In this document: positions 1 to 64,000 of the stretch, piece after piece
How positions within the stretch are numbered: the first letter of the stretch is position 1
How the letters are laid out: the number at the start of each line of letters is the position of its first letter
Assembly (NCBI RefSeq): GCF_026210795.1
Contig: NC_089452.1
Span: 620,001-684,000 of the forward strand
Reading direction: 5' to 3'
DNA length: 64,000 bases
From: Rhizophagus irregularis
Taxonomy: Eukaryota; Glomeromycota; Glomeromycetes; Glomerales; Glomeraceae
The notes under the pieces: generated by a model
The model's database searches: none
What the model was told of the DNA's origin: nothing
The model's input: only the letters and a program-made list of their open reading frames with translations
Position numbers and translations under genes: made by a program

Positions 1-2
1 CT

Positions 3-520
3 CCTGAATTACTAGCTTATAAATGTATGGATGCTAATCCTGATCAAAGACCAACGGCAATTGAATTATATGAAATAATTGATTTTTGGGATCAAAAGTA
101 AAATTATCAAGAAAAAGAAAAATTTGGTTATAAAGGAAAAGAGATTAAATTTGTGTTTAAAGAAGCTGATAAAGAAATACAAAATATTTCAACTTCATAT
201 GAGATAAACCCTGATGCTATATATACTACTAGTAGGAGTATTTACATTTAGAAACTTGTCAAACCCTATTACTAATTCACCTATTATTGCTTCTTTATAC
301 TTAAATGATGAAGAAAATAACAAAGGTATTTTGTTTAAAGGCTTTTATTAGAATAATTAATCCCATTATTACTAATTTTGTTACATTCTTAATAGATTGT
401 AAAGATTCTCAATTATTTAAACTTGTAAGTTTCTAGCTCGCTGCTATTATATTTATTATTAAATATTAATATTTACATTTAAATTGCAGGTGATGAAAAT
501 GACGATTGATTTGAAGTTCT
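3..520 (+). pseudogene. C-terminal end of a TKL-type protein kinase gene, decayed
   Basis: The window opens inside a kinase gene. The frame starting at base 3 reads the end of a kinase C-lobe (PELLAYKCMDANPDQRPT, then ELYEIIDFW), the subdomain XI signature with its conserved Arg. A TAA at 99-101 interrupts the frame, but the same frame then continues with a tail (KEKFGYKGKEIKFVFKEADK and STSYEINPDAIYT) that I recognise as the usual tail of Rhizophagus TKL kinases. After about 240 the reading shifts frame (NLSNPITNSPIIASLYLNDE). A splice donor GTAAGT at 425 and an acceptor TTGCAG ending at 489 delimit a likely intron, followed by a short acidic last exon. The in-frame stop and the frameshift suggest the tail is no longer translated as one unit. 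If the stop is a real terminus, the kinase domain itself would still be complete. Confidence 0.6.
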
Positions 521-1842
521 AAATATCTCCGTTGATTTTCATCTACCTATAATTTCCTTTTTATCCGAGACAACATACATTTTCTGATATATATTTAGTA
601 CTATTATTTCTATTCTTTCATGTGGCTTTATAATTTATATAAATTATACTAATTTCCATAGTTTATTATCTAAATATGAACATTAATAAATGAATAAATT
701 TATTTCTTAACTATTATGATCGGACAAACTCGTTCGTCTCACACGACCAAATAAAATAAAATTTTTTCCTTAAACATGAAACGGCCGATGATGAGAAATT
801 ATATAGGATTTGCCATTTCGGTAATTATGGTCTGAAAAAAAAAATATTATAAGCCTCAGTTCTGAATGGACTATAAATTCGACCGGAATTAATATTATTA
901 TTCTGTAGTTCCGCCCTAAATTAACCATACCGGATTAAAAATTACTTTTGGACGTTTTAATTATGAAAAAAATAAATAGATCAAACTATTTTAATTATCT
1001 ATTTATAGTAAATATATTTTGAGAATGAAATTATTTTCTTTTTATTGAAATGACAAGATCGAATTATCAAAATAATTTTAATTATTTTTTTTTTTTTTTT
1101 GTAAAATGATTAAAGTTACTCCATTCTTTTAGGATTAGTATTTGTATTATTTATAATTTTTTTTGAAAATTTTATTCTGTCTTTACAAAGTATTTAAGAT
1201 TTTATCCACCGGTTAGACAAAAACTGACTCACACCAATAATTCTTTTAAGAATAATTGTCCGGAGCGTAGCGAAGGACATTCTCGATTTGACGATTTGAT
1301 AGTTAACCCATGTAATATTCCTTCCTTCGCCTACGTCAACTTTATCCACCCCTGCATTTCCTTTTTTGATTATATACTTTTAATTGGTTGAAAAGACAAT
1401 AGTCAAAAAAATGCCGACTGATTATTTTTTTTATTGTAAATTTGATCACAATGATGATACGATGTAAATTATTAGTACGGGAAATCAACATTTATTTTTA
1501 AAGGTCCGTCCGAGTATAGAAAAATTTTTTTTTGTACTAATTTGTATTATCTGATTTACTATATACTCCAACTGAATTTAATTAGTTCAAACGGCTTGAT
1601 GCTAAATCAGAGTTAGTAAAGATGACTCATATATATATCAAACAAACTATTAGTCATGATTTGATAACAATATTCATTCACAATAGACTATAAATATTGT
1701 TGTCATTGTAGACTTATATCACGCGATAAGAAAATAGTATAAAAGAGGACACCTTCCTAACAAAAAAAGCCACTACCTAATAAAAAACTCTCCTAACAAA
1801 AAAAAATCTATTCCGAGATCTAAACTCTTTTAACAAAGAAAA
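521..1842. other. AT-rich intergenic region
   Basis: No convincing gene is seen. The stretch consists of A/T-rich sequence and homopolymer runs. Near 1260-1345 a slightly more GC-rich patch holds an imperfect inverted repeat (CGTAGCGAAGG against CCTTCCTTCGCCTACG). Confidence 0.5.
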
Positions 1843-1944
1843 AGATGACAGGACGGTCCATGAGAACAACAAAAGGCTTTTATGAACTCTCCTAACAAAA
1901 AAAGATAACGGGACGGTCCATACGAACAACAAAAGGCTTTTATG
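1843..1944. repeat. Tandem duplication with a 60-bp period
   Basis: Two near-identical blocks of about 42 bp, at 1843-1884 and 1903-1944, share the core GGACGGTCCAT and the end AACAACAAAAGGCTTTTATG. Related CTCCTAAC plus A-run segments lie between and before them. A partial third GACAGGACGG occurs at about 2069. The repeat is more GC-rich than its surroundings. I recognise no gene. Confidence 0.6.
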
Positions 1945-2139
1945 GATAATAACGCTGCCTCCGACCTAACTGGAATTTTTAAAGAGGTGGGTAAATAGTA
2001 TTCTATCACCCACTGGCCATAATCCTTGACTGCACACCGCGAAAGCAACGTGCGAAGGTTTATGAGGGCTGACAGGACGGCTTTAAAGGGTTGCAAACAG
2101 ATGACTGGGGCCCATCATACGAGAACCCACCCCAAGGTT

Positions 2140-2215
2140 ATATCTTTGAAAGTGGAGCCTTGGTTAAGGTACCTGAATATAAGTCATCAGGTTCAAATTC
2201 ACCGTCTTAAAGATA
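2140..2215 (+). other. Possible tRNA-derived SINE head (A-box and B-box like)
   Basis: The stretch contains GGTTAAGGTACCTGA, which resembles the region around a pol III A box. About 25 bases later comes GGTTCAAATTC, a good match to the B-box consensus. No acceptor stem or anticodon arm of a working tRNA can be drawn, so a SINE head or a chance match are both possible. It lies just before the tandem elements at 2267-2580. Confidence 0.25.
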
Positions 2216-2266
2216 TAGTAGTTGGTCTGCCAAGTGCTCTGGAGTCACTCTTGCAAAGGATCTGAT

Positions 2267-2580
2267 GGCCATAATAGAGAATATAGATGGTGGTGAAGGA
2301 TACCATATATATAGTCACTCCTGAAGTGTATGCTTATCCCTAAGGTAACTGGGTTATGGTGTATGGCTACTTGTCAAAATGGTCATTTTTTTGCAATACC
2401 ATTTTGGTGTCCAATATTATGACCTGTCATAATGGAGGACATAGATAGTAGTGAAGGATACCGTATATATAGTCACTCCCTAAATGTATGCTTATCCCTA
2501 AGGTAGTTGGGTTATGGTGTACGACCACTTGTCAAAATGGTTACTGTTTACATACCATTTTGGTATTCACTATTATGGCC
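2267..2580. mobile_element. Tandem pair of small inverted-repeat elements (MITE-like)
   Basis: Two diverged copies of about 156 bp lie head to tail, at about 2267-2424 and 2426-2580. Each starts with (G)GCCATAATAG or GTCATAATGG and ends with the inverse TATTATGRCC, so each has its own terminal inverted repeat. Both contain GAAGGATACC, ATATATAGTCACTCC and TATGCTTATCCCTAAGGTA, and each carries an inner AAAATGGT/ACCATTTT hairpin. There is no coding capacity. I do not recognise the superfamily. Confidence 0.55.
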
Positions 2581-2589
2581 TGAAAGTGA

Positions 2590-4690
2590 ATGAGCTAGAA
2601 CTAACATAAGCTTTCAACATTAATTTATAGGTATCTGTGGAATGGCACGAGCGGAAAGAAATGCAACAAAGAAAATTCCACGTCAAGAAATTAAATCGGT
2701 TCTTATTGCTTCGAATCCTTTCGGTTTACATATTTCGTCCCAACTATAATTGCTGCGAAAATTGCGAAGATTTACATTCGTAAACTTCTTTCTTAATTTC
2801 TGTTTTTTTTAAGTATAAATTCTATTATAAATACCAAAAATAGAATAGTATAGTAGAAAATGTTTGTATTATATTACAAAAATTCATTTATTTTTGCGTA
2901 AAAATTTCAACGTTGTACAGAAAAAAATGTAAATACAATCATGAATTTATTCCATTTTAAACACTCAATTTATAACCCTCGGATAATTTAATATTTTAAT
3001 TTTTAAACTTAAAATTATGAGTATTCCATAAAATTATTTACGGTATATCGTCATCTATGTTTTTTAACAAATAACAGATAAATCTTAAACTGTTTATAAT
3101 AAAGTAATCAACTTTCAGTAGCTTTCTTTTTACTTTCTTCAAGTTTTGTTAGGCTTTTTAATCTTCACGTTTATACATTTCACAATTTTTTTTTTTGCTC
3201 TTATAGCAATAGATTTATTAAGAAAAACATAATTGTTTGAATTTTACTCAGACGTCATATAATAAAATACATTGTACATTAAAAAAAAGAATAATTCAAA
3301 TTCTTTTATTATTAGCTTATTAGCTATTCAGGGTCAAAATTACATAATAGCGCTTGCACTAAAATCTGACATTAGTTTGGTTCATTCTACGCAGCAAACT
3401 CTGTATTGATGCATTGTTCTGAGGTCCTCGTATAACGTACTGTATTTCTATGAATGTATATATTTTTTTATGAATACTAATAAAGAGATACATGTTACTA
3501 ACAAAGAAAAAGTACTGTACATCAAGTAACAAAATTATCATGCACAAGCGCAAAATTTAAAAGATAAAATTCACCATCACATGTTTTTAACATATAAAAA
3601 GCTTTAACAATAGGACCATGTCGAACATCCTACCCTTAAATATTGCTCATGGATTTCTCAATTAGAATTAACATAATATAAATAAATCATTTTAACATTT
3701 TAATAGAATAAATTTGATCAATTATAAACTGACACTGTAAAAGTATTCAATCATTTTGTACTTTTTGGATTGTTTAAATCAAATATCAAATTAATAAAAT
3801 GGTCACTAAAACAAAACATAATTAAATTTCTTATATTTATCTTAGCTATAGCATAATTTATATGATTTGATCATTAATTTTGATTATTATAATTTTTATG
3901 CCATGGATATTTGCAATTTGGATTTGCACTCGTGTAATCAAGTCAAAATTGAGGTTACGTGATTATACTAATTGCTTTGTGTGCTTTTAGTAAAAATTAC
4001 AGATATTTTTTTATCCTGTACTTTGACTTGAATTCTGATTAAAGTGCTCACTCTATTAACTCATGTCTCTTCATATACTAATTAAAAACAAAGCTTACAA
4101 TTACTATGCAATGCACAATAGTCATATAAAATTTTACTTGTATATAAATGTTTCAGCTATATATATTCAATATAAAAAAAATATTATATCACATCAAAAG
4201 TTGTTATTGAAAATAGGATACGTCACTATTACCTATGCTGTGGCGCAGTAGACACGTGAAAATCTCGAAACTTGGAAAACGGTAACCGTTAAAGCCTGTC
4301 GCGTTTATTTATTCACGAAAAATAGCAAATTCAGTGTTACAAAAAAAAAGGAATATGATTGAAAGGATTTTAGAAAATCATTGTTTAAATTTGAATGTTA
4401 AAAATTTCTTCAACGTGCTACTCCTAAGAATGTTATTATGGAAAAGCTTTGCACAATAATTTAAATTATTTATTTAGTTATGTTTATATGAAATCAATTA
4501 ATAAATTGATAAAGTGAACAAATCGATTTATGACTTATGTAATATTTGTTGCTGACTTAGCAAAGTCTTTAAAATAAAATCTTGTTGTCACCTGATCACC
4601 ACGTTGCGGTGCAGCAACATTGATCAGGGAGGAAGGGAAACGAAAGGAAAGGGGAAAATGAAAGGGAAAGGAATAAGAAATAACAAATAA
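2590..4690. other. AT-rich intergenic region
   Basis: No gene can be supported. Open frames here are short and have AT-biased low-complexity translations. At about 4590-4645 an imperfect palindrome (CTGATCACCACGTTGC against GCAACATTGATCAG) is followed by a purine-rich GGAAGGGAAACG tract. Confidence 0.5.
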
Positions 4691-4692
4691 TA

Positions 4693-4962
4693 CTATCTAT
4701 TATAATATTTTCTATTCTTAGTAAGTGTATATTTATCCCCACACACATGATACTTTATAGAATCCTTACTATAAAACGCCGCACCACAATACCTTAGGTT
4801 ATTACAAAAATAACTCTTCCCATTTGAGACCCCAAAACTAGCCCTCCATTCTATATCTTCTATGGTCTGCTCGTATGTAGGTGGTAGTGCATCTGGTACA
4901 CCCTCACTGTCATTATTCGCATTACCTATAATTAACAAATATTCATAAGTGTCTGCAGCCAC
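4693..4962 (-). CDS. Possible gene fragment, unknown product
   Basis: An 89-codon open frame on the minus strand has no ATG. The track begins at GTG, so it could only be an internal exon or a relic. Its translation is less AT-biased than the surrounding frames and includes PDALPPTYEQTIEDIEWRAS and several Cys residues. The sequence ATTATAG/GTAATG near its start resembles a splice junction. I recognise no family. It sits beside the 109-bp tandem repeat, which has similar base composition, so both may be remains of one transferred or transposed segment. Confidence 0.2.
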   Translation of the reverse strand: MAADTYEYLLIIGNANNDSEGVPDALPPTYEQTIEDIEWRASFGVSNGKSYFCNNLRYCGAAFYSKDSIKYHVCGDKYTLTKNRKYYNR

Positions 4963-5037
4963 TAGTATACATATGTCATCATTGAGAGTTCACCAAACCT
5001 ATACAACTGGAGTGGCAAACTATCAACCTGACCATAA

Positions 5038-5255
5038 CAGTTTACTATCCGGAAGACTTTCGGCTGTAACCTTGGATGCACCAAGCATGTCTCATGCGAG
5101 GCGTGAACCCTGCAGTGCGCACCTACTCATACGTCCATCCAGCAAACAGTTTACCATCCGGAAGACTTTTGGCTGTAACCTTGGATGCACCAAGCATGTC
5201 TCATGCGAGGCGTGAACCCTGCAGTGCGCACCTACTCATACGTTCATCCGGCAAA
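5038..5255. repeat. Two-copy tandem duplication, 109-bp period
   Basis: Units 5038-5146 and 5147-5255 differ at only a few bases. They share CGGCTGTAACCTTGGATG, CCAAGCATGTCTCATGCGAG and GTGAACCCTGCAGTGCGCAC. The G+C content is about 50 percent, well above the surroundings. The high identity suggests a recent duplication. No protein or RNA family was recognised on either strand. Confidence 0.7.
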
Positions 5256-6239
5256 CTAGTTAATTTATACGTACCACATAATGCCCTAAAGTTTTGATAA
5301 GCTAGACCTCTATTGTAAATAGCTATCAGATTATTCTGGGAATGTCCTTTAGACGATTTTTTATGTCGTGGCATTTGGGTGAAGTTGGATTTTTGTATAA
5401 TAAAAATTTATTTCGTAAAATTTTTCGTATCATAAAAATTTATTTCATAAAATTTTTTCGTATTTTTCGTATTGAAAAAATTATTTGGATATTTAAGGCC
5501 TTTTTATATATTTTTTTGTTGTACAAACTTTTTATAAATAAACACACAAAAACGCGAAAAATAATCAGTTTTTCGCGTCTATTATATAAAATTAACTCAG
5601 ATAGTCTAGTCTCCCAGTTTCCCACGGTTTACACATGAAACGCCGAAAAATCTTTAATACACATGAAAACGTGACTCATTATGATTATATTGATAAATTA
5701 CAAACTATTTGAATTATCATGTGTGTTAAGTACAGCAAACTCCGATATAATGATATGCATATGAAGCAGAAGAGTATGTAAAAAGTATAATTAAGCTGTA
5801 AAACTTATAAAACTTATTAAAGGATTAATCTATAATTTATTGAAATATAGTTGATCATGATTAACTCGAGTCAAATATATATCATCAGAGAAAATTTTCC
5901 TACTTTTCCAAACCTGTACATTCGTGCTTCTCTCCATATAGTACTTAACTCTGTGTCTCTTATGATTACACTGAATTACCGTTTTCAAAACGATATCATT
6001 GATAGAACTTTGGTATCGATATTGACAAAAATAAATCAGTAAAAGAACTGAAAAAAGTCATCAAGCTTTATTTAGATGAGAACAATCTTTTACTTCAAAA
6101 AGCTGATATTTTCACTTCTCTAAATATTATCAAAATATGGAATTATCAAAGAATCGTATTCATATTCTCCTGTATACATCTGGTAAGACTTGGATGATAT
6201 TTTTATATCGCTATTTATTTACTTATCCTTAATATATAT
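5256..6239. other. AT-rich intergenic region
   Basis: No supported gene. The open frames here translate to Ile/Lys/Phe-rich sequence typical of AT-rich noncoding DNA. Confidence 0.45.
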
Positions 6240-6564
6240 GTTTTATTTTATAAAGTTTGAGGGAGAAATTGCACATAAATTAAGCGAAACTGAATCGGGA
6301 GATAAAAATTATTCAGGTTTTGTATTCAACATTCTCTTAGATATTCACAATATTTTTTATAATTTTTTATATGTTTTAACTTATCAGCGTACAAAACAGG
6401 GTTTGATTATAGGAGACAAATAGGAGATAAAGCATAAAGGCAAGGAACTATAATGCAGTGTTTAAAACCATCAACAATAAATTACATTTAGTTTATGTTG
6501 ATCATGCGTGTATATCCTTTGCTGAGTTTATTCGAAAAGTGACAGATTATACAAAACCGGTACC

Positions 6565-8263
6565 TAAAGATGGTGCCGCAAATAGGCAATTGCGGAATAA
6601 TTGCGATTTGCGACATTGCGGAACATTGCGGATTTTGAAGTCTACATATCCGCAATTCCGCAATCAGTAATTATCCGCAATTCCGCAATTTTTCCGCAAT
6701 TCCGCAAATAATCCGCAATTCCGTAATTAATTGCGGAATTGCGGAAAATTGCGGAATTGCGGAAAAATTGCGGAAAAAAATATTTTTTTTTATAACTAAC
6801 TATTTTTTTAAACTTACTAGTCTAAAAAATAAGTTCGTTATTAATAAAAATATTTAAAAAAAAATCATTTTTTCGTTAATATAATATTAAAAAAAAATGA
6901 TTTATTTTTTTAAAAAAAATTGGATCGGCCGGATTATATTACGGTTTATCAACACCGTTAAATTAACCGGCCGATATGGTTATTAAATTTATAAAAACAA
7001 AAAGAAAACGCTGGAACTATTAGTTCCGGCATATTTATATAGAAAAAACAAAAAAGAAAACGCCGGAACAATTAGTTCTGGCATATTTATATAGGAAAAA
7101 TAAAAAGAAAACGCCGGAACTATTAGTTCCGGCATATTTTATATAAAAAAAATAAAAAGAAAATGCCAGAACTAATAGTTCCGGCATATTATATATAAAA
7201 AATTAAAAAAAATGCCGGAACTAATAGTTCCGGCATATTTTATATAAAAAAATTAAAAAAAAATTAAAAAAAAATGCCGGAACTAATAGTTCCGGCATAT
7301 TTTATATAAAAAAATTAAAAAAATTAAAAAAAAATGCCAGAACTAATAGTTCCGGCACATTTTATTAAAAAAATTTAAAAAAAAATGTCGGAACTAATAG
7401 TTCCGGCACATTTTATAAAAAAAAAATTTAAAAAAAACGCCGGAACTAATGGTTCCGGCATATTTTATATAAAAAAAATCAAAAAAAAAACGCCGGAACT
7501 AATAGTTCCGGCATATTTTATATAAAAAATCAAAAAAAAAACGCCGGAACTAATGGTTCCGGCATATTTTATATAAAAAATCAAAAAAAAAACGCCGGAA
7601 CTAATGGTTCCGGCATATTTTATATAAAAAATCAAAAAAAAAACGCCGGAACTAATAGTTCCGGCATATTTTATATAAAAAATCAAAAAAAAACGCCGGA
7701 ACTAATAGTTCCGGCATATTTTATATAAAAAATCAAAAAAAAAACGCCGGAACTAATAGTTCCGGCATACTTTATATAAAAAATCAAAAAAAAAACGCCG
7801 GAACTAATAGTTCCGGCATATTTTATATAAAAAATCAAAAAAAAACGCCGGAACTAATAGTTCCGGCATATTTTATATAAAAAATTAAAAAAAAAACGCC
7901 GGAACTAATAGTTCCGGCATATTTTATATAAAAAATCAAAAAAAAACGCCGGAACTAATAGTTCCGGCATACTTTATATAAAAAATCAAAAAAAAAACGC
8001 CGGAACTAATAGTTCCGGCATATTTTATATAAAAATTAAAAAAAAACGCCGGAACTAATAGTTCCGGCATATCTTATATAAAAAATAAAAATAAAACCAC
8101 TGAAACTAATAGTTCCGGCGTTTTTATATATTATATAAGATTGCAAAAAAACACAGTTCCGGGCAGCCAATCAGAATTGCGGAATTACGGATTACTAACC
8201 GCAATTCAACACTAAATTCCGCAATATTGCGGAATTTGAAAATCATTTGCGGACCCATCCTTA
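6565..8263. mobile_element. Non-autonomous hAT-type element (MITE) with internal satellite
   Basis: The element is bounded by an exact 8-bp duplication CCGGTACC (6557-6564 and 8264-8271). Its terminal inverted repeats begin TAAAGATGG on the left and TAAGGATGG on the right (read inward), with about 15 of the first 18 bases paired. An 8-bp duplication with TAR-GATGG-type ends is the hAT signature. Both subterminal regions are packed with TTGCGGAAT/ATTCCGCAA palindromes. The interior is a hairpin satellite. There is no transposase, so it would depend on a hAT enzyme in trans. Insertion lies inside the coding-like sequence described at 6240-8656. Confidence 0.85.
7010..8122. repeat. Hairpin-forming satellite, about 22 units of roughly 50 bp
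   Basis: Each unit has a near-perfect 21-base palindrome GCCGGAACTAATAGTTCCGGC followed by an A/T spacer (CATATTTTATATAAAAAAT, then an A run). The first three units have the palindrome centre reversed (CTATTAG) and different spacers. Units at about 7480-8060 are nearly identical, which points to recent expansion. Apparent open frames through the array, repeating KYAGTISSGVFF, are artefacts of the repeat. Confidence 0.9.
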
Positions 8264-8656
8264 CCGGTACCGGATGAAACCAATATTCGAAATTGAAAAT
8301 TAATCATGTATCTTGGAAAGATTTTTGTGAAAAGGTAATATTTATAGAATCTGCAATGTCCATTAAGAATGCCCTACAATCTATTCTAAAAGATCTGAAC
8401 GTGCGAGATATTTTCTTTGGTATCGAATTTCCACACTATAATGTCAAAAAACTGTATATCATGGTGAATAACACTCTGGCATGAAATTACAAGTGATCGG
8501 AGAGATTCAGATCATTTATATTGTACGGGGAACATTTACAGAAGAAATCTCTCCACAGAGTATATAGATACACCAGCTATTACTTTTCATGTAATCCGTA
8601 AGGGTGTGATTAGAGATGCATTGTTTTGTCAAGAGTATATGGAAAGAATTGAATAA

Positions 8657-9105
8657 TATATACCATATATCGAGTGAAATGATCCGGTGAAATGATCTTC
8701 AGTAAAATCAAATGGTGAAAAGATTATCGGTAAGACGATTTCGGCGCGTCCCATATGGATGAAAAAAACTGTGCAATTAAGAAGTTTCAAATTGACGAAA
8801 AGTTTGTTATTAAATATTTTTTATTATTATTGGTTTATTATAACGTTTAAAATTTATAATTTTAACTATACAGTATATTTAACACGTAATAAATGAGTTT
8901 TTTAAGTATATGGTATTCAGAAAATATATAAAAGATTTTTACTTTCAAAACTGTTTGTGTATTTGTGAGTATAATGGCTCTACATTAACACGTTTTTATA
9001 ATGGAAATAGTGACTATTTTTAATTATTGTAAATATTGCCGTTTTGTTATTGTTTCCGATCACATAAGGTGGTGATGACACAGGTATTTATAATTTATAT
9101 TGTAA
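8657..9105. other. Intergenic region to the left of the Helitron
   Basis: AT-rich, with no supported gene. A more GC-rich patch at about 8700-8770 (GACGATTTCGGCGCGTCC) has no recognisable content. Confidence 0.4.
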
Positions 9106-9123
9106 CTAGAAATGCGTCTAACA

Positions 9124-9142
9124 CCAGGGACTCCGTCCCTGG
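9124..9142 (-). other. Helitron 3' subterminal hairpin
   Basis: A perfect 8-bp stem with a 3-base loop, CCAGGGAC-TCC-GTCCCTGG, lies 14 bases inside the CTAG terminus at 9106-9109. In rolling-circle Helitron models this hairpin is a termination signal for strand transfer. That role is established for the family and inferred here from position. Confidence 0.7.
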
Positions 9143-9339
9143 ACAACCTTGCCAGTAATGCTGATAATCTACTGATAATTTAATGTGCAATTATCATTTG
9201 TTTAATTGAAATATGATATAATGATAATAAAATCAAAAGTGAAGTGAAAGAAAATTAAATAAAAATGAAATAAATAAAATAAAAAGTGAAAAATAAAAAA
9301 TGATAAAAAAAAAAAAAAAAAGGCTAAGAAGGGGGTCTG

Positions 9340-9358
9340 GGGGTGACTCGGTCACCCC
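9340..9358 (-). other. Second hairpin in the Helitron 3' region
   Basis: A perfect 8-bp stem with a 3-base loop, GGGGTGAC-TCG-GTCACCCC, is flanked by an A run on either side. It has the same geometry as the terminal hairpin about 200 bp away and lies about 170 bp downstream of the Rep/helicase stop codon. It could be an internal or former terminus, or act in transcript 3' end formation. Confidence 0.5.
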
Positions 9359-9526
9359 AAAAAAAAATTTTTTATGTATTTTTAGCGATTTTAACCTTTA
9401 TAAAAGAGGAATTTTTGAGAGATAGGATTTGTATATATTTTGGTACAAAAATAACATGGGGCATTAATTATATATTAGTTTTAATTTGGTGCTATCAATT
9501 TTTATTAAAACAATGATTGAATTCAT

Positions 9527-12500
9527 TTACAAAGGTAATGGAGTTGATGCTATTTGTTCTAGTCGCTCATATTCTTCAATCATTGATTGATCTGTAATAA
9601 ATGCAGAAGGATTTAAAGCTGCAATATAAACATTTGACCAGTTTGGACACCTACTTAATGCGACATATGCTTGACCTGCTGAGAATATTTGATTATCTAA
9701 GAATAAGGATACTTTATATAAGGTTAAACCCTGTGTTTTGTGAACGGTAAGAGCATATGAATTTTGTAGGGGAAATTGGCATCTACTTGAAGGTTTACCA
9801 TCAACAAAAAATGTTGCAGTATCTCTTTTAATGATTATATCCACAATACCACCTACTACACTAAATGCTACTCTAACTTCTAATTTTTCCAAGTCAACAT
9901 CAGTTATTATACCTATTGTACCATTACAAATTTTATGCTCTGCTAAATCATTTTTGAGGTACATTACTCGAATTCCTTGTTGTAAACGTACATAATTAGG
10001 ATAATTGGTTTTGCTTTTAAATAATTTTTTTGATTCATCAGGATTATATGATTCACCATTAATAAAGTCAACTGCGGAATTAATTAAAAACTTATTTTGG
10101 TTAATTGGAAGCATGTTGCAAATCATATTATTAATTCGGTTTGCTGTTTCTTTGTATCCTACAATATTTGTTATATCAAGTGTTGTGTGAAGTGATTTCT
10201 GGTCAAACTCTGCAGCTTTTTGATATAAGAAATTCCAAGTGTTTAGAGTCATTTTGCCCATTCTAATCTCTTGTAATGCATTGAAATATCGTGGATCTTG
10301 ACCTTGACGTTGTGGCTCTTTCAAGAATAATGGATAGAACAATTTCCATTCTGATGACTTGTATACAGGCAATCCAGTTACTGGAGGTAATTGTGCCAAA
10401 TCTCCAACTATAATTACATTTAATCCTCCAAATGCAATTGTTGTTTGTTGTATAACAGAAAACATTTCTGAAATAAAACTAAGAAGTGCGGCAGATACCA
10501 TTGAAATTTCATCTATGATTAAAGTGTCAATCTGTTGCAAATTTTTGAAAAATTCATAATCATGAAATGCTAAGGTTTGAAATCCATTTTGCATTTCACG
10601 AATTCTCAATGCTGAATGGATTGTCTGACCTCCAATATTCTGTGACGCCACACCAGTTGGGGCTAATAATAAGTATTTTGATCTTTTATTTTTAAGATCA
10701 TTAACAATTAAATTAATAATAAAAGACTTTCCTGTTCCACCAGGTCCTGTAATAAAAAAGTATGGGTATTTATTTCTTTGTGTTTTAGGACCTAGAATGT
10801 TTTTAATAGTAGAAAGTACATGTAGTTGATCATTAGGAAGATTAAGAGTAGAGCATTGTGGAAGAATTGGTGGATTGATTCGTAAAGAAGTAAGTTGTAT
10901 ATTAATTAGTTCTGAAGTTGAAGGTGGAATGATATCTTGTAAATTATTTAATAATGTGTCTAATGTTTGACTGAATTGAGCATCTAATTTTAATTGTTGT
11001 GTTCGTAAATACTCTTGTGTGATTTCTTGAATTGTTTCATGTAATTCAGGATGGAGAAATAACCAATGTTCTCTATATGTTTGAAATGTGCTAAGTAATT
11101 CTTCCTCACTTCTACAAGAAAGTTCAAGCAATAATTTTTGATAAAAATAGTATTCACCATCTTGTAATTTTAAATAACGAAATCTAACTAATCTGGGAGT
11201 AGTTCTTTTAACAACAAAATTATTTAATAAATCTGAGTGAATTTGACGTATTGTTGTCTTTGGTCGGGATTTTGTTATTTCATAATGTTTAAAATAATTT
11301 GGATATGTTAAATTATTAAATTCATCTCCCAATGGTCGATTAAAATATTTTTCTATATGATCCTTCCAATAAGGATCATCATTATTATCAATTAAATAAA
11401 TTGAACGAATTGCTTTTTGCCTACTTGTAGGTGGATCAGTTGTGAGATATTCAACAGCACATGAAGAATTACATATCACTTCACCTAATATCAGAAACAT
11501 TAATTCCATTGAACCTAGCCTTCTAGCTATTATATGTTCCCTGAATTTATCACCTTCTTTTATATTAAAAACGTGAGTTGGCTCAGATTTAGATATATAT
11601 TTTGATAAATATCTAGCTAATCCACGTGAACTTACATACTGAATGTTCATATGGGCATCCCATATCATTAAAGTTTCAGGATGATATGGAACAACCCATT
11701 GATCTTCAGGCTTAATACATTTATATATATACCTGTGAGTATTTTCATCATAATATGTAGTCAAAGAGAAAGGGCGGGAAAATCCCTTTTTACAAGTATG
11801 TCCAGGCGCAGCTTGACCTCCACATTTTGCACTACAGACATGGATTTGATGTTTTTTTACTTTTGTATATAAATCAAATTCAGTATTTGGATCTGGCAAA
11901 TCAGATCTTATGAGATTTTCAGAAATCATTTGTTGTATAGTTTTTGAAACCCAATATATGCCATGCATATGTGCAGCACCCCGATTTTGGAATTCAATTC
12001 TTTCAAAAAAGTGAATCAATTCAGCCCATCTTGAATGTTCAGGACTTTTCCAAACATGTTTTTTTAATTGTTGTAAACGATGAATAAAATGTAATGTAGT
12101 GTGCAATGGTCTGTTGGTTGGGATTGTATCATGATTGTCTGTTACTCTTAGGATTTTATGTAAGTGCGTCCAATGGCTTTCTGCCATGGTAAGAGTAACA
12201 AATAGCGATGGTAATCCATATTCTGATATCATTGTATTTACATGTAATTCTTTTTCATGAAAGTATGTGTCACCAGTACGAATGAAAGTAGGTAATGTTG
12301 TAGTTATAGATTCATTAATGATATGTCCATTTGTATAGGAGGATCTTTGAATAAGTTCAGCAGCAGTTGGTGGGCGATGTATTCTATCAGTTTGTTTTTG
12401 TTTCCATAGTCTTTGGTTATTTTGGTGATTTCGAATCTTTTCAAGTTGTAAGTATGACCAAGCTAACCATTTATGATGAAGTCTGAATCGGGAATCAATA

Positions 12501-13642
12501 TTAAGTACTCTTTGTTTAATGTATTTAGAATATGTTTCTTCACGTACTGTATTGTTATTAGATATAATATCATGATAATGTCCTTTGCCATCAGGAAAAA
12601 GGTCAGGAAATAACAATGGTTCTAAATTTGAATCCTTCACAGATAGAGGAAGTAATGTATTTTCAGGTGTTCTTACAAAACCTGCCATTAAATGTGTATA
12701 ATGAAAGTCCTCATTATGAACTTCATTATTAAAATTAGTATTTGGGACTATAATATCATTATGTAAAAATGGTGGAGCTGAATCATCATTTGGTATGTGA
12801 AATGCTTTAGGGAAAGGATTTGCCATATCTGTGCCAGGTAAATCTAAGAGACGTGAATAAGGTCTTAAAAAGGGGTTATGCAATTTTAACCAGTTTGCTG
12901 CTGTAACCAATGTGTTATCTAACCAAGTATTATTTGAATTTAAATCCATGTTATCTTCAAGATATGCGCCAACCATTCCAGAATATAATATTAAAGAACG
13001 TGTATTTTTTGAAAAATTCATTGTACCAGTTAAGGTTCTATATTCTGAATATATAGCACTGTTTGCAGAATTTCTACCTAAAGAACAATGCATAAATACT
13101 GGAGATAAATACATTCTTCTGCCTAAAGGTACAGCTTTTATTTCATTAGGAACAGGGTAAAGGAAAGGAAATGCATATCTAGTTGAAGGTTTTTTACAAG
13201 ATAAACATACAGCAATACGATTTGGAGGTCTAGTATGAAATGTTAATAGTGAATCAAATGGTTTTTCAGGATATGCTTGTAAAAGGGGATAAGGAAAATT
13301 TTCATTATAAGGGAGCCATTCACATTTTTCAGGATACATGAGGCGTCCACAAAATGCACAAGGAGCACAAATAAATTGATTTAATATATTTGTTTCAAAT
13401 GTATTTAATAGTTTATTAAACTTTTGACTTGGTATCCAAGGATTGGTTGGTATGTACCTTTGGTTATCAATGGTAGAAAATCTTGAAGTGTATGAAGTAT
13501 TTAATATATTACCATTTTGAAGAGCTTGTAATTGATTTTGTAATTGTCTTAGCATATTCTCAGAATTATCTTGATAATTTAATTGTGGTTGAGATGATAG
13601 ATTAATATCAAAAATATAATGTTGAAAAATATGATAAGACAT
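9527..13642 (-). CDS. Helitron Rep/helicase (RepHel) protein
   Basis: The 1371-residue protein is uninterrupted. An N-terminal Cys-rich part (CAPCAFCGRLMYPEKC and CLSCKKPS) suggests zinc binding. The Helitron-like N domain and HUH Rep nuclease follow. The metal-binding His motif is at about residue 555 (GAAHMHGIYW) and the two catalytic-type Tyr are in YLSKYISK at about 676. A PIF1-family SF1B helicase fills the C-terminal third: Walker A GPGGTGKS near 965, Walker B LIIDEIS near 1041, then GDLAQLPPVTG, a VHKTQGLTL motif and the C-terminal YVALSRCPNW. It nicks and unwinds DNA for rolling-circle transposition. Length and domain order are normal for an autonomous Helitron. All catalytic motifs are present, so it may be active. 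Confidence 0.93.
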   Translation of the reverse strand: MSYHIFQHYIFDINLSSQPQLNYQDNSENMLRQLQNQLQALQNGNILNTSYTSRFSTIDNQRYIPTNPWIPSQKFNKLLNTFETNILNQFICAPCAFCGRLMYPEKCEWLPYNENFPYPLLQAYPEKPFDSLLTFHTRPPNRIAVCLSCKKPSTRYAFPFLYPVPNEIKAVPLGRRMYLSPVFMHCSLGRNSANSAIYSEYRTLTGTMNFSKNTRSLILYSGMVGAYLEDNMDLNSNNTWLDNTLVTAANWLKLHNPFLRPYSRLLDLPGTDMANPFPKAFHIPNDDSAPPFLHNDIIVPNTNFNNEVHNEDFHYTHLMAGFVRTPENTLLPLSVKDSNLEPLLFPDLFPDGKGHYHDIISNNNTVREETYSKYIKQRVLNIDSRFRLHHKWLAWSYLQLEKIRNHQNNQRLWKQKQTDRIHRPPTAAELIQRSSYTNGHIINESITTTLPTFIRTGDTYFHEKELHVNTMISEYGLPSLFVTLTMAESHWTHLHKILRVTDNHDTIPTNRPLHTTLHFIHRLQQLKKHVWKSPEHSRWAELIHFFERIEFQNRGAAHMHGIYWVSKTIQQMISENLIRSDLPDPNTEFDLYTKVKKHQIHVCSAKCGGQAAPGHTCKKGFSRPFSLTTYYDENTHRYIYKCIKPEDQWVVPYHPETLMIWDAHMNIQYVSSRGLARYLSKYISKSEPTHVFNIKEGDKFREHIIARRLGSMELMFLILGEVICNSSCAVEYLTTDPPTSRQKAIRSIYLIDNNDDPYWKDHIEKYFNRPLGDEFNNLTYPNYFKHYEITKSRPKTTIRQIHSDLLNNFVVKRTTPRLVRFRYLKLQDGEYYFYQKLLLELSCRSEEELLSTFQTYREHWLFLHPELHETIQEITQEYLRTQQLKLDAQFSQTLDTLLNNLQDIIPPSTSELINIQLTSLRINPPILPQCSTLNLPNDQLHVLSTIKNILGPKTQRNKYPYFFITGPGGTGKSFIINLIVNDLKNKRSKYLLLAPTGVASQNIGGQTIHSALRIREMQNGFQTLAFHDYEFFKNLQQIDTLIIDEISMVSAALLSFISEMFSVIQQTTIAFGGLNVIIVGDLAQLPPVTGLPVYKSSEWKLFYPLFLKEPQRQGQDPRYFNALQEIRMGKMTLNTWNFLYQKAAEFDQKSLHTTLDITNIVGYKETANRINNMICNMLPINQNKFLINSAVDFINGESYNPDESKKLFKSKTNYPNYVRLQQGIRVMYLKNDLAEHKICNGTIGIITDVDLEKLEVRVAFSVVGGIVDIIIKRDTATFFVDGKPSSRCQFPLQNSYALTVHKTQGLTLYKVSLFLDNQIFSAGQAYVALSRCPNWSNVYIAALNPSAFITDQSMIEEYERLEQIASTPLPL

Positions 13643-14263
13643 AATTAAAAGTTGGTTTTTTTATTTTTTTATTGTAAAATAATGATAAATTGTTCGTAAA
13701 AGAAAATTTATGAAAAAGTGATTTATTTAAATATTTATAACATTTTATTTATTTACTTTATTTTGACTAATTTTTTTCCATACTGCTACGTATTTTTGAT
13801 AATTCTTTATACAATTTAATAATAATTGATTGTTTTATAATTTATCACTTTTATTATGACTACATTTTTTTAATAATCTCGCGATAATATTTTTCAAATT
13901 TTGGTTTATCAAATATATTAACTAAAATAGGTTAGTGTTATAATTTGTATAAAGTAACAGATGTATATTGTTAATCAGTGTTACATAATAAATGATTTAA
14001 TGATTGTCACACATAAAAAATAAATGATTTAATGATTGTCGTACACATAGTAAATAATAGATGATTTAACAATTATTATATAAAATAGAAATTTTATTTA
14101 TTTGAACGTAAAACAATAATAAGAGATATACAAAATATTAAAAAAAAGTATTATAGTTAATAGAAAAATAGTAAATTTCTTTATGAATAGATGAATAAAA
14201 AATAATAGAATATAAAGTAATATAATGTTTTTTAAAATGTTATAATATATTATTAAATTATTT
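13643..14263. other. Spacer between the two Helitron genes
   Basis: Very AT-rich. It holds a short tandem repeat at about 13985-14070 built on AAATGATTTAATGATTGTC. The Rep/helicase start codon is at 13642, so its promoter should lie here. No TATA element stands out from the background. Confidence 0.4.
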
Positions 14264-15357
14264 TTATTTGGATTTACGTTTTGAATGGGAAGGTTTTCTG
14301 CCTCTTTTTTTCCTCGAGTTGGCTGAAAATGGTATAATCATTAGTAATTAATTTTGAAATATATGTTAAATAAAGTTAAAATTTTTTATTACCGTTTTGT
14401 CATCATGTGTAACATTAGTAACATCACTATCATTTTCAGATGATCTGTCATCATCATGATCATTAGTTTTTTCAATATTTTCATTTTGATCATCAAGTAT
14501 ATTAGTAGCAATATCTGCTAATTTCATTACTTTATTTGGTTCAAATGGCTTTTGAATATTACGTTTAGTTGATTCTGGTATTCTCTGTTCTTGATGAATA
14601 AGGTGTGCATTGTTTGTTTGTGTTGTTGAGGATTCAGATGTTGTAGTATTTAACCATGGTAAAGACGTTGATTTATTAGAAGGTACTTGAGATTGACCTT
14701 TTAAAAAAGAAAAATTATGTAATTCAAGATATAATTTATTGTCAACTAAAGTTATTTCCCCTGAAAAAAATAGACTAGATCCACGTCTTATGTTTGTGGT
14801 TTGATTTTTAAGACGGGATTCAAGGGGATGAAAAATTGTAATAGGTATTTCAACAATTTTATCCTTAGATAAATAATCACTAATAAGACAATCAATTTTT
14901 ACTCCATGGTTAGAAATTATAGGAACATCAGCTGCTAACCCAACTGCTGTAATATAGATAGGATGAACAGGTAAATCAGTTGGTTTTATATCAAGAATTC
15001 TTGCTGCAGTTATAATGAGCTATTTATTTTTATGTATAACAAATATTTTAAATATTTAGTTTTTTAATAAATAAAAAGTGGATTAAAAAAAAAAGAAAAA
15101 ATATTTACATCAATTTCATTATTATTTCCCAACGAAAATTTACAATTATTTACTGATAGAACTTGGCCATTTGTTAGTTTTGGAATATAACATGGTATTG
15201 AAGGATCAATTGGATAAAAAATAGTTATGTTAAACGTTTGTATTGAATCATTTTCATTTAATCTTGTTATGCCAGTTGCAGAACCAATAAAGAAATTTGG
15301 TGCAGTAGATTCTTTATAATTTGAAATATATAAGATTGTGGAAAGTTGAGCTGGCAT
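14264..15357 (-). CDS. Predicted tandem OB-fold (ssDNA-binding-like) protein of the Helitron
   Basis: This is a gene with at least two exons. Exon 1 is 15357-15109 (83 codons, ATG start), donor GTAAAT. Exon 2 is 15019-14393 (209 codons, phase 0), donor GTAATA. A third exon begins near 14322 after TTTTCAG. One frame of that exon gives a basic AT-hook-like tail (KKRGRKPSHSKRKSK) ending at 14264, but this frame does not match the phase of exon 2, so the last junction is unresolved. The protein shows two similar beta-rich modules, residues ~5-90 (FFIGSATGITRL, IPKLTNGQVLSVNNCKF) and ~105-200 (IYITAVGLAADVPI, RGSSLFFSGEITL), as expected for tandem OB folds. An acidic Ser/Asn/Asp-rich tail follows. 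It lies upstream of the Rep/helicase on the same strand. RPA-like proteins are known in some plant and animal Helitrons, so an ssDNA-binding helper role is inferred. Confidence 0.55.
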
Positions 15358-15829
15358 TTTTGTTATAGATAAAAAAAAATTAACACAAACGTTTTTTTTT
15401 ATAGCCTTTATATAAGTTTTTTTTTATTGAAACAGTTGGGAAATTTTATTTTATTGTACGTAAAAATATTTAAATTTTATGAGAAATTTTTTTGGGAATT
15501 TTTTTAATATGTGAAATGTTTATGTATAATAAAATTTTGTTTAATTGTTTAAAAGTTAAATTAGACAAATATATAATAAATTTATTAGTAATTGTTTTGG
15601 GATTTTGTTGATTAGCTAATGAATTTTCAAATGACAAAAAATATTTGTAAATTTTTCATCATTTAATTATTATATAAATAAAAATAAAATAAAATAAAAT
15701 AATTTTTTTTTATTAAATAAAAAATAAAAAAATATTGAATAATACTGTATGATACGTTTTTTCATAAAGATTAACAAAAAAATTGATAGATAAATAATAA
15801 TTGAATAAGATTGAAACTTTTGTTTACGT
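15358..15829. other. AT-rich region upstream of the OB-fold gene
   Basis: No gene is seen. It probably holds the OB-fold gene promoter and possibly part of the Helitron 5' region. Confidence 0.35.
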
Positions 15830-16840
15830 AAATCATCAAATTCAATTTATTGCCGTAAAAATCTAAATTTTAATTGGTTAATTTAAAATAGTTGTTATTC
15901 TATGGTAAATATTTAATAATAATTTATTGTATATTGTATAACAAAAAATAAAAATACTTTATTCGGTAAAGTAATTTTTTTTAAAAAAAAAACCCACAAA
16001 ATTGATAAATCAAGTGACATTTTAAAAATTTCTTACGTAGATCATCATTTCAATTTACTTACGAAAAAAATAAAATTTAAAGATCATTTATTTAAATTTT
16101 TTTTAAAATCATTTAAAATTTTATGTTAATTTAATAAAAATAATTTATTATATCTATTGTACAAAAAAATTAAAAAATATATCTATTGAAAATAATTTTC
16201 TTTTTAAATAAAAAACCCCCAAATTAATAAATCAAGTGACATTTTTACGTAGATCATTAAAAATTTCAATTTACGAAAAAAAAAAACATTAAAAATCTTC
16301 TATTAAATTTTTTTAAAATTATTGTCAAAATTTTGTTAATTTAATAAAAATAATTTATTATATTTATTATACAAAAAAAATTAAAAAATATACTTATTGA
16401 AAGTAATTTTCTTTTTTTAAATAGAAACTAAAATTAATAAATGAAGTGAAAGTTTCTTACGTAGATCATTAAAAATTTCAATTTACTTACGAAAAAAATA
16501 AAATTAAAGACCTTTTATTAATTTTTTTTAATAAAATTACAGTCAAAAATTTATGTTTAATTTAATAAAAATTATTTATTGCATCTATTGTACAACAAAA
16601 ATTAAAAAATATATCTATTAAAAGTAAATTTCTTTTTTTTAAAAAAAAGTAAAAAAATAAATTTAATTTTTTGTATGAATTTTTTCTTGAAACTTTAACA
16701 ATAATATTTAATTTATTGATTAATAAAAATAATCATTATACGAAAAAAAAAATATATACATTTATTTTTGTTAAAATTAACTTGAAAAAAAACAAAAGAA
16801 AAAAAAATTTTATGTACGCAGATCATCAAAAATTGAAATT
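15830..16840. repeat. AT-rich satellite, about five units of roughly 210 bp
   Basis: The landmark TTACGTAGATCATYA followed by TTTCAATTTACTTACGAAAA recurs at about 15830, 16035, 16245, 16459 and 16812. Between landmarks are conserved blocks such as TTAATTTAATAAAAATAATT and GTACAAAAAAATTAAAAAAT. Spacing is near 210 bp except for the last interval, which is longer. The units are diverged. The array may belong to the Helitron 5' part. Confidence 0.65.
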
Positions 16841-17117
16841 TGCCGTGTGTCTTATTTTTTGATGGTTCAACTTAACTTACAACAAAAGTGGCACAGGAAG
16901 CCCTAAATCGCAATTTTATTCTTTTGATGTCAAAGAAGCATAAGCATATGCATATGCATTATGATTATGATTATGAATTGTCTACACCAACTCGTACTTG
17001 TACTCGTGATCTAATCATAAAGCATAATGCATTAAGTATTATTTATAAAACGCAACTCAAATTTTTATCTGAGCTTTTCCAAAATTGATCAAAAAACATA
17101 TCAACTCTTGACGATCA

Positions 17118-17279
17118 TTTACAACACTATCCAAATTAAGCGGAAAAATGGATAAATTTGGAAATGATCTGATCAATTCAACCTCTCTTCTACGCTAATT
17201 TACAACACTATCCAAATTAAGCGGAAAAATGGATAAATTTGGAAATGATCTGATCAATTCAACCTCTCTTCTACGCTAA
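17118..17279. repeat. Perfect two-copy tandem duplication, 81-bp period
   Basis: Units 17118-17198 and 17199-17279 appear identical and end directly at the first copy of the LINE target site. Each contains CAACACTATCCAAATTAAGC and GATCAATTCAACCTCTCTTC. Identity over 81 bp implies a very recent duplication, or an artefact of assembly. Confidence 0.8.
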
Positions 17280-17297
17280 TATTATAGTACAAGAAAA
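17278..17297 (+). repeat. LINE target-site copy 1
   Basis: AATATTATAGTACAAGAAAA, also found at 18893 and 26938. It is the left target duplication of the 1.6-kb non-coding LINE. Confidence 0.85.
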
Positions 17298-18892
17298 AAA
17301 AAAACTCTTTCTCCTTCCTTTACATACCAAAAATTTTTGAAGAACACATATGCCTTTGCTGGGGCTTAAAATGACTCGAAATTTTATAAAAATTTTTTAG
17401 AAAAATATAAATTTATTTTTTTACATTCTTTTTACTTGTTCTTGTGTTTTATATGGTTGTAAAGTATTCTGTTAAGAGTTGTCCCTTTTTTGTAAACCTA
17501 AACTCTTTCTTTTATTTCTTGTTTTTTATGATAGCGCAGTTTTTAAGCCAGTTGTTGGTAGCAATAGTTTTTTTGTAAAAGAAAAAACTTTATAGTATTT
17601 TGATAATATACGAAAAATAATTTCCACACATATGCAGTGGGCCCTTTTACTTGGCTTAAGAATACTAGTGTGTTATACTAGTTAATTTATTTTGACGCTT
17701 AGTTCGAAAATTACAAAAAACAATTTTACAAGTTTATTTAGAAAGAGGCATTTTAGTTTTATTAGATTTTTTTTCTTTTAAAACTTTATGTATTTATTGA
17801 AATGTTTAATATTTTATATTTTACATTTGAAATTTTTTATATTTTCCCTTTTTTTTTCTTTGTTAAAGAATATTGTCTTTCTTTCATGGGAAAATTTTCT
17901 GGAGTATACACGTGACCTTGATGATCAATAAATATTTTAGGCAATTTCCTGTCGTGTATTTCATTGAAAAATTGAAAATCAAAGCAATATTGTTTGCCGA
18001 TCGAGATTTATTAGTAGATCGAAAATTGAAGATCAACCAATAGTTTTTGTTGATCGAGATTTATTAGTAGTCAAATATGAAATTTTATCATGTGTTTGTT
18101 TTAAGTTTTGGATCATATTTTTATTACGTCTTTATGGAAAATTATATATTTGATAGTTGATCCCGTTGGCTCTCAATAGGCTCTGTTCCCGTAAGTTCAC
18201 AGTAAGCTTTTATCGGATATTTTGCTGATCCCGTAGGCTCTCAGTTTTTTGAAAAATTATTTTTTGACAATGGTCCTGTATTTTTTCACTCGCATGTATT
18301 TTCAGTTTTATTTTTGAAAAATGATTTTTGATTTTTATTTTTAGAAATTTTAATTTGAAAACTTTATTTATAGTTTTCAGCCGTATTTACTGTTTTTGTA
18401 TACCTTTTTTTTATATGTATGCGGTTATTTTTTAAGAAAATTATTGGTAGCTTTTGAAAAATTTAAATGTCATGTGTTGTTATTTATCATATGACTTTTT
18501 TTTATAACAAATTATAGTAACATTTAGAAATTGGTGTTGTATTGTGTTTTATTTTATATAGTTTGTTACTTATGCATAGAAAAATTTTATTATTTCTATG
18601 TAGTTGTGGAGTATTTCAAGGTGTTGTGGTGGAAAAGTCTCTCATGGTTATTCACCAAAGGATGTACGAATAGTAGTATTGTTGCTTTTAGCTTTGTTAT
18701 TAGCAAATTTTAAGAACCTATTTGGGCAGGCATGATGGTAGATAGTTCCTTTGAACATAAAATCTTAAGTCACCAACTTTTCACTAGTTTTTATTCGATC
18801 TTGTTTAATAGCTAGAGTAATCATGATGTATAATTTGAGTTTTCAAATTTTTTTTTTAATAAAATTTTTCCTTTGTTATAAAAAAAAAAAAA
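17298..18892 (+). mobile_element. Non-coding 1.6-kb LINE-related retroelement
   Basis: Flanked by 20-bp target copies 1 and 2 and ending in poly(A) (about 18880-18894). Its last ~250 bp are related to the 3' end of the 8-kb LINE that follows: both have GTACGAATAGTAG or CATACGAATAGTAG, GAACCTATTTGGG, GGATGGTAGATAGTTC (GATGGTAGATAGTTCC here) and GAACATAAAATCTTAAGTC. There is no sizeable open frame, and the 5' part does not resemble the 8-kb LINE. It contains internal repeats (GATCCCGTNGGCTCTCA near 18160 and 18228; a GATCGARATTTATTAGTAG motif near 18000 and 18055). It is probably mobilised in trans by a LINE reverse transcriptase that recognises the shared 3' end (inference). Confidence 0.7.
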
Positions 18893-18912
18893 AATATTAT
18901 AGTACAAGAAAA
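18893..18912 (+). repeat. LINE target-site copy 2
   Basis: Same 20 bases as copies 1 and 3. It is shared between the two LINEs: right duplication of the first and left duplication of the second. Confidence 0.85.
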
Positions 18913-19016
18913 TAAAACTTCTTCTTCTTTGTATTCAAGACCATTTTTACTGCGGAATTTTTAAAGGAAAAAGTTCAATTTTAAGAGTAAGTTTATTAAG
19001 TTTTAACTTGTTCGAG

Positions 19017-21107
19017 ATGTCAGGGTCGCAACCTAGGGTCCACGCCACTCGGTCAAGTACAAGACAGCAACAAGATAAAGAAGTTAACAAACCAGGACAA
19101 CAGCAAACTCTTCAAGACTCGATACATAAACCAGTCTTCAATATCAATCCTATTATTCAGGATTGGCAACCTGCAAGTTCTCGTAAAACTAAAAGAAAAG
19201 ATAAAGAAAAACAAGTTGAACAAAAACAACAGAAAAAACAACCTCGTTTGTCTTTTAGGCAACATAAATCTACTGAAAAAACTACTGATGATATGGATAT
19301 TAGTCAAGATACTTTTGCTTCTTCATCTGAAAGCGGTGGCGCAGCAAAATCCAATACAGATAATCAAGTAACACCAGAAAATCTAGATGCACCAATTGAT
19401 GGTGAAAAAAATGATGAAATGATCGTCGACAATGGAAAAATTGATAATCAAACAGATGATCAATCTTTTAATAAGGATAATCAGAAAAATGGTGATACTA
19501 ATGACATAATTAGTGATAATCATTCAGAAATTTTTAATAAGGCTAAACCTATTTTAGTTAAAATCAAAAAAGATTCTATTCCAGGAAACAATATTATTCA
19601 AAAAAAGTTTAATTTGAGAAAACAACTAGCTGGAATTAATGTTACCCTGGCTGGGGGAGTTATCTTAAACAAGAAAGAACCCGAATTTATCATTTTACCA
19701 ATCATGAAAAATGATTATGATAAAATTATTAATCTAGAAATTGATATTATTGATGATGAACAGTCACATGAAAATGGTGAAGATGCAGAGTCGAGTACTA
19801 ATAGTAAGGTTAAGGAAATAATAAAATTTACACCATATCAAAAAACTAAAAAAGTTTTTACTGAAGAAGAAATTAAAGATAGAAATTGTAGAACAATTAA
19901 AGTTATAAATATTCCAATTGAAATTCCTAATTATCAAATTAGAGCTGTATTTAACAAATATGGTGAAATAGAAGAAAATGGCTTTTATACCAGAATTAGA
20001 AATTTATATATTCAAGCTTTCATTACATATAAAAAAGAAGAAAGTCTACAAAAATTTTACAAAGGCATATGGTCAGAATGGATTGGAAAACATCAAGTAC
20101 TTATTGTGCCAAAAATTTTGTCAGAAGATGAAATAGAAAAAAGATCAATGTATACAGTTAAATTAACTGGATTACCATGGAATTCAACTGCTTATGATAT
20201 ACATGAAGCTTTAGAAGTTAACAATCCTAAGTATATTTTTATACCATGTAATCCAAATAATAATAAACCATTGAATTATGCAATAGTTTATTATGAAAAT
20301 GATGAAGATATAGGTATTGCAGCAGAAAGAAATATTATTTTTTGTAATAAAACGCTTCATTGGGGAACTCCAGGTGAAAAATCATGCCATAGATGTGGTT
20401 CCTTTGATCATTTAATTAGTAAGTGTGATATTGAACCATCTGCTAAACCACGTGTAATGAATAGAAAGCAAAAGCTTAAGGAGTTTCGTCAAGAAAATAA
20501 CAAGAAGTTTAAAAAAGGCAGTTATGCAAATGTAACAAAACAAAATTCATTTGAAAAACGTCAGCAAAGTAATAATTCAAATAATTATTCTAAATATAAT
20601 AATGGAAATATTAATAGATATTGGAATAAAAATATTTCACGTGATAGAAATAATAACGTTAATGAAAAGTCACTTGATCAAGGAATTTTCACGCAAATTA
20701 AACAACTTAATGAGAATTTGAATAAATTAGCTAATGATTTCAAAAAAATCCAACAAGAAAACTATCGTATTAAATCTGAATTTTATAAATATAAAGAAAA
20801 CAAGTCTACAACAAGTTCAGGAAAAAATATTAAAGTCAATCAAGATAGAAGTACAATTGCCTTACAAAATGAGAATAACAAAAGATCAAGAGTTGATAAT
20901 GAACAACTTGAAGCCTCAGGATCTTCAGATATAGAAAATAGTTTAAACAAACAAAATAACGAAATTAATAGATTCGGTGATGCTTTATCAACTATGAGTA
21001 AAAATATCTCAAAAATTATGGAATATTTTACTTCTGACAATAATAATGACGTTAATAATTTTCAAGGGGATAAAATTATTGACAATAATGAATCCCATGA
21101 GGATTAA
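19017..21107 (+). CDS. LINE ORF1 protein (RNA-binding, CCHC zinc knuckle)
   Basis: The first ATG in frame is at 19017 (MSGSQPRVHATRSS), giving 696 residues. The N-terminal third is Gln/Lys/Asp-rich and disordered. The middle (about residues 285-445) has two RRM-like segments, with RTIKVINIPIEIPNYQIRAV and YTVKLTGLPWNSTAYDI as their first strands. A single zinc knuckle, CHRCGSFDHLISKC (C-x2-C-x4-H-x4-C), follows at about 457-470. The rest is Asn/Lys-rich, with a possible coiled coil (IKQLNENLNKLANDFKK). ORF1 proteins of I/Tad1 LINEs bind the element RNA and build the ribonucleoprotein particle. It ends 24 bases before the ORF2 start. Confidence 0.85.
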   Translation: MSGSQPRVHATRSSTRQQQDKEVNKPGQQQTLQDSIHKPVFNINPIIQDWQPASSRKTKRKDKEKQVEQKQQKKQPRLSFRQHKSTEKTTDDMDISQDTFASSSESGGAAKSNTDNQVTPENLDAPIDGEKNDEMIVDNGKIDNQTDDQSFNKDNQKNGDTNDIISDNHSEIFNKAKPILVKIKKDSIPGNNIIQKKFNLRKQLAGINVTLAGGVILNKKEPEFIILPIMKNDYDKIINLEIDIIDDEQSHENGEDAESSTNSKVKEIIKFTPYQKTKKVFTEEEIKDRNCRTIKVINIPIEIPNYQIRAVFNKYGEIEENGFYTRIRNLYIQAFITYKKEESLQKFYKGIWSEWIGKHQVLIVPKILSEDEIEKRSMYTVKLTGLPWNSTAYDIHEALEVNNPKYIFIPCNPNNNKPLNYAIVYYENDEDIGIAAERNIIFCNKTLHWGTPGEKSCHRCGSFDHLISKCDIEPSAKPRVMNRKQKLKEFRQENNKKFKKGSYANVTKQNSFEKRQQSNNSNNYSKYNNGNINRYWNKNISRDRNNNVNEKSLDQGIFTQIKQLNENLNKLANDFKKIQQENYRIKSEFYKYKENKSTTSSGKNIKVNQDRSTIALQNENNKRSRVDNEQLEASGSSDIENSLNKQNNEINRFGDALSTMSKNISKIMEYFTSDNNNDVNNFQGDKIIDNNESHED

Positions 21108-21131
21108 ATACCCCTTTAAATATTATTTTTA

Positions 21132-24100
21132 ATGATGAACAATAAAAAAAAAACACATTCTTTTAAGAAAAAACATTATAATAATCCTTCCCCTGTTAAT
21201 CAAAAATCACGTTCAAATTTAAATAATCAACAAATTTATCGTCCGAAAACATGTCAACGACTCAATTTATCAGATATAATTAAAATAGCTTCATTGAATA
21301 TTAAAGGTATAACTGATGTTAAAAAACAATTCTTAATTGATATATTAGGTGAATATAATATAACTATTTTGGGTCTATCAGAAACTAATATATCAAACAA
21401 AATGGCAAAACATTCTTTTAATTTTTATAGAAATAATTATGTTACTTATTTTGCAAATGAGGAAACTAATTATAGGGGAAATGGTGTAGGTCTTATTATT
21501 AAGAAAAATTATGCACGGCATATAGTCAATTATAATAGCTTCAAAGGAAGAATTATATATGTTGATTTTATTTTTAGTGGAAATAAAAAAATGAGAATCA
21601 TTAATTATTATGGAAAATCTGGACGAGTTACTTTAGACAATTTTAATCAAGAAGTTAAAATTTATTTTGATAAAATCAAAGAATTGGTTAGAGAAAGTAA
21701 AGCACAAAATGCAGAAATTATTCTCCTTGGTGATTTTAATCTTCATTATGAAAAATATCTGGATGATAAAAATAATAATCGTAAAATGAAAAAAGAACAT
21801 AAACTTTTTGAATGGATTGAAGATGAACAAAATTTTTATGATCCTTTCTATATCATGTTCGATAATTTATCACAACATTCCTTAAATACATTCTATCCTT
21901 TTAATACAAATCAAAATCCTTCTAGAATAGATTACATTTGGGTAACAGAAAATTTATTTTCAGAAACACAAGAATGCAAAATTGTTAATACAACAACAAT
22001 TAATACTGATCATAGAATGTTAGTGTATTCAATATGGTCAGAAGATTTGATTGGAAATATTGCTAATATCAAACGGAAGGAAGGATTTAAAGAAGTTTAT
22101 AAGTATGATAAAATGGATGGAGAGCAATGGGAATTATTTCAGAATGATCTTAATAAATACATTTCAAATTCAGAAATTTTAAAATTTAATTTTAACGATA
22201 AAAATAATATTAATCATATATGGGATAAGATCAAAAAAGGTCTTGTTCAAGCTAGTAAAAATTGTATTCCAATAGAAAAAATCAAATTAACTAAAAGTCA
22301 AGTCAACCCAATGAAAATATCTAATGCATATAAAGTAATGAAATTTTTAATAAATTTCAGACGTTCAATTAAAGATTCAAGAAAAAGAAATCATGTGATC
22401 AGAAATTGGATTACATATAGAAAAAAATTATTGGAAATTGGAAGAGAAAAAAGTGATTATTGTTGGAATAAAATTCCTAAGGATGATAAAAGTGTCAAGG
22501 AAATTTTTGAAGAAATAAAAAATTTATATCAAATTTATTTAATCCTATATAATCATGATCTTTTACAATTCAAAGAAGAAAAAATTAAACTAGCAATTGA
22601 CCAACGCTGTGAAGATTTATTAGAAAATCAAAAACGTATGATTAATAGTGTAATGGAACGTGAAATTAAATCCATTGTATTAGACAGAGTTCTAATTAAA
22701 GAAAATAATGAAGATAAATTAATCACTGATGAAGAAAAAATAAAAGATATTGTAAATGATCATTTTCAAAATATTGCAGGATCAACAAACCAACCTAAGA
22801 TTTTATCAGAATATTGGGCAAAATTTTATTTTCCTCAAGATGAAATTAATGATAAAATTTATAAAGATTTGATGGTAGAGCCTACAAATGATGAATTGAA
22901 TGAAGCTTTAAATAAATTATCAAATAATAAAGCTTCTGGACCTACGGGTATTAGTAATGAAATGTTGAAACACACATCTCCAGAATTTAAAGAAATTATT
23001 AGAAAATTAATTATTTTAATTTTTAATAATCAAGAGATACCATTAGAATGGAAATATGCTAATGTTTATCCTATACCGAAACCAAAGCCATGGGGTTGTC
23101 AACTAGTTAATACACGCCCAATAACTTTGTTAGAAACGGCTAGGAAATTAATGGTATCAATAATGAATGCAAGATTATCAACAATTCTTCAGAAAAACAA
23201 AATTCTTAAAGGTTTACAATTTGCTGGATTGCCTTTCAGTTCAACTTTTGAACCATTAAGGATTATTAATGAAATAATTCAAGATGCTAATGAGAATGAT
23301 AAGGAACTGTGGATTTTATCATTAGACATGTCAAAAGCATATGATCGTGTTAATATTTTTATGTTAGAAAAAGCTATGCAACGTCTTAAAATACCAAGTT
23401 CTTTTATTAATTTAACAAAAGAGTTATTTTTAGGACGGAAAAATAGTGTATTTACAGCAGGAGGATTAAGTAATCCATATGATGTAATGGTTGGAATCGA
23501 TCAAGGGGAAATAATCTCACCACTTTTGTGGTGTATATATTATGATCCACTTCTTACTGCCATACAGCAAGAACACTTTGGATATCGTGTAAAAGCAAAA
23601 AAGAAAATCAATTTATATGAAAATATAGAGGTAGAAGTAAAACAAAACATTACCAGCATGGCATATATGGATGATACTAATATGTTAGCTGGCAATAAAG
23701 AAGAATTAGAAAAAATATTAAAAACGGCTGATGACTTCTATACTCTTAACGATATTCAAATAAATAAAGAAAAATCTGAATTGTTACTTAAGAAAAAGAA
23801 TTTTAATTTTAATGAAAAAATAGAGTTAGAATTTGGCAATCAGAAAATCAAAATCAAACCTAAAGGAAAAACAGAAAGTCTTAGAATCTTGGGTGTTTGG
23901 TTCAATATATATAATGATAACAATTTTATCAAACAACAAGCCTTTGATGAAGTTAAAAATTTAAGTAATAACCTGCTGAAGAACAAATGCATAACAGATA
24001 AAATTAGTTCCTATATTTTTAATGCTGTAATATTACCACGTATCGAATATAGGACACAAACGATAATACTATCAGAAAAAGATTGTGAAAAAATCATGGT

Positions 24101-26639
24101 TCCTTATAGAAAAAATTTTAAAAATAAATTAAAGTTAGCTTCAACTGCACCAAATATAATTATGGAATTGAATTTATTATATAATATTCGTTCAATTTTT
24201 GATAATCAATTACAAGCTAAGGTTAATAATTTTATAATTCAAATTAATGATCAAGGAATTCTAGGAAAAATAATGGAGATTCGTTTAGTAGATATTCAAA
24301 ATAAACTACTTTTACCTTTCAATCCTTTAATTAATTTTCCTTTTTCTAATAAAGATTTAATCTTTATGGGTCAACATTTGCGAAATAATTTTATTATTAA
24401 TAATTTATTATTAATGAAAAGTTATAATTTTAGTATAGAATTTAATAAACACAATATTGGGAAAAATAGTACTGTATTAGGAAGGGGTCGTCATATTATG
24501 GAAATTGTTGGAACTGAAAGTTTTTTGAAAAATATAAAAATTTTACGTATGAATAATTTATACTTTTTGGACCAATTTTTATCTCCTGATAACAAAACTC
24601 TTCTGACATGGTGGAATATAAAAAATAAGATATTTGCTCTTAGTAATAATAGAAATAGTAATGTAGTTAATACGCCAAATATATATAAAAAAATTCAGTC
24701 TTTAGTTACAACTAATGGAAAAAATTATAATGTTAAAGAGGAATATATAGATAATAATGTAGTCACAAATTTGGGTGGTTATGAATTTTTACCAATTAAT
24801 ATTCATATTAATAATATTATAACATCTTTTAATATGTTTCATTTTGAAAATATTTATGGAAAAATAATTGAAGAAAAGCCCTTTACATATATTTTTGAAC
24901 ATTTTAAAAGAATATCAGACACAAGTGAAATTAATTTGTTTATTAAAGTATGTAATGGTTGTGAATATAATATTGGTCAAATAGAGGGTAAATGTATAAT
25001 AGAATCAATGAAAACTGAAATATATGAAGTGAGATATAAAAGACTTATTAAATGGAAGGGATATAAGGCATATCTTCTAAAGGAAGCACAACATAATTAT
25101 ATGGAAAATATTATAAGATATGATCAATTTTTTAAACGAAACCCTTTATATTACTCTTCATATGATAATTATCAATTACGTTTTGATGAAAATAGTTTAG
25201 ATATTATTGAAAAATATATAGATTTATCATTAGATAAACAGAAATTATTTGATTCAAGAAAAATTTTATATGATTCAAACATTAAAGATTTTGTTTGCTA
25301 TACAGATGGTTCAATTAAAGATATTACCAAAGAATATGTATCAGCTACTTTTGGAACAACTTTTTATAATTTGTCCTTGCAAAAAATTTTGGAATTAATA
25401 TCATCTTATAATAATTGGATTTCATCAACACGTGCAGAAATTTTTGCTTTATTAATTACTTTGCTAATAGCACCTTCTAATAGTAATTTAACAGTTTATA
25501 CAGATAGTGCTAGCGTTATTAGTAATTTTGAAAAATTTAAATTTTATAATTTTACTTTAGTTACTAGACAAATTTTTAAAATTAGTAATAACAACATTCT
25601 TTGGAAAATAATTATGGATATTATTAAAGAAAATAATTTATCTGTTAATATATTTAAAGTTAATGCTCATACAGATGATTCTTTAAATAATTATGTCGAC
25701 AATATTGTTTCTTTGGCACATAATGTTCAAAATTTAGGAATTAATTTAAATTATAATAATTTTTATGATCTTCCTTGGATTCCCAAATGGAATGGCATAG
25801 TTATAGAAAAATCTTTAAGAAAGTTAATTACATTAACAACCAATACGAAAAATTTGGAAAGGTTTTTAAATTTAAATAGAAATGATAAGTATAGAAAATG
25901 TGAAATAGATTGGTCAATTTTTTTTAATAATTTTTTGGGAGAAAAACAAAAATTATACACTGATTTCAAAGAATCAAAAATTAGAAGACGCAAAATTCAG
26001 TTGATGATTGAAGAACTTCCTTGCATTGAACAAATTAAAAGAACTTTATTTTCATTATATAAAGAAAGGTTTTGTCCTATGTGTGAAGAGGATGAAGAAG
26101 ATTTCAATCATATCTGGTTTTGTGAAGAAAGACGAGAGGATATGGATGATTTAATTTCAGGAGTACAAAATTGGCTTCTTTTAGAAATTAATAAAATTTT
26201 AGATCCTATTAATCATATTACTCTTGAACATATTAAAAATCTCAATGATATTTGGAAACTTGAAGTATCAGAGGATCACATAACTTTCATAGATTTAATT
26301 AAAGGTTTCTTTCCTTGTTCGTTAATTAATTTTTTTAAACAATTATTATCTACGAAATCAAAAGTTGAAATTTTGTCATATAATTTTAGGAATGAAATTT
26401 TGGATAAATCTATGATTTTTTGGAAAGTGAGGTGTAATAAACTTAATGAAATTGATAGAGGTTTGGGAATTGATAAAAATGTTAAAAAACAACATTTTGG
26501 TAAAGAGCAGTTTATTGACAAAACGCGTAAATCAAAAAATAAGAAATACTTTAATCTACAAAGTCTTCAAAGTCATATTTATTTTGGGGGTAATACAATA
26601 GATTACTATAATATTGTTGATTACGGTAGTGTTTCGTAG
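21132..26639 (+). CDS. LINE ORF2: AP endonuclease, reverse transcriptase, RNase H
   Basis: The 1835-residue protein is open throughout. An exonuclease-endonuclease-phosphatase domain is at about 55-320 (IASLNIKG, GLSETNIS, ILLGDFNLHYE, SRIDYIWV, TDHRMLVYS). The reverse transcriptase is at about 580-880, with NKASGPTGISNEMLK, LSLDMSKAYDRV and the catalytic YMDD near 845. RNase H is at about 1385-1525, with CYTDGS, RAEIFAL, YTDSAS and VNAHTDD supplying the D-E-D-D set. A C-terminal zinc motif CPMCEEDEEDFNHIWFC is at about 1647. It nicks target DNA and primes reverse transcription there. All catalytic residues I can check are present. The ATG at 21132 is followed at once by a second ATG. Confidence 0.93.
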   Translation: MMNNKKKTHSFKKKHYNNPSPVNQKSRSNLNNQQIYRPKTCQRLNLSDIIKIASLNIKGITDVKKQFLIDILGEYNITILGLSETNISNKMAKHSFNFYRNNYVTYFANEETNYRGNGVGLIIKKNYARHIVNYNSFKGRIIYVDFIFSGNKKMRIINYYGKSGRVTLDNFNQEVKIYFDKIKELVRESKAQNAEIILLGDFNLHYEKYLDDKNNNRKMKKEHKLFEWIEDEQNFYDPFYIMFDNLSQHSLNTFYPFNTNQNPSRIDYIWVTENLFSETQECKIVNTTTINTDHRMLVYSIWSEDLIGNIANIKRKEGFKEVYKYDKMDGEQWELFQNDLNKYISNSEILKFNFNDKNNINHIWDKIKKGLVQASKNCIPIEKIKLTKSQVNPMKISNAYKVMKFLINFRRSIKDSRKRNHVIRNWITYRKKLLEIGREKSDYCWNKIPKDDKSVKEIFEEIKNLYQIYLILYNHDLLQFKEEKIKLAIDQRCEDLLENQKRMINSVMEREIKSIVLDRVLIKENNEDKLITDEEKIKDIVNDHFQNIAGSTNQPKILSEYWAKFYFPQDEINDKIYKDLMVEPTNDELNEALNKLSNNKASGPTGISNEMLKHTSPEFKEIIRKLIILIFNNQEIPLEWKYANVYPIPKPKPWGCQLVNTRPITLLETARKLMVSIMNARLSTILQKNKILKGLQFAGLPFSSTFEPLRIINEIIQDANENDKELWILSLDMSKAYDRVNIFMLEKAMQRLKIPSSFINLTKELFLGRKNSVFTAGGLSNPYDVMVGIDQGEIISPLLWCIYYDPLLTAIQQEHFGYRVKAKKKINLYENIEVEVKQNITSMAYMDDTNMLAGNKEELEKILKTADDFYTLNDIQINKEKSELLLKKKNFNFNEKIELEFGNQKIKIKPKGKTESLRILGVWFNIYNDNNFIKQQAFDEVKNLSNNLLKNKCITDKISSYIFNAVILPRIEYRTQTIILSEKDCEKIMVPYRKNFKNKLKLASTAPNIIMELNLLYNIRSIFDNQLQAKVNNFIIQINDQGILGKIMEIRLVDIQNKLLLPFNPLINFPFSNKDLIFMGQHLRNNFIINNLLLMKSYNFSIEFNKHNIGKNSTVLGRGRHIMEIVGTESFLKNIKILRMNNLYFLDQFLSPDNKTLLTWWNIKNKIFALSNNRNSNVVNTPNIYKKIQSLVTTNGKNYNVKEEYIDNNVVTNLGGYEFLPINIHINNIITSFNMFHFENIYGKIIEEKPFTYIFEHFKRISDTSEINLFIKVCNGCEYNIGQIEGKCIIESMKTEIYEVRYKRLIKWKGYKAYLLKEAQHNYMENIIRYDQFFKRNPLYYSSYDNYQLRFDENSLDIIEKYIDLSLDKQKLFDSRKILYDSNIKDFVCYTDGSIKDITKEYVSATFGTTFYNLSLQKILELISSYNNWISSTRAEIFALLITLLIAPSNSNLTVYTDSASVISNFEKFKFYNFTLVTRQIFKISNNNILWKIIMDIIKENNLSVNIFKVNAHTDDSLNNYVDNIVSLAHNVQNLGINLNYNNFYDLPWIPKWNGIVIEKSLRKLITLTTNTKNLERFLNLNRNDKYRKCEIDWSIFFNNFLGEKQKLYTDFKESKIRRRKIQLMIEELPCIEQIKRTLFSLYKERFCPMCEEDEEDFNHIWFCEERREDMDDLISGVQNWLLLEINKILDPINHITLEHIKNLNDIWKLEVSEDHITFIDLIKGFFPCSLINFFKQLLSTKSKVEILSYNFRNEILDKSMIFWKVRCNKLNEIDRGLGIDKNVKKQHFGKEQFIDKTRKSKNKKYFNLQSLQSHIYFGGNTIDYYNIVDYGSVS

Positions 26640-26937
26640 TATTATTTTCATTATCTTTGATGTTGTAGTAGTAATTAAAGGAGTTGTGGTGAGTTTTTAT
26701 ATAACATTACCGAAGTCCATACGAATAGTAGTAGTTATGCGGATAGTTTAGTGAACCTATTTGGGTGAGCAGGATGGTAGATAGTTCTTTTGAACATAAA
26801 ATCTTAAGTCCCTAATAATATTATAGTATTAGTTCGATCGTGTTCTTTACTAAATGTTATATAATGTAGATCTTTTCCTTTTTTGTAATTTTTCTTATTT
26901 CTAAATAAAGTCGACTTCGTTAAAAAAAAAAAAAAAA

Positions 26938-26957
26938 AATATTATAGTACAAGAAAA
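26938..26957 (+). repeat. LINE target-site copy 3
   Basis: Same 20 bases as copies 1 and 2. It is the right target duplication of the 8-kb LINE. Confidence 0.85.
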
Positions 26958-28840
26958 CTTTCTGCTAATCTTATTTTTATTTCTGCGACGCAGGTAAAAA
27001 TCTAACCAAATAATTAGCTATCACGTGATATTTTTCCAATCTTTTTGAGAACGTATTAAAGAAGGTTTCTATCATTAAAAGAAGTTTATTTCATGATATT
27101 GTATTAATTACACATTTTTTCTTGTATTTTTGTCACGATCGTCATAAATTTCAACCATTTTGAAAACGGTGGACGCCGGACAGGTATGGAGTGCACTCAG
27201 TGCCGTATTATTTTACTCATAAAAGGGAATTTCTTGCGAAAGTTTAAATGCGACTTGAGTAAATATTAAATCATAAACCAATGTCAATAAGTAAATATTT
27301 CTTTTTTATCCATAAAAAGTTAAAAGGTTAATTTTGCAAAAATTTTAAGATTGGAAGGAGTAGTTTTATGATGTCATACAATACCGTGAAGAGACGTCTA
27401 TCCAATATGGCTATATTACTTGCATACCAAGTTGCAGGTTAGGCAACTACAATTCTCTATTTTATAAAATTTCTTGAGGATATTACAAAAAAATTTAAAA
27501 TAGAGCTTCAATCATGTCAAACTATGGAAAATCGTCTCCTTTTTTTTCTTTATAACCACAGATCCATAATCGAAATCTGATTAAAACCGTAGATTTTCAT
27601 TCATAATCTGAAACATGGGTTGAACTGTTAAAGTACTACTTATTGAATTGGTGTGATCAGGTGATTTTTATTCAATTATAACGAAAAAACGAAAATAACC
27701 GAAAATAACCGAACCCCATACAAATTATGTTCAAATAGTTATTCCAAATAATTAATGGTCAATTATTTTGTGTTCTGGTCACTTTTTAATACAGTAGCCA
27801 CTAATGTAATAATAAGAATTATATGAAAATAAGTTGGGAATCGAAACCACCAAGTTATATACTGCTAGCGAAAATACGAAACAAACGGCAAAAAAATATT
27901 TTGAACGTGATACAGTGGCGAGTTTATATGTCCACATGATCACTTTTCGTAATAATTCCGCAGCTGATATTTATTTATTAAAAAAATTTACCAATCACAC
28001 TAATTCGAAAACCGCAATAAATTACGTTTGTTTCTAGAATTTCCCTACCCTCACCAAATATCTATTTATAATTAAGTAATTAAGTTTAATAGATAATAAT
28101 TTTCTAATATACTATAAAATTGAAAATGTTCAAAGTTGTTTTTTTAATAAATGTAATGACGTTGAAGAGAACTAATAACAAAGTATGTTTATGAGAAGTT
28201 ACTAATTTTTTTTTCGTTTCCTCAAGATTTTTTTACTTTTCTTTCAATTGTAGTTTTTGAAATACTTAATTATTCTTTTTAATCTTTAATCTTGCACGCT
28301 TTTTCTGCGCCTGCGACCAAATACTATCTCATTATTCTCATAATTAAATATTGGTTTGCAAATATAAATTTGTTTATTGAACTTACGAATAAACTATATC
28401 TCATGAAATATAAACTCCATAGTGTATCTTTTTTTTTGAATTAATATATCTATATAACTAAATAACTAAAAAATTCGGGATTCTTAGATTACCTTCCCAT
28501 GTAAATAATTTGAATTTGTGTAACAAGAAACGCAGGATGTGGCTACGTCTGTACGTCCGTATTTATTATATTTAGAATAATTTGATTAGCTGTCTTAGCT
28601 GTCAGAGCCATGCGCATATTCTTATTGTGAAATTTTTAATCAAACATTTATTTTGCTAATCAACGAAAAAGTTTATTACATCGTTGAGCTATCCGGTTAA
28701 TGGTTAATTTTTTTTTTTACAGTAATATATTTTTTTTTTTACCTTTTTTCGGTCCTTATAGACCTACATTTAAACAGTCTATTGAAATTTCTTAGTTTAT
28801 TTTTAAAACTCAAAAATAAAATTTTTTCAATAAATAATTA
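26958..28840. other. AT-rich intergenic region
   Basis: No supported gene. A patch at about 27165-27215 is GC-richer (GGTGGACGCCGGACAGG). An open frame at 27834-28037 lacks an ATG start and a recognisable product. Confidence 0.45.
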
Positions 28841-29254
28841 CAGTCTGACCTTGATATAACGAACCCACGATATAACGAACTCTTGACTTACCGAACTTTT
28901 TTTTAAAAACCGGGTTCATATTATTTAAAAAAATCTCGATATACCGAATTTCATATAAACTCGATATAACGTATACCGAACTTTTATGATTTACCGTTTA
29001 TAATAAAGCATATAAAAAAAATTCTTTATATACCGAACTTGATCACGTGGTTGAAATTTCACATAATTTATACTGTTAAATCTTAATTTCTGGCCAAAAT
29101 TAATATTATTTAATCACGTGACAACTTTATATACCGAACTGCTGCTGTAAAACTTATGGAGTTCGATACACAAAAAAAATTTACATACCGAACTTCTACT
29201 ATATACCGAACTTTTACCCTTGAACCGCGAGTTCGTTATATTGAGGTTTGACTG
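28841..29254. mobile_element. pogo/Tigger-like MITE
   Basis: The 414-bp element is flanked by TA on both sides. Terminal inverted repeats are CAGTCTGACCTTGATATAAC on the left and CAGTCAAACCTCAATATAAC on the right (read inward). CAGTCAAACCTC-type ends with a TA target duplication are typical of pogo/Tigger elements of the Tc1-mariner group. The interior repeats the motif TATACCGAACTT on the plus strand at least eight times and has no coding capacity. Some of these copies are probably remains of terminal or subterminal binding sites. Confidence 0.8.
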
Positions 29255-29256
29255 TA

Positions 29257-31092
29257 TATTAACAAATGTAATCTTTAACGTTAATATGTATAATTTATTA
29301 AAGGTTATCCAAATTTTTATTGAAATTTTCACCTTGAAAACGTCTAAAATCATCTGGTTTAAAATCATCGATTAGACTTATATTTTCTCTAAAAAAATAT
29401 ATATACATACATATATTTGTTTATTTTGAGCATCAGTTATTTTCTTAAGAAGGACATTTTAAGATAAAGGTAATTATTAATTTTCATATTAAATTTATAA
29501 ATAAAAATTTCTTGGATTTTTGTCCTGTTAATCACCTTATGAAAATTGTGTGAATTGTCTAGATTTGGTGACATTTTAATTACTTAACTTTGAAACCAAC
29601 AATAGTAATTACTCAAAATCCTTTAAATTATGGTATAAAAATAAATAAATAATATCATACCAAATTTAGCCAAAAGTTCTAACTAAATTTTTACAATTTT
29701 TATAACTTCACTGCGTGTTAACAAACTTTTAGAAAACAATAAAAAAATGGTTACTTATATTTAATATGCAAACAACATGAAATTTTCAATCATACCATAA
29801 ACCAATTAAACCAACGCATGATTATCTTTCACGTTGTTTGTGTATTTATCGTTATGTTTTTATCTCAAGAAAAAATTCTTTTTTTTTTATCGGTCAGCGC
29901 AAGATGATAATGTAATACAATTTGAATTAAGAATCGGTGAAACAGAAATCACATTAAATTTTAATTTGGGCTGATTCTGTAGATTGTTATATGTTATTGA
30001 ATGGGCGTCCTTAACGTACATTATTGAATTACCGTATATGTCTGAATTACCCGAAAATAAGACCCCCCTGTTCCTGGCCGACATTATAGTCAAAAATGGG
30101 TGCTTAGTTTCGGATGTATTACATTACATTACTTTATACAAAATTGAAATTAATTATTTTAATCAAAATTGAATTGGGTTTGTAATCATTGGAAGAGTTA
30201 AAAATTATTGTATACAGTGAACATTCTATTCTTGATAGAGATCTCATAATTGTTTTTTGTTTTATAATTTAAGTAATATAAATGAAAATATATAAATGCG
30301 TAATTAAGAAATTCAAAGAGTTAATTTAATTAATTATGATTTAAAAATAGATAACAGGATTTTTGAATTTACAATAATTATTTATTATATCATTTATATG
30401 TATTATCAAATTTCCGAAAAGAGAAAATTTTACTGTTGAATGTTAATTATTTCAATAATCGTTTACGGATTCCCGACAGCCTAACGCTGGCCGTTTGATC
30501 ACGTGTTCGCGCATAACTCTGCATAACTCTGGCCAAACAAATGTCTTGTCGGGAAATTATCCATCGGGAAATTGTGCCGTAACCAATTATTTCACACTTT
30601 TCAAATGGTCAAAAAAATACCCTGAAAATTCAAAGTGAAATTATCAGTATAATTATTAGAAAAATGCCAAATTTCTGCTTATAATCTTAAAACTATTATT
30701 TTTCTACATTATTTTTTTTCCTCCCTTTATTGAATATCATTAAGATACAAACAACTTAGACATAAAACAATCATATCTATTTCCTATCTAAAAAAAAACT
30801 AGCACAACCACGAACCTAAATTTATATTTTATGTTTACCTAAAATTTACGCTAAGCCAAATTAAGAAAAAAAAACCAAATATACAAATCACACGTTAACC
30901 CAAAAAGTAAAACCAAACAGATATCTAATAAAGCTTCACAATCTTGTAAAATAAATTCGAATTTTCTTGTAATAAAGTTCGAATATCAAGTTTATTATGG
31001 TTAGCTGTGCAAAGCAAAATAATGTGTAGATCCTTCCTTTTTGGATAATGCTTTAGGGGATGTGCGAGCTTAATAGTAATTGGGTGAAGAGT
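29257..31092. other. AT-rich intergenic region with one small foldback
   Basis: No supported gene. At 30464-30595 a foldback of about 130 bp is seen: TTACGGATTCCCGACA on the left pairs imperfectly with TGTCGGGAAAT...TGCCGTAA on the right, with GGCC inside each arm. It may be an eroded MITE. Confidence 0.4.
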
Positions 31093-31546
31093 GCCGATCT
31101 CTCGTAATCTTGGCTATTTATGCATTGTTCGCATCACCAATCATAACTATAGTTTCGGGTGAAACTATTTTTTATTTAGGCGAAACTTTATTAGAATCAC
31201 TATAAGAATTTTGCATCGTGGAGAAATAAAATAAAGTTTCGCCCGAAATACTAATCATAACCATTAGTAAATGAGTGCTGATCTCTTGTTACCTATTTTC
31301 GGGTCCTGGTATCACCAATGTATTTACTATCATAATTATAGTTTTGGGTGAAACTACTTTTCATTTAGGCGAAACTAGTTTCGCGCTTTCGCCCGAAACA
31401 CTAATAATAACCATCAGTAAATGCCGATATCTTGTCCTATTTATGGGTCCCGGTATCACCAATGTGTTTACTATCATAATTATAGTTTCGGGTGAAACTA
31501 TTTTTTATCTAGGTGACGCCCGAAACACTAATAATAACCATCAAAT
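31093..31546. repeat. Three degenerate tandem units upstream of Sel1 kinase gene 1
   Basis: Units at about 31093-31273, 31274-31422 and 31423-31546 share, in order, GATCTCTTGT or a variant, GGTATCACCAATGT, ACTATCATAATTATAGTTT, TCGGGTGAAACTA, TTTAGGCGAAAC and CGCCCGAAACACTAATAA. The motifs TTTCGGGTGAAAC and GTTTCGCCCGAAA are near inverse of each other, so each unit can fold. The array ends 200 bp before the kinase start codon and has no counterpart upstream of the second Sel1 kinase gene. Confidence 0.65.
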
Positions 31547-31710
31547 CATCTCATTTTCTAACATACGATTCGTTCCCATATGGCCCGAAAATATTTTTTT
31601 TTTGTTGTAACTTCTACTTTTATTAAAAATTTCCTTTTTAGTTGCTTATTCATGAAGCATTATTAAGAAGAAATTTTTTGTCAAAAAAGATTCGTCTAAA
31701 AAAAAAACAA

Positions 31711-31722
31711 TTTTTTTTCCAG
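31711..31722 (+). promoter_or_regulatory. Possible 3' splice site of a 5'UTR intron (Sel1 kinase gene 1)
   Basis: A pyrimidine run ending TTTTTTTTCCAG lies exactly 24 bases before the ATG at 31747. The same sequence and spacing are kept in the paralogous gene at 51953, as are TAAAATAAA just after the CAG and TTCCTTTTTAGT about 90 bases upstream. Conservation in otherwise drifting sequence suggests a function in transcript processing or transcription. Confidence 0.4.
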
Positions 31723-31746
31723 TAAAATAAATTTCTAAGATAATAA

Positions 31747-34670
31747 ATGGCAACCGAATTTAGTAAATCAAATATCTTAGATATAGATACTAATACAATA
31801 AACACCAAAAATTGTTCGTATTGCAATATACCATTTACTGAAAAATTATGGTGTAAAGAATGTATCAATTCTTTGGAAAAATTAGCAGAAAATGGAGATA
31901 AAGAAGCAATGTTTAATTTTGCCAATTGTTATAGAGATGGAGAAGGAACTGAAAAGAATTTAGAAAAAGCCTTTCATTGGTATCAAAAAGCAGCAGAAAA
32001 TGGTAATGAAAAAGCAATGTTTAATTTAGCCAAATGTTATGTAAAAGGAGAAGGAACAGAAAAAAATTTAGAAAAAGCCTTTCATTGGTATCAAAAAGCA
32101 GCAGAAAAAGATTATACTAAAGCAATGTATAATTTAGCCATATTTTATGAAAATGGAAAAGGAACAGAAATGAATTTAGAAAAAGTTTTTCATTGGTATC
32201 AAAAAGCAGCTGAAAATGGTATTGAAGAAGCAATGAATAATTTAGCCAACTGTTATAAAAATGGAAAGGGAACAGAAAAGAATTTAGAAAAAGCTTTTTA
32301 TTTGTATCAGAAAGCAGCAGTAAGTGGTATTGAAGAAGCAATGTTTAATTTAGCCAATTGTTATAGTAATGGAGAAGGAACTGAAAAGAATTTAGAAAAA
32401 GCCTTTCATTGGTATCAAAAAGTAGCAGAAAATGGAGATGATGAAACAATGTTTATTTTAGCCAACTATTATAGTAATGGAGAAGGAACTGAAAAGAATT
32501 TAGAAAAAGCCTTTCATTGGTATCAAAAAGCAGCAGAAAATGGCAATAAAATGGCAATGAATAATTTAGCCAATTGTTATAAAGATGAAAAAGGAACAGA
32601 AAAGAATTTAGAAAAAGCTTGTCATTTATATCAGAAAGCAGCGGAAAATGGTGTTAATGAAGCAATGTTTAATTTAGCTGAATGTTATAAAAATGGAGAA
32701 GGAACGGAAAAAAATTTAGAAAAAGCTTTTCATTGGTATCAAAAAGTAGCAGAAAATGGTGATGAAGGAGTTGCAATTTTTAAATTAGCCAGATGTTATA
32801 AAAATGGAGAAGGAACGGAAAAAAATTTAGAAAAAGCTTTTCATTGGTATCTGAAAGCAGCAGAAAGTGGTAATGAAGAAGCAATGCTTAATTTAGCCAA
32901 TTGTTATAATAATGGAGAAGGAATAGAAAAAAATTTAGAAAAAACCTTTTACTGGTGTAAAAAAGTAGTAGAAAATGGTGATGAAGAAGGTGCAATTTTT
33001 AAATTAGCCAGATGTTATGAAAATGGAGAAGGAACAGAAAAGAATTTAGAAAAAGCTTTTCATTGTTATCAAAAAGCAGCAGAAAATGGTGTTATAGAAG
33101 CAATGAATAAATTAGTCAAATGTTATAAAGATGGAGAAGGAACAGAAAAGAATTTAGAAAAAGCCTTTTATTGGTATCAAAAGGCATTAGCAGAAAGTAA
33201 TAAAGTAAAGTCTAAAGATGAAGTTGAATTAGTATGTAATAAATGCAAAAAACCATATATTGATTACCCATGGTACCATCAATGTAATGAATGCAAACAA
33301 CCATTTATTGAGTACCAGTGGTGCCAACAATGTAATGTTAAACAATTTCAACAAGATTTTTCAAAGTGGACCAGTAAAAATGAATTTATTGATAAATTTA
33401 TTCAAGAAGCACAACTAAATGCTAAAAATAGTTATGGAATTTTAGAGTGGATACCTTATAATAAATTGCTAAATATTAGTTATTGTGATAAAGGAGGATT
33501 TAGTGAAATTCATAAAGCTATCTGGTCAGATGGTCCTATATTTAGTTGGAATTATAACAAAAAACAATGGGATAGACAAACAGATTATGAAGTCATTCTT
33601 AAAACACTTAAGAATTCATCAAATCTGAATAGTAAATTTCTTGATGAGGTATAGTATTTATTATATTTAACAAAATATTTTATTTTCTTTTTCAAAGTTT
33701 AATAACTTTTTTATTATTCATATAGTGGAAATATCATTATAATTGTCAGAAAAATTCATTTTCAAAATTTATTCAATTTTTTGGAATTACTCAAGATCCA
33801 AATAATCTAAATTATATAATAGTAATGAGTTATGCAAAAAAAGGAAATTTGAGAAAATGTTTATCTGATATAATTAAATTTAAGTGGCAAGACAAATTGC
33901 AATTATTGAAAAAAATTATATTAGGACTTAAAGTAATTCATGAATCAAATTTAACTCATGGCGATTTTCATGATGGCAATATTTTATTGTCAGATAATCA
34001 CAATGAGTTATTTATTATTGATTTAGGATTATGTAAACCTATAAATGGTTTAGATTCTGATAATAATAAAGTTAATGAAATTTATGGAGTTATGCCTTAT
34101 ATGGCACCTGAATTATTTAGAAATAAACTCTATACTCCAGAAAGTGATATTTATAGTTTTTCAATGATAATGTGGGAATTTACATCAGGTATTCCTCCAT
34201 TTTATGATAGAGCACATGATCACCATCTTATCTTGAGTGTTTGTAATGATGAACGTCCTGAAATTATTGAAAATACTCCAAAATGTTATATGGATTTAAT
34301 TAAAAAATGCTGGGATTCAAATCCTTCTAATAGACCAACTATAATAATGCTTGAAAACATTATATCTGAATGGATTAGATGTATTAATGAATTTTATGTA
34401 GCAAACAGAGATGGAAATTATGTTTATAAAGTATCTAATATTGATGGTCAATTAGAAGATGATATGTTTGAATTTGTAAAAGCAAACAAAGCTTTAGTAC
34501 AATCGCAAGAACAAGTAAATACTTCTATTATACAATCTCATCCACAAGCATGTTTTATTAGTCGCAATGTTACTAAAGAAATAGAAAAGTCTAAGAATGT
34601 TAGTGAAAGCATTGTTCAAGAATATTCTGCTGATTTGCAAGAATGTATGGTTAAATTTAAAAATCAATAA
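31747..34670 (+). CDS. Sel1-repeat TKL-type protein kinase, intact
   Basis: Two exons, 31747-33648 and 33726-34670, with a phase-0 intron (GTATAG...ATATAG, 77 nt), give 948 residues. Residues 20-45 hold a CxxC...CxxC motif (CSYCNIPF, WCKEC). Twelve 36-37-residue Sel1 repeats follow (about 47-482, consensus EAMFNLANCYKNGEGTEKNL). Next come CxxC pairs (CNKCKKPY, CNECKQPF, CQQC). The kinase domain spans about 572-855: Gly-rich GGFSEIHKA, Lys in VILKTL at about 619, catalytic loop HGDFHDGN near 712, DLG near 732, and APE in YMAPEL. HGD and DLG replace the usual HRD and DFG, which is common in related fungal TKL kinases and does not by itself imply inactivity. Sel1 repeats form a protein-binding solenoid. 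A signalling role is inferred; the substrate is unknown. Confidence 0.9.
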
Positions 34671-34709
34671 TTCTGTCATTCATTCTTTATTTGCTTAATT
34701 ATTCACCAG

Positions 34710-35685
34710 TAAAGATGGTCATCGGTCCTAGAAGACCGCGGTCCTACGGTCCTACACCATAAAAAGACAGACCAGTCCGTCTTAGTGTAGGACCGCGGTC
34801 TTTCAATCCTGTATCACATATAATAAGACCGTCGGTCTTTTTAAGGACCGCAGTCTTTTTAAGACCGATCGGTCTTTTTAAGGACCGCAGTCTTTTTAAA
34901 ACCGATCGGTCTTTTTTCTTTTTTTTGCAAATAAAAAAAGATTTTCTTCCCTAACTTTATTAGGAATAGCCTTATTTTATAAATGAACACTAATTGGGAT
35001 GATTTTTAATAAAAAATTTTTTTTTTTACAAATCACCTGGATATCATCACAACGTCATGCAAAATTTAAAGCTTTGAGAAAAAATACTTCAAAACGCAAT
35101 ATTTCGCTATCCAGCGATTATAAAAGGATGATTTTACCACCATTCGAATTGTCTCGCTGTGGCGCGTCAAATGGTATCAAAATCATGATTTTAGAATCGA
35201 TAAAAAAAAAATCACGTCGGCAAAACTATTTGATAATAAATTCAATAATTACCAACTATCTATCGATCCTAGAAACATGATTTAGTCACCATTCGACGCG
35301 TCTTGCTGAGACGATTCGAATGGTGGTGGTTTCATCCTTTTATGATCACTGGATGACAAGATATTCCGCTTAAACGCTTTTTTTGGAGTTTCGGAGTTTC
35401 ATCATTTTGACAAGCAACTCTACAAGTGGGAAGAGTGATTGTCATTATTTATTGGTTTGGAAATGGCCAGTCTTTATATTATTTTATGAAGACCTTTGTC
35501 AGATTAATAGGTTTATTCAATATAAAAATCATTTATTATATGAAGACCGGTATGAGGACTGGTCGGTTCTCAGGACCGGTCCTACTGCGCCACTAAAAAA
35601 TGCAAGACCGTGGTCCGGTCCTACAAGTCCTGGGACTGACCAGTCCAGGACTGAGTAGGACCGGTAGGACCGATGACCATCCTTA
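34710..35685. mobile_element. hAT-type MITE in the 3' flank of Sel1 kinase gene 1
   Basis: The 976-bp element is flanked by the exact 8-bp duplication TTCACCAG (34702-34709, 35686-35693). Terminal inverted repeats are TAAAGATGGTCATCGGTCCTA on the left and TAAGGATGGTCATCGGTCCT on the right. The subterminal parts are arrays of AAGACCGATCGGTCTT, GGACCG and related palindromes. There is no coding capacity. It starts 40 bases after the kinase stop codon, so it probably lies in the transcribed 3' region and may alter its end. Its first ten bases equal those of the element at 6565, so both may use the same transposase. Confidence 0.85.
35098..35365. repeat. Inverted repeat nested inside the hAT MITE
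   Basis: Two arms of about 70 bp (35098-35168 and about 35295-35365) pair with roughly 80 percent identity: AATATTTCGCTATCCAGCG against AATATCTTGTCATCCAGTG, and CCACCATTCGAATTGTCTC against CCACCATTCGAATCGTCTC. It looks like a second foldback element inserted into, or captured by, the MITE. Confidence 0.6.
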
Positions 35686-35866
35686 TTCACCAGTTATTAT
35701 ATAGGAATATTTATATTATTTATTTTTGCACTTTTTACAATAAAGTAATAAGAATTGAACATCTTTAAATACAAATTATGTTAATTATCTAAATAGTGTT
35801 TATTTTATTTTCATTTGCAATTTGTTTAGCGAATTTAAGTTTAACTTTCAAATCTATACTTTAAAA

Positions 35867-36434
35867 TAGAGGTTGGAACTGGCCCAAAAAGTCTTAACCG
35901 GTTAATAACCGGTTAACCAAACTTTTAACTGGTTAATTAACCGGTTAAAACTCAATCCTAGTCAGAATTAAAATTCGGCCAGGATTAGCATCAAATATAT
36001 TTTTAATCCCGGCCAAAATTAGGCCAGACCAAAACTCTAACTATTGAAACGAAACTCTAGCTGAAAGACGAAATTCAGGCCAAAATTGTCTGGCCAGCAC
36101 TATGAATTTCGGCCCGCATTATGAATTTTATATAACACAAAAAATTCCATCACCTGGTCCCGTTGGTATCTTACCTGGTGGCTAAACTTTTATCTGAAGT
36201 CTCGTGATTTATAATTCTGGCCGGCACTGTAAATTTGGCCAGAATTACAAATATTTTCAGCATTTTAACCGGTTAAATTAACCGATTAATTTAACCGATT
36301 AATTTAACTGGATAATTTAACCGGATAATTTAACCGGTTAAAAATTGTTTTTTAACCGGTTAACAAATATTTTAACCGGTTAACCGTTTTAACCGGTTAA
36401 TTAACTGGTTAAGCTTAACCGGTTCCAACCTCTA
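35867..36434. mobile_element. hAT-type MITE with AACCGGTT arrays
   Basis: The 568-bp element is flanked by the exact 8-bp duplication CTTTAAAA (35859-35866, 36435-36442). Terminal inverted repeats begin TAGAGGTTGGAAC(T/C)GG. Both ends consist of many AACCGGTTAA palindromes, with GGCC-containing AATTNNGGCCAGAATT repeats in the middle. No open frame. TAG-type ends and an 8-bp duplication indicate hAT. Confidence 0.85.
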
Positions 36435-36442
36435 CTTTAAAA

Positions 36443-37087
36443 TTTACTAGCTAGTATAATCATAAGCTTAGAGTAATATTATAATTATCCCTATAAAAAA
36501 TTGTAAAATTAGAATTTGTTATAAAAATATCATTGTATAATTTAGTGACTGAAAATGTTCTTGATTATTAAATTTCTGTACTTGTATAATTTTTTACTTT
36601 TACGGAGGTCATCTAAAGCAACAGGGTGGACATCCCCATATTATCATGATATTGCTGATCATTTTGCCGATCACTCGTCCAATATTATCACATAAAAAAA
36701 TACCGTTGAATTAGTTTTTTCACAAATTCTACATAATAATAATGTATAAAATTTTGATTTTATTTACTTTATTTATTTATTGTTAATAAATTAGTTCTTA
36801 AAATAATTCATAAAGATTTTGTCAAATATCAAATATATATTAATTTTACAACAATTGTAAACATTTATTTAATGATAACTTTTGGGTTATCAAAAATTGT
36901 CCAGGTTTATTTTAGCTTGATTCTTGAATACCTAAATAATATACTGTAAAAGTTTCAAGTTTCGCCCAAAGATCTGTGACTTCGCCCGAAGCTTCAAAGT
37001 CAGATTAGCAGATGATCGGCATATATATAGCATATATATTAATTATTGAAAATTTGATGTAAAATCTAACTTTGGAAACACACCTTA
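36443..37087. other. AT-rich intergenic region
   Basis: No gene is seen. TTTCGCCCAAAG and CTTCGCCCGAAG at about 36960-36990 recall the GAAAC/CGCCCGAAA units at 31093-31546. Confidence 0.4.
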
Positions 37088-37099
37088 TTTTTCCATATA

Positions 37100-37268
37100 C
37101 ATGCTGCCCAAATTATTTTGGGATGCCATAATTATAATTTGGGATATCATAATTCATTCGGTTTATATATAATTTACTATTTAAAGTGCCAAAATAATTT
37201 GGGATGCCATAATTAAATTTGGGATTTTACTTATAATTACGGCAGTCCAAAATAATTTGGGTGGCATG
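37100..37268. mobile_element. Small MITE with CATGCYRCCCAAAT ends
   Basis: Ends CATGCTGCCCAAATTATTTT and CATGCCACCCAAATTATTTT (read inward) form strong inverted repeats around 169 bp, with TA on both sides. The direct repeat TATTTTTCCATA lies just outside both ends, so the target duplication could be TA or a longer 9-12-bp one. The superfamily is therefore open (Tc1-mariner or Mutator-like). The interior repeats AATTTGGGATGCCATAATTA. No coding capacity. Confidence 0.65.
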
Positions 37269-37289
37269 TATATTTTTCCATAATACTTT

Positions 37290-37954
37290 TATATTAAATT
37301 ATTGATAAATAAAACTATTAAATAAAATAATTTAACATAAATTGTCAGAACATTTATTGCTTGGAATAAAGCTTCAAATTTAACGTGATATCACTTATAT
37401 CATGATCGGCAAGTGATCAACATTGTGATATAATCCATGTCCGCCCTGTTGTCTAAAGCAGGGGCAAATCACATGACTTCAAAAAAAATTGTTTTCATAA
37501 AATAAAACTTTTTACCATATATTCAACCATTCTAAACATACATTTTAAATGCATTTTTGCCTGCTCTGCAAGTTTACTTAGAGTGCAGAGTAGGGTTTTG
37601 AATGCTGTTTTTGATTTATTTGACTTTTTCAATTTCGTTATCCATTTTTGGATATGATTGACAAAGTTTCATTCATTCATATGTAAAGTCAAAACAATAT
37701 TCAAAATCCACTTTTTTTCCTTAAGTAAACTTGCAAAGCAGATAAAAATATGTTTATATTATGATTTTAAAGTTTCTATTAATCTTTCTTTATAAAAAAT
37801 TATTCTAATTAAAATTACACCGAATCACATGATTTGCCCCTGCTTTAGACGACCTCAAATACTCAAATACAAATAGCTATTAATATTAAAATAAATATAA
37901 GAAATAATTAATCATTGCGGTGGATTTATGAAATTTGGCAAAAACTGATTTCCA
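37290..37954. other. AT-rich intergenic region with GTCTAAAGCAGGGGC inverted pair
   Basis: No gene. GTTGTCTAAAGCAGGGGCAA (about 37448) recurs in inverse orientation at about 37827 (TTGCCCCTGCTTTAGACGAC), each beside ATCACATGA-like sequence. This gives a possible foldback element of about 400 bp. An inner CTGCTCTGCAAGTTTACTTA and its inverse TAAGTAAACTTGCAAAGCAG support it. Confidence 0.5.
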
Positions 37955-38181
37955 CAGCGTACCCTTCAAAAATGTCACAATATAAAAACACGTGACTGTT
38001 TTTTGTCACATCCGTCACACCCTTCCTTGTTTCCATTTTTCATAAGTATCTAAGGGACTTGGTTTTTTTTGAGTAAGTAAAAACGTATTCATCACACCTT
38101 ATTTGTCACTGTTTATTTTCACGTGTTAGTGCATAACGCCGTAATGCCAACCGTTTCGTGACATTTTTGAAGGGTACGCTG
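37955..38181. mobile_element. Short MITE with CAGCGTACCC ends
   Basis: Perfect terminal inverted repeats of about 24 bp, starting CAGCGTACCCTTCAAAAATG, enclose 227 bp. The interior contains several GTCACA and CACGTG motifs and no gene. No clear target duplication is visible. The first bases resemble the right end of the element at 45983-46956. Confidence 0.7.
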
Positions 38182-40120
38182 GGTAATCGCAAAAACCCTG
38201 CTGCGCCTTGGGAATTAAAATTGACTTACAGAAAATGTCAAATAATGACGCAGCTTTAACACTGGTTAGGTAACAGAAAATTGTTAGACGCAAGATTTGG
38301 GGTACAAAAAAATTTTTAGAGCTCATTTTTGACTGTTCACTAATAAATTTGGGACTTAAATAGAAATTTGGTGACTAAAAGACTGTCAAATATTTATTCA
38401 ATTTGACATGATGGACAAATTTTGAGGTATTTCATAAATCCGCCATGATGTAATATTAAAATATGAATTTAAAAATCAATATAAAAAAAAGTTAGTAACG
38501 TACGCATAAAACATAAAAATAATAAGCAGTTAGCAATAACGATAAAACATAAAAAAAGATTAGTAACACAAAAAATAAAAGTAAAAAAGAAAGCAGTTTA
38601 TAACAAAAATATACTAAAAAATATTAGAAATATAAACTAGCAATAACTCCATGTATCCAAAAGGATTAAAAGAATAAAAAGTACATTATTCAAATAAATA
38701 TCTAGAACTATCTAGAAGAAAAATTAGCACTATTTTCAAATTTATTTCTTTTAGGAATGGATTAATTGTTTGTTGGAATCGAACTGGGCTAAAGCTGGTA
38801 AAGAATAGATAAATAGGGAGAATTTTTTTATTTCTTTCACTAATCATGTCTTTTAGATACTTTAGTTCTTTGACTTCTTGAATTAGAGACAATAATAAAT
38901 TTTATTATTTTTTATTTCAATTTTTTTTTTCTGTTCCTCATGTTTGTTAAAATTTTTCTGTAGTTAATAACATATGAGAAGAAAATGTTATATGATCTGA
39001 TCTGATATTAGCTGATTACAGAACATCGTCCCAAAAGGATTGGGATTGGAAAAAAAAGAGGTGATTAACAACTTTTTGCAGAAAAAAAATACATTTCAAT
39101 ATATTAGCAATGAAAATGTGTCCACAGTCAATCAAATGTTTTTAGTCATTATAAATACGGTATAGATCTGGCGCGAAAATATCATGGGATATCCAAATTA
39201 TTTATACAGGGTAATCTAACTCTCCATTAGACACGAATTTCTTTAATTATATAGATTCTATATATATGAAAAGACAAGAGTTAAAAAAAAAGATGATGAT
39301 AATTTACATACATTAGACTTTTTGTTAAAACCAATTTTGGAACGTATTTGTCATCAAATTCATATTATATATAAAAGTAAATTTTAACTTTAAACATAGT
39401 AGGTATTAACAAACTATTATTTTATCTTTTAACAATTCAACAAATAACTAAAAGTTAATATTTGGACCAATACTACAATTGGATAATTTTTTTTATATAT
39501 TCGATATCATTTCCTATATTTTTATAATAAATTGAATTTTACAACAGCCAATTAAACTTGATTCTTAAATTATCTTATATCTATATTACTAAATTGGGCT
39601 TAAAAGGTTGAGTCAGTTGATTGATTGAAATTCACAACAAAAAATTATTATAAATTTTAAATTAGAATAACACCTGACGCGCGTCACTTGTCACATAAAT
39701 TAAGGTATAATTAAACATTTATAAATTATAAATTTTTATTATTAAAAAGGTTTATTTATCACATTAGAAATTATGTAATCCTAAAATAACACATAAATCA
39801 AATAAGTATAAAATTTTCATAATATGTATAAATTATATTTTATTTATATAATAAAAAGTAATTTCATTAATAAAAGAAAGTGTTTAGTAATACAGGTGAT
39901 GTACGTCAGGACTCGTCAGGCATCAATTTACATTTGACCGCACGTCAGTTATCATCCGACGCAAATTGACACCTGAGGCACGACAAATATATCTTGGTAA
40001 AATATCATTAATTATTTAACTATAAATTTTTTGACTTCCTTAACTTCCTTGACTCTCTAAACTCTCTTGGTTCTTTTGACTTTTCTTAGAAATAGTAATA
40101 CTATCACTATCATTAAAACC
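38182..40120. other. AT-rich intergenic region
   Basis: No supported gene. At 39668-39985 there are GC-richer CACCTGACGCGCGTCAC, GTACGTCAGGACTCGTCAGG and CGACGCAAATTGACACCTGA segments in partly inverse orientation, perhaps an eroded element. Confidence 0.4.
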
Positions 40121-43100
40121 TCACAACCATTCAATAATATTTTTATTCTTCATTCTTTCCTCTTCATCAACTTCGTTATATTTATCTTGTACCCATTTTT
40201 CTATCATACTAAGAAATGCCCATCCTTTTTTTGTTTTCTCATTAGCAAATATTTCTATATTTTTATGATGTAACATTTCATTAGTAGTAACAATTATTAC
40301 TTTACATCTTGCTCTACTTATAGCTACATTCCATCTATTTATATTAAATAAAAATTCCGTTTCTTGTGGAATTTCACTTAAACTTATAAATCCAAAACAA
40401 GATATAACAAGGTCTGCTTCTTGTCCTTGCATTTTTTCTATTGTATTAATTTGTAAATTAATAAATTGATCATTTAAATATTTTACTAGACGTGATTGAA
40501 TCGCACGACGTTGTCGATGATATGGTGCTACTATAAATAAGGATGGTTTCTTCATTTCTCCTTGTGATATTTTTAATGTATCACAAAATTCTGAAGCTAT
40601 TTTCGCTACAGCGTCAGCTTCGATTTGTAAGAATTTAGTAGATAATAAACTAGATGCTGAATCAATATTTTTATCTAGAGAAAGTTTTACTAATGTAATT
40701 GCTGGATCTGGAGATAAAATTCTTTGAATTAACGGATTTTTAATATGATCTAATTTTGAATTATCAAAAGCTAGCTTCAGATTTGGATTTTTTGAAATAT
40801 AATCATCACTATAAATCTTTTGGAAGAACCCATTTAATTCATCATTCTGGATAACAAAACAAAAAAAAGATGAAATAATATTAATGTATAAAATAAATAA
40901 AATAAATAAATAAATAAATATATATATATTATATACCATTCTCCAATTTTCTCTGAGTTGAAGAGTAAGAGGTCCAAAGTCATGCTTCTGCCCTTTTTTC
41001 AAAAAGAAAGCTTTCTCATTAAAAACGGAACCATCACTTTTACGCATTAAACATTGTTGAATAGATCCAAATATGAGAGGATGATCAGGAGGAAATACGG
41101 GATATGTATTTTGAATAATAGGACCAAGTTGCTATATTTATCATTAATTCGTTAGAAATTAGTATAAATTTGATCAATATTTTAATTATTTAATAATGTT
41201 TACATTACCTTATGATCTCCAGCAACAATCAGTTTTCCTGTATACGGATTTATACATTCAATAGGAATGCTAGCATCTGAAACTAATAACTAAAAAATTA
41301 AAAAAAATTAAATTAAATATTCGCATTTATATCTATAAATGTTTGATAATTTTTTGCTTACCTGAGAACCCTCATCAATTATCATTATGTCACATCCGGC
41401 CCAATCAGATTTCCATTTCTTTCTTACTTTAAACCAGTCCCAAACTGTACCTCCGATTACAATTGGTTTTCCAGGAATTCCGATATCATTAATATTGGGT
41501 AAGTCTTCTACTTTATATTTTGTTCCAGTTGAAGGCTTGTTCAAATCATTCACTAAATAAATGATAGAAAAATCATTTATTTTGTGATGTTTTTTTTGTA
41601 CAGTTGAAATTCTATCCAATAAATTTTCAATAGCAGCTCTAGTAAAAGCTGTTACACCAACTATATAATTACTCGTCTTAACAGTACTCAAGTACCACGT
41701 GGTAAACAATGCAAGGAAATGTGTTTTACCGGAACCCTATTAAAATATAAATAAATGTATTAATAATAGCCTAATTACAAATATAAATATAAATAATATT
41801 TACTGGTGGTCCCCATATAATTTGAAGTCTTCTTCCTAGTAATAATTTATCCGAGATTTCTTTTTGTGATGGAGACATTGAAAAAGAATCTTGTAGCTTC
41901 AAAGCTGTATTTTCCACTTCTCCAAAATGTTCTTCAATTAAGGAAGAACCCCATGCATTAGGATCTTTTAAAAGATTCTATATTCAAATTAAGATTCAAA
42001 TTTAACGCAAATAAATAACTTTTTTCTAATAATCGTTTTGAGAGAAAATGGTACAAACCAAAAATATCGACTTATTATCATCTTGTTCATCTATCTCAGT
42101 TAGAATTGTTAATATTTTATCGAGATTGAAGTTAAAATAACGTTTATAAAGGCGATAGGTTTCATTTTCAATAAGCTCCTCCATAAAGGATCCCTTTAAA
42201 TAAATTATCTGTGTTTGTGGATCTTGATTTTCAACTTCCTTAATACATACTACCGATAAAGGATACGAATATTTATCTCGATATTTCATATCTGGAAAAT
42301 GGATTGCTTTTAGGACGTCCTAGTTTTATTTTTAAAGAAAAGAAAAAAATAAAAGTCCAAAATTTTTGATGTAAATTATAGAAAATAATATATATTAAGT
42401 TGTATATTACCTCCGGATTATCTTTAACCACGATAAAATCTTTAAAAGTACTATTAGGTTCTAATACACTAACTTCTTTTTGGTTACTTAAAATAACAAA
42501 TTTCGCAACATCTTTTTTCATATTAGTAAATTCCTTAAATTTTAGTCGAATTCCATATACAGTTTCACCTTGCATTAAATCATTAATTCTACTGGATCTA
42601 GTACGAGCACATTCAGTTATAGCTTCAAATTGTTTAAAAAAATATAGTTTACCCAGATAATTATTTTCAAAAGCTTTAATTTCAGTAAACGTAAAAACTG
42701 GTGGAGTAAATAACAATTTTAAATCAACATCATTAGTTGATTCGTTAAGAAGTTCATAATAAGAACTTATTACAGCAATTCCAAAATCAACTTTAAGTAA
42801 CTGAGCTGCATTAATTTCTGATATTGAACTTTGCGAAGAAACCCATCTAGCATAAATATCTTCTAAGTCGATATCTTTAATATGTTGTTCCAATGAATTT
42901 AACAGTTTCTCATCCTTTAATTTTGGCTTCACCAATTGTTCCCATATATCAATAAAGCGGTAAAATCCAGGTACATGAATTGCAATATTTGCTCTTATCG
43001 CAGTTTCTAAAACAAATAATCTTGGAAATTCTCGTAATTCATTTGGAAATTCCGTATTATTATCACTATTATTATTTCCTGAAGCTAATAAAAATGACGA

Positions 43101-44867
43101 ATTATCAAATAAATTATATAAACACCTCACAGCTATATGTTGCGTTGCACTTGAAATATTATCCTCATCCATAGAAATGATTTTCAGCAAAGCATCGTGA
43201 AGAGTTTTTTTTTCCTGTTCAGAAAAAATAAAGACGCAAGCTTTAGATTTAAGATTTGCTAAGTATTCAAAAATTTTTTCCAATGTAGTTACGAACTTAT
43301 CCATTAGAGAGACGAATGATTTTAAAGATTCATTATCCTTCAAAGATGATCCCGAACGTCTAAAATTTGATATAACTTTTCCATCACTAGAATAAAGACA
43401 TATTGCCCATCCAAAAGGACGTGATAAGAAAGGATCCAAAGACATCGCAATCAACAAGTTATGATCTGTTGTTTTGGGAAAATTTTCCGTTGCAATCCCA
43501 ATAAACTTTATAATATTGAATAAAGATTTATTAGTAAAAAATATAATCTAAAAATAAAAACAATAGACCATTGAACAATTATTTTTATACCTGTGCTTTT
43601 TTTGTTTCTATAGCTTTAAAATATGGTGAACTTTTCGATTTTTCATCATATTTAATGATTTGTTTAATTCTCTTGTTTATTATGGCTTTATCACTGGATT
43701 TTGCGTTCTCATCTTCAATATTTAATTTATTAAAGTAATTTGACAAATCTTCAATATCAACATCATCACCTGATTTCCGTTCTGGTATAAAAGATTTCAA
43801 CTCCTCAGCTTTCTTAAGCGGTAAATAAGGAATCATCGCAATAGAACCTTCAGCTTCTATTCTACAAGCATCTACAAATTCACAAGTTTTACATCTCAAG
43901 TTATAATGCCAAGGTACAGTTTCTTTAATTAAAATATTAGGTAACTCTTTGCGAAAGAATTCATCTATTTTTGAAAACAATGAGTCCACACGAAATTTAT
44001 ATAGTTGGAAAGGTAGTAAATAAATTCCACCCGTACGCGAAATACTAAGTCCACAAATCTTTTGAACTACAAAATTGAGAAGGTATGCATATGAAGCAAC
44101 TTGAAACTAAATAATTAAAAACATATGTTAATGAGCTTACATTTACAATAATAAATAGGTAAATAAATAAATAATCACGTTCTATACCAGATGTGTATCT
44201 TGTGCAGTTTTTGAAGCCTTTGCGTCATAAACCATCAATTTTTTCTCCCCATCTTCTTCTTTAACTTCAATAAAATCAGGTACAAAAGGTTTTAACTTAA
44301 TATCTTTTATACCCATTTTTTCATAAAATTCTTCGGGTACTATAAATTTCATTTGGTATAAAGTTTGACCAACTTCTATTTTTATTAACATATTTTTAGC
44401 CTCATAAGGTGAAACGTTTCGACAATCTACCACATTATTTAATTTATCCTTAATATCTGATTCAAATTTTTCTCCACGACGTCTTAAAGCTTCACGTAAT
44501 GTTGAATCAACCGTTTTAGGTACATATTTATTTTTTTTTGAAAATTCTTGTGATTTTTGTCTTTCGTAATTTCGATCTGACATGAGTTTTATCAACTTAT
44601 CACAATTAAAATAATAATATGTTGCTAAGTCAGATATCGATAGGGAAGTATTTATTTCTTCAAAAACTTCATTTGTCTTTGTTATCGTTAATCAGTAAGT
44701 TTTTATATTTTAAATAATCGAAAAGAAATTTACGTATAATAAAAAGTATAAATAAATAATAAAAAACATGGTTATAAACTTGTTTTTAAAAAATAATAAA
44801 AAAGAATGTCTGATATTTTATTTTATGAAATATACTTGCTAACCTTTTTTTTCCCGGCCTGCGACAT
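40121..44867 (-). CDS. Cas4/RecB-like nuclease - RNase H-like - SF1B helicase fusion (TM0106-type)
   Basis: Ten exons: 44867-44844, 44676-44188, 44106-43591, 43547-42411, 42319-42059, 41977-41804, 41736-41362, 41289-41209, 41131-40937, 40846-40121. Every exon is a multiple of three, giving 1325 residues with no break. Residues 33-252 form a PD-(D/E)xK nuclease: PDFIEV at 141, YDAK ending 161, QVASY at 173. Cys33 plus CKTCEFVDAC (243, 246, 252) make a Cas4/Dna2-type Fe-S cluster. Residues ~344-560 resemble the YprB-like RNase H domain, but where DIEGDP is usual it reads AMSLDP (377-382), so this domain is probably dead. The SF1B helicase has Walker A GPP/GSGKT (split by an intron), MIIDEGSQ, GDHK/QLGP, EKMQGQEADLV and NRWNVAISRAR. 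It is predicted to process DNA ends or repair intermediates. Intron 3 could instead end at 43508 (85 nt rather than 43). Confidence 0.85.
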
Positions 44868-45982
44868 TATTTTTAAGATTTCTTAAATAAAAAAAAATAT
44901 ACTGTAACTATATAGGTTTATGAAGAACAAAATAATTTAAGAAGTCGAACAAAAAAAGAAAAAAAGAAAAAAAATATATATATAAAATATATATGCGTTA
45001 AATGAATAACGATAAGCGTATTATACAGCTTTTTAATTTTTTTAGGCTTTTTAATTTGTGCGTTAATGGTTCGACCACATGATCATCTCAATTTAACAGT
45101 AGCTTTTTAAAGAAAGTATAAATTTTTTTAATTTTTTTAATTTTTTTAGACTTTACCGATTTTGTGCGTTAATGGACAAACACATGTTGTAGCGTTTCAA
45201 TTTAGTGCGACCCCCTGGTTGTGTAACTAAATGTAAATCCAATTTGATTTTGCCGATTTCCTCTATTTTTACAAATCGTTTTCAATAAATAAGGTAAGGT
45301 TATAAATATGATATTTACCAGGTAAGTGTCGGTTTTCAAGTTATGAAATTTCACAGATTTTCTTTGAATTTTCTTCTTATGCAAAAGTTGTAAAAGTTTT
45401 CTTAAAAGTTATTCTTTCAAACAAAAGTTTAATATAGAGCTAGACAAGTATTAATAATTAACAATCTTATTTGTATTTTGATATGTTTAAGTTTTATTGA
45501 ATAAACTAAACATTTCACATAATTTATACTTTAATAAAATTATGTATAGTCATGTTAGATTAAGATAATTTTAAAGCATTGGGACAAGCTTTGTTTGTTC
45601 TTTTAGAAAATTAAAAATTATTTAAATTGAATCACAGGGAACATAGATATTAAATTTTTAAAATTATAATTTTTCTCTTTTTTTCGTTCGAAATTAATCA
45701 CGTGATAAGAATTCTATTGGCATGAAAATTTTAATATTATGTAACATATATATTTAATAATTCAACTTCAAAGATATAATTTACAACATAACTATGACAC
45801 AAATGATTTAATTCTTAAAAAAAATGTATCTCGGTAAAGTATAATTAAAATTTTCTCTTTAAAATATTTATGGGATAGTCATCTTCACGATCTTTGAATG
45901 GAACTGATGAAACCGCCACCTAATTTGTAACCAGCTCTTGGCGCAGATCAGGAATGATCAAATGATCAAATGATCAAGTGAA
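44868..45982. other. Upstream region of the nuclease-helicase gene
   Basis: AT-rich, no gene. A direct repeat at about 45048-45190 (TTGTGCGTTAATGG twice, with TTTTTAGRCTTT) is the only structure. The promoter of the minus-strand gene should lie just right of 44867. An open frame at 45202-45384 has no recognisable product. Confidence 0.4.
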
Positions 45983-46956
45983 AAAAAGAACGTAACACCA
46001 TCAAAAAAAGCTCGGGCATGTGATTTTTGGGCATGTGATTTTGTTACATACGGCGCAGTTAGCTTTCCTTTCTTTTCGCGTCTACATTACCAATACCAAA
46101 GAATACAAATTTTTATTTTAAAAAAAAAAGTTGGCTTATTTTATTTACAATAGCTACTTGCAGAAATATATGAAACCTGTAGAATAAACCTAATATCTTG
46201 GAAATCACCAAGTAAGCAATAATACCAGTTCAACAAACTAATTTGCAACTGTTATTTGACAGCCTAATTAATGCTACCTTCTCTTCTAGAAAAGCAAAAC
46301 TAGTCTGCATCAAAAATTAGTAAGGCAAAATAAGTGAACCATGCCATTAACATGGAAGGCATATTGATACAACTCATTATTTAAAATAATTTATTTTAAA
46401 TTAATGTATTTTAATAAATTAAAATTGAATAAATTTTATTGTCAAATTAATATTAAATAAAATAATTACAATAATTTATTAATTTAAAAGAATTTGTTTT
46501 ACTCTTATGAATTAACATCTATAAAATTTCATTATATTCTCAAGCAATCATCTTTGGAGTGGAGTATCTTAGGGTAAGGAAAGTTACTTTAGGCTGAAAT
46601 ACTTATCTTTGAAGATAACATTGACGTTGGAGTATCTTAGGGTTAGGGTAAGGAAAGTTGTTTTAGGCGGAAATACATATCCTTGAAGATAACGTAGATG
46701 TTGGAGTTTCTTAGGGTTAGGGTAAGGAAAGTTGTTTTAGGCGGAAATACATATCCTTGAAAATAACGTAGACATTGGAGTATCTTAGGGTTAGGTAAGG
46801 AAGGTTAGTTTAGGCTGAAACTTTTACTTTTGGAGTTAGTGTTGACTTTAGGAAGTTAATTTAGCAATAACTGCGTATTGCAATTTCCATAGCCACACCT
46901 AGCCGCAGTCAAATCACATGAATCACGTGCCCGAGCTTTTTTTGATGGTTACGCTG
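45983..46956. mobile_element. Foldback element with (CAGC)GTAACCATC ends
   Basis: The left arm ACGTAACACCATCAAAAAAAG then CTCGGGCATGTGATT pairs with the right arm, which read inward is CAGCGTAACCATCAAAAAAA then GCTCGGGCACGTGATT. The ends are about 35 bp long and 974 bp apart. The left outermost bases (CAGC) seem eroded. The interior holds the telomere-motif minisatellite and no gene. The CAGCGTA start is shared with the MITE at 37955. Confidence 0.65.
46561..46840 (+). repeat. Minisatellite of 68-74-bp units with TTAGGGTTAGGG cores
   Basis: Units start at about 46561, 46629, 46703 and 46777 (GGAGTATCTTAGGG). They contain TTAGGGTTAGGGTAAGGAAAG, TTTTAGGCGGAAATACATAT and CCTTGAAGATAACGTAGA. Three of four units have two adjacent TTAGGG-type motifs, the fungal telomere repeat. 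The array is interstitial and short, inside a foldback element. Confidence 0.8.
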
Positions 46957-49552
46957 GGGGAATTAAAAAAGAACATGGAAAAAATTCAAAGTAGCGCAAC
47001 CTACATGTACTATTATGGAAAAAGGAAAAAAAAAATTAACAAAAATATTAAGTTTTGCAATATTGTTGTAATGTAATAAATTTTTAACCAGATCAAAATA
47101 AAAAAATCATCTAGATAATCTATTGCTTTGATCTAATTAAAAGTTAATTTTTTCTCTTTAACGTCTCTTCTTAATTTCAACATTACGACATTATAATTAA
47201 ATGAAAAATTTTTAACTATGAAAATAATTAAATATAACAAATGATGTATAAATAAATTATTAAATGTACAGTATCTCATCATCTCTTTTCATGATAATAA
47301 AAGTCTCCAGGATGATATATGACAAAAATAAAATCATGGCTATACAAAAAATGATCTTAACTACTAGTACTGGAATATTGAAATGCAAGTGGGAAGTTGT
47401 TTCTTTCTTGTTTAATTTGGGAACGTTGCTAACGTTTCTTTTCGTTTTTTTTTCTTTAGGATCAGTTCTTATACTTGAGCTTCAGACTGGAATACTGGAA
47501 GTAAAATCTAATCTTTGAACATTTAATAAAGCAATGAGATCGCAATGACTTTTTATTATGAAAATTTCTTTTACTCTTGGCCAACCTTTAAATATATATA
47601 TTTAATAATAAATATTTCAATAGCTCAACTTTTATAAATCAGATTCAGTAACTTATCCAGAATTTAAAGTTTTTAATAATAAATAAAAATAAATGGACTT
47701 CAATGCACATTAAAAAGATTTGTTTACTTCTTACTTGAGACGTGGCTATGAAAAAGTAAATTGTCACGTTTTTCTGAATATTAAGTAATCACATTACAAT
47801 TTTATATATGATAATTAAATAGATATTAAGGTGAAAACTTTTGGCGAGTCATATTTATATCGTTCAATCACAAATTGATTTTATTTATGTAAAATAAAAA
47901 CTTACATATACTCTATAATCAGTGTTGAACAAAAACTATATCAAATAAAGAATATTTAATGTTCAAATATATAAATAACTAAAAAATGGAGATCATGAAG
48001 CAATAAAATAACTTTGTGATACTTGTTATACCATTTTGTTATCAAAGTATCATAACTATTAACTATTCTTAAAGTAAGACATAATGAGCGGACATTACCA
48101 CGTGATCTTACATATCAACAACATTGATGTAGTCCGACATACTACAAATGTATATACTGTTCCTGGTTCGTTGGATTTAAAGAAGTTCGGGTCCGTCCTC
48201 GGGGGGATGATAGCTAGAAGTAGGATAGCACGGTTACGTATATGTCCTGTTAATAGTCTGTCCGTCTTCACATAAAATAAATAAATAAATAAACAAATGT
48301 ATATACTGTAATTCATATTTAAACCATTATTCCATTATTCTAAACTTTTGATTTTTCTTCTGACTGTTGATCTTTATTTTCATCTTCTATTGATATCCTA
48401 CAAAATAAATAATACTTAACATATATCTCGTAAGTAAAAAAAAAAAATAGATATAACATACTTCATAAAATCAATAATTTCTACCGAATTATTATTACTA
48501 CATATAGAAGAATTTTTTTTATTTCTTTTTTGATATTAAAATTTATAATTGGTATATCTATATAAAATGCTAAGAAATATAAATTTGCCATTTTGTTGAA
48601 TATAGATGAAAATGAAATAAAAATATTGATATACTGCATTAAACCATTTTTCAAACCTAAACTCGATGGAAATAAAATTGTTACAACGCTGAGTTTCTTT
48701 TGTTTTGCACATAATAATGACCAATAATTTTTTTACCAAATATCAAGGGCGCAGAATTTATCTGTATGATTGTATCGATCAAAATTTACTTAGCTTATTC
48801 AACAATTATCTCGCTCGAGGAGTATGTTTCTAAATCTATTGTCACGTCAAATCATTATACTCAAGGGGAAAAAAGTTATTGCTCCCTTTATTAAATTAGA
48901 TTAAAGTATCTAACCATAATGCGTTTGTGCAATATTTATTCATAAAGATGGCTTATAGTAGGTTTTCGGATCTGGCCGGTCTTTGAGAAGTTAAAGTAAA
49001 ATAAAGGCCAACTGGTTGTTTATAGTGAGACCAAAATTTACCACTTTTTGGTCTTTAACCAGTTCTGCTACTCCACAAAAAGTTGGAGCACTGCCTTATT
49101 TACTTATCCAAAAATTTCCCAAAAATCGATCAGGACCAATCAATACCATAAAAAAAATACAATCCTAAAATCTTTGCAAAATTATGTTGTCAAGTTATTT
49201 TGATTCATTTGAAAAGTGTGAAATAATTATGTCCAATAGCAATTTCTCCTTTAGCTATTCCTATTTTCCATTAAAGAATTTCTAATGATCTTTCATAAAA
49301 TTGGAAATCTTTTTAATATCAACTTGGTTTAATGGATTACCCTAAAATTCTCGAATTAGGTGATCACGCTTTTATTATTTATACTAGATATTGGAATTTT
49401 TAATTTTAACGATTTTGTAGAAATTTTTGAAACGTTTGATTTCATATCACACTTAATATTGAATATGTATTCTAATATAAAGCCTTTTCTAGTTATTTTT
49501 TCTAATATTTAAGGTTGGAATTTCATAATTTACTTTTTCCAATTTTTTTATC
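46957..49552. other. AT-rich intergenic region
   Basis: No supported gene. At 48085-48275 a GC-richer island (TTCGGGTCCGTCCTCGGGGG) is open on both strands but matches nothing I know. It could be a relic of a transposon. At 49035-49065 a small AGACCAAAA/TTTTTGGTCT hairpin is seen. Confidence 0.4.
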
Positions 49553-50097
49553 TAGGGCTCTTAGTAATCAAATCGAGCAAGATCGATCATTGATTGAGCA
49601 AATCAATTAATCGATCACATTTTATTATCAGCTTCGATCAATTTTGCCCACACTAATCGATCATTAATAATATTAAATGTTAATATTATGTAATATGACG
49701 AATAAATATAATTAAGAGTTTTTTTTTATGTGTAGAATTTATAATGTTTCATAACACCAATATCTTATAATCATTCATTAAATTTAAAATTGGATGATCG
49801 GTATGATCACAAATCTTTTTTCTGTTAAATTTAACATAAAAAACAGATATTTTTAATATTAAAATAAAATGTCAGACAAGAACAATAGAATTTACATTAA
49901 TCGTTTGTAAGTTTAACATTGTAATAAATGAAATTTAATGGTTATAAATCATTCAATGATCGATCAACTTTAAATCAAATATCCTTTTTTTTTGTTTGGT
50001 TGAGCTACAAAATCGATTAAGAAATTGATTGCATGTGATCAAAAGTTAATCCGATCAATTCCTCAAGGGTAACTTTTTGAGTCAATTAAATACCCTA
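49553..50097. mobile_element. Eroded hAT-type MITE with ATCGATCA palindromes
   Basis: Ends TAGGGCTCTTAGTAA on the left and TAGGGTATTTAATTGA on the right (read inward) are weakly paired. Flanks TTTTTATC and TTCCTATC match at 6 of 8 positions, as expected of an old 8-bp duplication. Both ends carry many GATCGATC or AATCGATC palindromes. The 545-bp interior has no coding capacity. Confidence 0.45.
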
Positions 50098-51910
50098 TTC
50101 CTATCAAGGTGAAAGTTATGCCCATTGTTTTTATTTTCTATATGTAAATAAATAAACTCAATTATGGATATTCATTTATTACTTGAATTTCAAGGAAGGT
50201 GGTAATATTCTCTAACTTCCAACCATGTGGAACTTTATGGGAAGTATGGAATAGAAAACGAAATTGGAAAGGAGCTTATCCATGGATTCAGCATGGGTAT
50301 GAGAGAAAGTTGTGTAATCAAAGAAAAACATTGTTGAAGATTCTGACCAGTGTAAGCAATGGAAAAAGATGTTTTCATTAAACCAATCTATGAGAAAAAA
50401 AATACATTTAAATTACAAAAAAAAACGATTTGAAAAAAAGATGAGGAAGAAAAGAAATAAAATAAGATGTTTTTAAATCCTAAAAAGTAGAAGGATGGCT
50501 ATTGAAGTTGAGTCAGCTAGTTGGTTAACTAGATTTTTATTTCTCGTGCTTTAACTTTTTAAAGCATCAATAAGAAATCAAATAATATTAAACTTGATTA
50601 ATAATATATAATTTGTTATTTTTTATTTAAATGAAACTTCTTATATAATCAGCCCCAGTGAAAACACGTCCTCAAATTCTGGACCAGAGATCATGAAGAC
50701 TGGTCTTGCTAGGACTGATCCTAACCCTACACGTTATATATCACGTTACATATGAATTATTTCTAAGTGCATGACATAAACTAATTGTGTATTTGTAGAT
50801 ATAATATGATGTCAAGTTTAGATTTTGAATTCATAATTAATAATAAAATTTGCCAAATTTCTGAGAATAGTTAAAGAAATGAAAGATGTGAACTATTACC
50901 TTCAAAAGTAAAAATTCAAAGCAAAAGCAATGTTTCATACCAATCAGATCCTTTTCATGAGAAGGCCGATCACACAAAGACACGTGACAAGGTAGCGGTG
51001 CATATCCGCAGCGTGCTCATTGGAAGATAGAACTGGTGAAGTATTGTTACATCTTGCGCGAGGGTTATTAAGAAACTGCAGATTTTGCAGAAGGAAGGTT
51101 TTATCTTACTTGTGAGATATAGGACGGAGGGGATTAATCTTTCTCAATAGCTTAAAATTTTCGGCCTAGATAGATTATAAATTAGTTTAGTGTAGCATTT
51201 GCTAGGGTTTTTTTAGCGATCTTGCTTTTTCCTGTTTATAATCTAAGTAGTTATATAGATTTATTTATTTGTATTATCTTCACGTGTATAATATTTGTAA
51301 TAAGTTATATAGATAGTCTCTAGCTCAACTGTTTATAGGTTTTATTGTCCGTCTGCGTGCGGCAATCTAATAATGACAGATAAGTTATTGGTTTGGGTCC
51401 AAAAAAAAGTAAAGAAAATTCGAAATAATAGTATTTAACAATATTAATATAATTGTTTTATACGCCAAATATTCAATTCTATACCAACTTGACCAATAAT
51501 ACTTAGAATTGCAAAAATTAATTTTTGTTTATTTTCTACTATAACATTTTTTTTTATTATAGGAAAAGTGACTAATTTATTTATATGGTTGGTTTATTTT
51601 AAAATTCGTAAATTCGCATAATCAATTGATTAGTGTAATGTAGGACAAGACTTTGCCGATCACCAATTACGATGTGATTCCTTTACGCAAATGTAACACC
51701 ATAACCATGCACATTAATTGTGGTTTTTTTATGACTTAATATAATTTTTAAGGGGCAACGTTAGATTGCATAATCGAAAAATCACAAACACAGATCAGTG
51801 CATCGGAAAAATTATGGCCCGACAAGATTTTCTACCTTTGATTGAAATATTCCTTTTTAGTAGCTCATTTATGGTACATTAAATAAAAAAATTTTGCCTA
51901 AAAAAAAATT
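50098..51910. other. Intergenic region with gene or transposon relics
   Basis: Coding-like patches occur at about 50199-50381 (GTLWEVWNRKRNWKGAYPW, no ATG of its own, runs into noncoding sequence) and 51055-51150 (ARVIKKLQILQKEGFILL in one frame, then a stop). Neither is recognisable. A higher-GC block at 50985-51130 followed by TTTATAATCTAAGTAG-type repeats could be the 3' end of an old retroelement. The rest is AT-rich. Confidence 0.35.
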
Positions 51911-51917
51911 TAAAAAG

Positions 51918-51928
51918 TTTTTTTCCAG
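51918..51928 (+). promoter_or_regulatory. Possible 3' splice site of a 5'UTR intron (Sel1 kinase gene 2)
   Basis: TTTTTTTCCAG ends exactly 24 bases before the ATG at 51953, as in the paralogue at 31747. Confidence 0.4.
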
Positions 51929-51952
51929 TAAAATAAAATTTTAAAATAACCA

Positions 51953-54900
51953 ATGGAAACTGAATTTTGTGAATCAGATACCTCAGACAAAGATACTGAT
52001 ACAATAAACACCAACAATTGTTTGTATTGCAATATAACTTTTAATGAAAAATTATGTTGTAAAGAATGTATTAATTCTTTAGAAAAGTTAGCAGAAAATG
52101 GTGATAAAAAAGCAATGCTTAATTTAGCCACATGTTATATGAATGGAAAAGGAGTAAAAATGAATTTAGAAAAAGCTTTTCATTGGTACCAAAGAGCAGC
52201 AGAAAATGGAGATGGAAAAGCAATGTATAATTTAGCTATATGTTATAAAAATGGTCAAGGAACGGAAAAGAATTTAGAAAATACTTTTTATTGGTATCAA
52301 AAAGCATCAGAAAATGAAGATAAAGAAGCAATGTTTAATTTAGCCAATTGTTACTGTTTTGGAGAAGGAACAGACAAAAAATTAGAAAAAGCCTTTTATT
52401 GGTATCAAAAAGCAGCAGAAAATGGTGTTAAAGAAGCAATGATTAGCTTAGCCCATAGCTATTATAGTGGTAAGGGAACAGAAAAAGATTTAGAAAAAGC
52501 TTTTCATTGGTATCAAAAAGCAGCAGAAAATGATGTTAAAGAAGCAATGTTTAATTTAGCCATCAGTTATAGATATGGAGTAGGAATAGAAAAAAATTTA
52601 GAAAAATCCTTTCATTGGTATCAAAAAGCAGCAGAAATTGGCGTTAAAGAAGCAATGTCTAATTTAGGCACATGTTATAGTTATGGAGTAGGAACAGAAA
52701 AGAATTTGGAAAAAGCCTTTCATTGGTATCAAAAAGCAGCAGAAAGTGGAGATAAAGAAGCAATGTTTAATTTAACCAATTGTTATTATTTTGGAGAAGG
52801 TACAGAAAAGAATTTGGAAAAATCCTTTCATTGGTGTCAAAAAGCAGCAGAAAATGGTGTAAAAGAAGCAATGTTTAGTTTAGCTCATAACTATTATAAT
52901 GGAGAGGGAACAGAAAAGAATTTAGAAATAGCTTTTCATTGGTTTCAAAAAGCAGCAGAAAATGGTGTTAAAGAAGCAATGTTTAATTTAGCCATTGGCT
53001 ATAAATATGGAGAAGGAACAGAAAATAATTTTGAAAAAGCCTTTCATTGGTTTCAAAAAGCAGCAAAAAATGGAGACAAAGAAGCAATGTTTAATTTAGC
53101 CAATTGTTATTATATTGGAGAAGGAGTAGAAAAAAATTTAGAAAAAACCTTTTATTGGTATCAAAAAGCAGCAGAAATTGGTGTAAGCAAAGCAATGTTT
53201 AATTTAGCTGCAATTTATAGAAATGGAGAAGGAACAGAAAAGAATTTAGAAAAAGCCATTTATTGGTATCAAAAAGCAGCAGAAAGTGATGATAAAGAAG
53301 CAATGTATAATTTAGCCAACTGTTATAGAATTGGAGAAGGAACAGAAAAAAATTTAGAAAAAGCCTTTTATTGGTATCAAAAAGCAGCAGAAAATGGTGT
53401 TAAAGAAGCAATGTTTAGTTTAGCCTATAGCTATTATAATGAAGAGGGAACAGAAAAGAATTTGGAAACAGCTTTTTATTGGTTTCAAAAAGCAGCAGAA
53501 AATGGTGATAAAGAGGCAATGTTTAATTTAGCTATATATTATATGAATGGAAAAGGAACTAAAAAGAATTTAGAAAAAGCATTTTATTGGTATTAGAAAG
53601 CAGCAGAAAGAGATCATATTAAAGCAATGTATTATTTAGCCTCATGTTATGAAAATGGAGAAGGAACAGAACAGAATTTAGAAAATGCTTTTTATTTGTA
53701 TCAAAAGGCAGCAGAAAATGGAGATGAAGAAGCAATGTTTAATTTAGCCAATTGTTATTATTTTGGAGAAGGTACAGAAAAACAATTTGAAAAAGCCTTT
53801 CATTGGTTTCAAAAGGCAGCAAAAAATGGTGTTAAAGAATCAATGTTTAGTTTGGCCCATAGATATTATAATGGGAAAGGAACAGAAAAAAATTTAGAAA
53901 AAGCTTTTCATTGGTATCAAAAAGCAGTAGAAAATGGATATGAAAAAGCAATGAATAATTTAGCTTTATGTTATAGAAAAGGAGAAGGAACAGAAAAGAA
54001 TTTAGAAAAAGCCTTTTATTGGTATCAAGAAGCAGTAGAAAATGGTGTTAAAGAAGCATTTTTTAATTTGGGTACATGTTATAGAAATGGTGAAGGAACA
54101 GAAAAGAATTTAAAAAAGGCATTTTATTGGTTTCAAAAAGCAGCAGAATATGATTACATTTCAGCAATGTTTAATTTAGCTGCAATTTATGCAAATGGAG
54201 AAGGAACAGAAAAAAATTTAGAAAAAGCCTTTTATTGGTATCAAAAAGCAGCGGAAAATGGTGTTAAAGAAGCAATGGATTGTGTAGCTGATAGTTATGA
54301 AAATGGAGAAGGAACAGAAAAAAATTTAGAAAAGGCCTTTTATTGGTATCAAAAAGCGGCAGAAAGTGGTAATAAAAATGCAATGAATAATTTAGCCATA
54401 TGTTATGAAAATGGAAATGGAACAGAAAAGAATTTAGAAAAGGCCTTTCATTGGTATCAAAAAGCAGCAGAAAATGACTATACTAATGCAATGTTTAATT
54501 TAGCCAATTGTCATTATTTTGGAGAAGGAACAGAAAAGAATTTTGAAAAAGCTTTTAATTGGTATCAAAAAGCAGCAGAAAAAGATCAGATTAATGCAAT
54601 GCTTGGTTTAGCCATATGTTATGAAAATGGAGAAGGAACAGAAAAAAATTTAGAAAAAGCATTTTATTGGCATCAAAAATTAGCAGAATGTAACTCTAAA
54701 GATGAAGTTGAATTATGTAATGAATGCAAACATCCATATATTGATTATCAGTGGTGCCAACAATGTAGTATTAAACGATTTCAACAAGATTTTACAGAGT
54801 GGACTAGTAAAAATGCATTTATTGATAAATTTATTCGAGAAGCACAACTAAATGCTAAAAATAGTTATGAAATTTTAGAGTGGATACCTTATAATAAATT

Positions 54901-56065
54901 GTCAAATATTAATTATTATGATAAAGGAGGATTTAGTGAAATTTATAAAGCTATTTGGTCAGATGGACCTATATTTAGTTGGAATTCTGACAAACAACAA
55001 TGGAATAGACAAACAGATTATGAGGTCATTCTCAAAACACTTAACAATTCATTAAATTTGGATAGTAAATTTCTTGATGAGGTATAGTATTCATATTTAA
55101 TAAAAAATTTTCTTTTTTTTTTTTTCTTTTTCAAAAATTTAATAATTTTTTTATTATTTATATAGTGGAAATATCATTATAATTGTCAGAAAAATTCATT
55201 TTCAAAATTTATTCAATTTTTTGGAATCACCCAAGATCCAAATAATTTAAACTATATAATAGTAATGAGTTATGCAAAACAAGGAAGTTTGAGAAAATGT
55301 TTATCTAATATAATTAAATTTGAGTGGCAAGACAAGTTACAATTATTGAAAAAAATTATATTGGGTCTTAAAGTAATTCATGAATCAAATTTAACCCATG
55401 GTGATTTTCATGATGGCAATATTTTAATGTCAGATAATTATAATGAGTTATTTATTATTGATTTAGGATTATGTAAACCTATAAGTGAATTACAAAATCC
55501 TGACAATAGCCAGGTAAATGAAATTTATGGAGTTTTACCTTATATGGCTCCTGAAATATTAAGAAATCAACCCTATACTCCGGAAAGTGATATTTATAGT
55601 TTTTCAATGATAATGTGGGAATTTACATCAGGTATTCCTCCATTTAAAGATGAAGCACATGATTATCATCTTATCTTGAGTGTTTGTGAAGGGAAACGTC
55701 CTGAGATTATTGAAAATACACCAAAATGTTATGTAGATTTAATGAAAAAATGTTGGGATTCAAATCCTTCCAATAGACCAACCATAGAAATGCTTGAAAA
55801 TATTATATCTGAATGGATTAGATGTATTAATGAATATTATGAATTAAACAGTGGTGCAACTTATACCTATGTAGTACCTAATATTGATGATCAATTAAAA
55901 AATGATATGTTAGAACTTGTAAAAGTGAACAAAACTTTGGAGCAAAAGAAAGCAAATACTTTTATTATACAATTTCATCCACAGGCATGTTATTCAAGTC
56001 GCAAGCTTAGTGAAATTTATTTTCAAGAAGACTCTCAGGGCTATGATTGTATGATTAATGATTAA
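51953..56065 (+). pseudogene. Sel1-repeat TKL-type kinase with one in-frame stop
   Basis: A paralogue of the gene at 31747, with exons 51953-55081 and 55166-56065 joined by a phase-0 intron (GTATAG...TATATAG, 84 nt). Its 1342 codons include a single TAG at 53594-53596, in repeat 14 of 24 Sel1 repeats, where other repeats have CAA or CAG for Gln (WYQKAA). One C-to-T change of CAG explains it. Otherwise the frame is complete. The N-terminal Cys motif (CLYCNITF, CCKEC), the post-repeat Cys pairs (CNECKHPY, CQQC) and the kinase domain (GGFSEIYKA, VILKTL, HGDFHDGN, DLGLCKP, YMAPEI) are intact. A truncated 547-residue product would lack the kinase. The lack of other damage suggests a very young null allele, a stop that is read through, or a sequencing error. 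Confidence 0.85.
52091..54690 (+). repeat. 108-bp coding repeat array (24 Sel1 units) with higher-order structure
   Basis: All 24 units are exactly 36 codons. Pairs of the type DKEAMFNLANCYYFGEG then VKEAMFSLAHSYYNGEG recur at units 3-4, 7-8, 12-13 and 16-17, so blocks of four or five units seem to have been duplicated together. The paralogue has 12 units, two of them 37 codons long. Confidence 0.7.
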
Positions 56066-57299
56066 CAATTTTGTTGTTGTGATTATATAAAATCCAGCAC
56101 TTGCAAAATTGTTTGTGGACGGTTTTAAGTATAATTTTTATTAATCTATAATAATTTCTTCAAACCTATAAATTCATTCGTATAATATGTATTTTCTGTT
56201 GATGTCTAGAAATATTATTAATTATTATAATTCTTGTTTTTTTTTATCATTATTATGAAATTTTTAATTAATAAATCACGATGTGTCTTTTTAAGTCAAT
56301 TCCCGTTGAATTCACTTTACAACAAACTTGTCAAAATATAAGAAACATATTTTGAGATGTTAAAACCAGACGGCAATTATTTCATGTTAGAATCCTTTCT
56401 TGCTAATAAACAAAATAATTGCTTCAATAATTTCTGTAAATAATATAATTACACAATATAATTTCATAAATAACAGATATTGTGGATCCATCCTCCATCA
56501 TAAATACAGTACCTTTTCAGGATGTTTTTAGTATAAGTTTTGGAATTAATTTATAACTAAATGACAATTATTTGCATAGAAAGAATATAGTTTGTATGCT
56601 TGAAATGATTTTTTTTTTAACTTACAGTAACGTTGGTAACTTTTGGTATTGGACTTAATTTTAACTGAAAAAATAAAATGCGGAACAGCTCAGTTTATCT
56701 GGCAATATAATAAGTCCATTTCATTGTTTATCGTGAATCCTATACATACATTATATACACATACTATATGATATTATCTTGATATATATATTATGATCTT
56801 GATAGCCATTCAATATCACATATATCACTAACTTAACAATTACAAAATAAATCCATCTTTTATAATGAATGACCTTGCTTATAAAATTTAAGCGCAACTA
56901 ATTGAAAATAAAATAAAATAAATGTTAAACACATAACTTAATATATCAGGCTAATATCAGGTTATTTGTCAAATCGTTCAAATTCTATCTTTATAACTGA
57001 TAATGTTTGAAATTTTTAAACTTAAATAAACTTTTATCACATGATGAATCTTTATAAGTATTGGTTTTTTATCAATTTTTAAACTAAATTGATAGACTTC
57101 TTGGTAAATAATCTTTTTTATTGTTAGGAATAAATCTTACAATGATTATATTTAACTTTAAACGTGCGTAATTTATTGAATTTATAAATTAAATACCTAT
57201 TATCAATTGTATTGAGTCAGAAATTTTCAAGTTAATTAATTGAGAGTCACAATCTATTAAAAATAAATAGAAAAAAAAAAATTAGAAAATATCTTCATA
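56066..57299. other. AT-rich intergenic region
   Basis: No gene or repeat stands out. The first part is the 3' flank of the Sel1 kinase. The Plavaka-type element is expected to begin near its right edge. Confidence 0.45.
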
Positions 57300-57334
57300 T
57301 GGGGAGTTAGTCTGGGCCCTATAAAAATGATTTG

Positions 57335-57715
57335 TGTAACAAACAGGCTAATTCTGTCTACATTTGTGTATATTCTGTGTAAAAATTCCTCAATTTGTGT
57401 GGTAGTTATGTAATTCTTAACATTATTAAAAAAGTTCGATTTAGTAAACTGTATTAAAAATGTGTAATTTGTTCAATTTGTGTAAAAAATATGTAATTTC
57501 TATGTAATTGTAAAAAATGAATGATTTAGTAAACTGTGTTAAAAATGTGTAATTTGTTCAACTTGTGTAAAAAATATGTAATTTCTATGTAATTGTAAAA
57601 AATGAGTTATATTACGTTATAATAGTATTAGATTTAGTAAACTGTGTTAAAAATGTGTAATTTGTTCAACTTGTATAAAAAATATGTAATTTTTATATAA
57701 AAACTGAGTTATATT
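57335..57715. repeat. TGTGTAA subterminal repeats of the Plavaka-type element
   Basis: Three tandem units of roughly 85-100 bp share TTTAGTAAACTGTGTTAAAA, ATGTGTAATTTGTTCAACTT and GTGTAAAAAATATGTAATTT. TGTGTAA or TGTGTAT motifs are scattered before them. Multiple short subterminal motifs of this kind are usual in CMC (CACTA-like) elements, where they bind transposase. Confidence 0.65.
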
Positions 57716-60700
57716 ATTACATAATTGTATTATTTGCTTCTTTATCAACTATATAATATTTATTATCAACTTTAATAAATCCAACACATCGTTCAACTGC
57801 AATAACATCTATAAAATCATAACCTGCAAATTTAGTAAAATATTTTAAACCAACTGAATCTGTTGATACTGATGCAGTCCAATTGATATAAGCGAGCATA
57901 GATTTCTCATTATTGAACTCATACATAAGGTAATATTCTATATTACCATAAAAAGGCCTTTTTTCAAATACAGGTGTACGTCTTTGATTATTTGAATATA
58001 TGTCAACTTCCAAGTAAGCCTAAAAAATAAAATAGTTAAATATTAATCATCATTTATAACAACAATTTTTGAGTAATTACTTACCAATACTGAGTAGTTA
58101 ACACGTGCCCAAGTTTCATTTCGTCGTATCCAATTTGATCCTATATAGTAACCATTTCTTGTAAGCAATCGACTAAATTTTAGTCCTTGTGAATCAAATG
58201 ACTAAATAATTATAAATTAATTAGTTTAATGTAATACTATTATTTGCTTATTTTTACTGTACATACTTGTAACTGTCTTGCTCTTACATCATAGTATGTT
58301 GAATAATGTTCTTTAATTTTTTTGATTTCACTCCGTTTAAGTGTGTATTGCTGCATAGGTGAATAAAACACTTCATCATAACTGTCAGTTGTAAATACTA
58401 ATCCATGATATTCTTTAATAGTTTTTTCTGGAAGTAATTTTTGATAAGCTAATTTATAGAATCGCAAATGATTAAAAAGTTCTATGATATAAACATTATT
58501 TGCGATATTTTTGTATGGGTGTAATCTTGATCTAGCAAGTGGTAAAAGCATACCACAAACACGTTCAATTGGGAACTGCCAAGTAGTACAACATGGTCCG
58601 TTTCTTTTAATACTTGCAACTACATGAAGTATATAATGTATACACATTTTCATAGCACTAAGACGGTTAGCAGAAAATTTGTAATATTCACTATAATTAA
58701 TTATTCATATTTTGTTAGTATTATAATAATAACATAAAATTATAAATAATATATTTCAGAATATTTACCGTTCATAATGAACATAAAATTTTAATAATAA
58801 TGTATCAATATTATTTAATTCATCCATTGTAATTACTTTTTTCTGACATAACTGTACAGCTTGCACGAAGAAACTCCACCCTTTATAATATTTTGTTGGC
58901 AAATAATCTTTAAGTAATGGCAATGAATACATTGTTATCCATCCTGCCCATTCTTCAGCTTTGTATCCATGGTGATGTAGTATTATATTGCGTGGAGGTC
59001 TTCCTAATGCTGTTGGTATAGTTTTACGAATCTGATCCATTTTTTTCCAATATTTGTCCAAACTTGTTTTGAAAGTACGTATGGCTCATTATTTAATGTT
59101 TGATTTGTATAAAAAGTACCCATCCAATGACTAAGCATATATTTGGCAACATTTTCATAAAATACATGCATAATATCTATTGGAAATGAATCAGGAAAAC
59201 GAGTTGTGGACAAGTTAAATAGAATACTACGCTTTATAATGCCTAAATATATTAAAATTAATTATTATATTAGCTTAAAAAAGTAGATTAAACAATTGAA
59301 AATATTAAAGTCTCCTTTACCATATTTATTAACAAGAGTATCTCGCATTTTTCCAACCTTTGATTTATGAATTTTTTCAAGCCTTTGTTGCCACTCTTCA
59401 TGTGTTCGATTAGGTAATGCAAATAAATCATATGTTGTATTGTTTTCAAAATTATTTGGTGGAGTGGTAGGATAATAAATATGATTTGACCAAATTCCTC
59501 TTATATTACAATATCGACATCCTTGATAACTGTTATGCCCTGTTAAACACATCAGCTTTGTTAATCCTGGAATATCGCCTGACCAATTGATTACAGCTGC
59601 ATGCAATATAAAGTATTCCTTTTTTAATGCATCATAGCAACTAATACCATCTACAGTATTAATAAATAATAGTTAAATATTAATAAATAAATCAAATAAT
59701 TACAAATTAACTATTCTTATATTTACATATATATATGTAATATATATAAATTAATATCATACTTTCTAATTTCTGCAATTCCGAAACAATAGGAGCAAGA
59801 AAAAAATTGAAATCTTTTGGTTCTTTAGGACCTGGTATAATTGCACCCATTAAAAAGTTGTCTTTTTTAACTCGAATTTCTGGAGCAAGGTTTGCATTAA
59901 TAAATAACAAAATCCAGCAATCATCTGACTTTTGTCTAAATATTTGATAACCATCAACTGAAGCTAATAATGCTACATCACGTTCATCCTGAAAATGTCC
60001 ATTTTGTACCAGTTCTTTATAATGATCTCCATCAAAAACATCACCTATTTGAATATTACATTTATATAATTTTTGTGAAGTATAATTGGTTCTATAACGT
60101 AATTCTTTAGCACGATCATAATTTCTATATTGAATAGTAAGGCGTTCAATAAGTGAAAAATATGAATATTGTTTACATGGTTTTTTATGTTGAAATCGTT
60201 CAGATCCACATACTGGACATTTGGTTAATTTCCTATAACTTTCTGTATAAGCACAGCATGAATTAAGACACATATCTATCCAAATAGGTTCAATATGAAC
60301 AATAGATTTCAATTGCTTTTTAACTGTATGTAAACTGATCGGATTACTATTAAATGCCATCATAGTTTCTTGAAATGCTTCATCTGTTAAATTGTGCTCA
60401 ATTTTGACTTTCAGAAATCTTAGTGCTGATAATAAACTTTCAGAAATATCATATTCTATCCATAAATAAATAAATTAATTTAATAGATAATAAAGTTTTA
60501 TTACATGTCAAAATAAGTTGATAATATACCTTGTTGTAAAATATCAGTCACTGAACTTGAATCACTTGTAACTTCATCATAAGACATCATACTACTACTT
60601 GAATGGCTTAATAATTCATCAGATGAATTTTCAAAAGAATTATCCAAATCATAAATTACATGATCATTTTCTGAAGTAGTACCACTAAAATGATAAAAAT

Positions 60701-61004
60701 TTTATTTAATAAAGTAAATAAATTGCAGTTATAATAATTATATAACTTAAAAAACCTTAAAGAATCTTCTATTGGTATTTGTATTTCTGTACTATTATCA
60801 GTATTATATTCATTATCTTCTAGTATTGACATTTGTGTTTCTGTACTACTACTAGTATTGGCATCATCACTTGTTAATTCTGAATTAAGTGGCTTTGAAT
60901 ATTGATACCGATTTGCACGTTCAGTTTTCATATGTCTAGAACGAGTGTTTCTACTGACCCAAGCACCACCATAACCATTTTCAGCACATAAAGAACATCG
61001 ACAA

Positions 61005-63748
61005 TAGGGATGCCAAAAGTTCGGTTATGACCGATCATAACCGGTTTTTACCGGTTCGGTTCCAGTCTAAAACTGACCGGTTAACCGACGGTTTTATATA
61101 TAAAAAAACCGATCAAAAAACCGATACTGCTAATTGATTATTAAATGACGATCAATTACAAATTTGATACATATGATATTAAATAACTTGTTTTTATTAT
61201 TCTGCGGAAATTATATAAGCTGTAAATCACTGCACCATTACTAAAATTAGTTTATTGGCTTATTTTCATATGCAAATGTTTTTTTGTAAAGTGCGCTTAA
61301 AAAAAAAAAATTTATTAAAATATTTTTATTCTTTTTTTAACAAATCATCAAAGTATCTATTTATTAATTTTTTTTGCCTAAATAATTGATTTTAAAATTA
61401 ATGGATAATTTTGATGTTGACTCAAACTATACTTCAGAAGATGAGAGTGAATATTCTTTTGGGAGTTCCTCTCAACACTCAGCGTATAGTTTAGAAATGC
61501 ACAGAAATGATATGATTTTAGATGATGATAATACAAATCAGCAGGAACTTGATGATGAGGAAAATGAAGATGATGAAAACCAAAGTAATAGAACGCCATC
61601 TGATGTATGGGAGCATATAGATAAAGTAACAGATCCAGAAAAACCTAAATGTAAGATTTGTAATAAATTTTTTTCAGCAAAAAGTTCTACAACAACATTG
61701 CGAAATCACATTAAAAAATATCACAAACATATTCATAGAGAAGCCAACCAAACAACTCTTAAATTTAAGGGCAACATTACTTCCTTTTATGATAAAGAAA
61801 AAAATGCTGAATTCGTTAAACTTCTTATTAAATGGATAGTAATTGACATGCTACCATTTTCTCTTGTTGATAGTGTTTATTTCAATGAATTTATACAAAA
61901 ATTAAATCCAAAATTTAGATGTCCAGGTCGTACTACATTAAAAAATGAAATAATGTCTGAATTTAAATCTAGGCGTGAACATATTGTTGATTTTGTTAAA
62001 GATATTCCAGGTCGTTGCTCAATTACAACTGATATATGGTCAAGTATTAAAAATGAAGCATTTATTGGAGTTACAATTCATTTTATTACTAATGAATGGA
62101 AGTTGAAGCATTTTACACTTGAAGTTTTGCGAATAACTGGTTCTCATACTGGAAATGCAATTTATGAAATTCTCAATAAACTTTTAGTAGATTTTGATCT
62201 CAAACAAAAAATTATATCCATTACTACTGATAATGGAAGTAATATGGTTGTGGCTTGTAGATTGTTAAAAAATGATTTTGACATTCAAACACCTGCATTA
62301 GATTTTATTCATTCTCGTTGTATATGTCATATATTAAATCTTGCAGTAAATGCAGGATTAAAACATGTAGAAAATTTAATTAAGAAGTTAAGAAAAATAG
62401 TAAAACGTGTTAGGAGAACCCAATTATATCTTGAGGAATTAGAAAGATTAGCAATTGCTGCTAATCATACATTTAAGCATCCAATTTTGGATGTTAAAAC
62501 CAGATGGAATTCTGTATTCTTTATGGCTGAACGTGCATTAATTCTTAAGGATGACTTATTAATAATAAAATCTCGACATCAACCACTTCAGGATATTTGG
62601 CTTAATGAAAGGGAATGGGAAAAAATTGAAGTAAGTGTTAATTTTTATAATAATTATTAAATTATTATTTTATATTTAATTATTAATTACAAGTTTTAAT
62701 TTTAGCATCTGGTTAATTTATTATCACAATTTCATATTGCTACAGCCGAACTTTCCACACAAACATATCCAACAATAGCATATGCAAGAGTAGTACTTTT
62801 AGGTTTACTTGTTGATCTTAATGAAAATAGAGGTCATAACTATTCTCTTAGTGAAGTTCTTTTGGCAATCCGTAATAAAATTCAAGAATATTGGGCTCAC
62901 ATTGATAAAATGACTCATGTTCCAGCATTTTTTGACCCAAGGTACAAAACAATTGCATACAAAAACTTGGAAATCAATGAGATTCTTGAACCCATTCGTA
63001 ATAATTTTCCAGATTCAGCTTTAAGTAATTTGCCATCTAATAATAATGCATCTATATTTGTTCAACGTTTATCATCTGTACGTCAACAAAGAAATTCAAA
63101 TACTGATGAATTGTTAAAATACTGGGAATCAGCAGATGCAAGTTTTGATATAGAACCATTATCATGGTGGCATGCTCATTCAACAGAATACCCTATATTA
63201 TCAAAAATGGCCCAGAGTTATTTATCTGTACAAGCTTCTTCAGTACCCTGTGAACAATTATTTTCTTTGGCTGGTAATGTGGTAAGTAAAAAAAGAAATA
63301 GGTTGGATGAGGATACAACTAGGGCATGTTTGTGTTTAAGAAGTTGGATGATTGAAGGAATTGAATAACTTAAATATTTTAATTTAGTATAATGAATTTA
63401 AATATATTAATTATATATAAGGAGTTTCAATATTTTCCAGCAAAAATTTACTAAATTTAAACATTATTAGCATTATTCATTTATTAACATTTATTAGTAT
63501 TTTTTTTATTGGTTTATTGACAATTATTTAGTTATTTTTTTTTGTAAAAATCATTAATAAAAAACTTTTAATAAGTTTAATGATATTGTTTATTAACGAA
63601 TTATTAATAAATCAATAAAATTTAAAATTCGGTTTTGTACCGGTTTTACGGTTCAGTTTTACCGGTCGGTTATGCGGTCAGTTCGGTTTTGGTTGAAAAC
63701 CGCGGTTTTAAAACTGAAACCGAACCGAACCGACCGTTGGCATCCCTA
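61005..63748 (+). mobile_element. Autonomous hAT transposon, intact
   Basis: The 2744-bp element has an exact 8-bp target duplication ATCGACAA (60997-61004, 63749-63756). Terminal inverted repeats begin TAGGGATGCCAA, typical of hAT. The subterminal regions carry many ACCGGTT and AACCGAACCG motifs. It encodes one intact two-exon transposase. The exact duplication and unbroken gene indicate recent insertion into the Plavaka-type transposase gene. Confidence 0.93.
61401..63368 (+). CDS. hAT transposase (BED zinc finger, DDE, hAT C-terminal dimerisation)
   Basis: Exons 61401-62630 and 62706-63368 with a phase-0 intron (GTAAGT...TTTTAG) give 630 residues. The ATG at 61401 follows an in-frame region without other ATGs. 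An acidic N-terminus (MDNFDVDSNYTSEDESEY) precedes a BED zinc finger at about 70-125 (CKICNKFFSAK, HIKKYHKH). The RNase H-fold catalytic core has the first Asp in ITTDIWSS near 210 and the second in ITTDNGSN near 274, with CHILNLAVNAG just after. The C-terminal hAT dimerisation region includes WWHAHSTEYPILSKMA, CEQLFSLAGN and RNRLDEDTTRA, where the last catalytic acidic residue is expected. It cuts and inserts elements with matching ends, perhaps also some of the MITEs in this window (inference). Confidence 0.93.
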
Positions 63749-63791
63749 ATCGACAATAAACTTGATTTGTATGATTATCAGATATCTCCAT

Positions 63792-64000
63792 AATAATACT
63801 ACTTTTTTTTGGACTATTTATTCAAATTATTAATTATTAAAATTGTAACTTATAAAAAAGGTTTATATAAGATATTAAAGAATTGTAAATTTAAAGTTAC
63901 ATTGAAAAAAAATTTATATGATTAATATTTTTTTTAACCAAGTATTTCATATATTAGAATTTGTTTGAACTTGATGTGATTTTATAATTATGTAATAATT
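63792..64000. other. AT-rich 5' flank of the Plavaka-type gene
   Basis: Expected to hold the promoter of the minus-strand transposase gene. No inverted terminus or TGTGTAA array is seen before the window ends. Confidence 0.4.

Follow-up and report, generated by a model that had tools for sequence, protein, structure and literature searches.

A Bad-like nuclease-helicase gene in the fungus Rhizophagus irregularis, probably acquired from a prokaryote

A gene in the 64,000-nucleotide stretch of Rhizophagus irregularis DNA analysed here (the window) encodes a Cas4-like nuclease, a central region and an SF1B helicase in a single chain. We regard it as probably a eukaryotic member of the Bad kind of helicase-nuclease, or a very close relative, which was acquired from a prokaryote, intronised and duplicated and which may process aberrant or foreign DNA; Bad is compared here by its published description. 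Bad (WP_053413574), described by Wilkinson et al. 2020 (PMC7430649), is a bacterial DNA2-like enzyme from Geobacillus stearothermophilus that combines a helicase and a nuclease.

Gene model

Ten open exons on the minus strand (44867–40121), joined by GT-AG introns, give one frame of 1311 aa that runs from the nuclease through the middle to the SF1B helicase. Every one of the nine introns is in phase 0. A reading made from the sequence alone (hereafter, the sequence-only reading) had described one intact frame of 1325 residues; the intact frame stands, but 14 of those residues, IIFFTNKSLFNIIK, are intron 3 sequence. Comparison with the paralogs places the start of exon 4 at 43505, versus 43547 in the first model. 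With the short intron 3, three of the four full paralogs showed one or two frameshifts, while with the longer intron 3 none did (0/4); intron 3 was therefore extended and the 14 residues removed. The features are as follows (all on the minus strand).

40121..44867, minus: whole gene, ATG to stop; 10 exons, 9 phase-0 GT-AG introns, 1311 aa; intron 3 set by paralogs
44844..44867, minus: exon 1, residues 1–8; same exon present in the C5 copy
44188..44676, minus: exon 2, residues 9–171; N-terminal half of the PD-(D/E)xK nuclease, with Cys33, E80, D142, D159 and K161
44602..44604, minus: Cys33, predicted first Fe-S ligand; Cys in 48/48 aligned family rows
44218..44226, minus: nuclease motif III, D159-A-K161; D in 47/48 and K in 48/48 rows
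43591..44106, minus: exon 3, residues 172–343; C-terminal half of the nuclease, with Q173, Y177, Cys243, Cys246 and Cys252
43864..43893, minus: Cys243, Cys246 and Cys252, predicted other Fe-S ligands; Cys in 48/48 aligned family rows
43506..43590, minus: intron 3, 85 bases; acceptor AAAG/TTTATT; its final 42 bases were 14 residues in the first model
42411..43505, minus: exon 4, residues 344–708; central region, weakly RNase H-like at about 350–540, without the catalytic acids
42059..42319, minus: exon 5, residues 709–795; end of the central region
41804..41977, minus: exon 6, residues 796–853; start of the SF1B helicase, first part of Walker A (GPP)
41362..41736, minus: exon 7, residues 854–978; remainder of Walker A (GSGKT, K857) and motif II DEGSQ
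41209..41289, minus: exon 8, residues 979–1005; helicase motif III region (AGDH)
40937..41131, minus: exon 9, residues 1006–1070; helicase, ENWRM
40121..40846, minus: exon 10, residues 1071–1311 and stop; second RecA domain, QGQE and NVAISRAR motifs

Transposon-like ORFs were also noticed by eye in the window.

Nuclease, helicase and central region

The combination of a Cas4-like Fe-S nuclease and a DNA2/NAM7-like helicase in one chain, as claimed by the sequence-only reading, is borne out by Pfam matches, motifs and four cysteines. A Pfam scan of the 1325-residue model returned AAA_12 (2e-19) and AAA_11 (5e-12), matching the C-terminal SF1B helicase of the same chain, whose checked motif residues are intact in all five open fungal copies, and Cas_Cas4 (1e-3) at 19.4 bits, under its cut-off of 22.7. 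Cys33, 243, 246 and 252 lie at the positions given by that reading and are Cys throughout the alignment (5/5 fungal copies and 43/43 other family rows), giving the nuclease the look of an 'iron-staple' RecB/Cas4 type, with the Fe-S cluster itself a prediction. The order nuclease, middle and helicase is seen again in the genome's four remaining full-length copies and in prokaryotes.

A Cas4-like fold, also anticipated, was recovered by structure prediction for an archaeal homologue, the protein to which this finding applies. Residues 1–257 of the predicted archaeal structure superposed on Cas4 with a Z of 13.4 over 194 residues, and on EXO5, AddB and Dna2 with Z of 10.1, 9.2 and 8.6, respectively. 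Foldseek alone, run with the archaeal model against the PDB, gave no match at E≤0.001, the best being Cas4 (2.1e-3).

The central region spans about 530 residues and can be aligned over its length with the prokaryotic proteins. Its description as an RNase H-like middle survives in part: a weak topological likeness was found (best Z 6.9), but the catalytic D-x-E is absent and Pfam RNase_H_2 (PF13482) returned no match at E≤1 with the 1325-residue model. D-x-E is present in 6/6 TM0106 rows and in 0/48 other rows, including the five fungal copies (row L133, a wrong ORF, was dropped), and the distal D in 6/6 TM0106 rows versus 1/48 others (long-branch L064). Both models in which the fold was examined were of low confidence (mean pLDDT 54.9 and 47.5). 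Because the best structural matches of fungal exon 4 (Z≤6.9) are a mix of RNase H-like, actin-like and ribosomal folds, we take the RNase H-like topology as a weak hint and describe the region, tentatively, as weakly RNase H-like in topology and devoid of the RNase H catalytic acids.

Relatives in prokaryotes

The closest relatives among the matches listed are full-length, single-ORF proteins of about 25% identity from Methanoculleus-phylum archaea, planctomycetes and one clostridial-type genome, each label denoting the group of the named genome used as centre. The planctomycete-phylum protein L144 (1238 aa) aligned in one HSP over residues 19–1311 of the C5 copy (5.6e-92), while the Methanoculleus protein L111 (the same gene as L031; 1273 aa) and the clostridial-type L137 gave 9e-79 and 1e-72, respectively.

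The family was present in 39 of 1982 sampled prokaryote genomes (17/246, 2/296, 16/301, 0/349, 1/249, 0/198, 3/199 and 0/144 per sample), three of the 39 being the centre genomes G001, G002 and G003, which were picked because they had the gene. A match was counted if it began at position ≤10, spanned ≥80% of the model and lay on a single contig; the profile cut-off was 1e-25 in the Methanoculleus-phylum sample and 1e-60 in the others, and scores are inflated in three searched groups, members of which are included in the profile. One of the 17 matches counted in the Methanoculleus-phylum sample is in two pieces (G168). The 16 counted in the Chloroflexota sample include G685, with an internal stop, and G780, in two pieces of one contig; five further genomes there (G583, G576, G613, G693 and G701) hold genes that are partial or lie over two contigs. 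Two of the three matches counted in the planctomycete sample stop near model position 1100, with ORFs that continue beyond, and one additional gene is split over two contigs. In the Gaiellaceae-phylum sample, the G1473 match spans 148–1284 and was left out of the count. Haloarchaeal and Chloroflexota family proteins are mostly annotated just as 'AAA domain-containing'.

No shared defence neighbourhood emerged from a Pfam analysis of ten large neighbour genes in seven regions (five Methanoculleus-phylum, one planctomycete and one clostridial-type), taken from the many ORFs of ten regions. The ten encode a sensor kinase, HerA, an NHL-repeat protein, a metallo-beta-lactamase, two chemotaxis receptors, a GH81-like protein, a sulfatase, an M16 peptidase and a Helicase_C protein.

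Two other readings were considered and rejected. Two scans of viral contigs returned no relative, and phages one helicase-only match, arguing against a viral origin. The DpdJ pair, nearest kin in the plasmid search, was superseded by the closer full-length single ORFs of the genome searches.

Phylogeny and origin

In the IQ-TREE analysis (40 rows × 867 columns), the fungus groups with the Methanoculleus-phylum, planctomycete and L137 rows (100/100), with the fungal branch sister to the closest prokaryotic rows and not nested among them (98/98). Chloroflexota, haloarchaeal, Bacteroidota and DpdJ-linked branches fall outside this clade in the best tree, and the TM0106 rows form a separate group (100/100) that is a distant outgroup in both trees. 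Row L133 was excluded from both trees; the second also omits eight Methanoculleus-phylum, two Chloroflexota and two TM0106 rows, L064 and Haladaptatus2 (long-branch). At 1.59 changes per site the fungal stem is a long one, and its composition is biased. The placement inside the prokaryotic family is supported at 100/100 in the best tree, but the AU test keeps a basal place for the fungus, with TM0106 on the same side (p 0.101); the fungus and the Methanoculleus phylum as one clade were marginally rejected (p 0.045).

Since the nearest known relatives are archaeal or bacterial, an ancient acquisition from a microbe is probable. We favour fungal domestication of a prokaryotic gene on this sequence comparison, whose eukaryote side is the R. 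irregularis genome alone. That same single-genome sampling leaves room for an old eukaryotic or fungal gene that descended vertically, with the prokaryotic proteins as distant cousins and no transfer into the fungal lineage. The sister rather than nested position of the fungal branch and both AU results agree with such descent, but the best tree, in which the fungus lies within the prokaryotic family and four branch groups lie outside its clade, and the patchy prokaryotic spread argue against it, as does the 2020 Bad paper, which reports that Bad has the central domain and that no eukaryotic DNA2 does (PMC7430649). We consider vertical descent unlikely.

Copies in the fungal genome

The R. irregularis genome contains five open copies, two degraded copies and two tiny pieces. 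All five open copies have intact catalytic residues, both at the 11 positions of the nuclease and Fe-S set and at the 8 of the helicase. The dN/dS values of all 10 copy pairs lie between 0.35 and 0.58 (Nei-Gojobori, uncorrected for A+T bias), suggesting that the protein has been kept, though loosely; values near 0.5 are also compatible with relaxed constraint. The eight later introns are common to all five copies, which share 54–79% protein identity, and the copies are therefore DNA-level duplicates of an old gene.

This history sits poorly with a mobile or selfish gene that was carried to new sites as cargo in a transposon-rich genome and does nothing for the host. The several copies, two of them broken, the transposon-like ORFs of the window and the dN/dS of up to 0.58 would fit such a gene, but the shared introns at this level of divergence, the five open frames and the retention of every checked catalytic residue speak against it, and we judge it improbable.

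DNA2 and TM0106 as candidate families

Kinship with prokaryotic proteins rather than with DNA2, as the sequence-only reading had it, is upheld. Dna2 (PF08696) is not among the 11 Pfam matches of the 1325-residue model at E≤1, and the genome's one PF08696 match (1.9e-47) marks a separate Dna2 domain on contig C31; identity with the fungal DNA2 is accordingly excluded.

The proposed TM0106 identity fared worse. TIGR03491 (cut-off 97.45 bits) did not match the 1325-residue model at E≤1 or the six frames of the fungal genome; it scored 29.7 and 34 bits with the two closest prokaryotic relatives tested and 257.9 bits with a Rhizobium TM0106 control. The fungal nuclease matched DpdJ-linked nucleases and neither of two TM0106 proteins at E≤0.1, and two plasmid TM0106 proteins matched the fungal protein in the helicase only (best 5e-26). 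Transfer from bacteria of a TM0106-type (TIGR03491) RecB-like nuclease with a fused helicase is therefore very unlikely: the domain order is identical, many tblastn helicase matches among those listed are annotated as TM0106 family and the AU test retains a basal place beside TM0106 (p 0.101), but membership is rejected on the model score and the catalytic residues, and the outgroup position in both trees agrees, the AU test alone standing apart.

Proposed function

On the Bad-like reading, the enzyme may serve to maintain or defend the genome. By analogy with the biochemistry of Bad and DNA2, the enzyme would thread onto a free 5' single-stranded end, translocate 5' to 3' with ATP, unwind, and cut the strand ahead of the motor, so trimming overhangs and 5' flaps. 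Recognition of DNA or of a partner might fall to the central region. As the tree suggests, the donor of the gene to a fungal ancestor may have been an archaeon or bacterium, after which introns and several duplications would have followed. Replication DNA2 is held separately by the fungus (the C31 Dna2 domain), and the enzyme might process aberrant or foreign DNA, in repair or in defence against mobile DNA, rather than act as the replication DNA2; this is the weakest step of the proposal.

A bolder version, which we put forward as doubtful, is that an early arbuscular mycorrhizal fungus domesticated a restriction-like prokaryotic helicase-nuclease, and that a small, fast-evolving set of such enzymes now attacks mobile or foreign DNA in a transposon-rich, multinucleate cytoplasm, as the first eukaryotic Bad-type system.

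A eukaryote that has its own DNA2 and also keeps five open Bad-like copies would show a use for such enzymes outside prokaryotes, and would offer a genetic system for identifying that use. The gene would also be a well-formed example of a fungus acquiring and intronising a DNA-processing enzyme of prokaryotes, and one family would unite Bad-like single ORFs, the unnamed nuclease adjoining long DpdJ and the haloarchaeal and Chloroflexota proteins.

Comparison with known systems

EXO5 and Cas4 share the nuclease-domain fold seen in the archaeal homologue by structure prediction (Z 10.1 and 13.4, respectively); neither is known to have a helicase within the same chain. TM0106 proteins have the order of the fungal protein (Cas4-like nuclease, RNase H-like middle and DNA2/NAM7-like helicase), but retain D-x-E in the RNase H middle and exceed the model cut-off (Rhizobium control), whereas the fungal protein does neither, and the two lie on opposite sides of a long branch.

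On alphaproteobacterial plasmids, long DpdJ (PADLOC PDLC02895) and an unnamed upstream nuclease gene form a pair that matches the fungal protein in its nuclease and helicase parts. The linked nuclease (about 770 aa) has the motifs of the fungal nuclease and no D-x-E, and long DpdJ carries an SF1B helicase fused to the DpdJ N-terminus. Unlike the fungal gene, however, the pair comprises two genes, the second of which extends into a DEAD/DpdJ core (SF2, YprA family; PMC12458937). No such core follows the fungal SF1B helicase, the frame ending at residue 1311, only 63 positions beyond the last one checked in the helicase, and the PADLOC long DpdJ match covers only profile positions 47–478 of 2112.

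Eukaryotic DNA2, like the fungal protein, has an Fe-S nuclease before an SF1B motor and is its best PDB sequence match (8e-8), none of the PDB matches being a Bad-like full chain; unlike the fungal protein, it has no such central region, according to the Bad paper (PMC7430649).

That paper (PMC7430649) describes Bad as a protein of 1245 aa, with residues D150 and K815, that was studied as a 5'-3' motor with a 5'-overhang nuclease. Its central domain is stated there to be absent from eukaryotic DNA2, with relatives in Euryarchaea; Bad-like enzymes are called rare, prokaryotic and of unknown role, and the gene adjoins a Type III-like methyltransferase in Geobacilli. No fungal or other eukaryotic Bad is described in the titles or abstracts listed from one open-licence library. 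Bad is reported to carry an N-terminal four-Cys Fe-S RecB-type nuclease, a central domain and a C-terminal SF1B helicase, as in the fungal chain (PMC7430649). The spacing from the nuclease D to the Walker K is 665 in Bad and 698 in the fungus, with 644–690 in 20 of 21 sister-group rows and 617–649 in six TM0106 rows. The fungal gene thus appears to match Bad in architecture, length and motif spacing, the comparison being with the published description of Bad, and differs from it in being eukaryotic, in its nine introns and in its five open copies.

Gene structure and fungal copies

The sequence-only reading of a single intact frame was borne out, as ten exons join on the minus strand from 44867 to 40121. 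Its length of 1325 residues, the outcome of a simple GT-AG reading, was revised to 1311 residues because intron 3 extends to 43506 in spliced alignment with paralogs; the short form of this intron required frameshifts in three of the four full paralogs, whereas the long form required none (0/4).

The fungal genome comprises 146.7 Mb in 32 contigs, the window being part of C24. Searching it with the fungal protein revealed near full-length further copies on contigs C5, C9, C20 and C21, together with two degraded copies (half of the gene on C20, its frame broken twice, and a fragment of the last exon on C9) and two very small pieces; a separate Dna2-domain match lies on C31. The five full copies share 54–79 % protein identity and retain all checked nuclease, Fe-S and helicase residues. 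All nine introns of the C24 gene are common to the C5 copy and the eight later ones to the other three. Values of dN/dS were 0.35–0.58 across the ten copy pairs (nuclease, 0.43–0.69; middle, 0.35–0.69; helicase, 0.31–0.56), suggesting that these are maintained yet fast-changing proteins, although relaxed constraint would look similar.

Other features of the window were as follows (names by eye):
6993–8131: 51-base unit in 22 tandem copies, each with the near-palindrome GCCGGAACTAATAGTTCCGGC
9527–13642: open 1371-aa frame, presumably Helitron Rep/helicase-like
21132–26639: 1835-aa frame, which we take to be a LINE-type endonuclease plus reverse transcriptase
31747–34670 and 51953–56065, either side of the gene: Sel1-like repeat frames (108-base tandem units), then kinase-like frames

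Family assignment and domains

Pfam, NCBIfam, PADLOC and PDB scans of the fungal protein were run on the 1325-residue model. Pfam returned a clear helicase and a weak Cas4-like nuclease, and PADLOC a weak Cas4 match with partial DpdJ and MkoA matches. The proposed membership of the TM0106 family (TIGR03491) was rejected: NCBIfam gave no TM0106 match, and similarity to the two plasmid TM0106 proteins compared was confined to the helicase. TM0106 formed a distant outgroup in both of our trees.

The nuclease residues are E80, D142, D159-x-K161 and Q173-xxx-Y177, plus four cysteines. These predicted Fe-S cysteines, already noted from the sequence, are present in all 48 aligned family rows, as is the nuclease Lys; the Asp is present in 47/48. 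Support for a Cas4-like fold came from an archaeal homologue model (mean pLDDT 54.9, mostly ≥80 over residues 90–220), residues 1–257 of which superposed on Cas4 (Z 13.4, 3.3 Å, 194 residues) and on AdnA (Z 10.5), EXO5 (10.1), AddB (9.2) and Dna2 (8.6); Foldseek alone placed Cas4 at top rank, but at 2.1e-3. The RNase H-like middle fared less well. The D-x-E motif of the TM0106 RNase H domain occurs in 0/48 family rows versus 6/6 TM0106 rows, and the low-confidence fungal exon 4 model (mean pLDDT 47.5), with its β-β-β-α-β-α start, gave weak topological matches (Z ≤6.9). Tentatively, we interpret the middle as a domain of RNase H-like or related type that is non-catalytic. All eight checked SF1B residues of the motor are intact.

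Prokaryotic relatives

A plasmid tblastn search gave the first pointer to relatives, namely two-gene cassettes of alphaproteobacteria in which a nuclease of ~770 residues precedes a long DpdJ with an N-terminal SF1B helicase (DpdJ, PDLC02895, tested on two of the pairs, L015 and L018). The cassette nuclease is nameless in Pfam and PADLOC, and its partial TIGR03491 match (31.9–46.8 bits) falls below the cut-off. On three annotated plasmids, the nuclease gene directly precedes the long AAA/DpdJ-type gene (L015:4656–6980, L017:4162–6450 and L018:2171–4486); a fourth, unannotated Azospirillum plasmid carries the same nuclease with a helicase match behind.

The next relatives came from the chloroflexote Chlorohelix, as a single ORF of 1326 residues, and from ORFs on haloarchaeal plasmids. 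Among the matches listed in a named-genome scan, a Methanoculleus chikugoensis protein (L031) aligns to fungal residues 20–1301 (1e-72), and a second Methanoculleus gene (L032:4737–8512) consists of two ORFs that overlap but differ in frame, reflecting either a broken gene or a sequencing error. The best matches to the fungus were planctomycete-phylum proteins (L144, 5.6e-92; L145, two HSPs, 2e-67 and 5e-15), followed by Methanoculleus-phylum proteins.

When samples of eight phyla were searched with a profile, 39/1982 genomes carried the gene, three of these positives being centre genomes picked because they carry it. A match was counted if it started at model position ≤10 and covered ≥80 % on one contig.

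Table. Genomes carrying the family gene, by phylum sample
Methanoculleus phylum: 17/246
Chloroflexota: 16/301
Planctomycetes: 3/199
Bacteroidota: 2/296
Phylum of lachnospiral genome: 1/249
Gammaproteobacterial phylum: 0/349
Phylum of Gaiellaceae genome: 0/198
Acidobacteria: 0/144

Phylogeny and origin

Two trees were built, a quick one (54 rows) and a careful one (40 rows, 867 columns). Chloroflexota and haloarchaeal rows formed one branch. The fungus grouped with the Methanoculleus-phylum, planctomycete and clostridial-type (L137) rows (100/100), as their sister (98/98), on a stem of 1.59 changes per site. Given this long stem, and AU tests that did not reject a topology placing TM0106 on the same side as the fungus (p 0.101) and marginally rejected the fungus with Methanoculleus-phylum rows alone (p 0.045), no particular donor is proposed and the fungal branch may take a basal place. 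Transfer from prokaryotes is our favoured reading rather than a result, as this genome is the sole eukaryote compared.

The main text of an R. irregularis HGT survey contains no helicase, nuclease or RecB by term search, though several of its entries are 'hypothetical proteins' (PMC5982333); a term search of the genome paper returned no helicase, nuclease, RecB or DNA2 (PMC10234402). The giant-virus region of a further paper, 1.5 Mb long, maps to chromosome 8 in strain 4401 (PMC10640383).

Genomic neighbourhoods and putative role

Some of the eight haloarchaeal loci examined place the gene in defence-like company. At L023 (5559–16503), it has a Piwi protein on one side and, on the other, a metallophosphoesterase and an ATPase with a double-strand break repair annotation, which together may form a defence cassette. 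L026 (2778–10215) sits next to a restriction enzyme of the SacI family with a cytosine methyltransferase, L025 and L028 have adjacent restriction endonuclease genes, L027, L029 and L030 have helicase, nuclease or HNH genes nearby, and L024 neighbours thymidylate synthase and DHFR. PADLOC classes the DpdJ-linked pair as a defence-system protein; the YprA paper covers DpdJ, leaving eukaryotic YprA aside, and its main text does not mention Cas4 or DNA2 (PMC12458937). None of the annotated neighbours at the Chlorohelix locus was defence-like, and the defence pattern was not seen in the ten neighbours tested across seven archaeal, planctomycete and clostridial-type regions. In one Methanoculleus-phylum genome, a HerA-like (DUF87) gene directly adjoins the family gene (L166:5647–7281).

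The fungal protein may act in repair of aberrant 5′ ends or in defence against mobile DNA; copy number and loose constraint lead us to lean slightly towards the latter.

Comparison with Bad

The 1245-aa bacterial DNA2-like protein Bad of Geobacillus stearothermophilus is described as an Fe-S protein, an ssDNA-dependent ATPase, a 5′–3′ translocase and helicase, and an ssDNA endonuclease preferring 5′ overhangs, with a central domain missing from DNA2 and relatives in Euryarchaea (PMC7430649). Titles and abstracts of the open-licence literature searched described no eukaryotic Bad. By analogy, our working model is that the fungal protein would combine an Fe-S nuclease with a 5′–3′ motor in a Bad-type activity. 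A Type III-like methyltransferase adjoins Bad in Geobacilli (PMC7430649), echoed by the methyltransferase beside the haloarchaeal L026 gene. The published D150 and K815 of Bad, which enters here by these numbers rather than by alignment, lie 665 residues apart (PMC7430649); by subtraction of aligned residue positions, the same spacing is 693–704 in the fungal copies, 644–690 in 20/21 of the fungus's sister rows (761 in the other) and 617–649 in TM0106.
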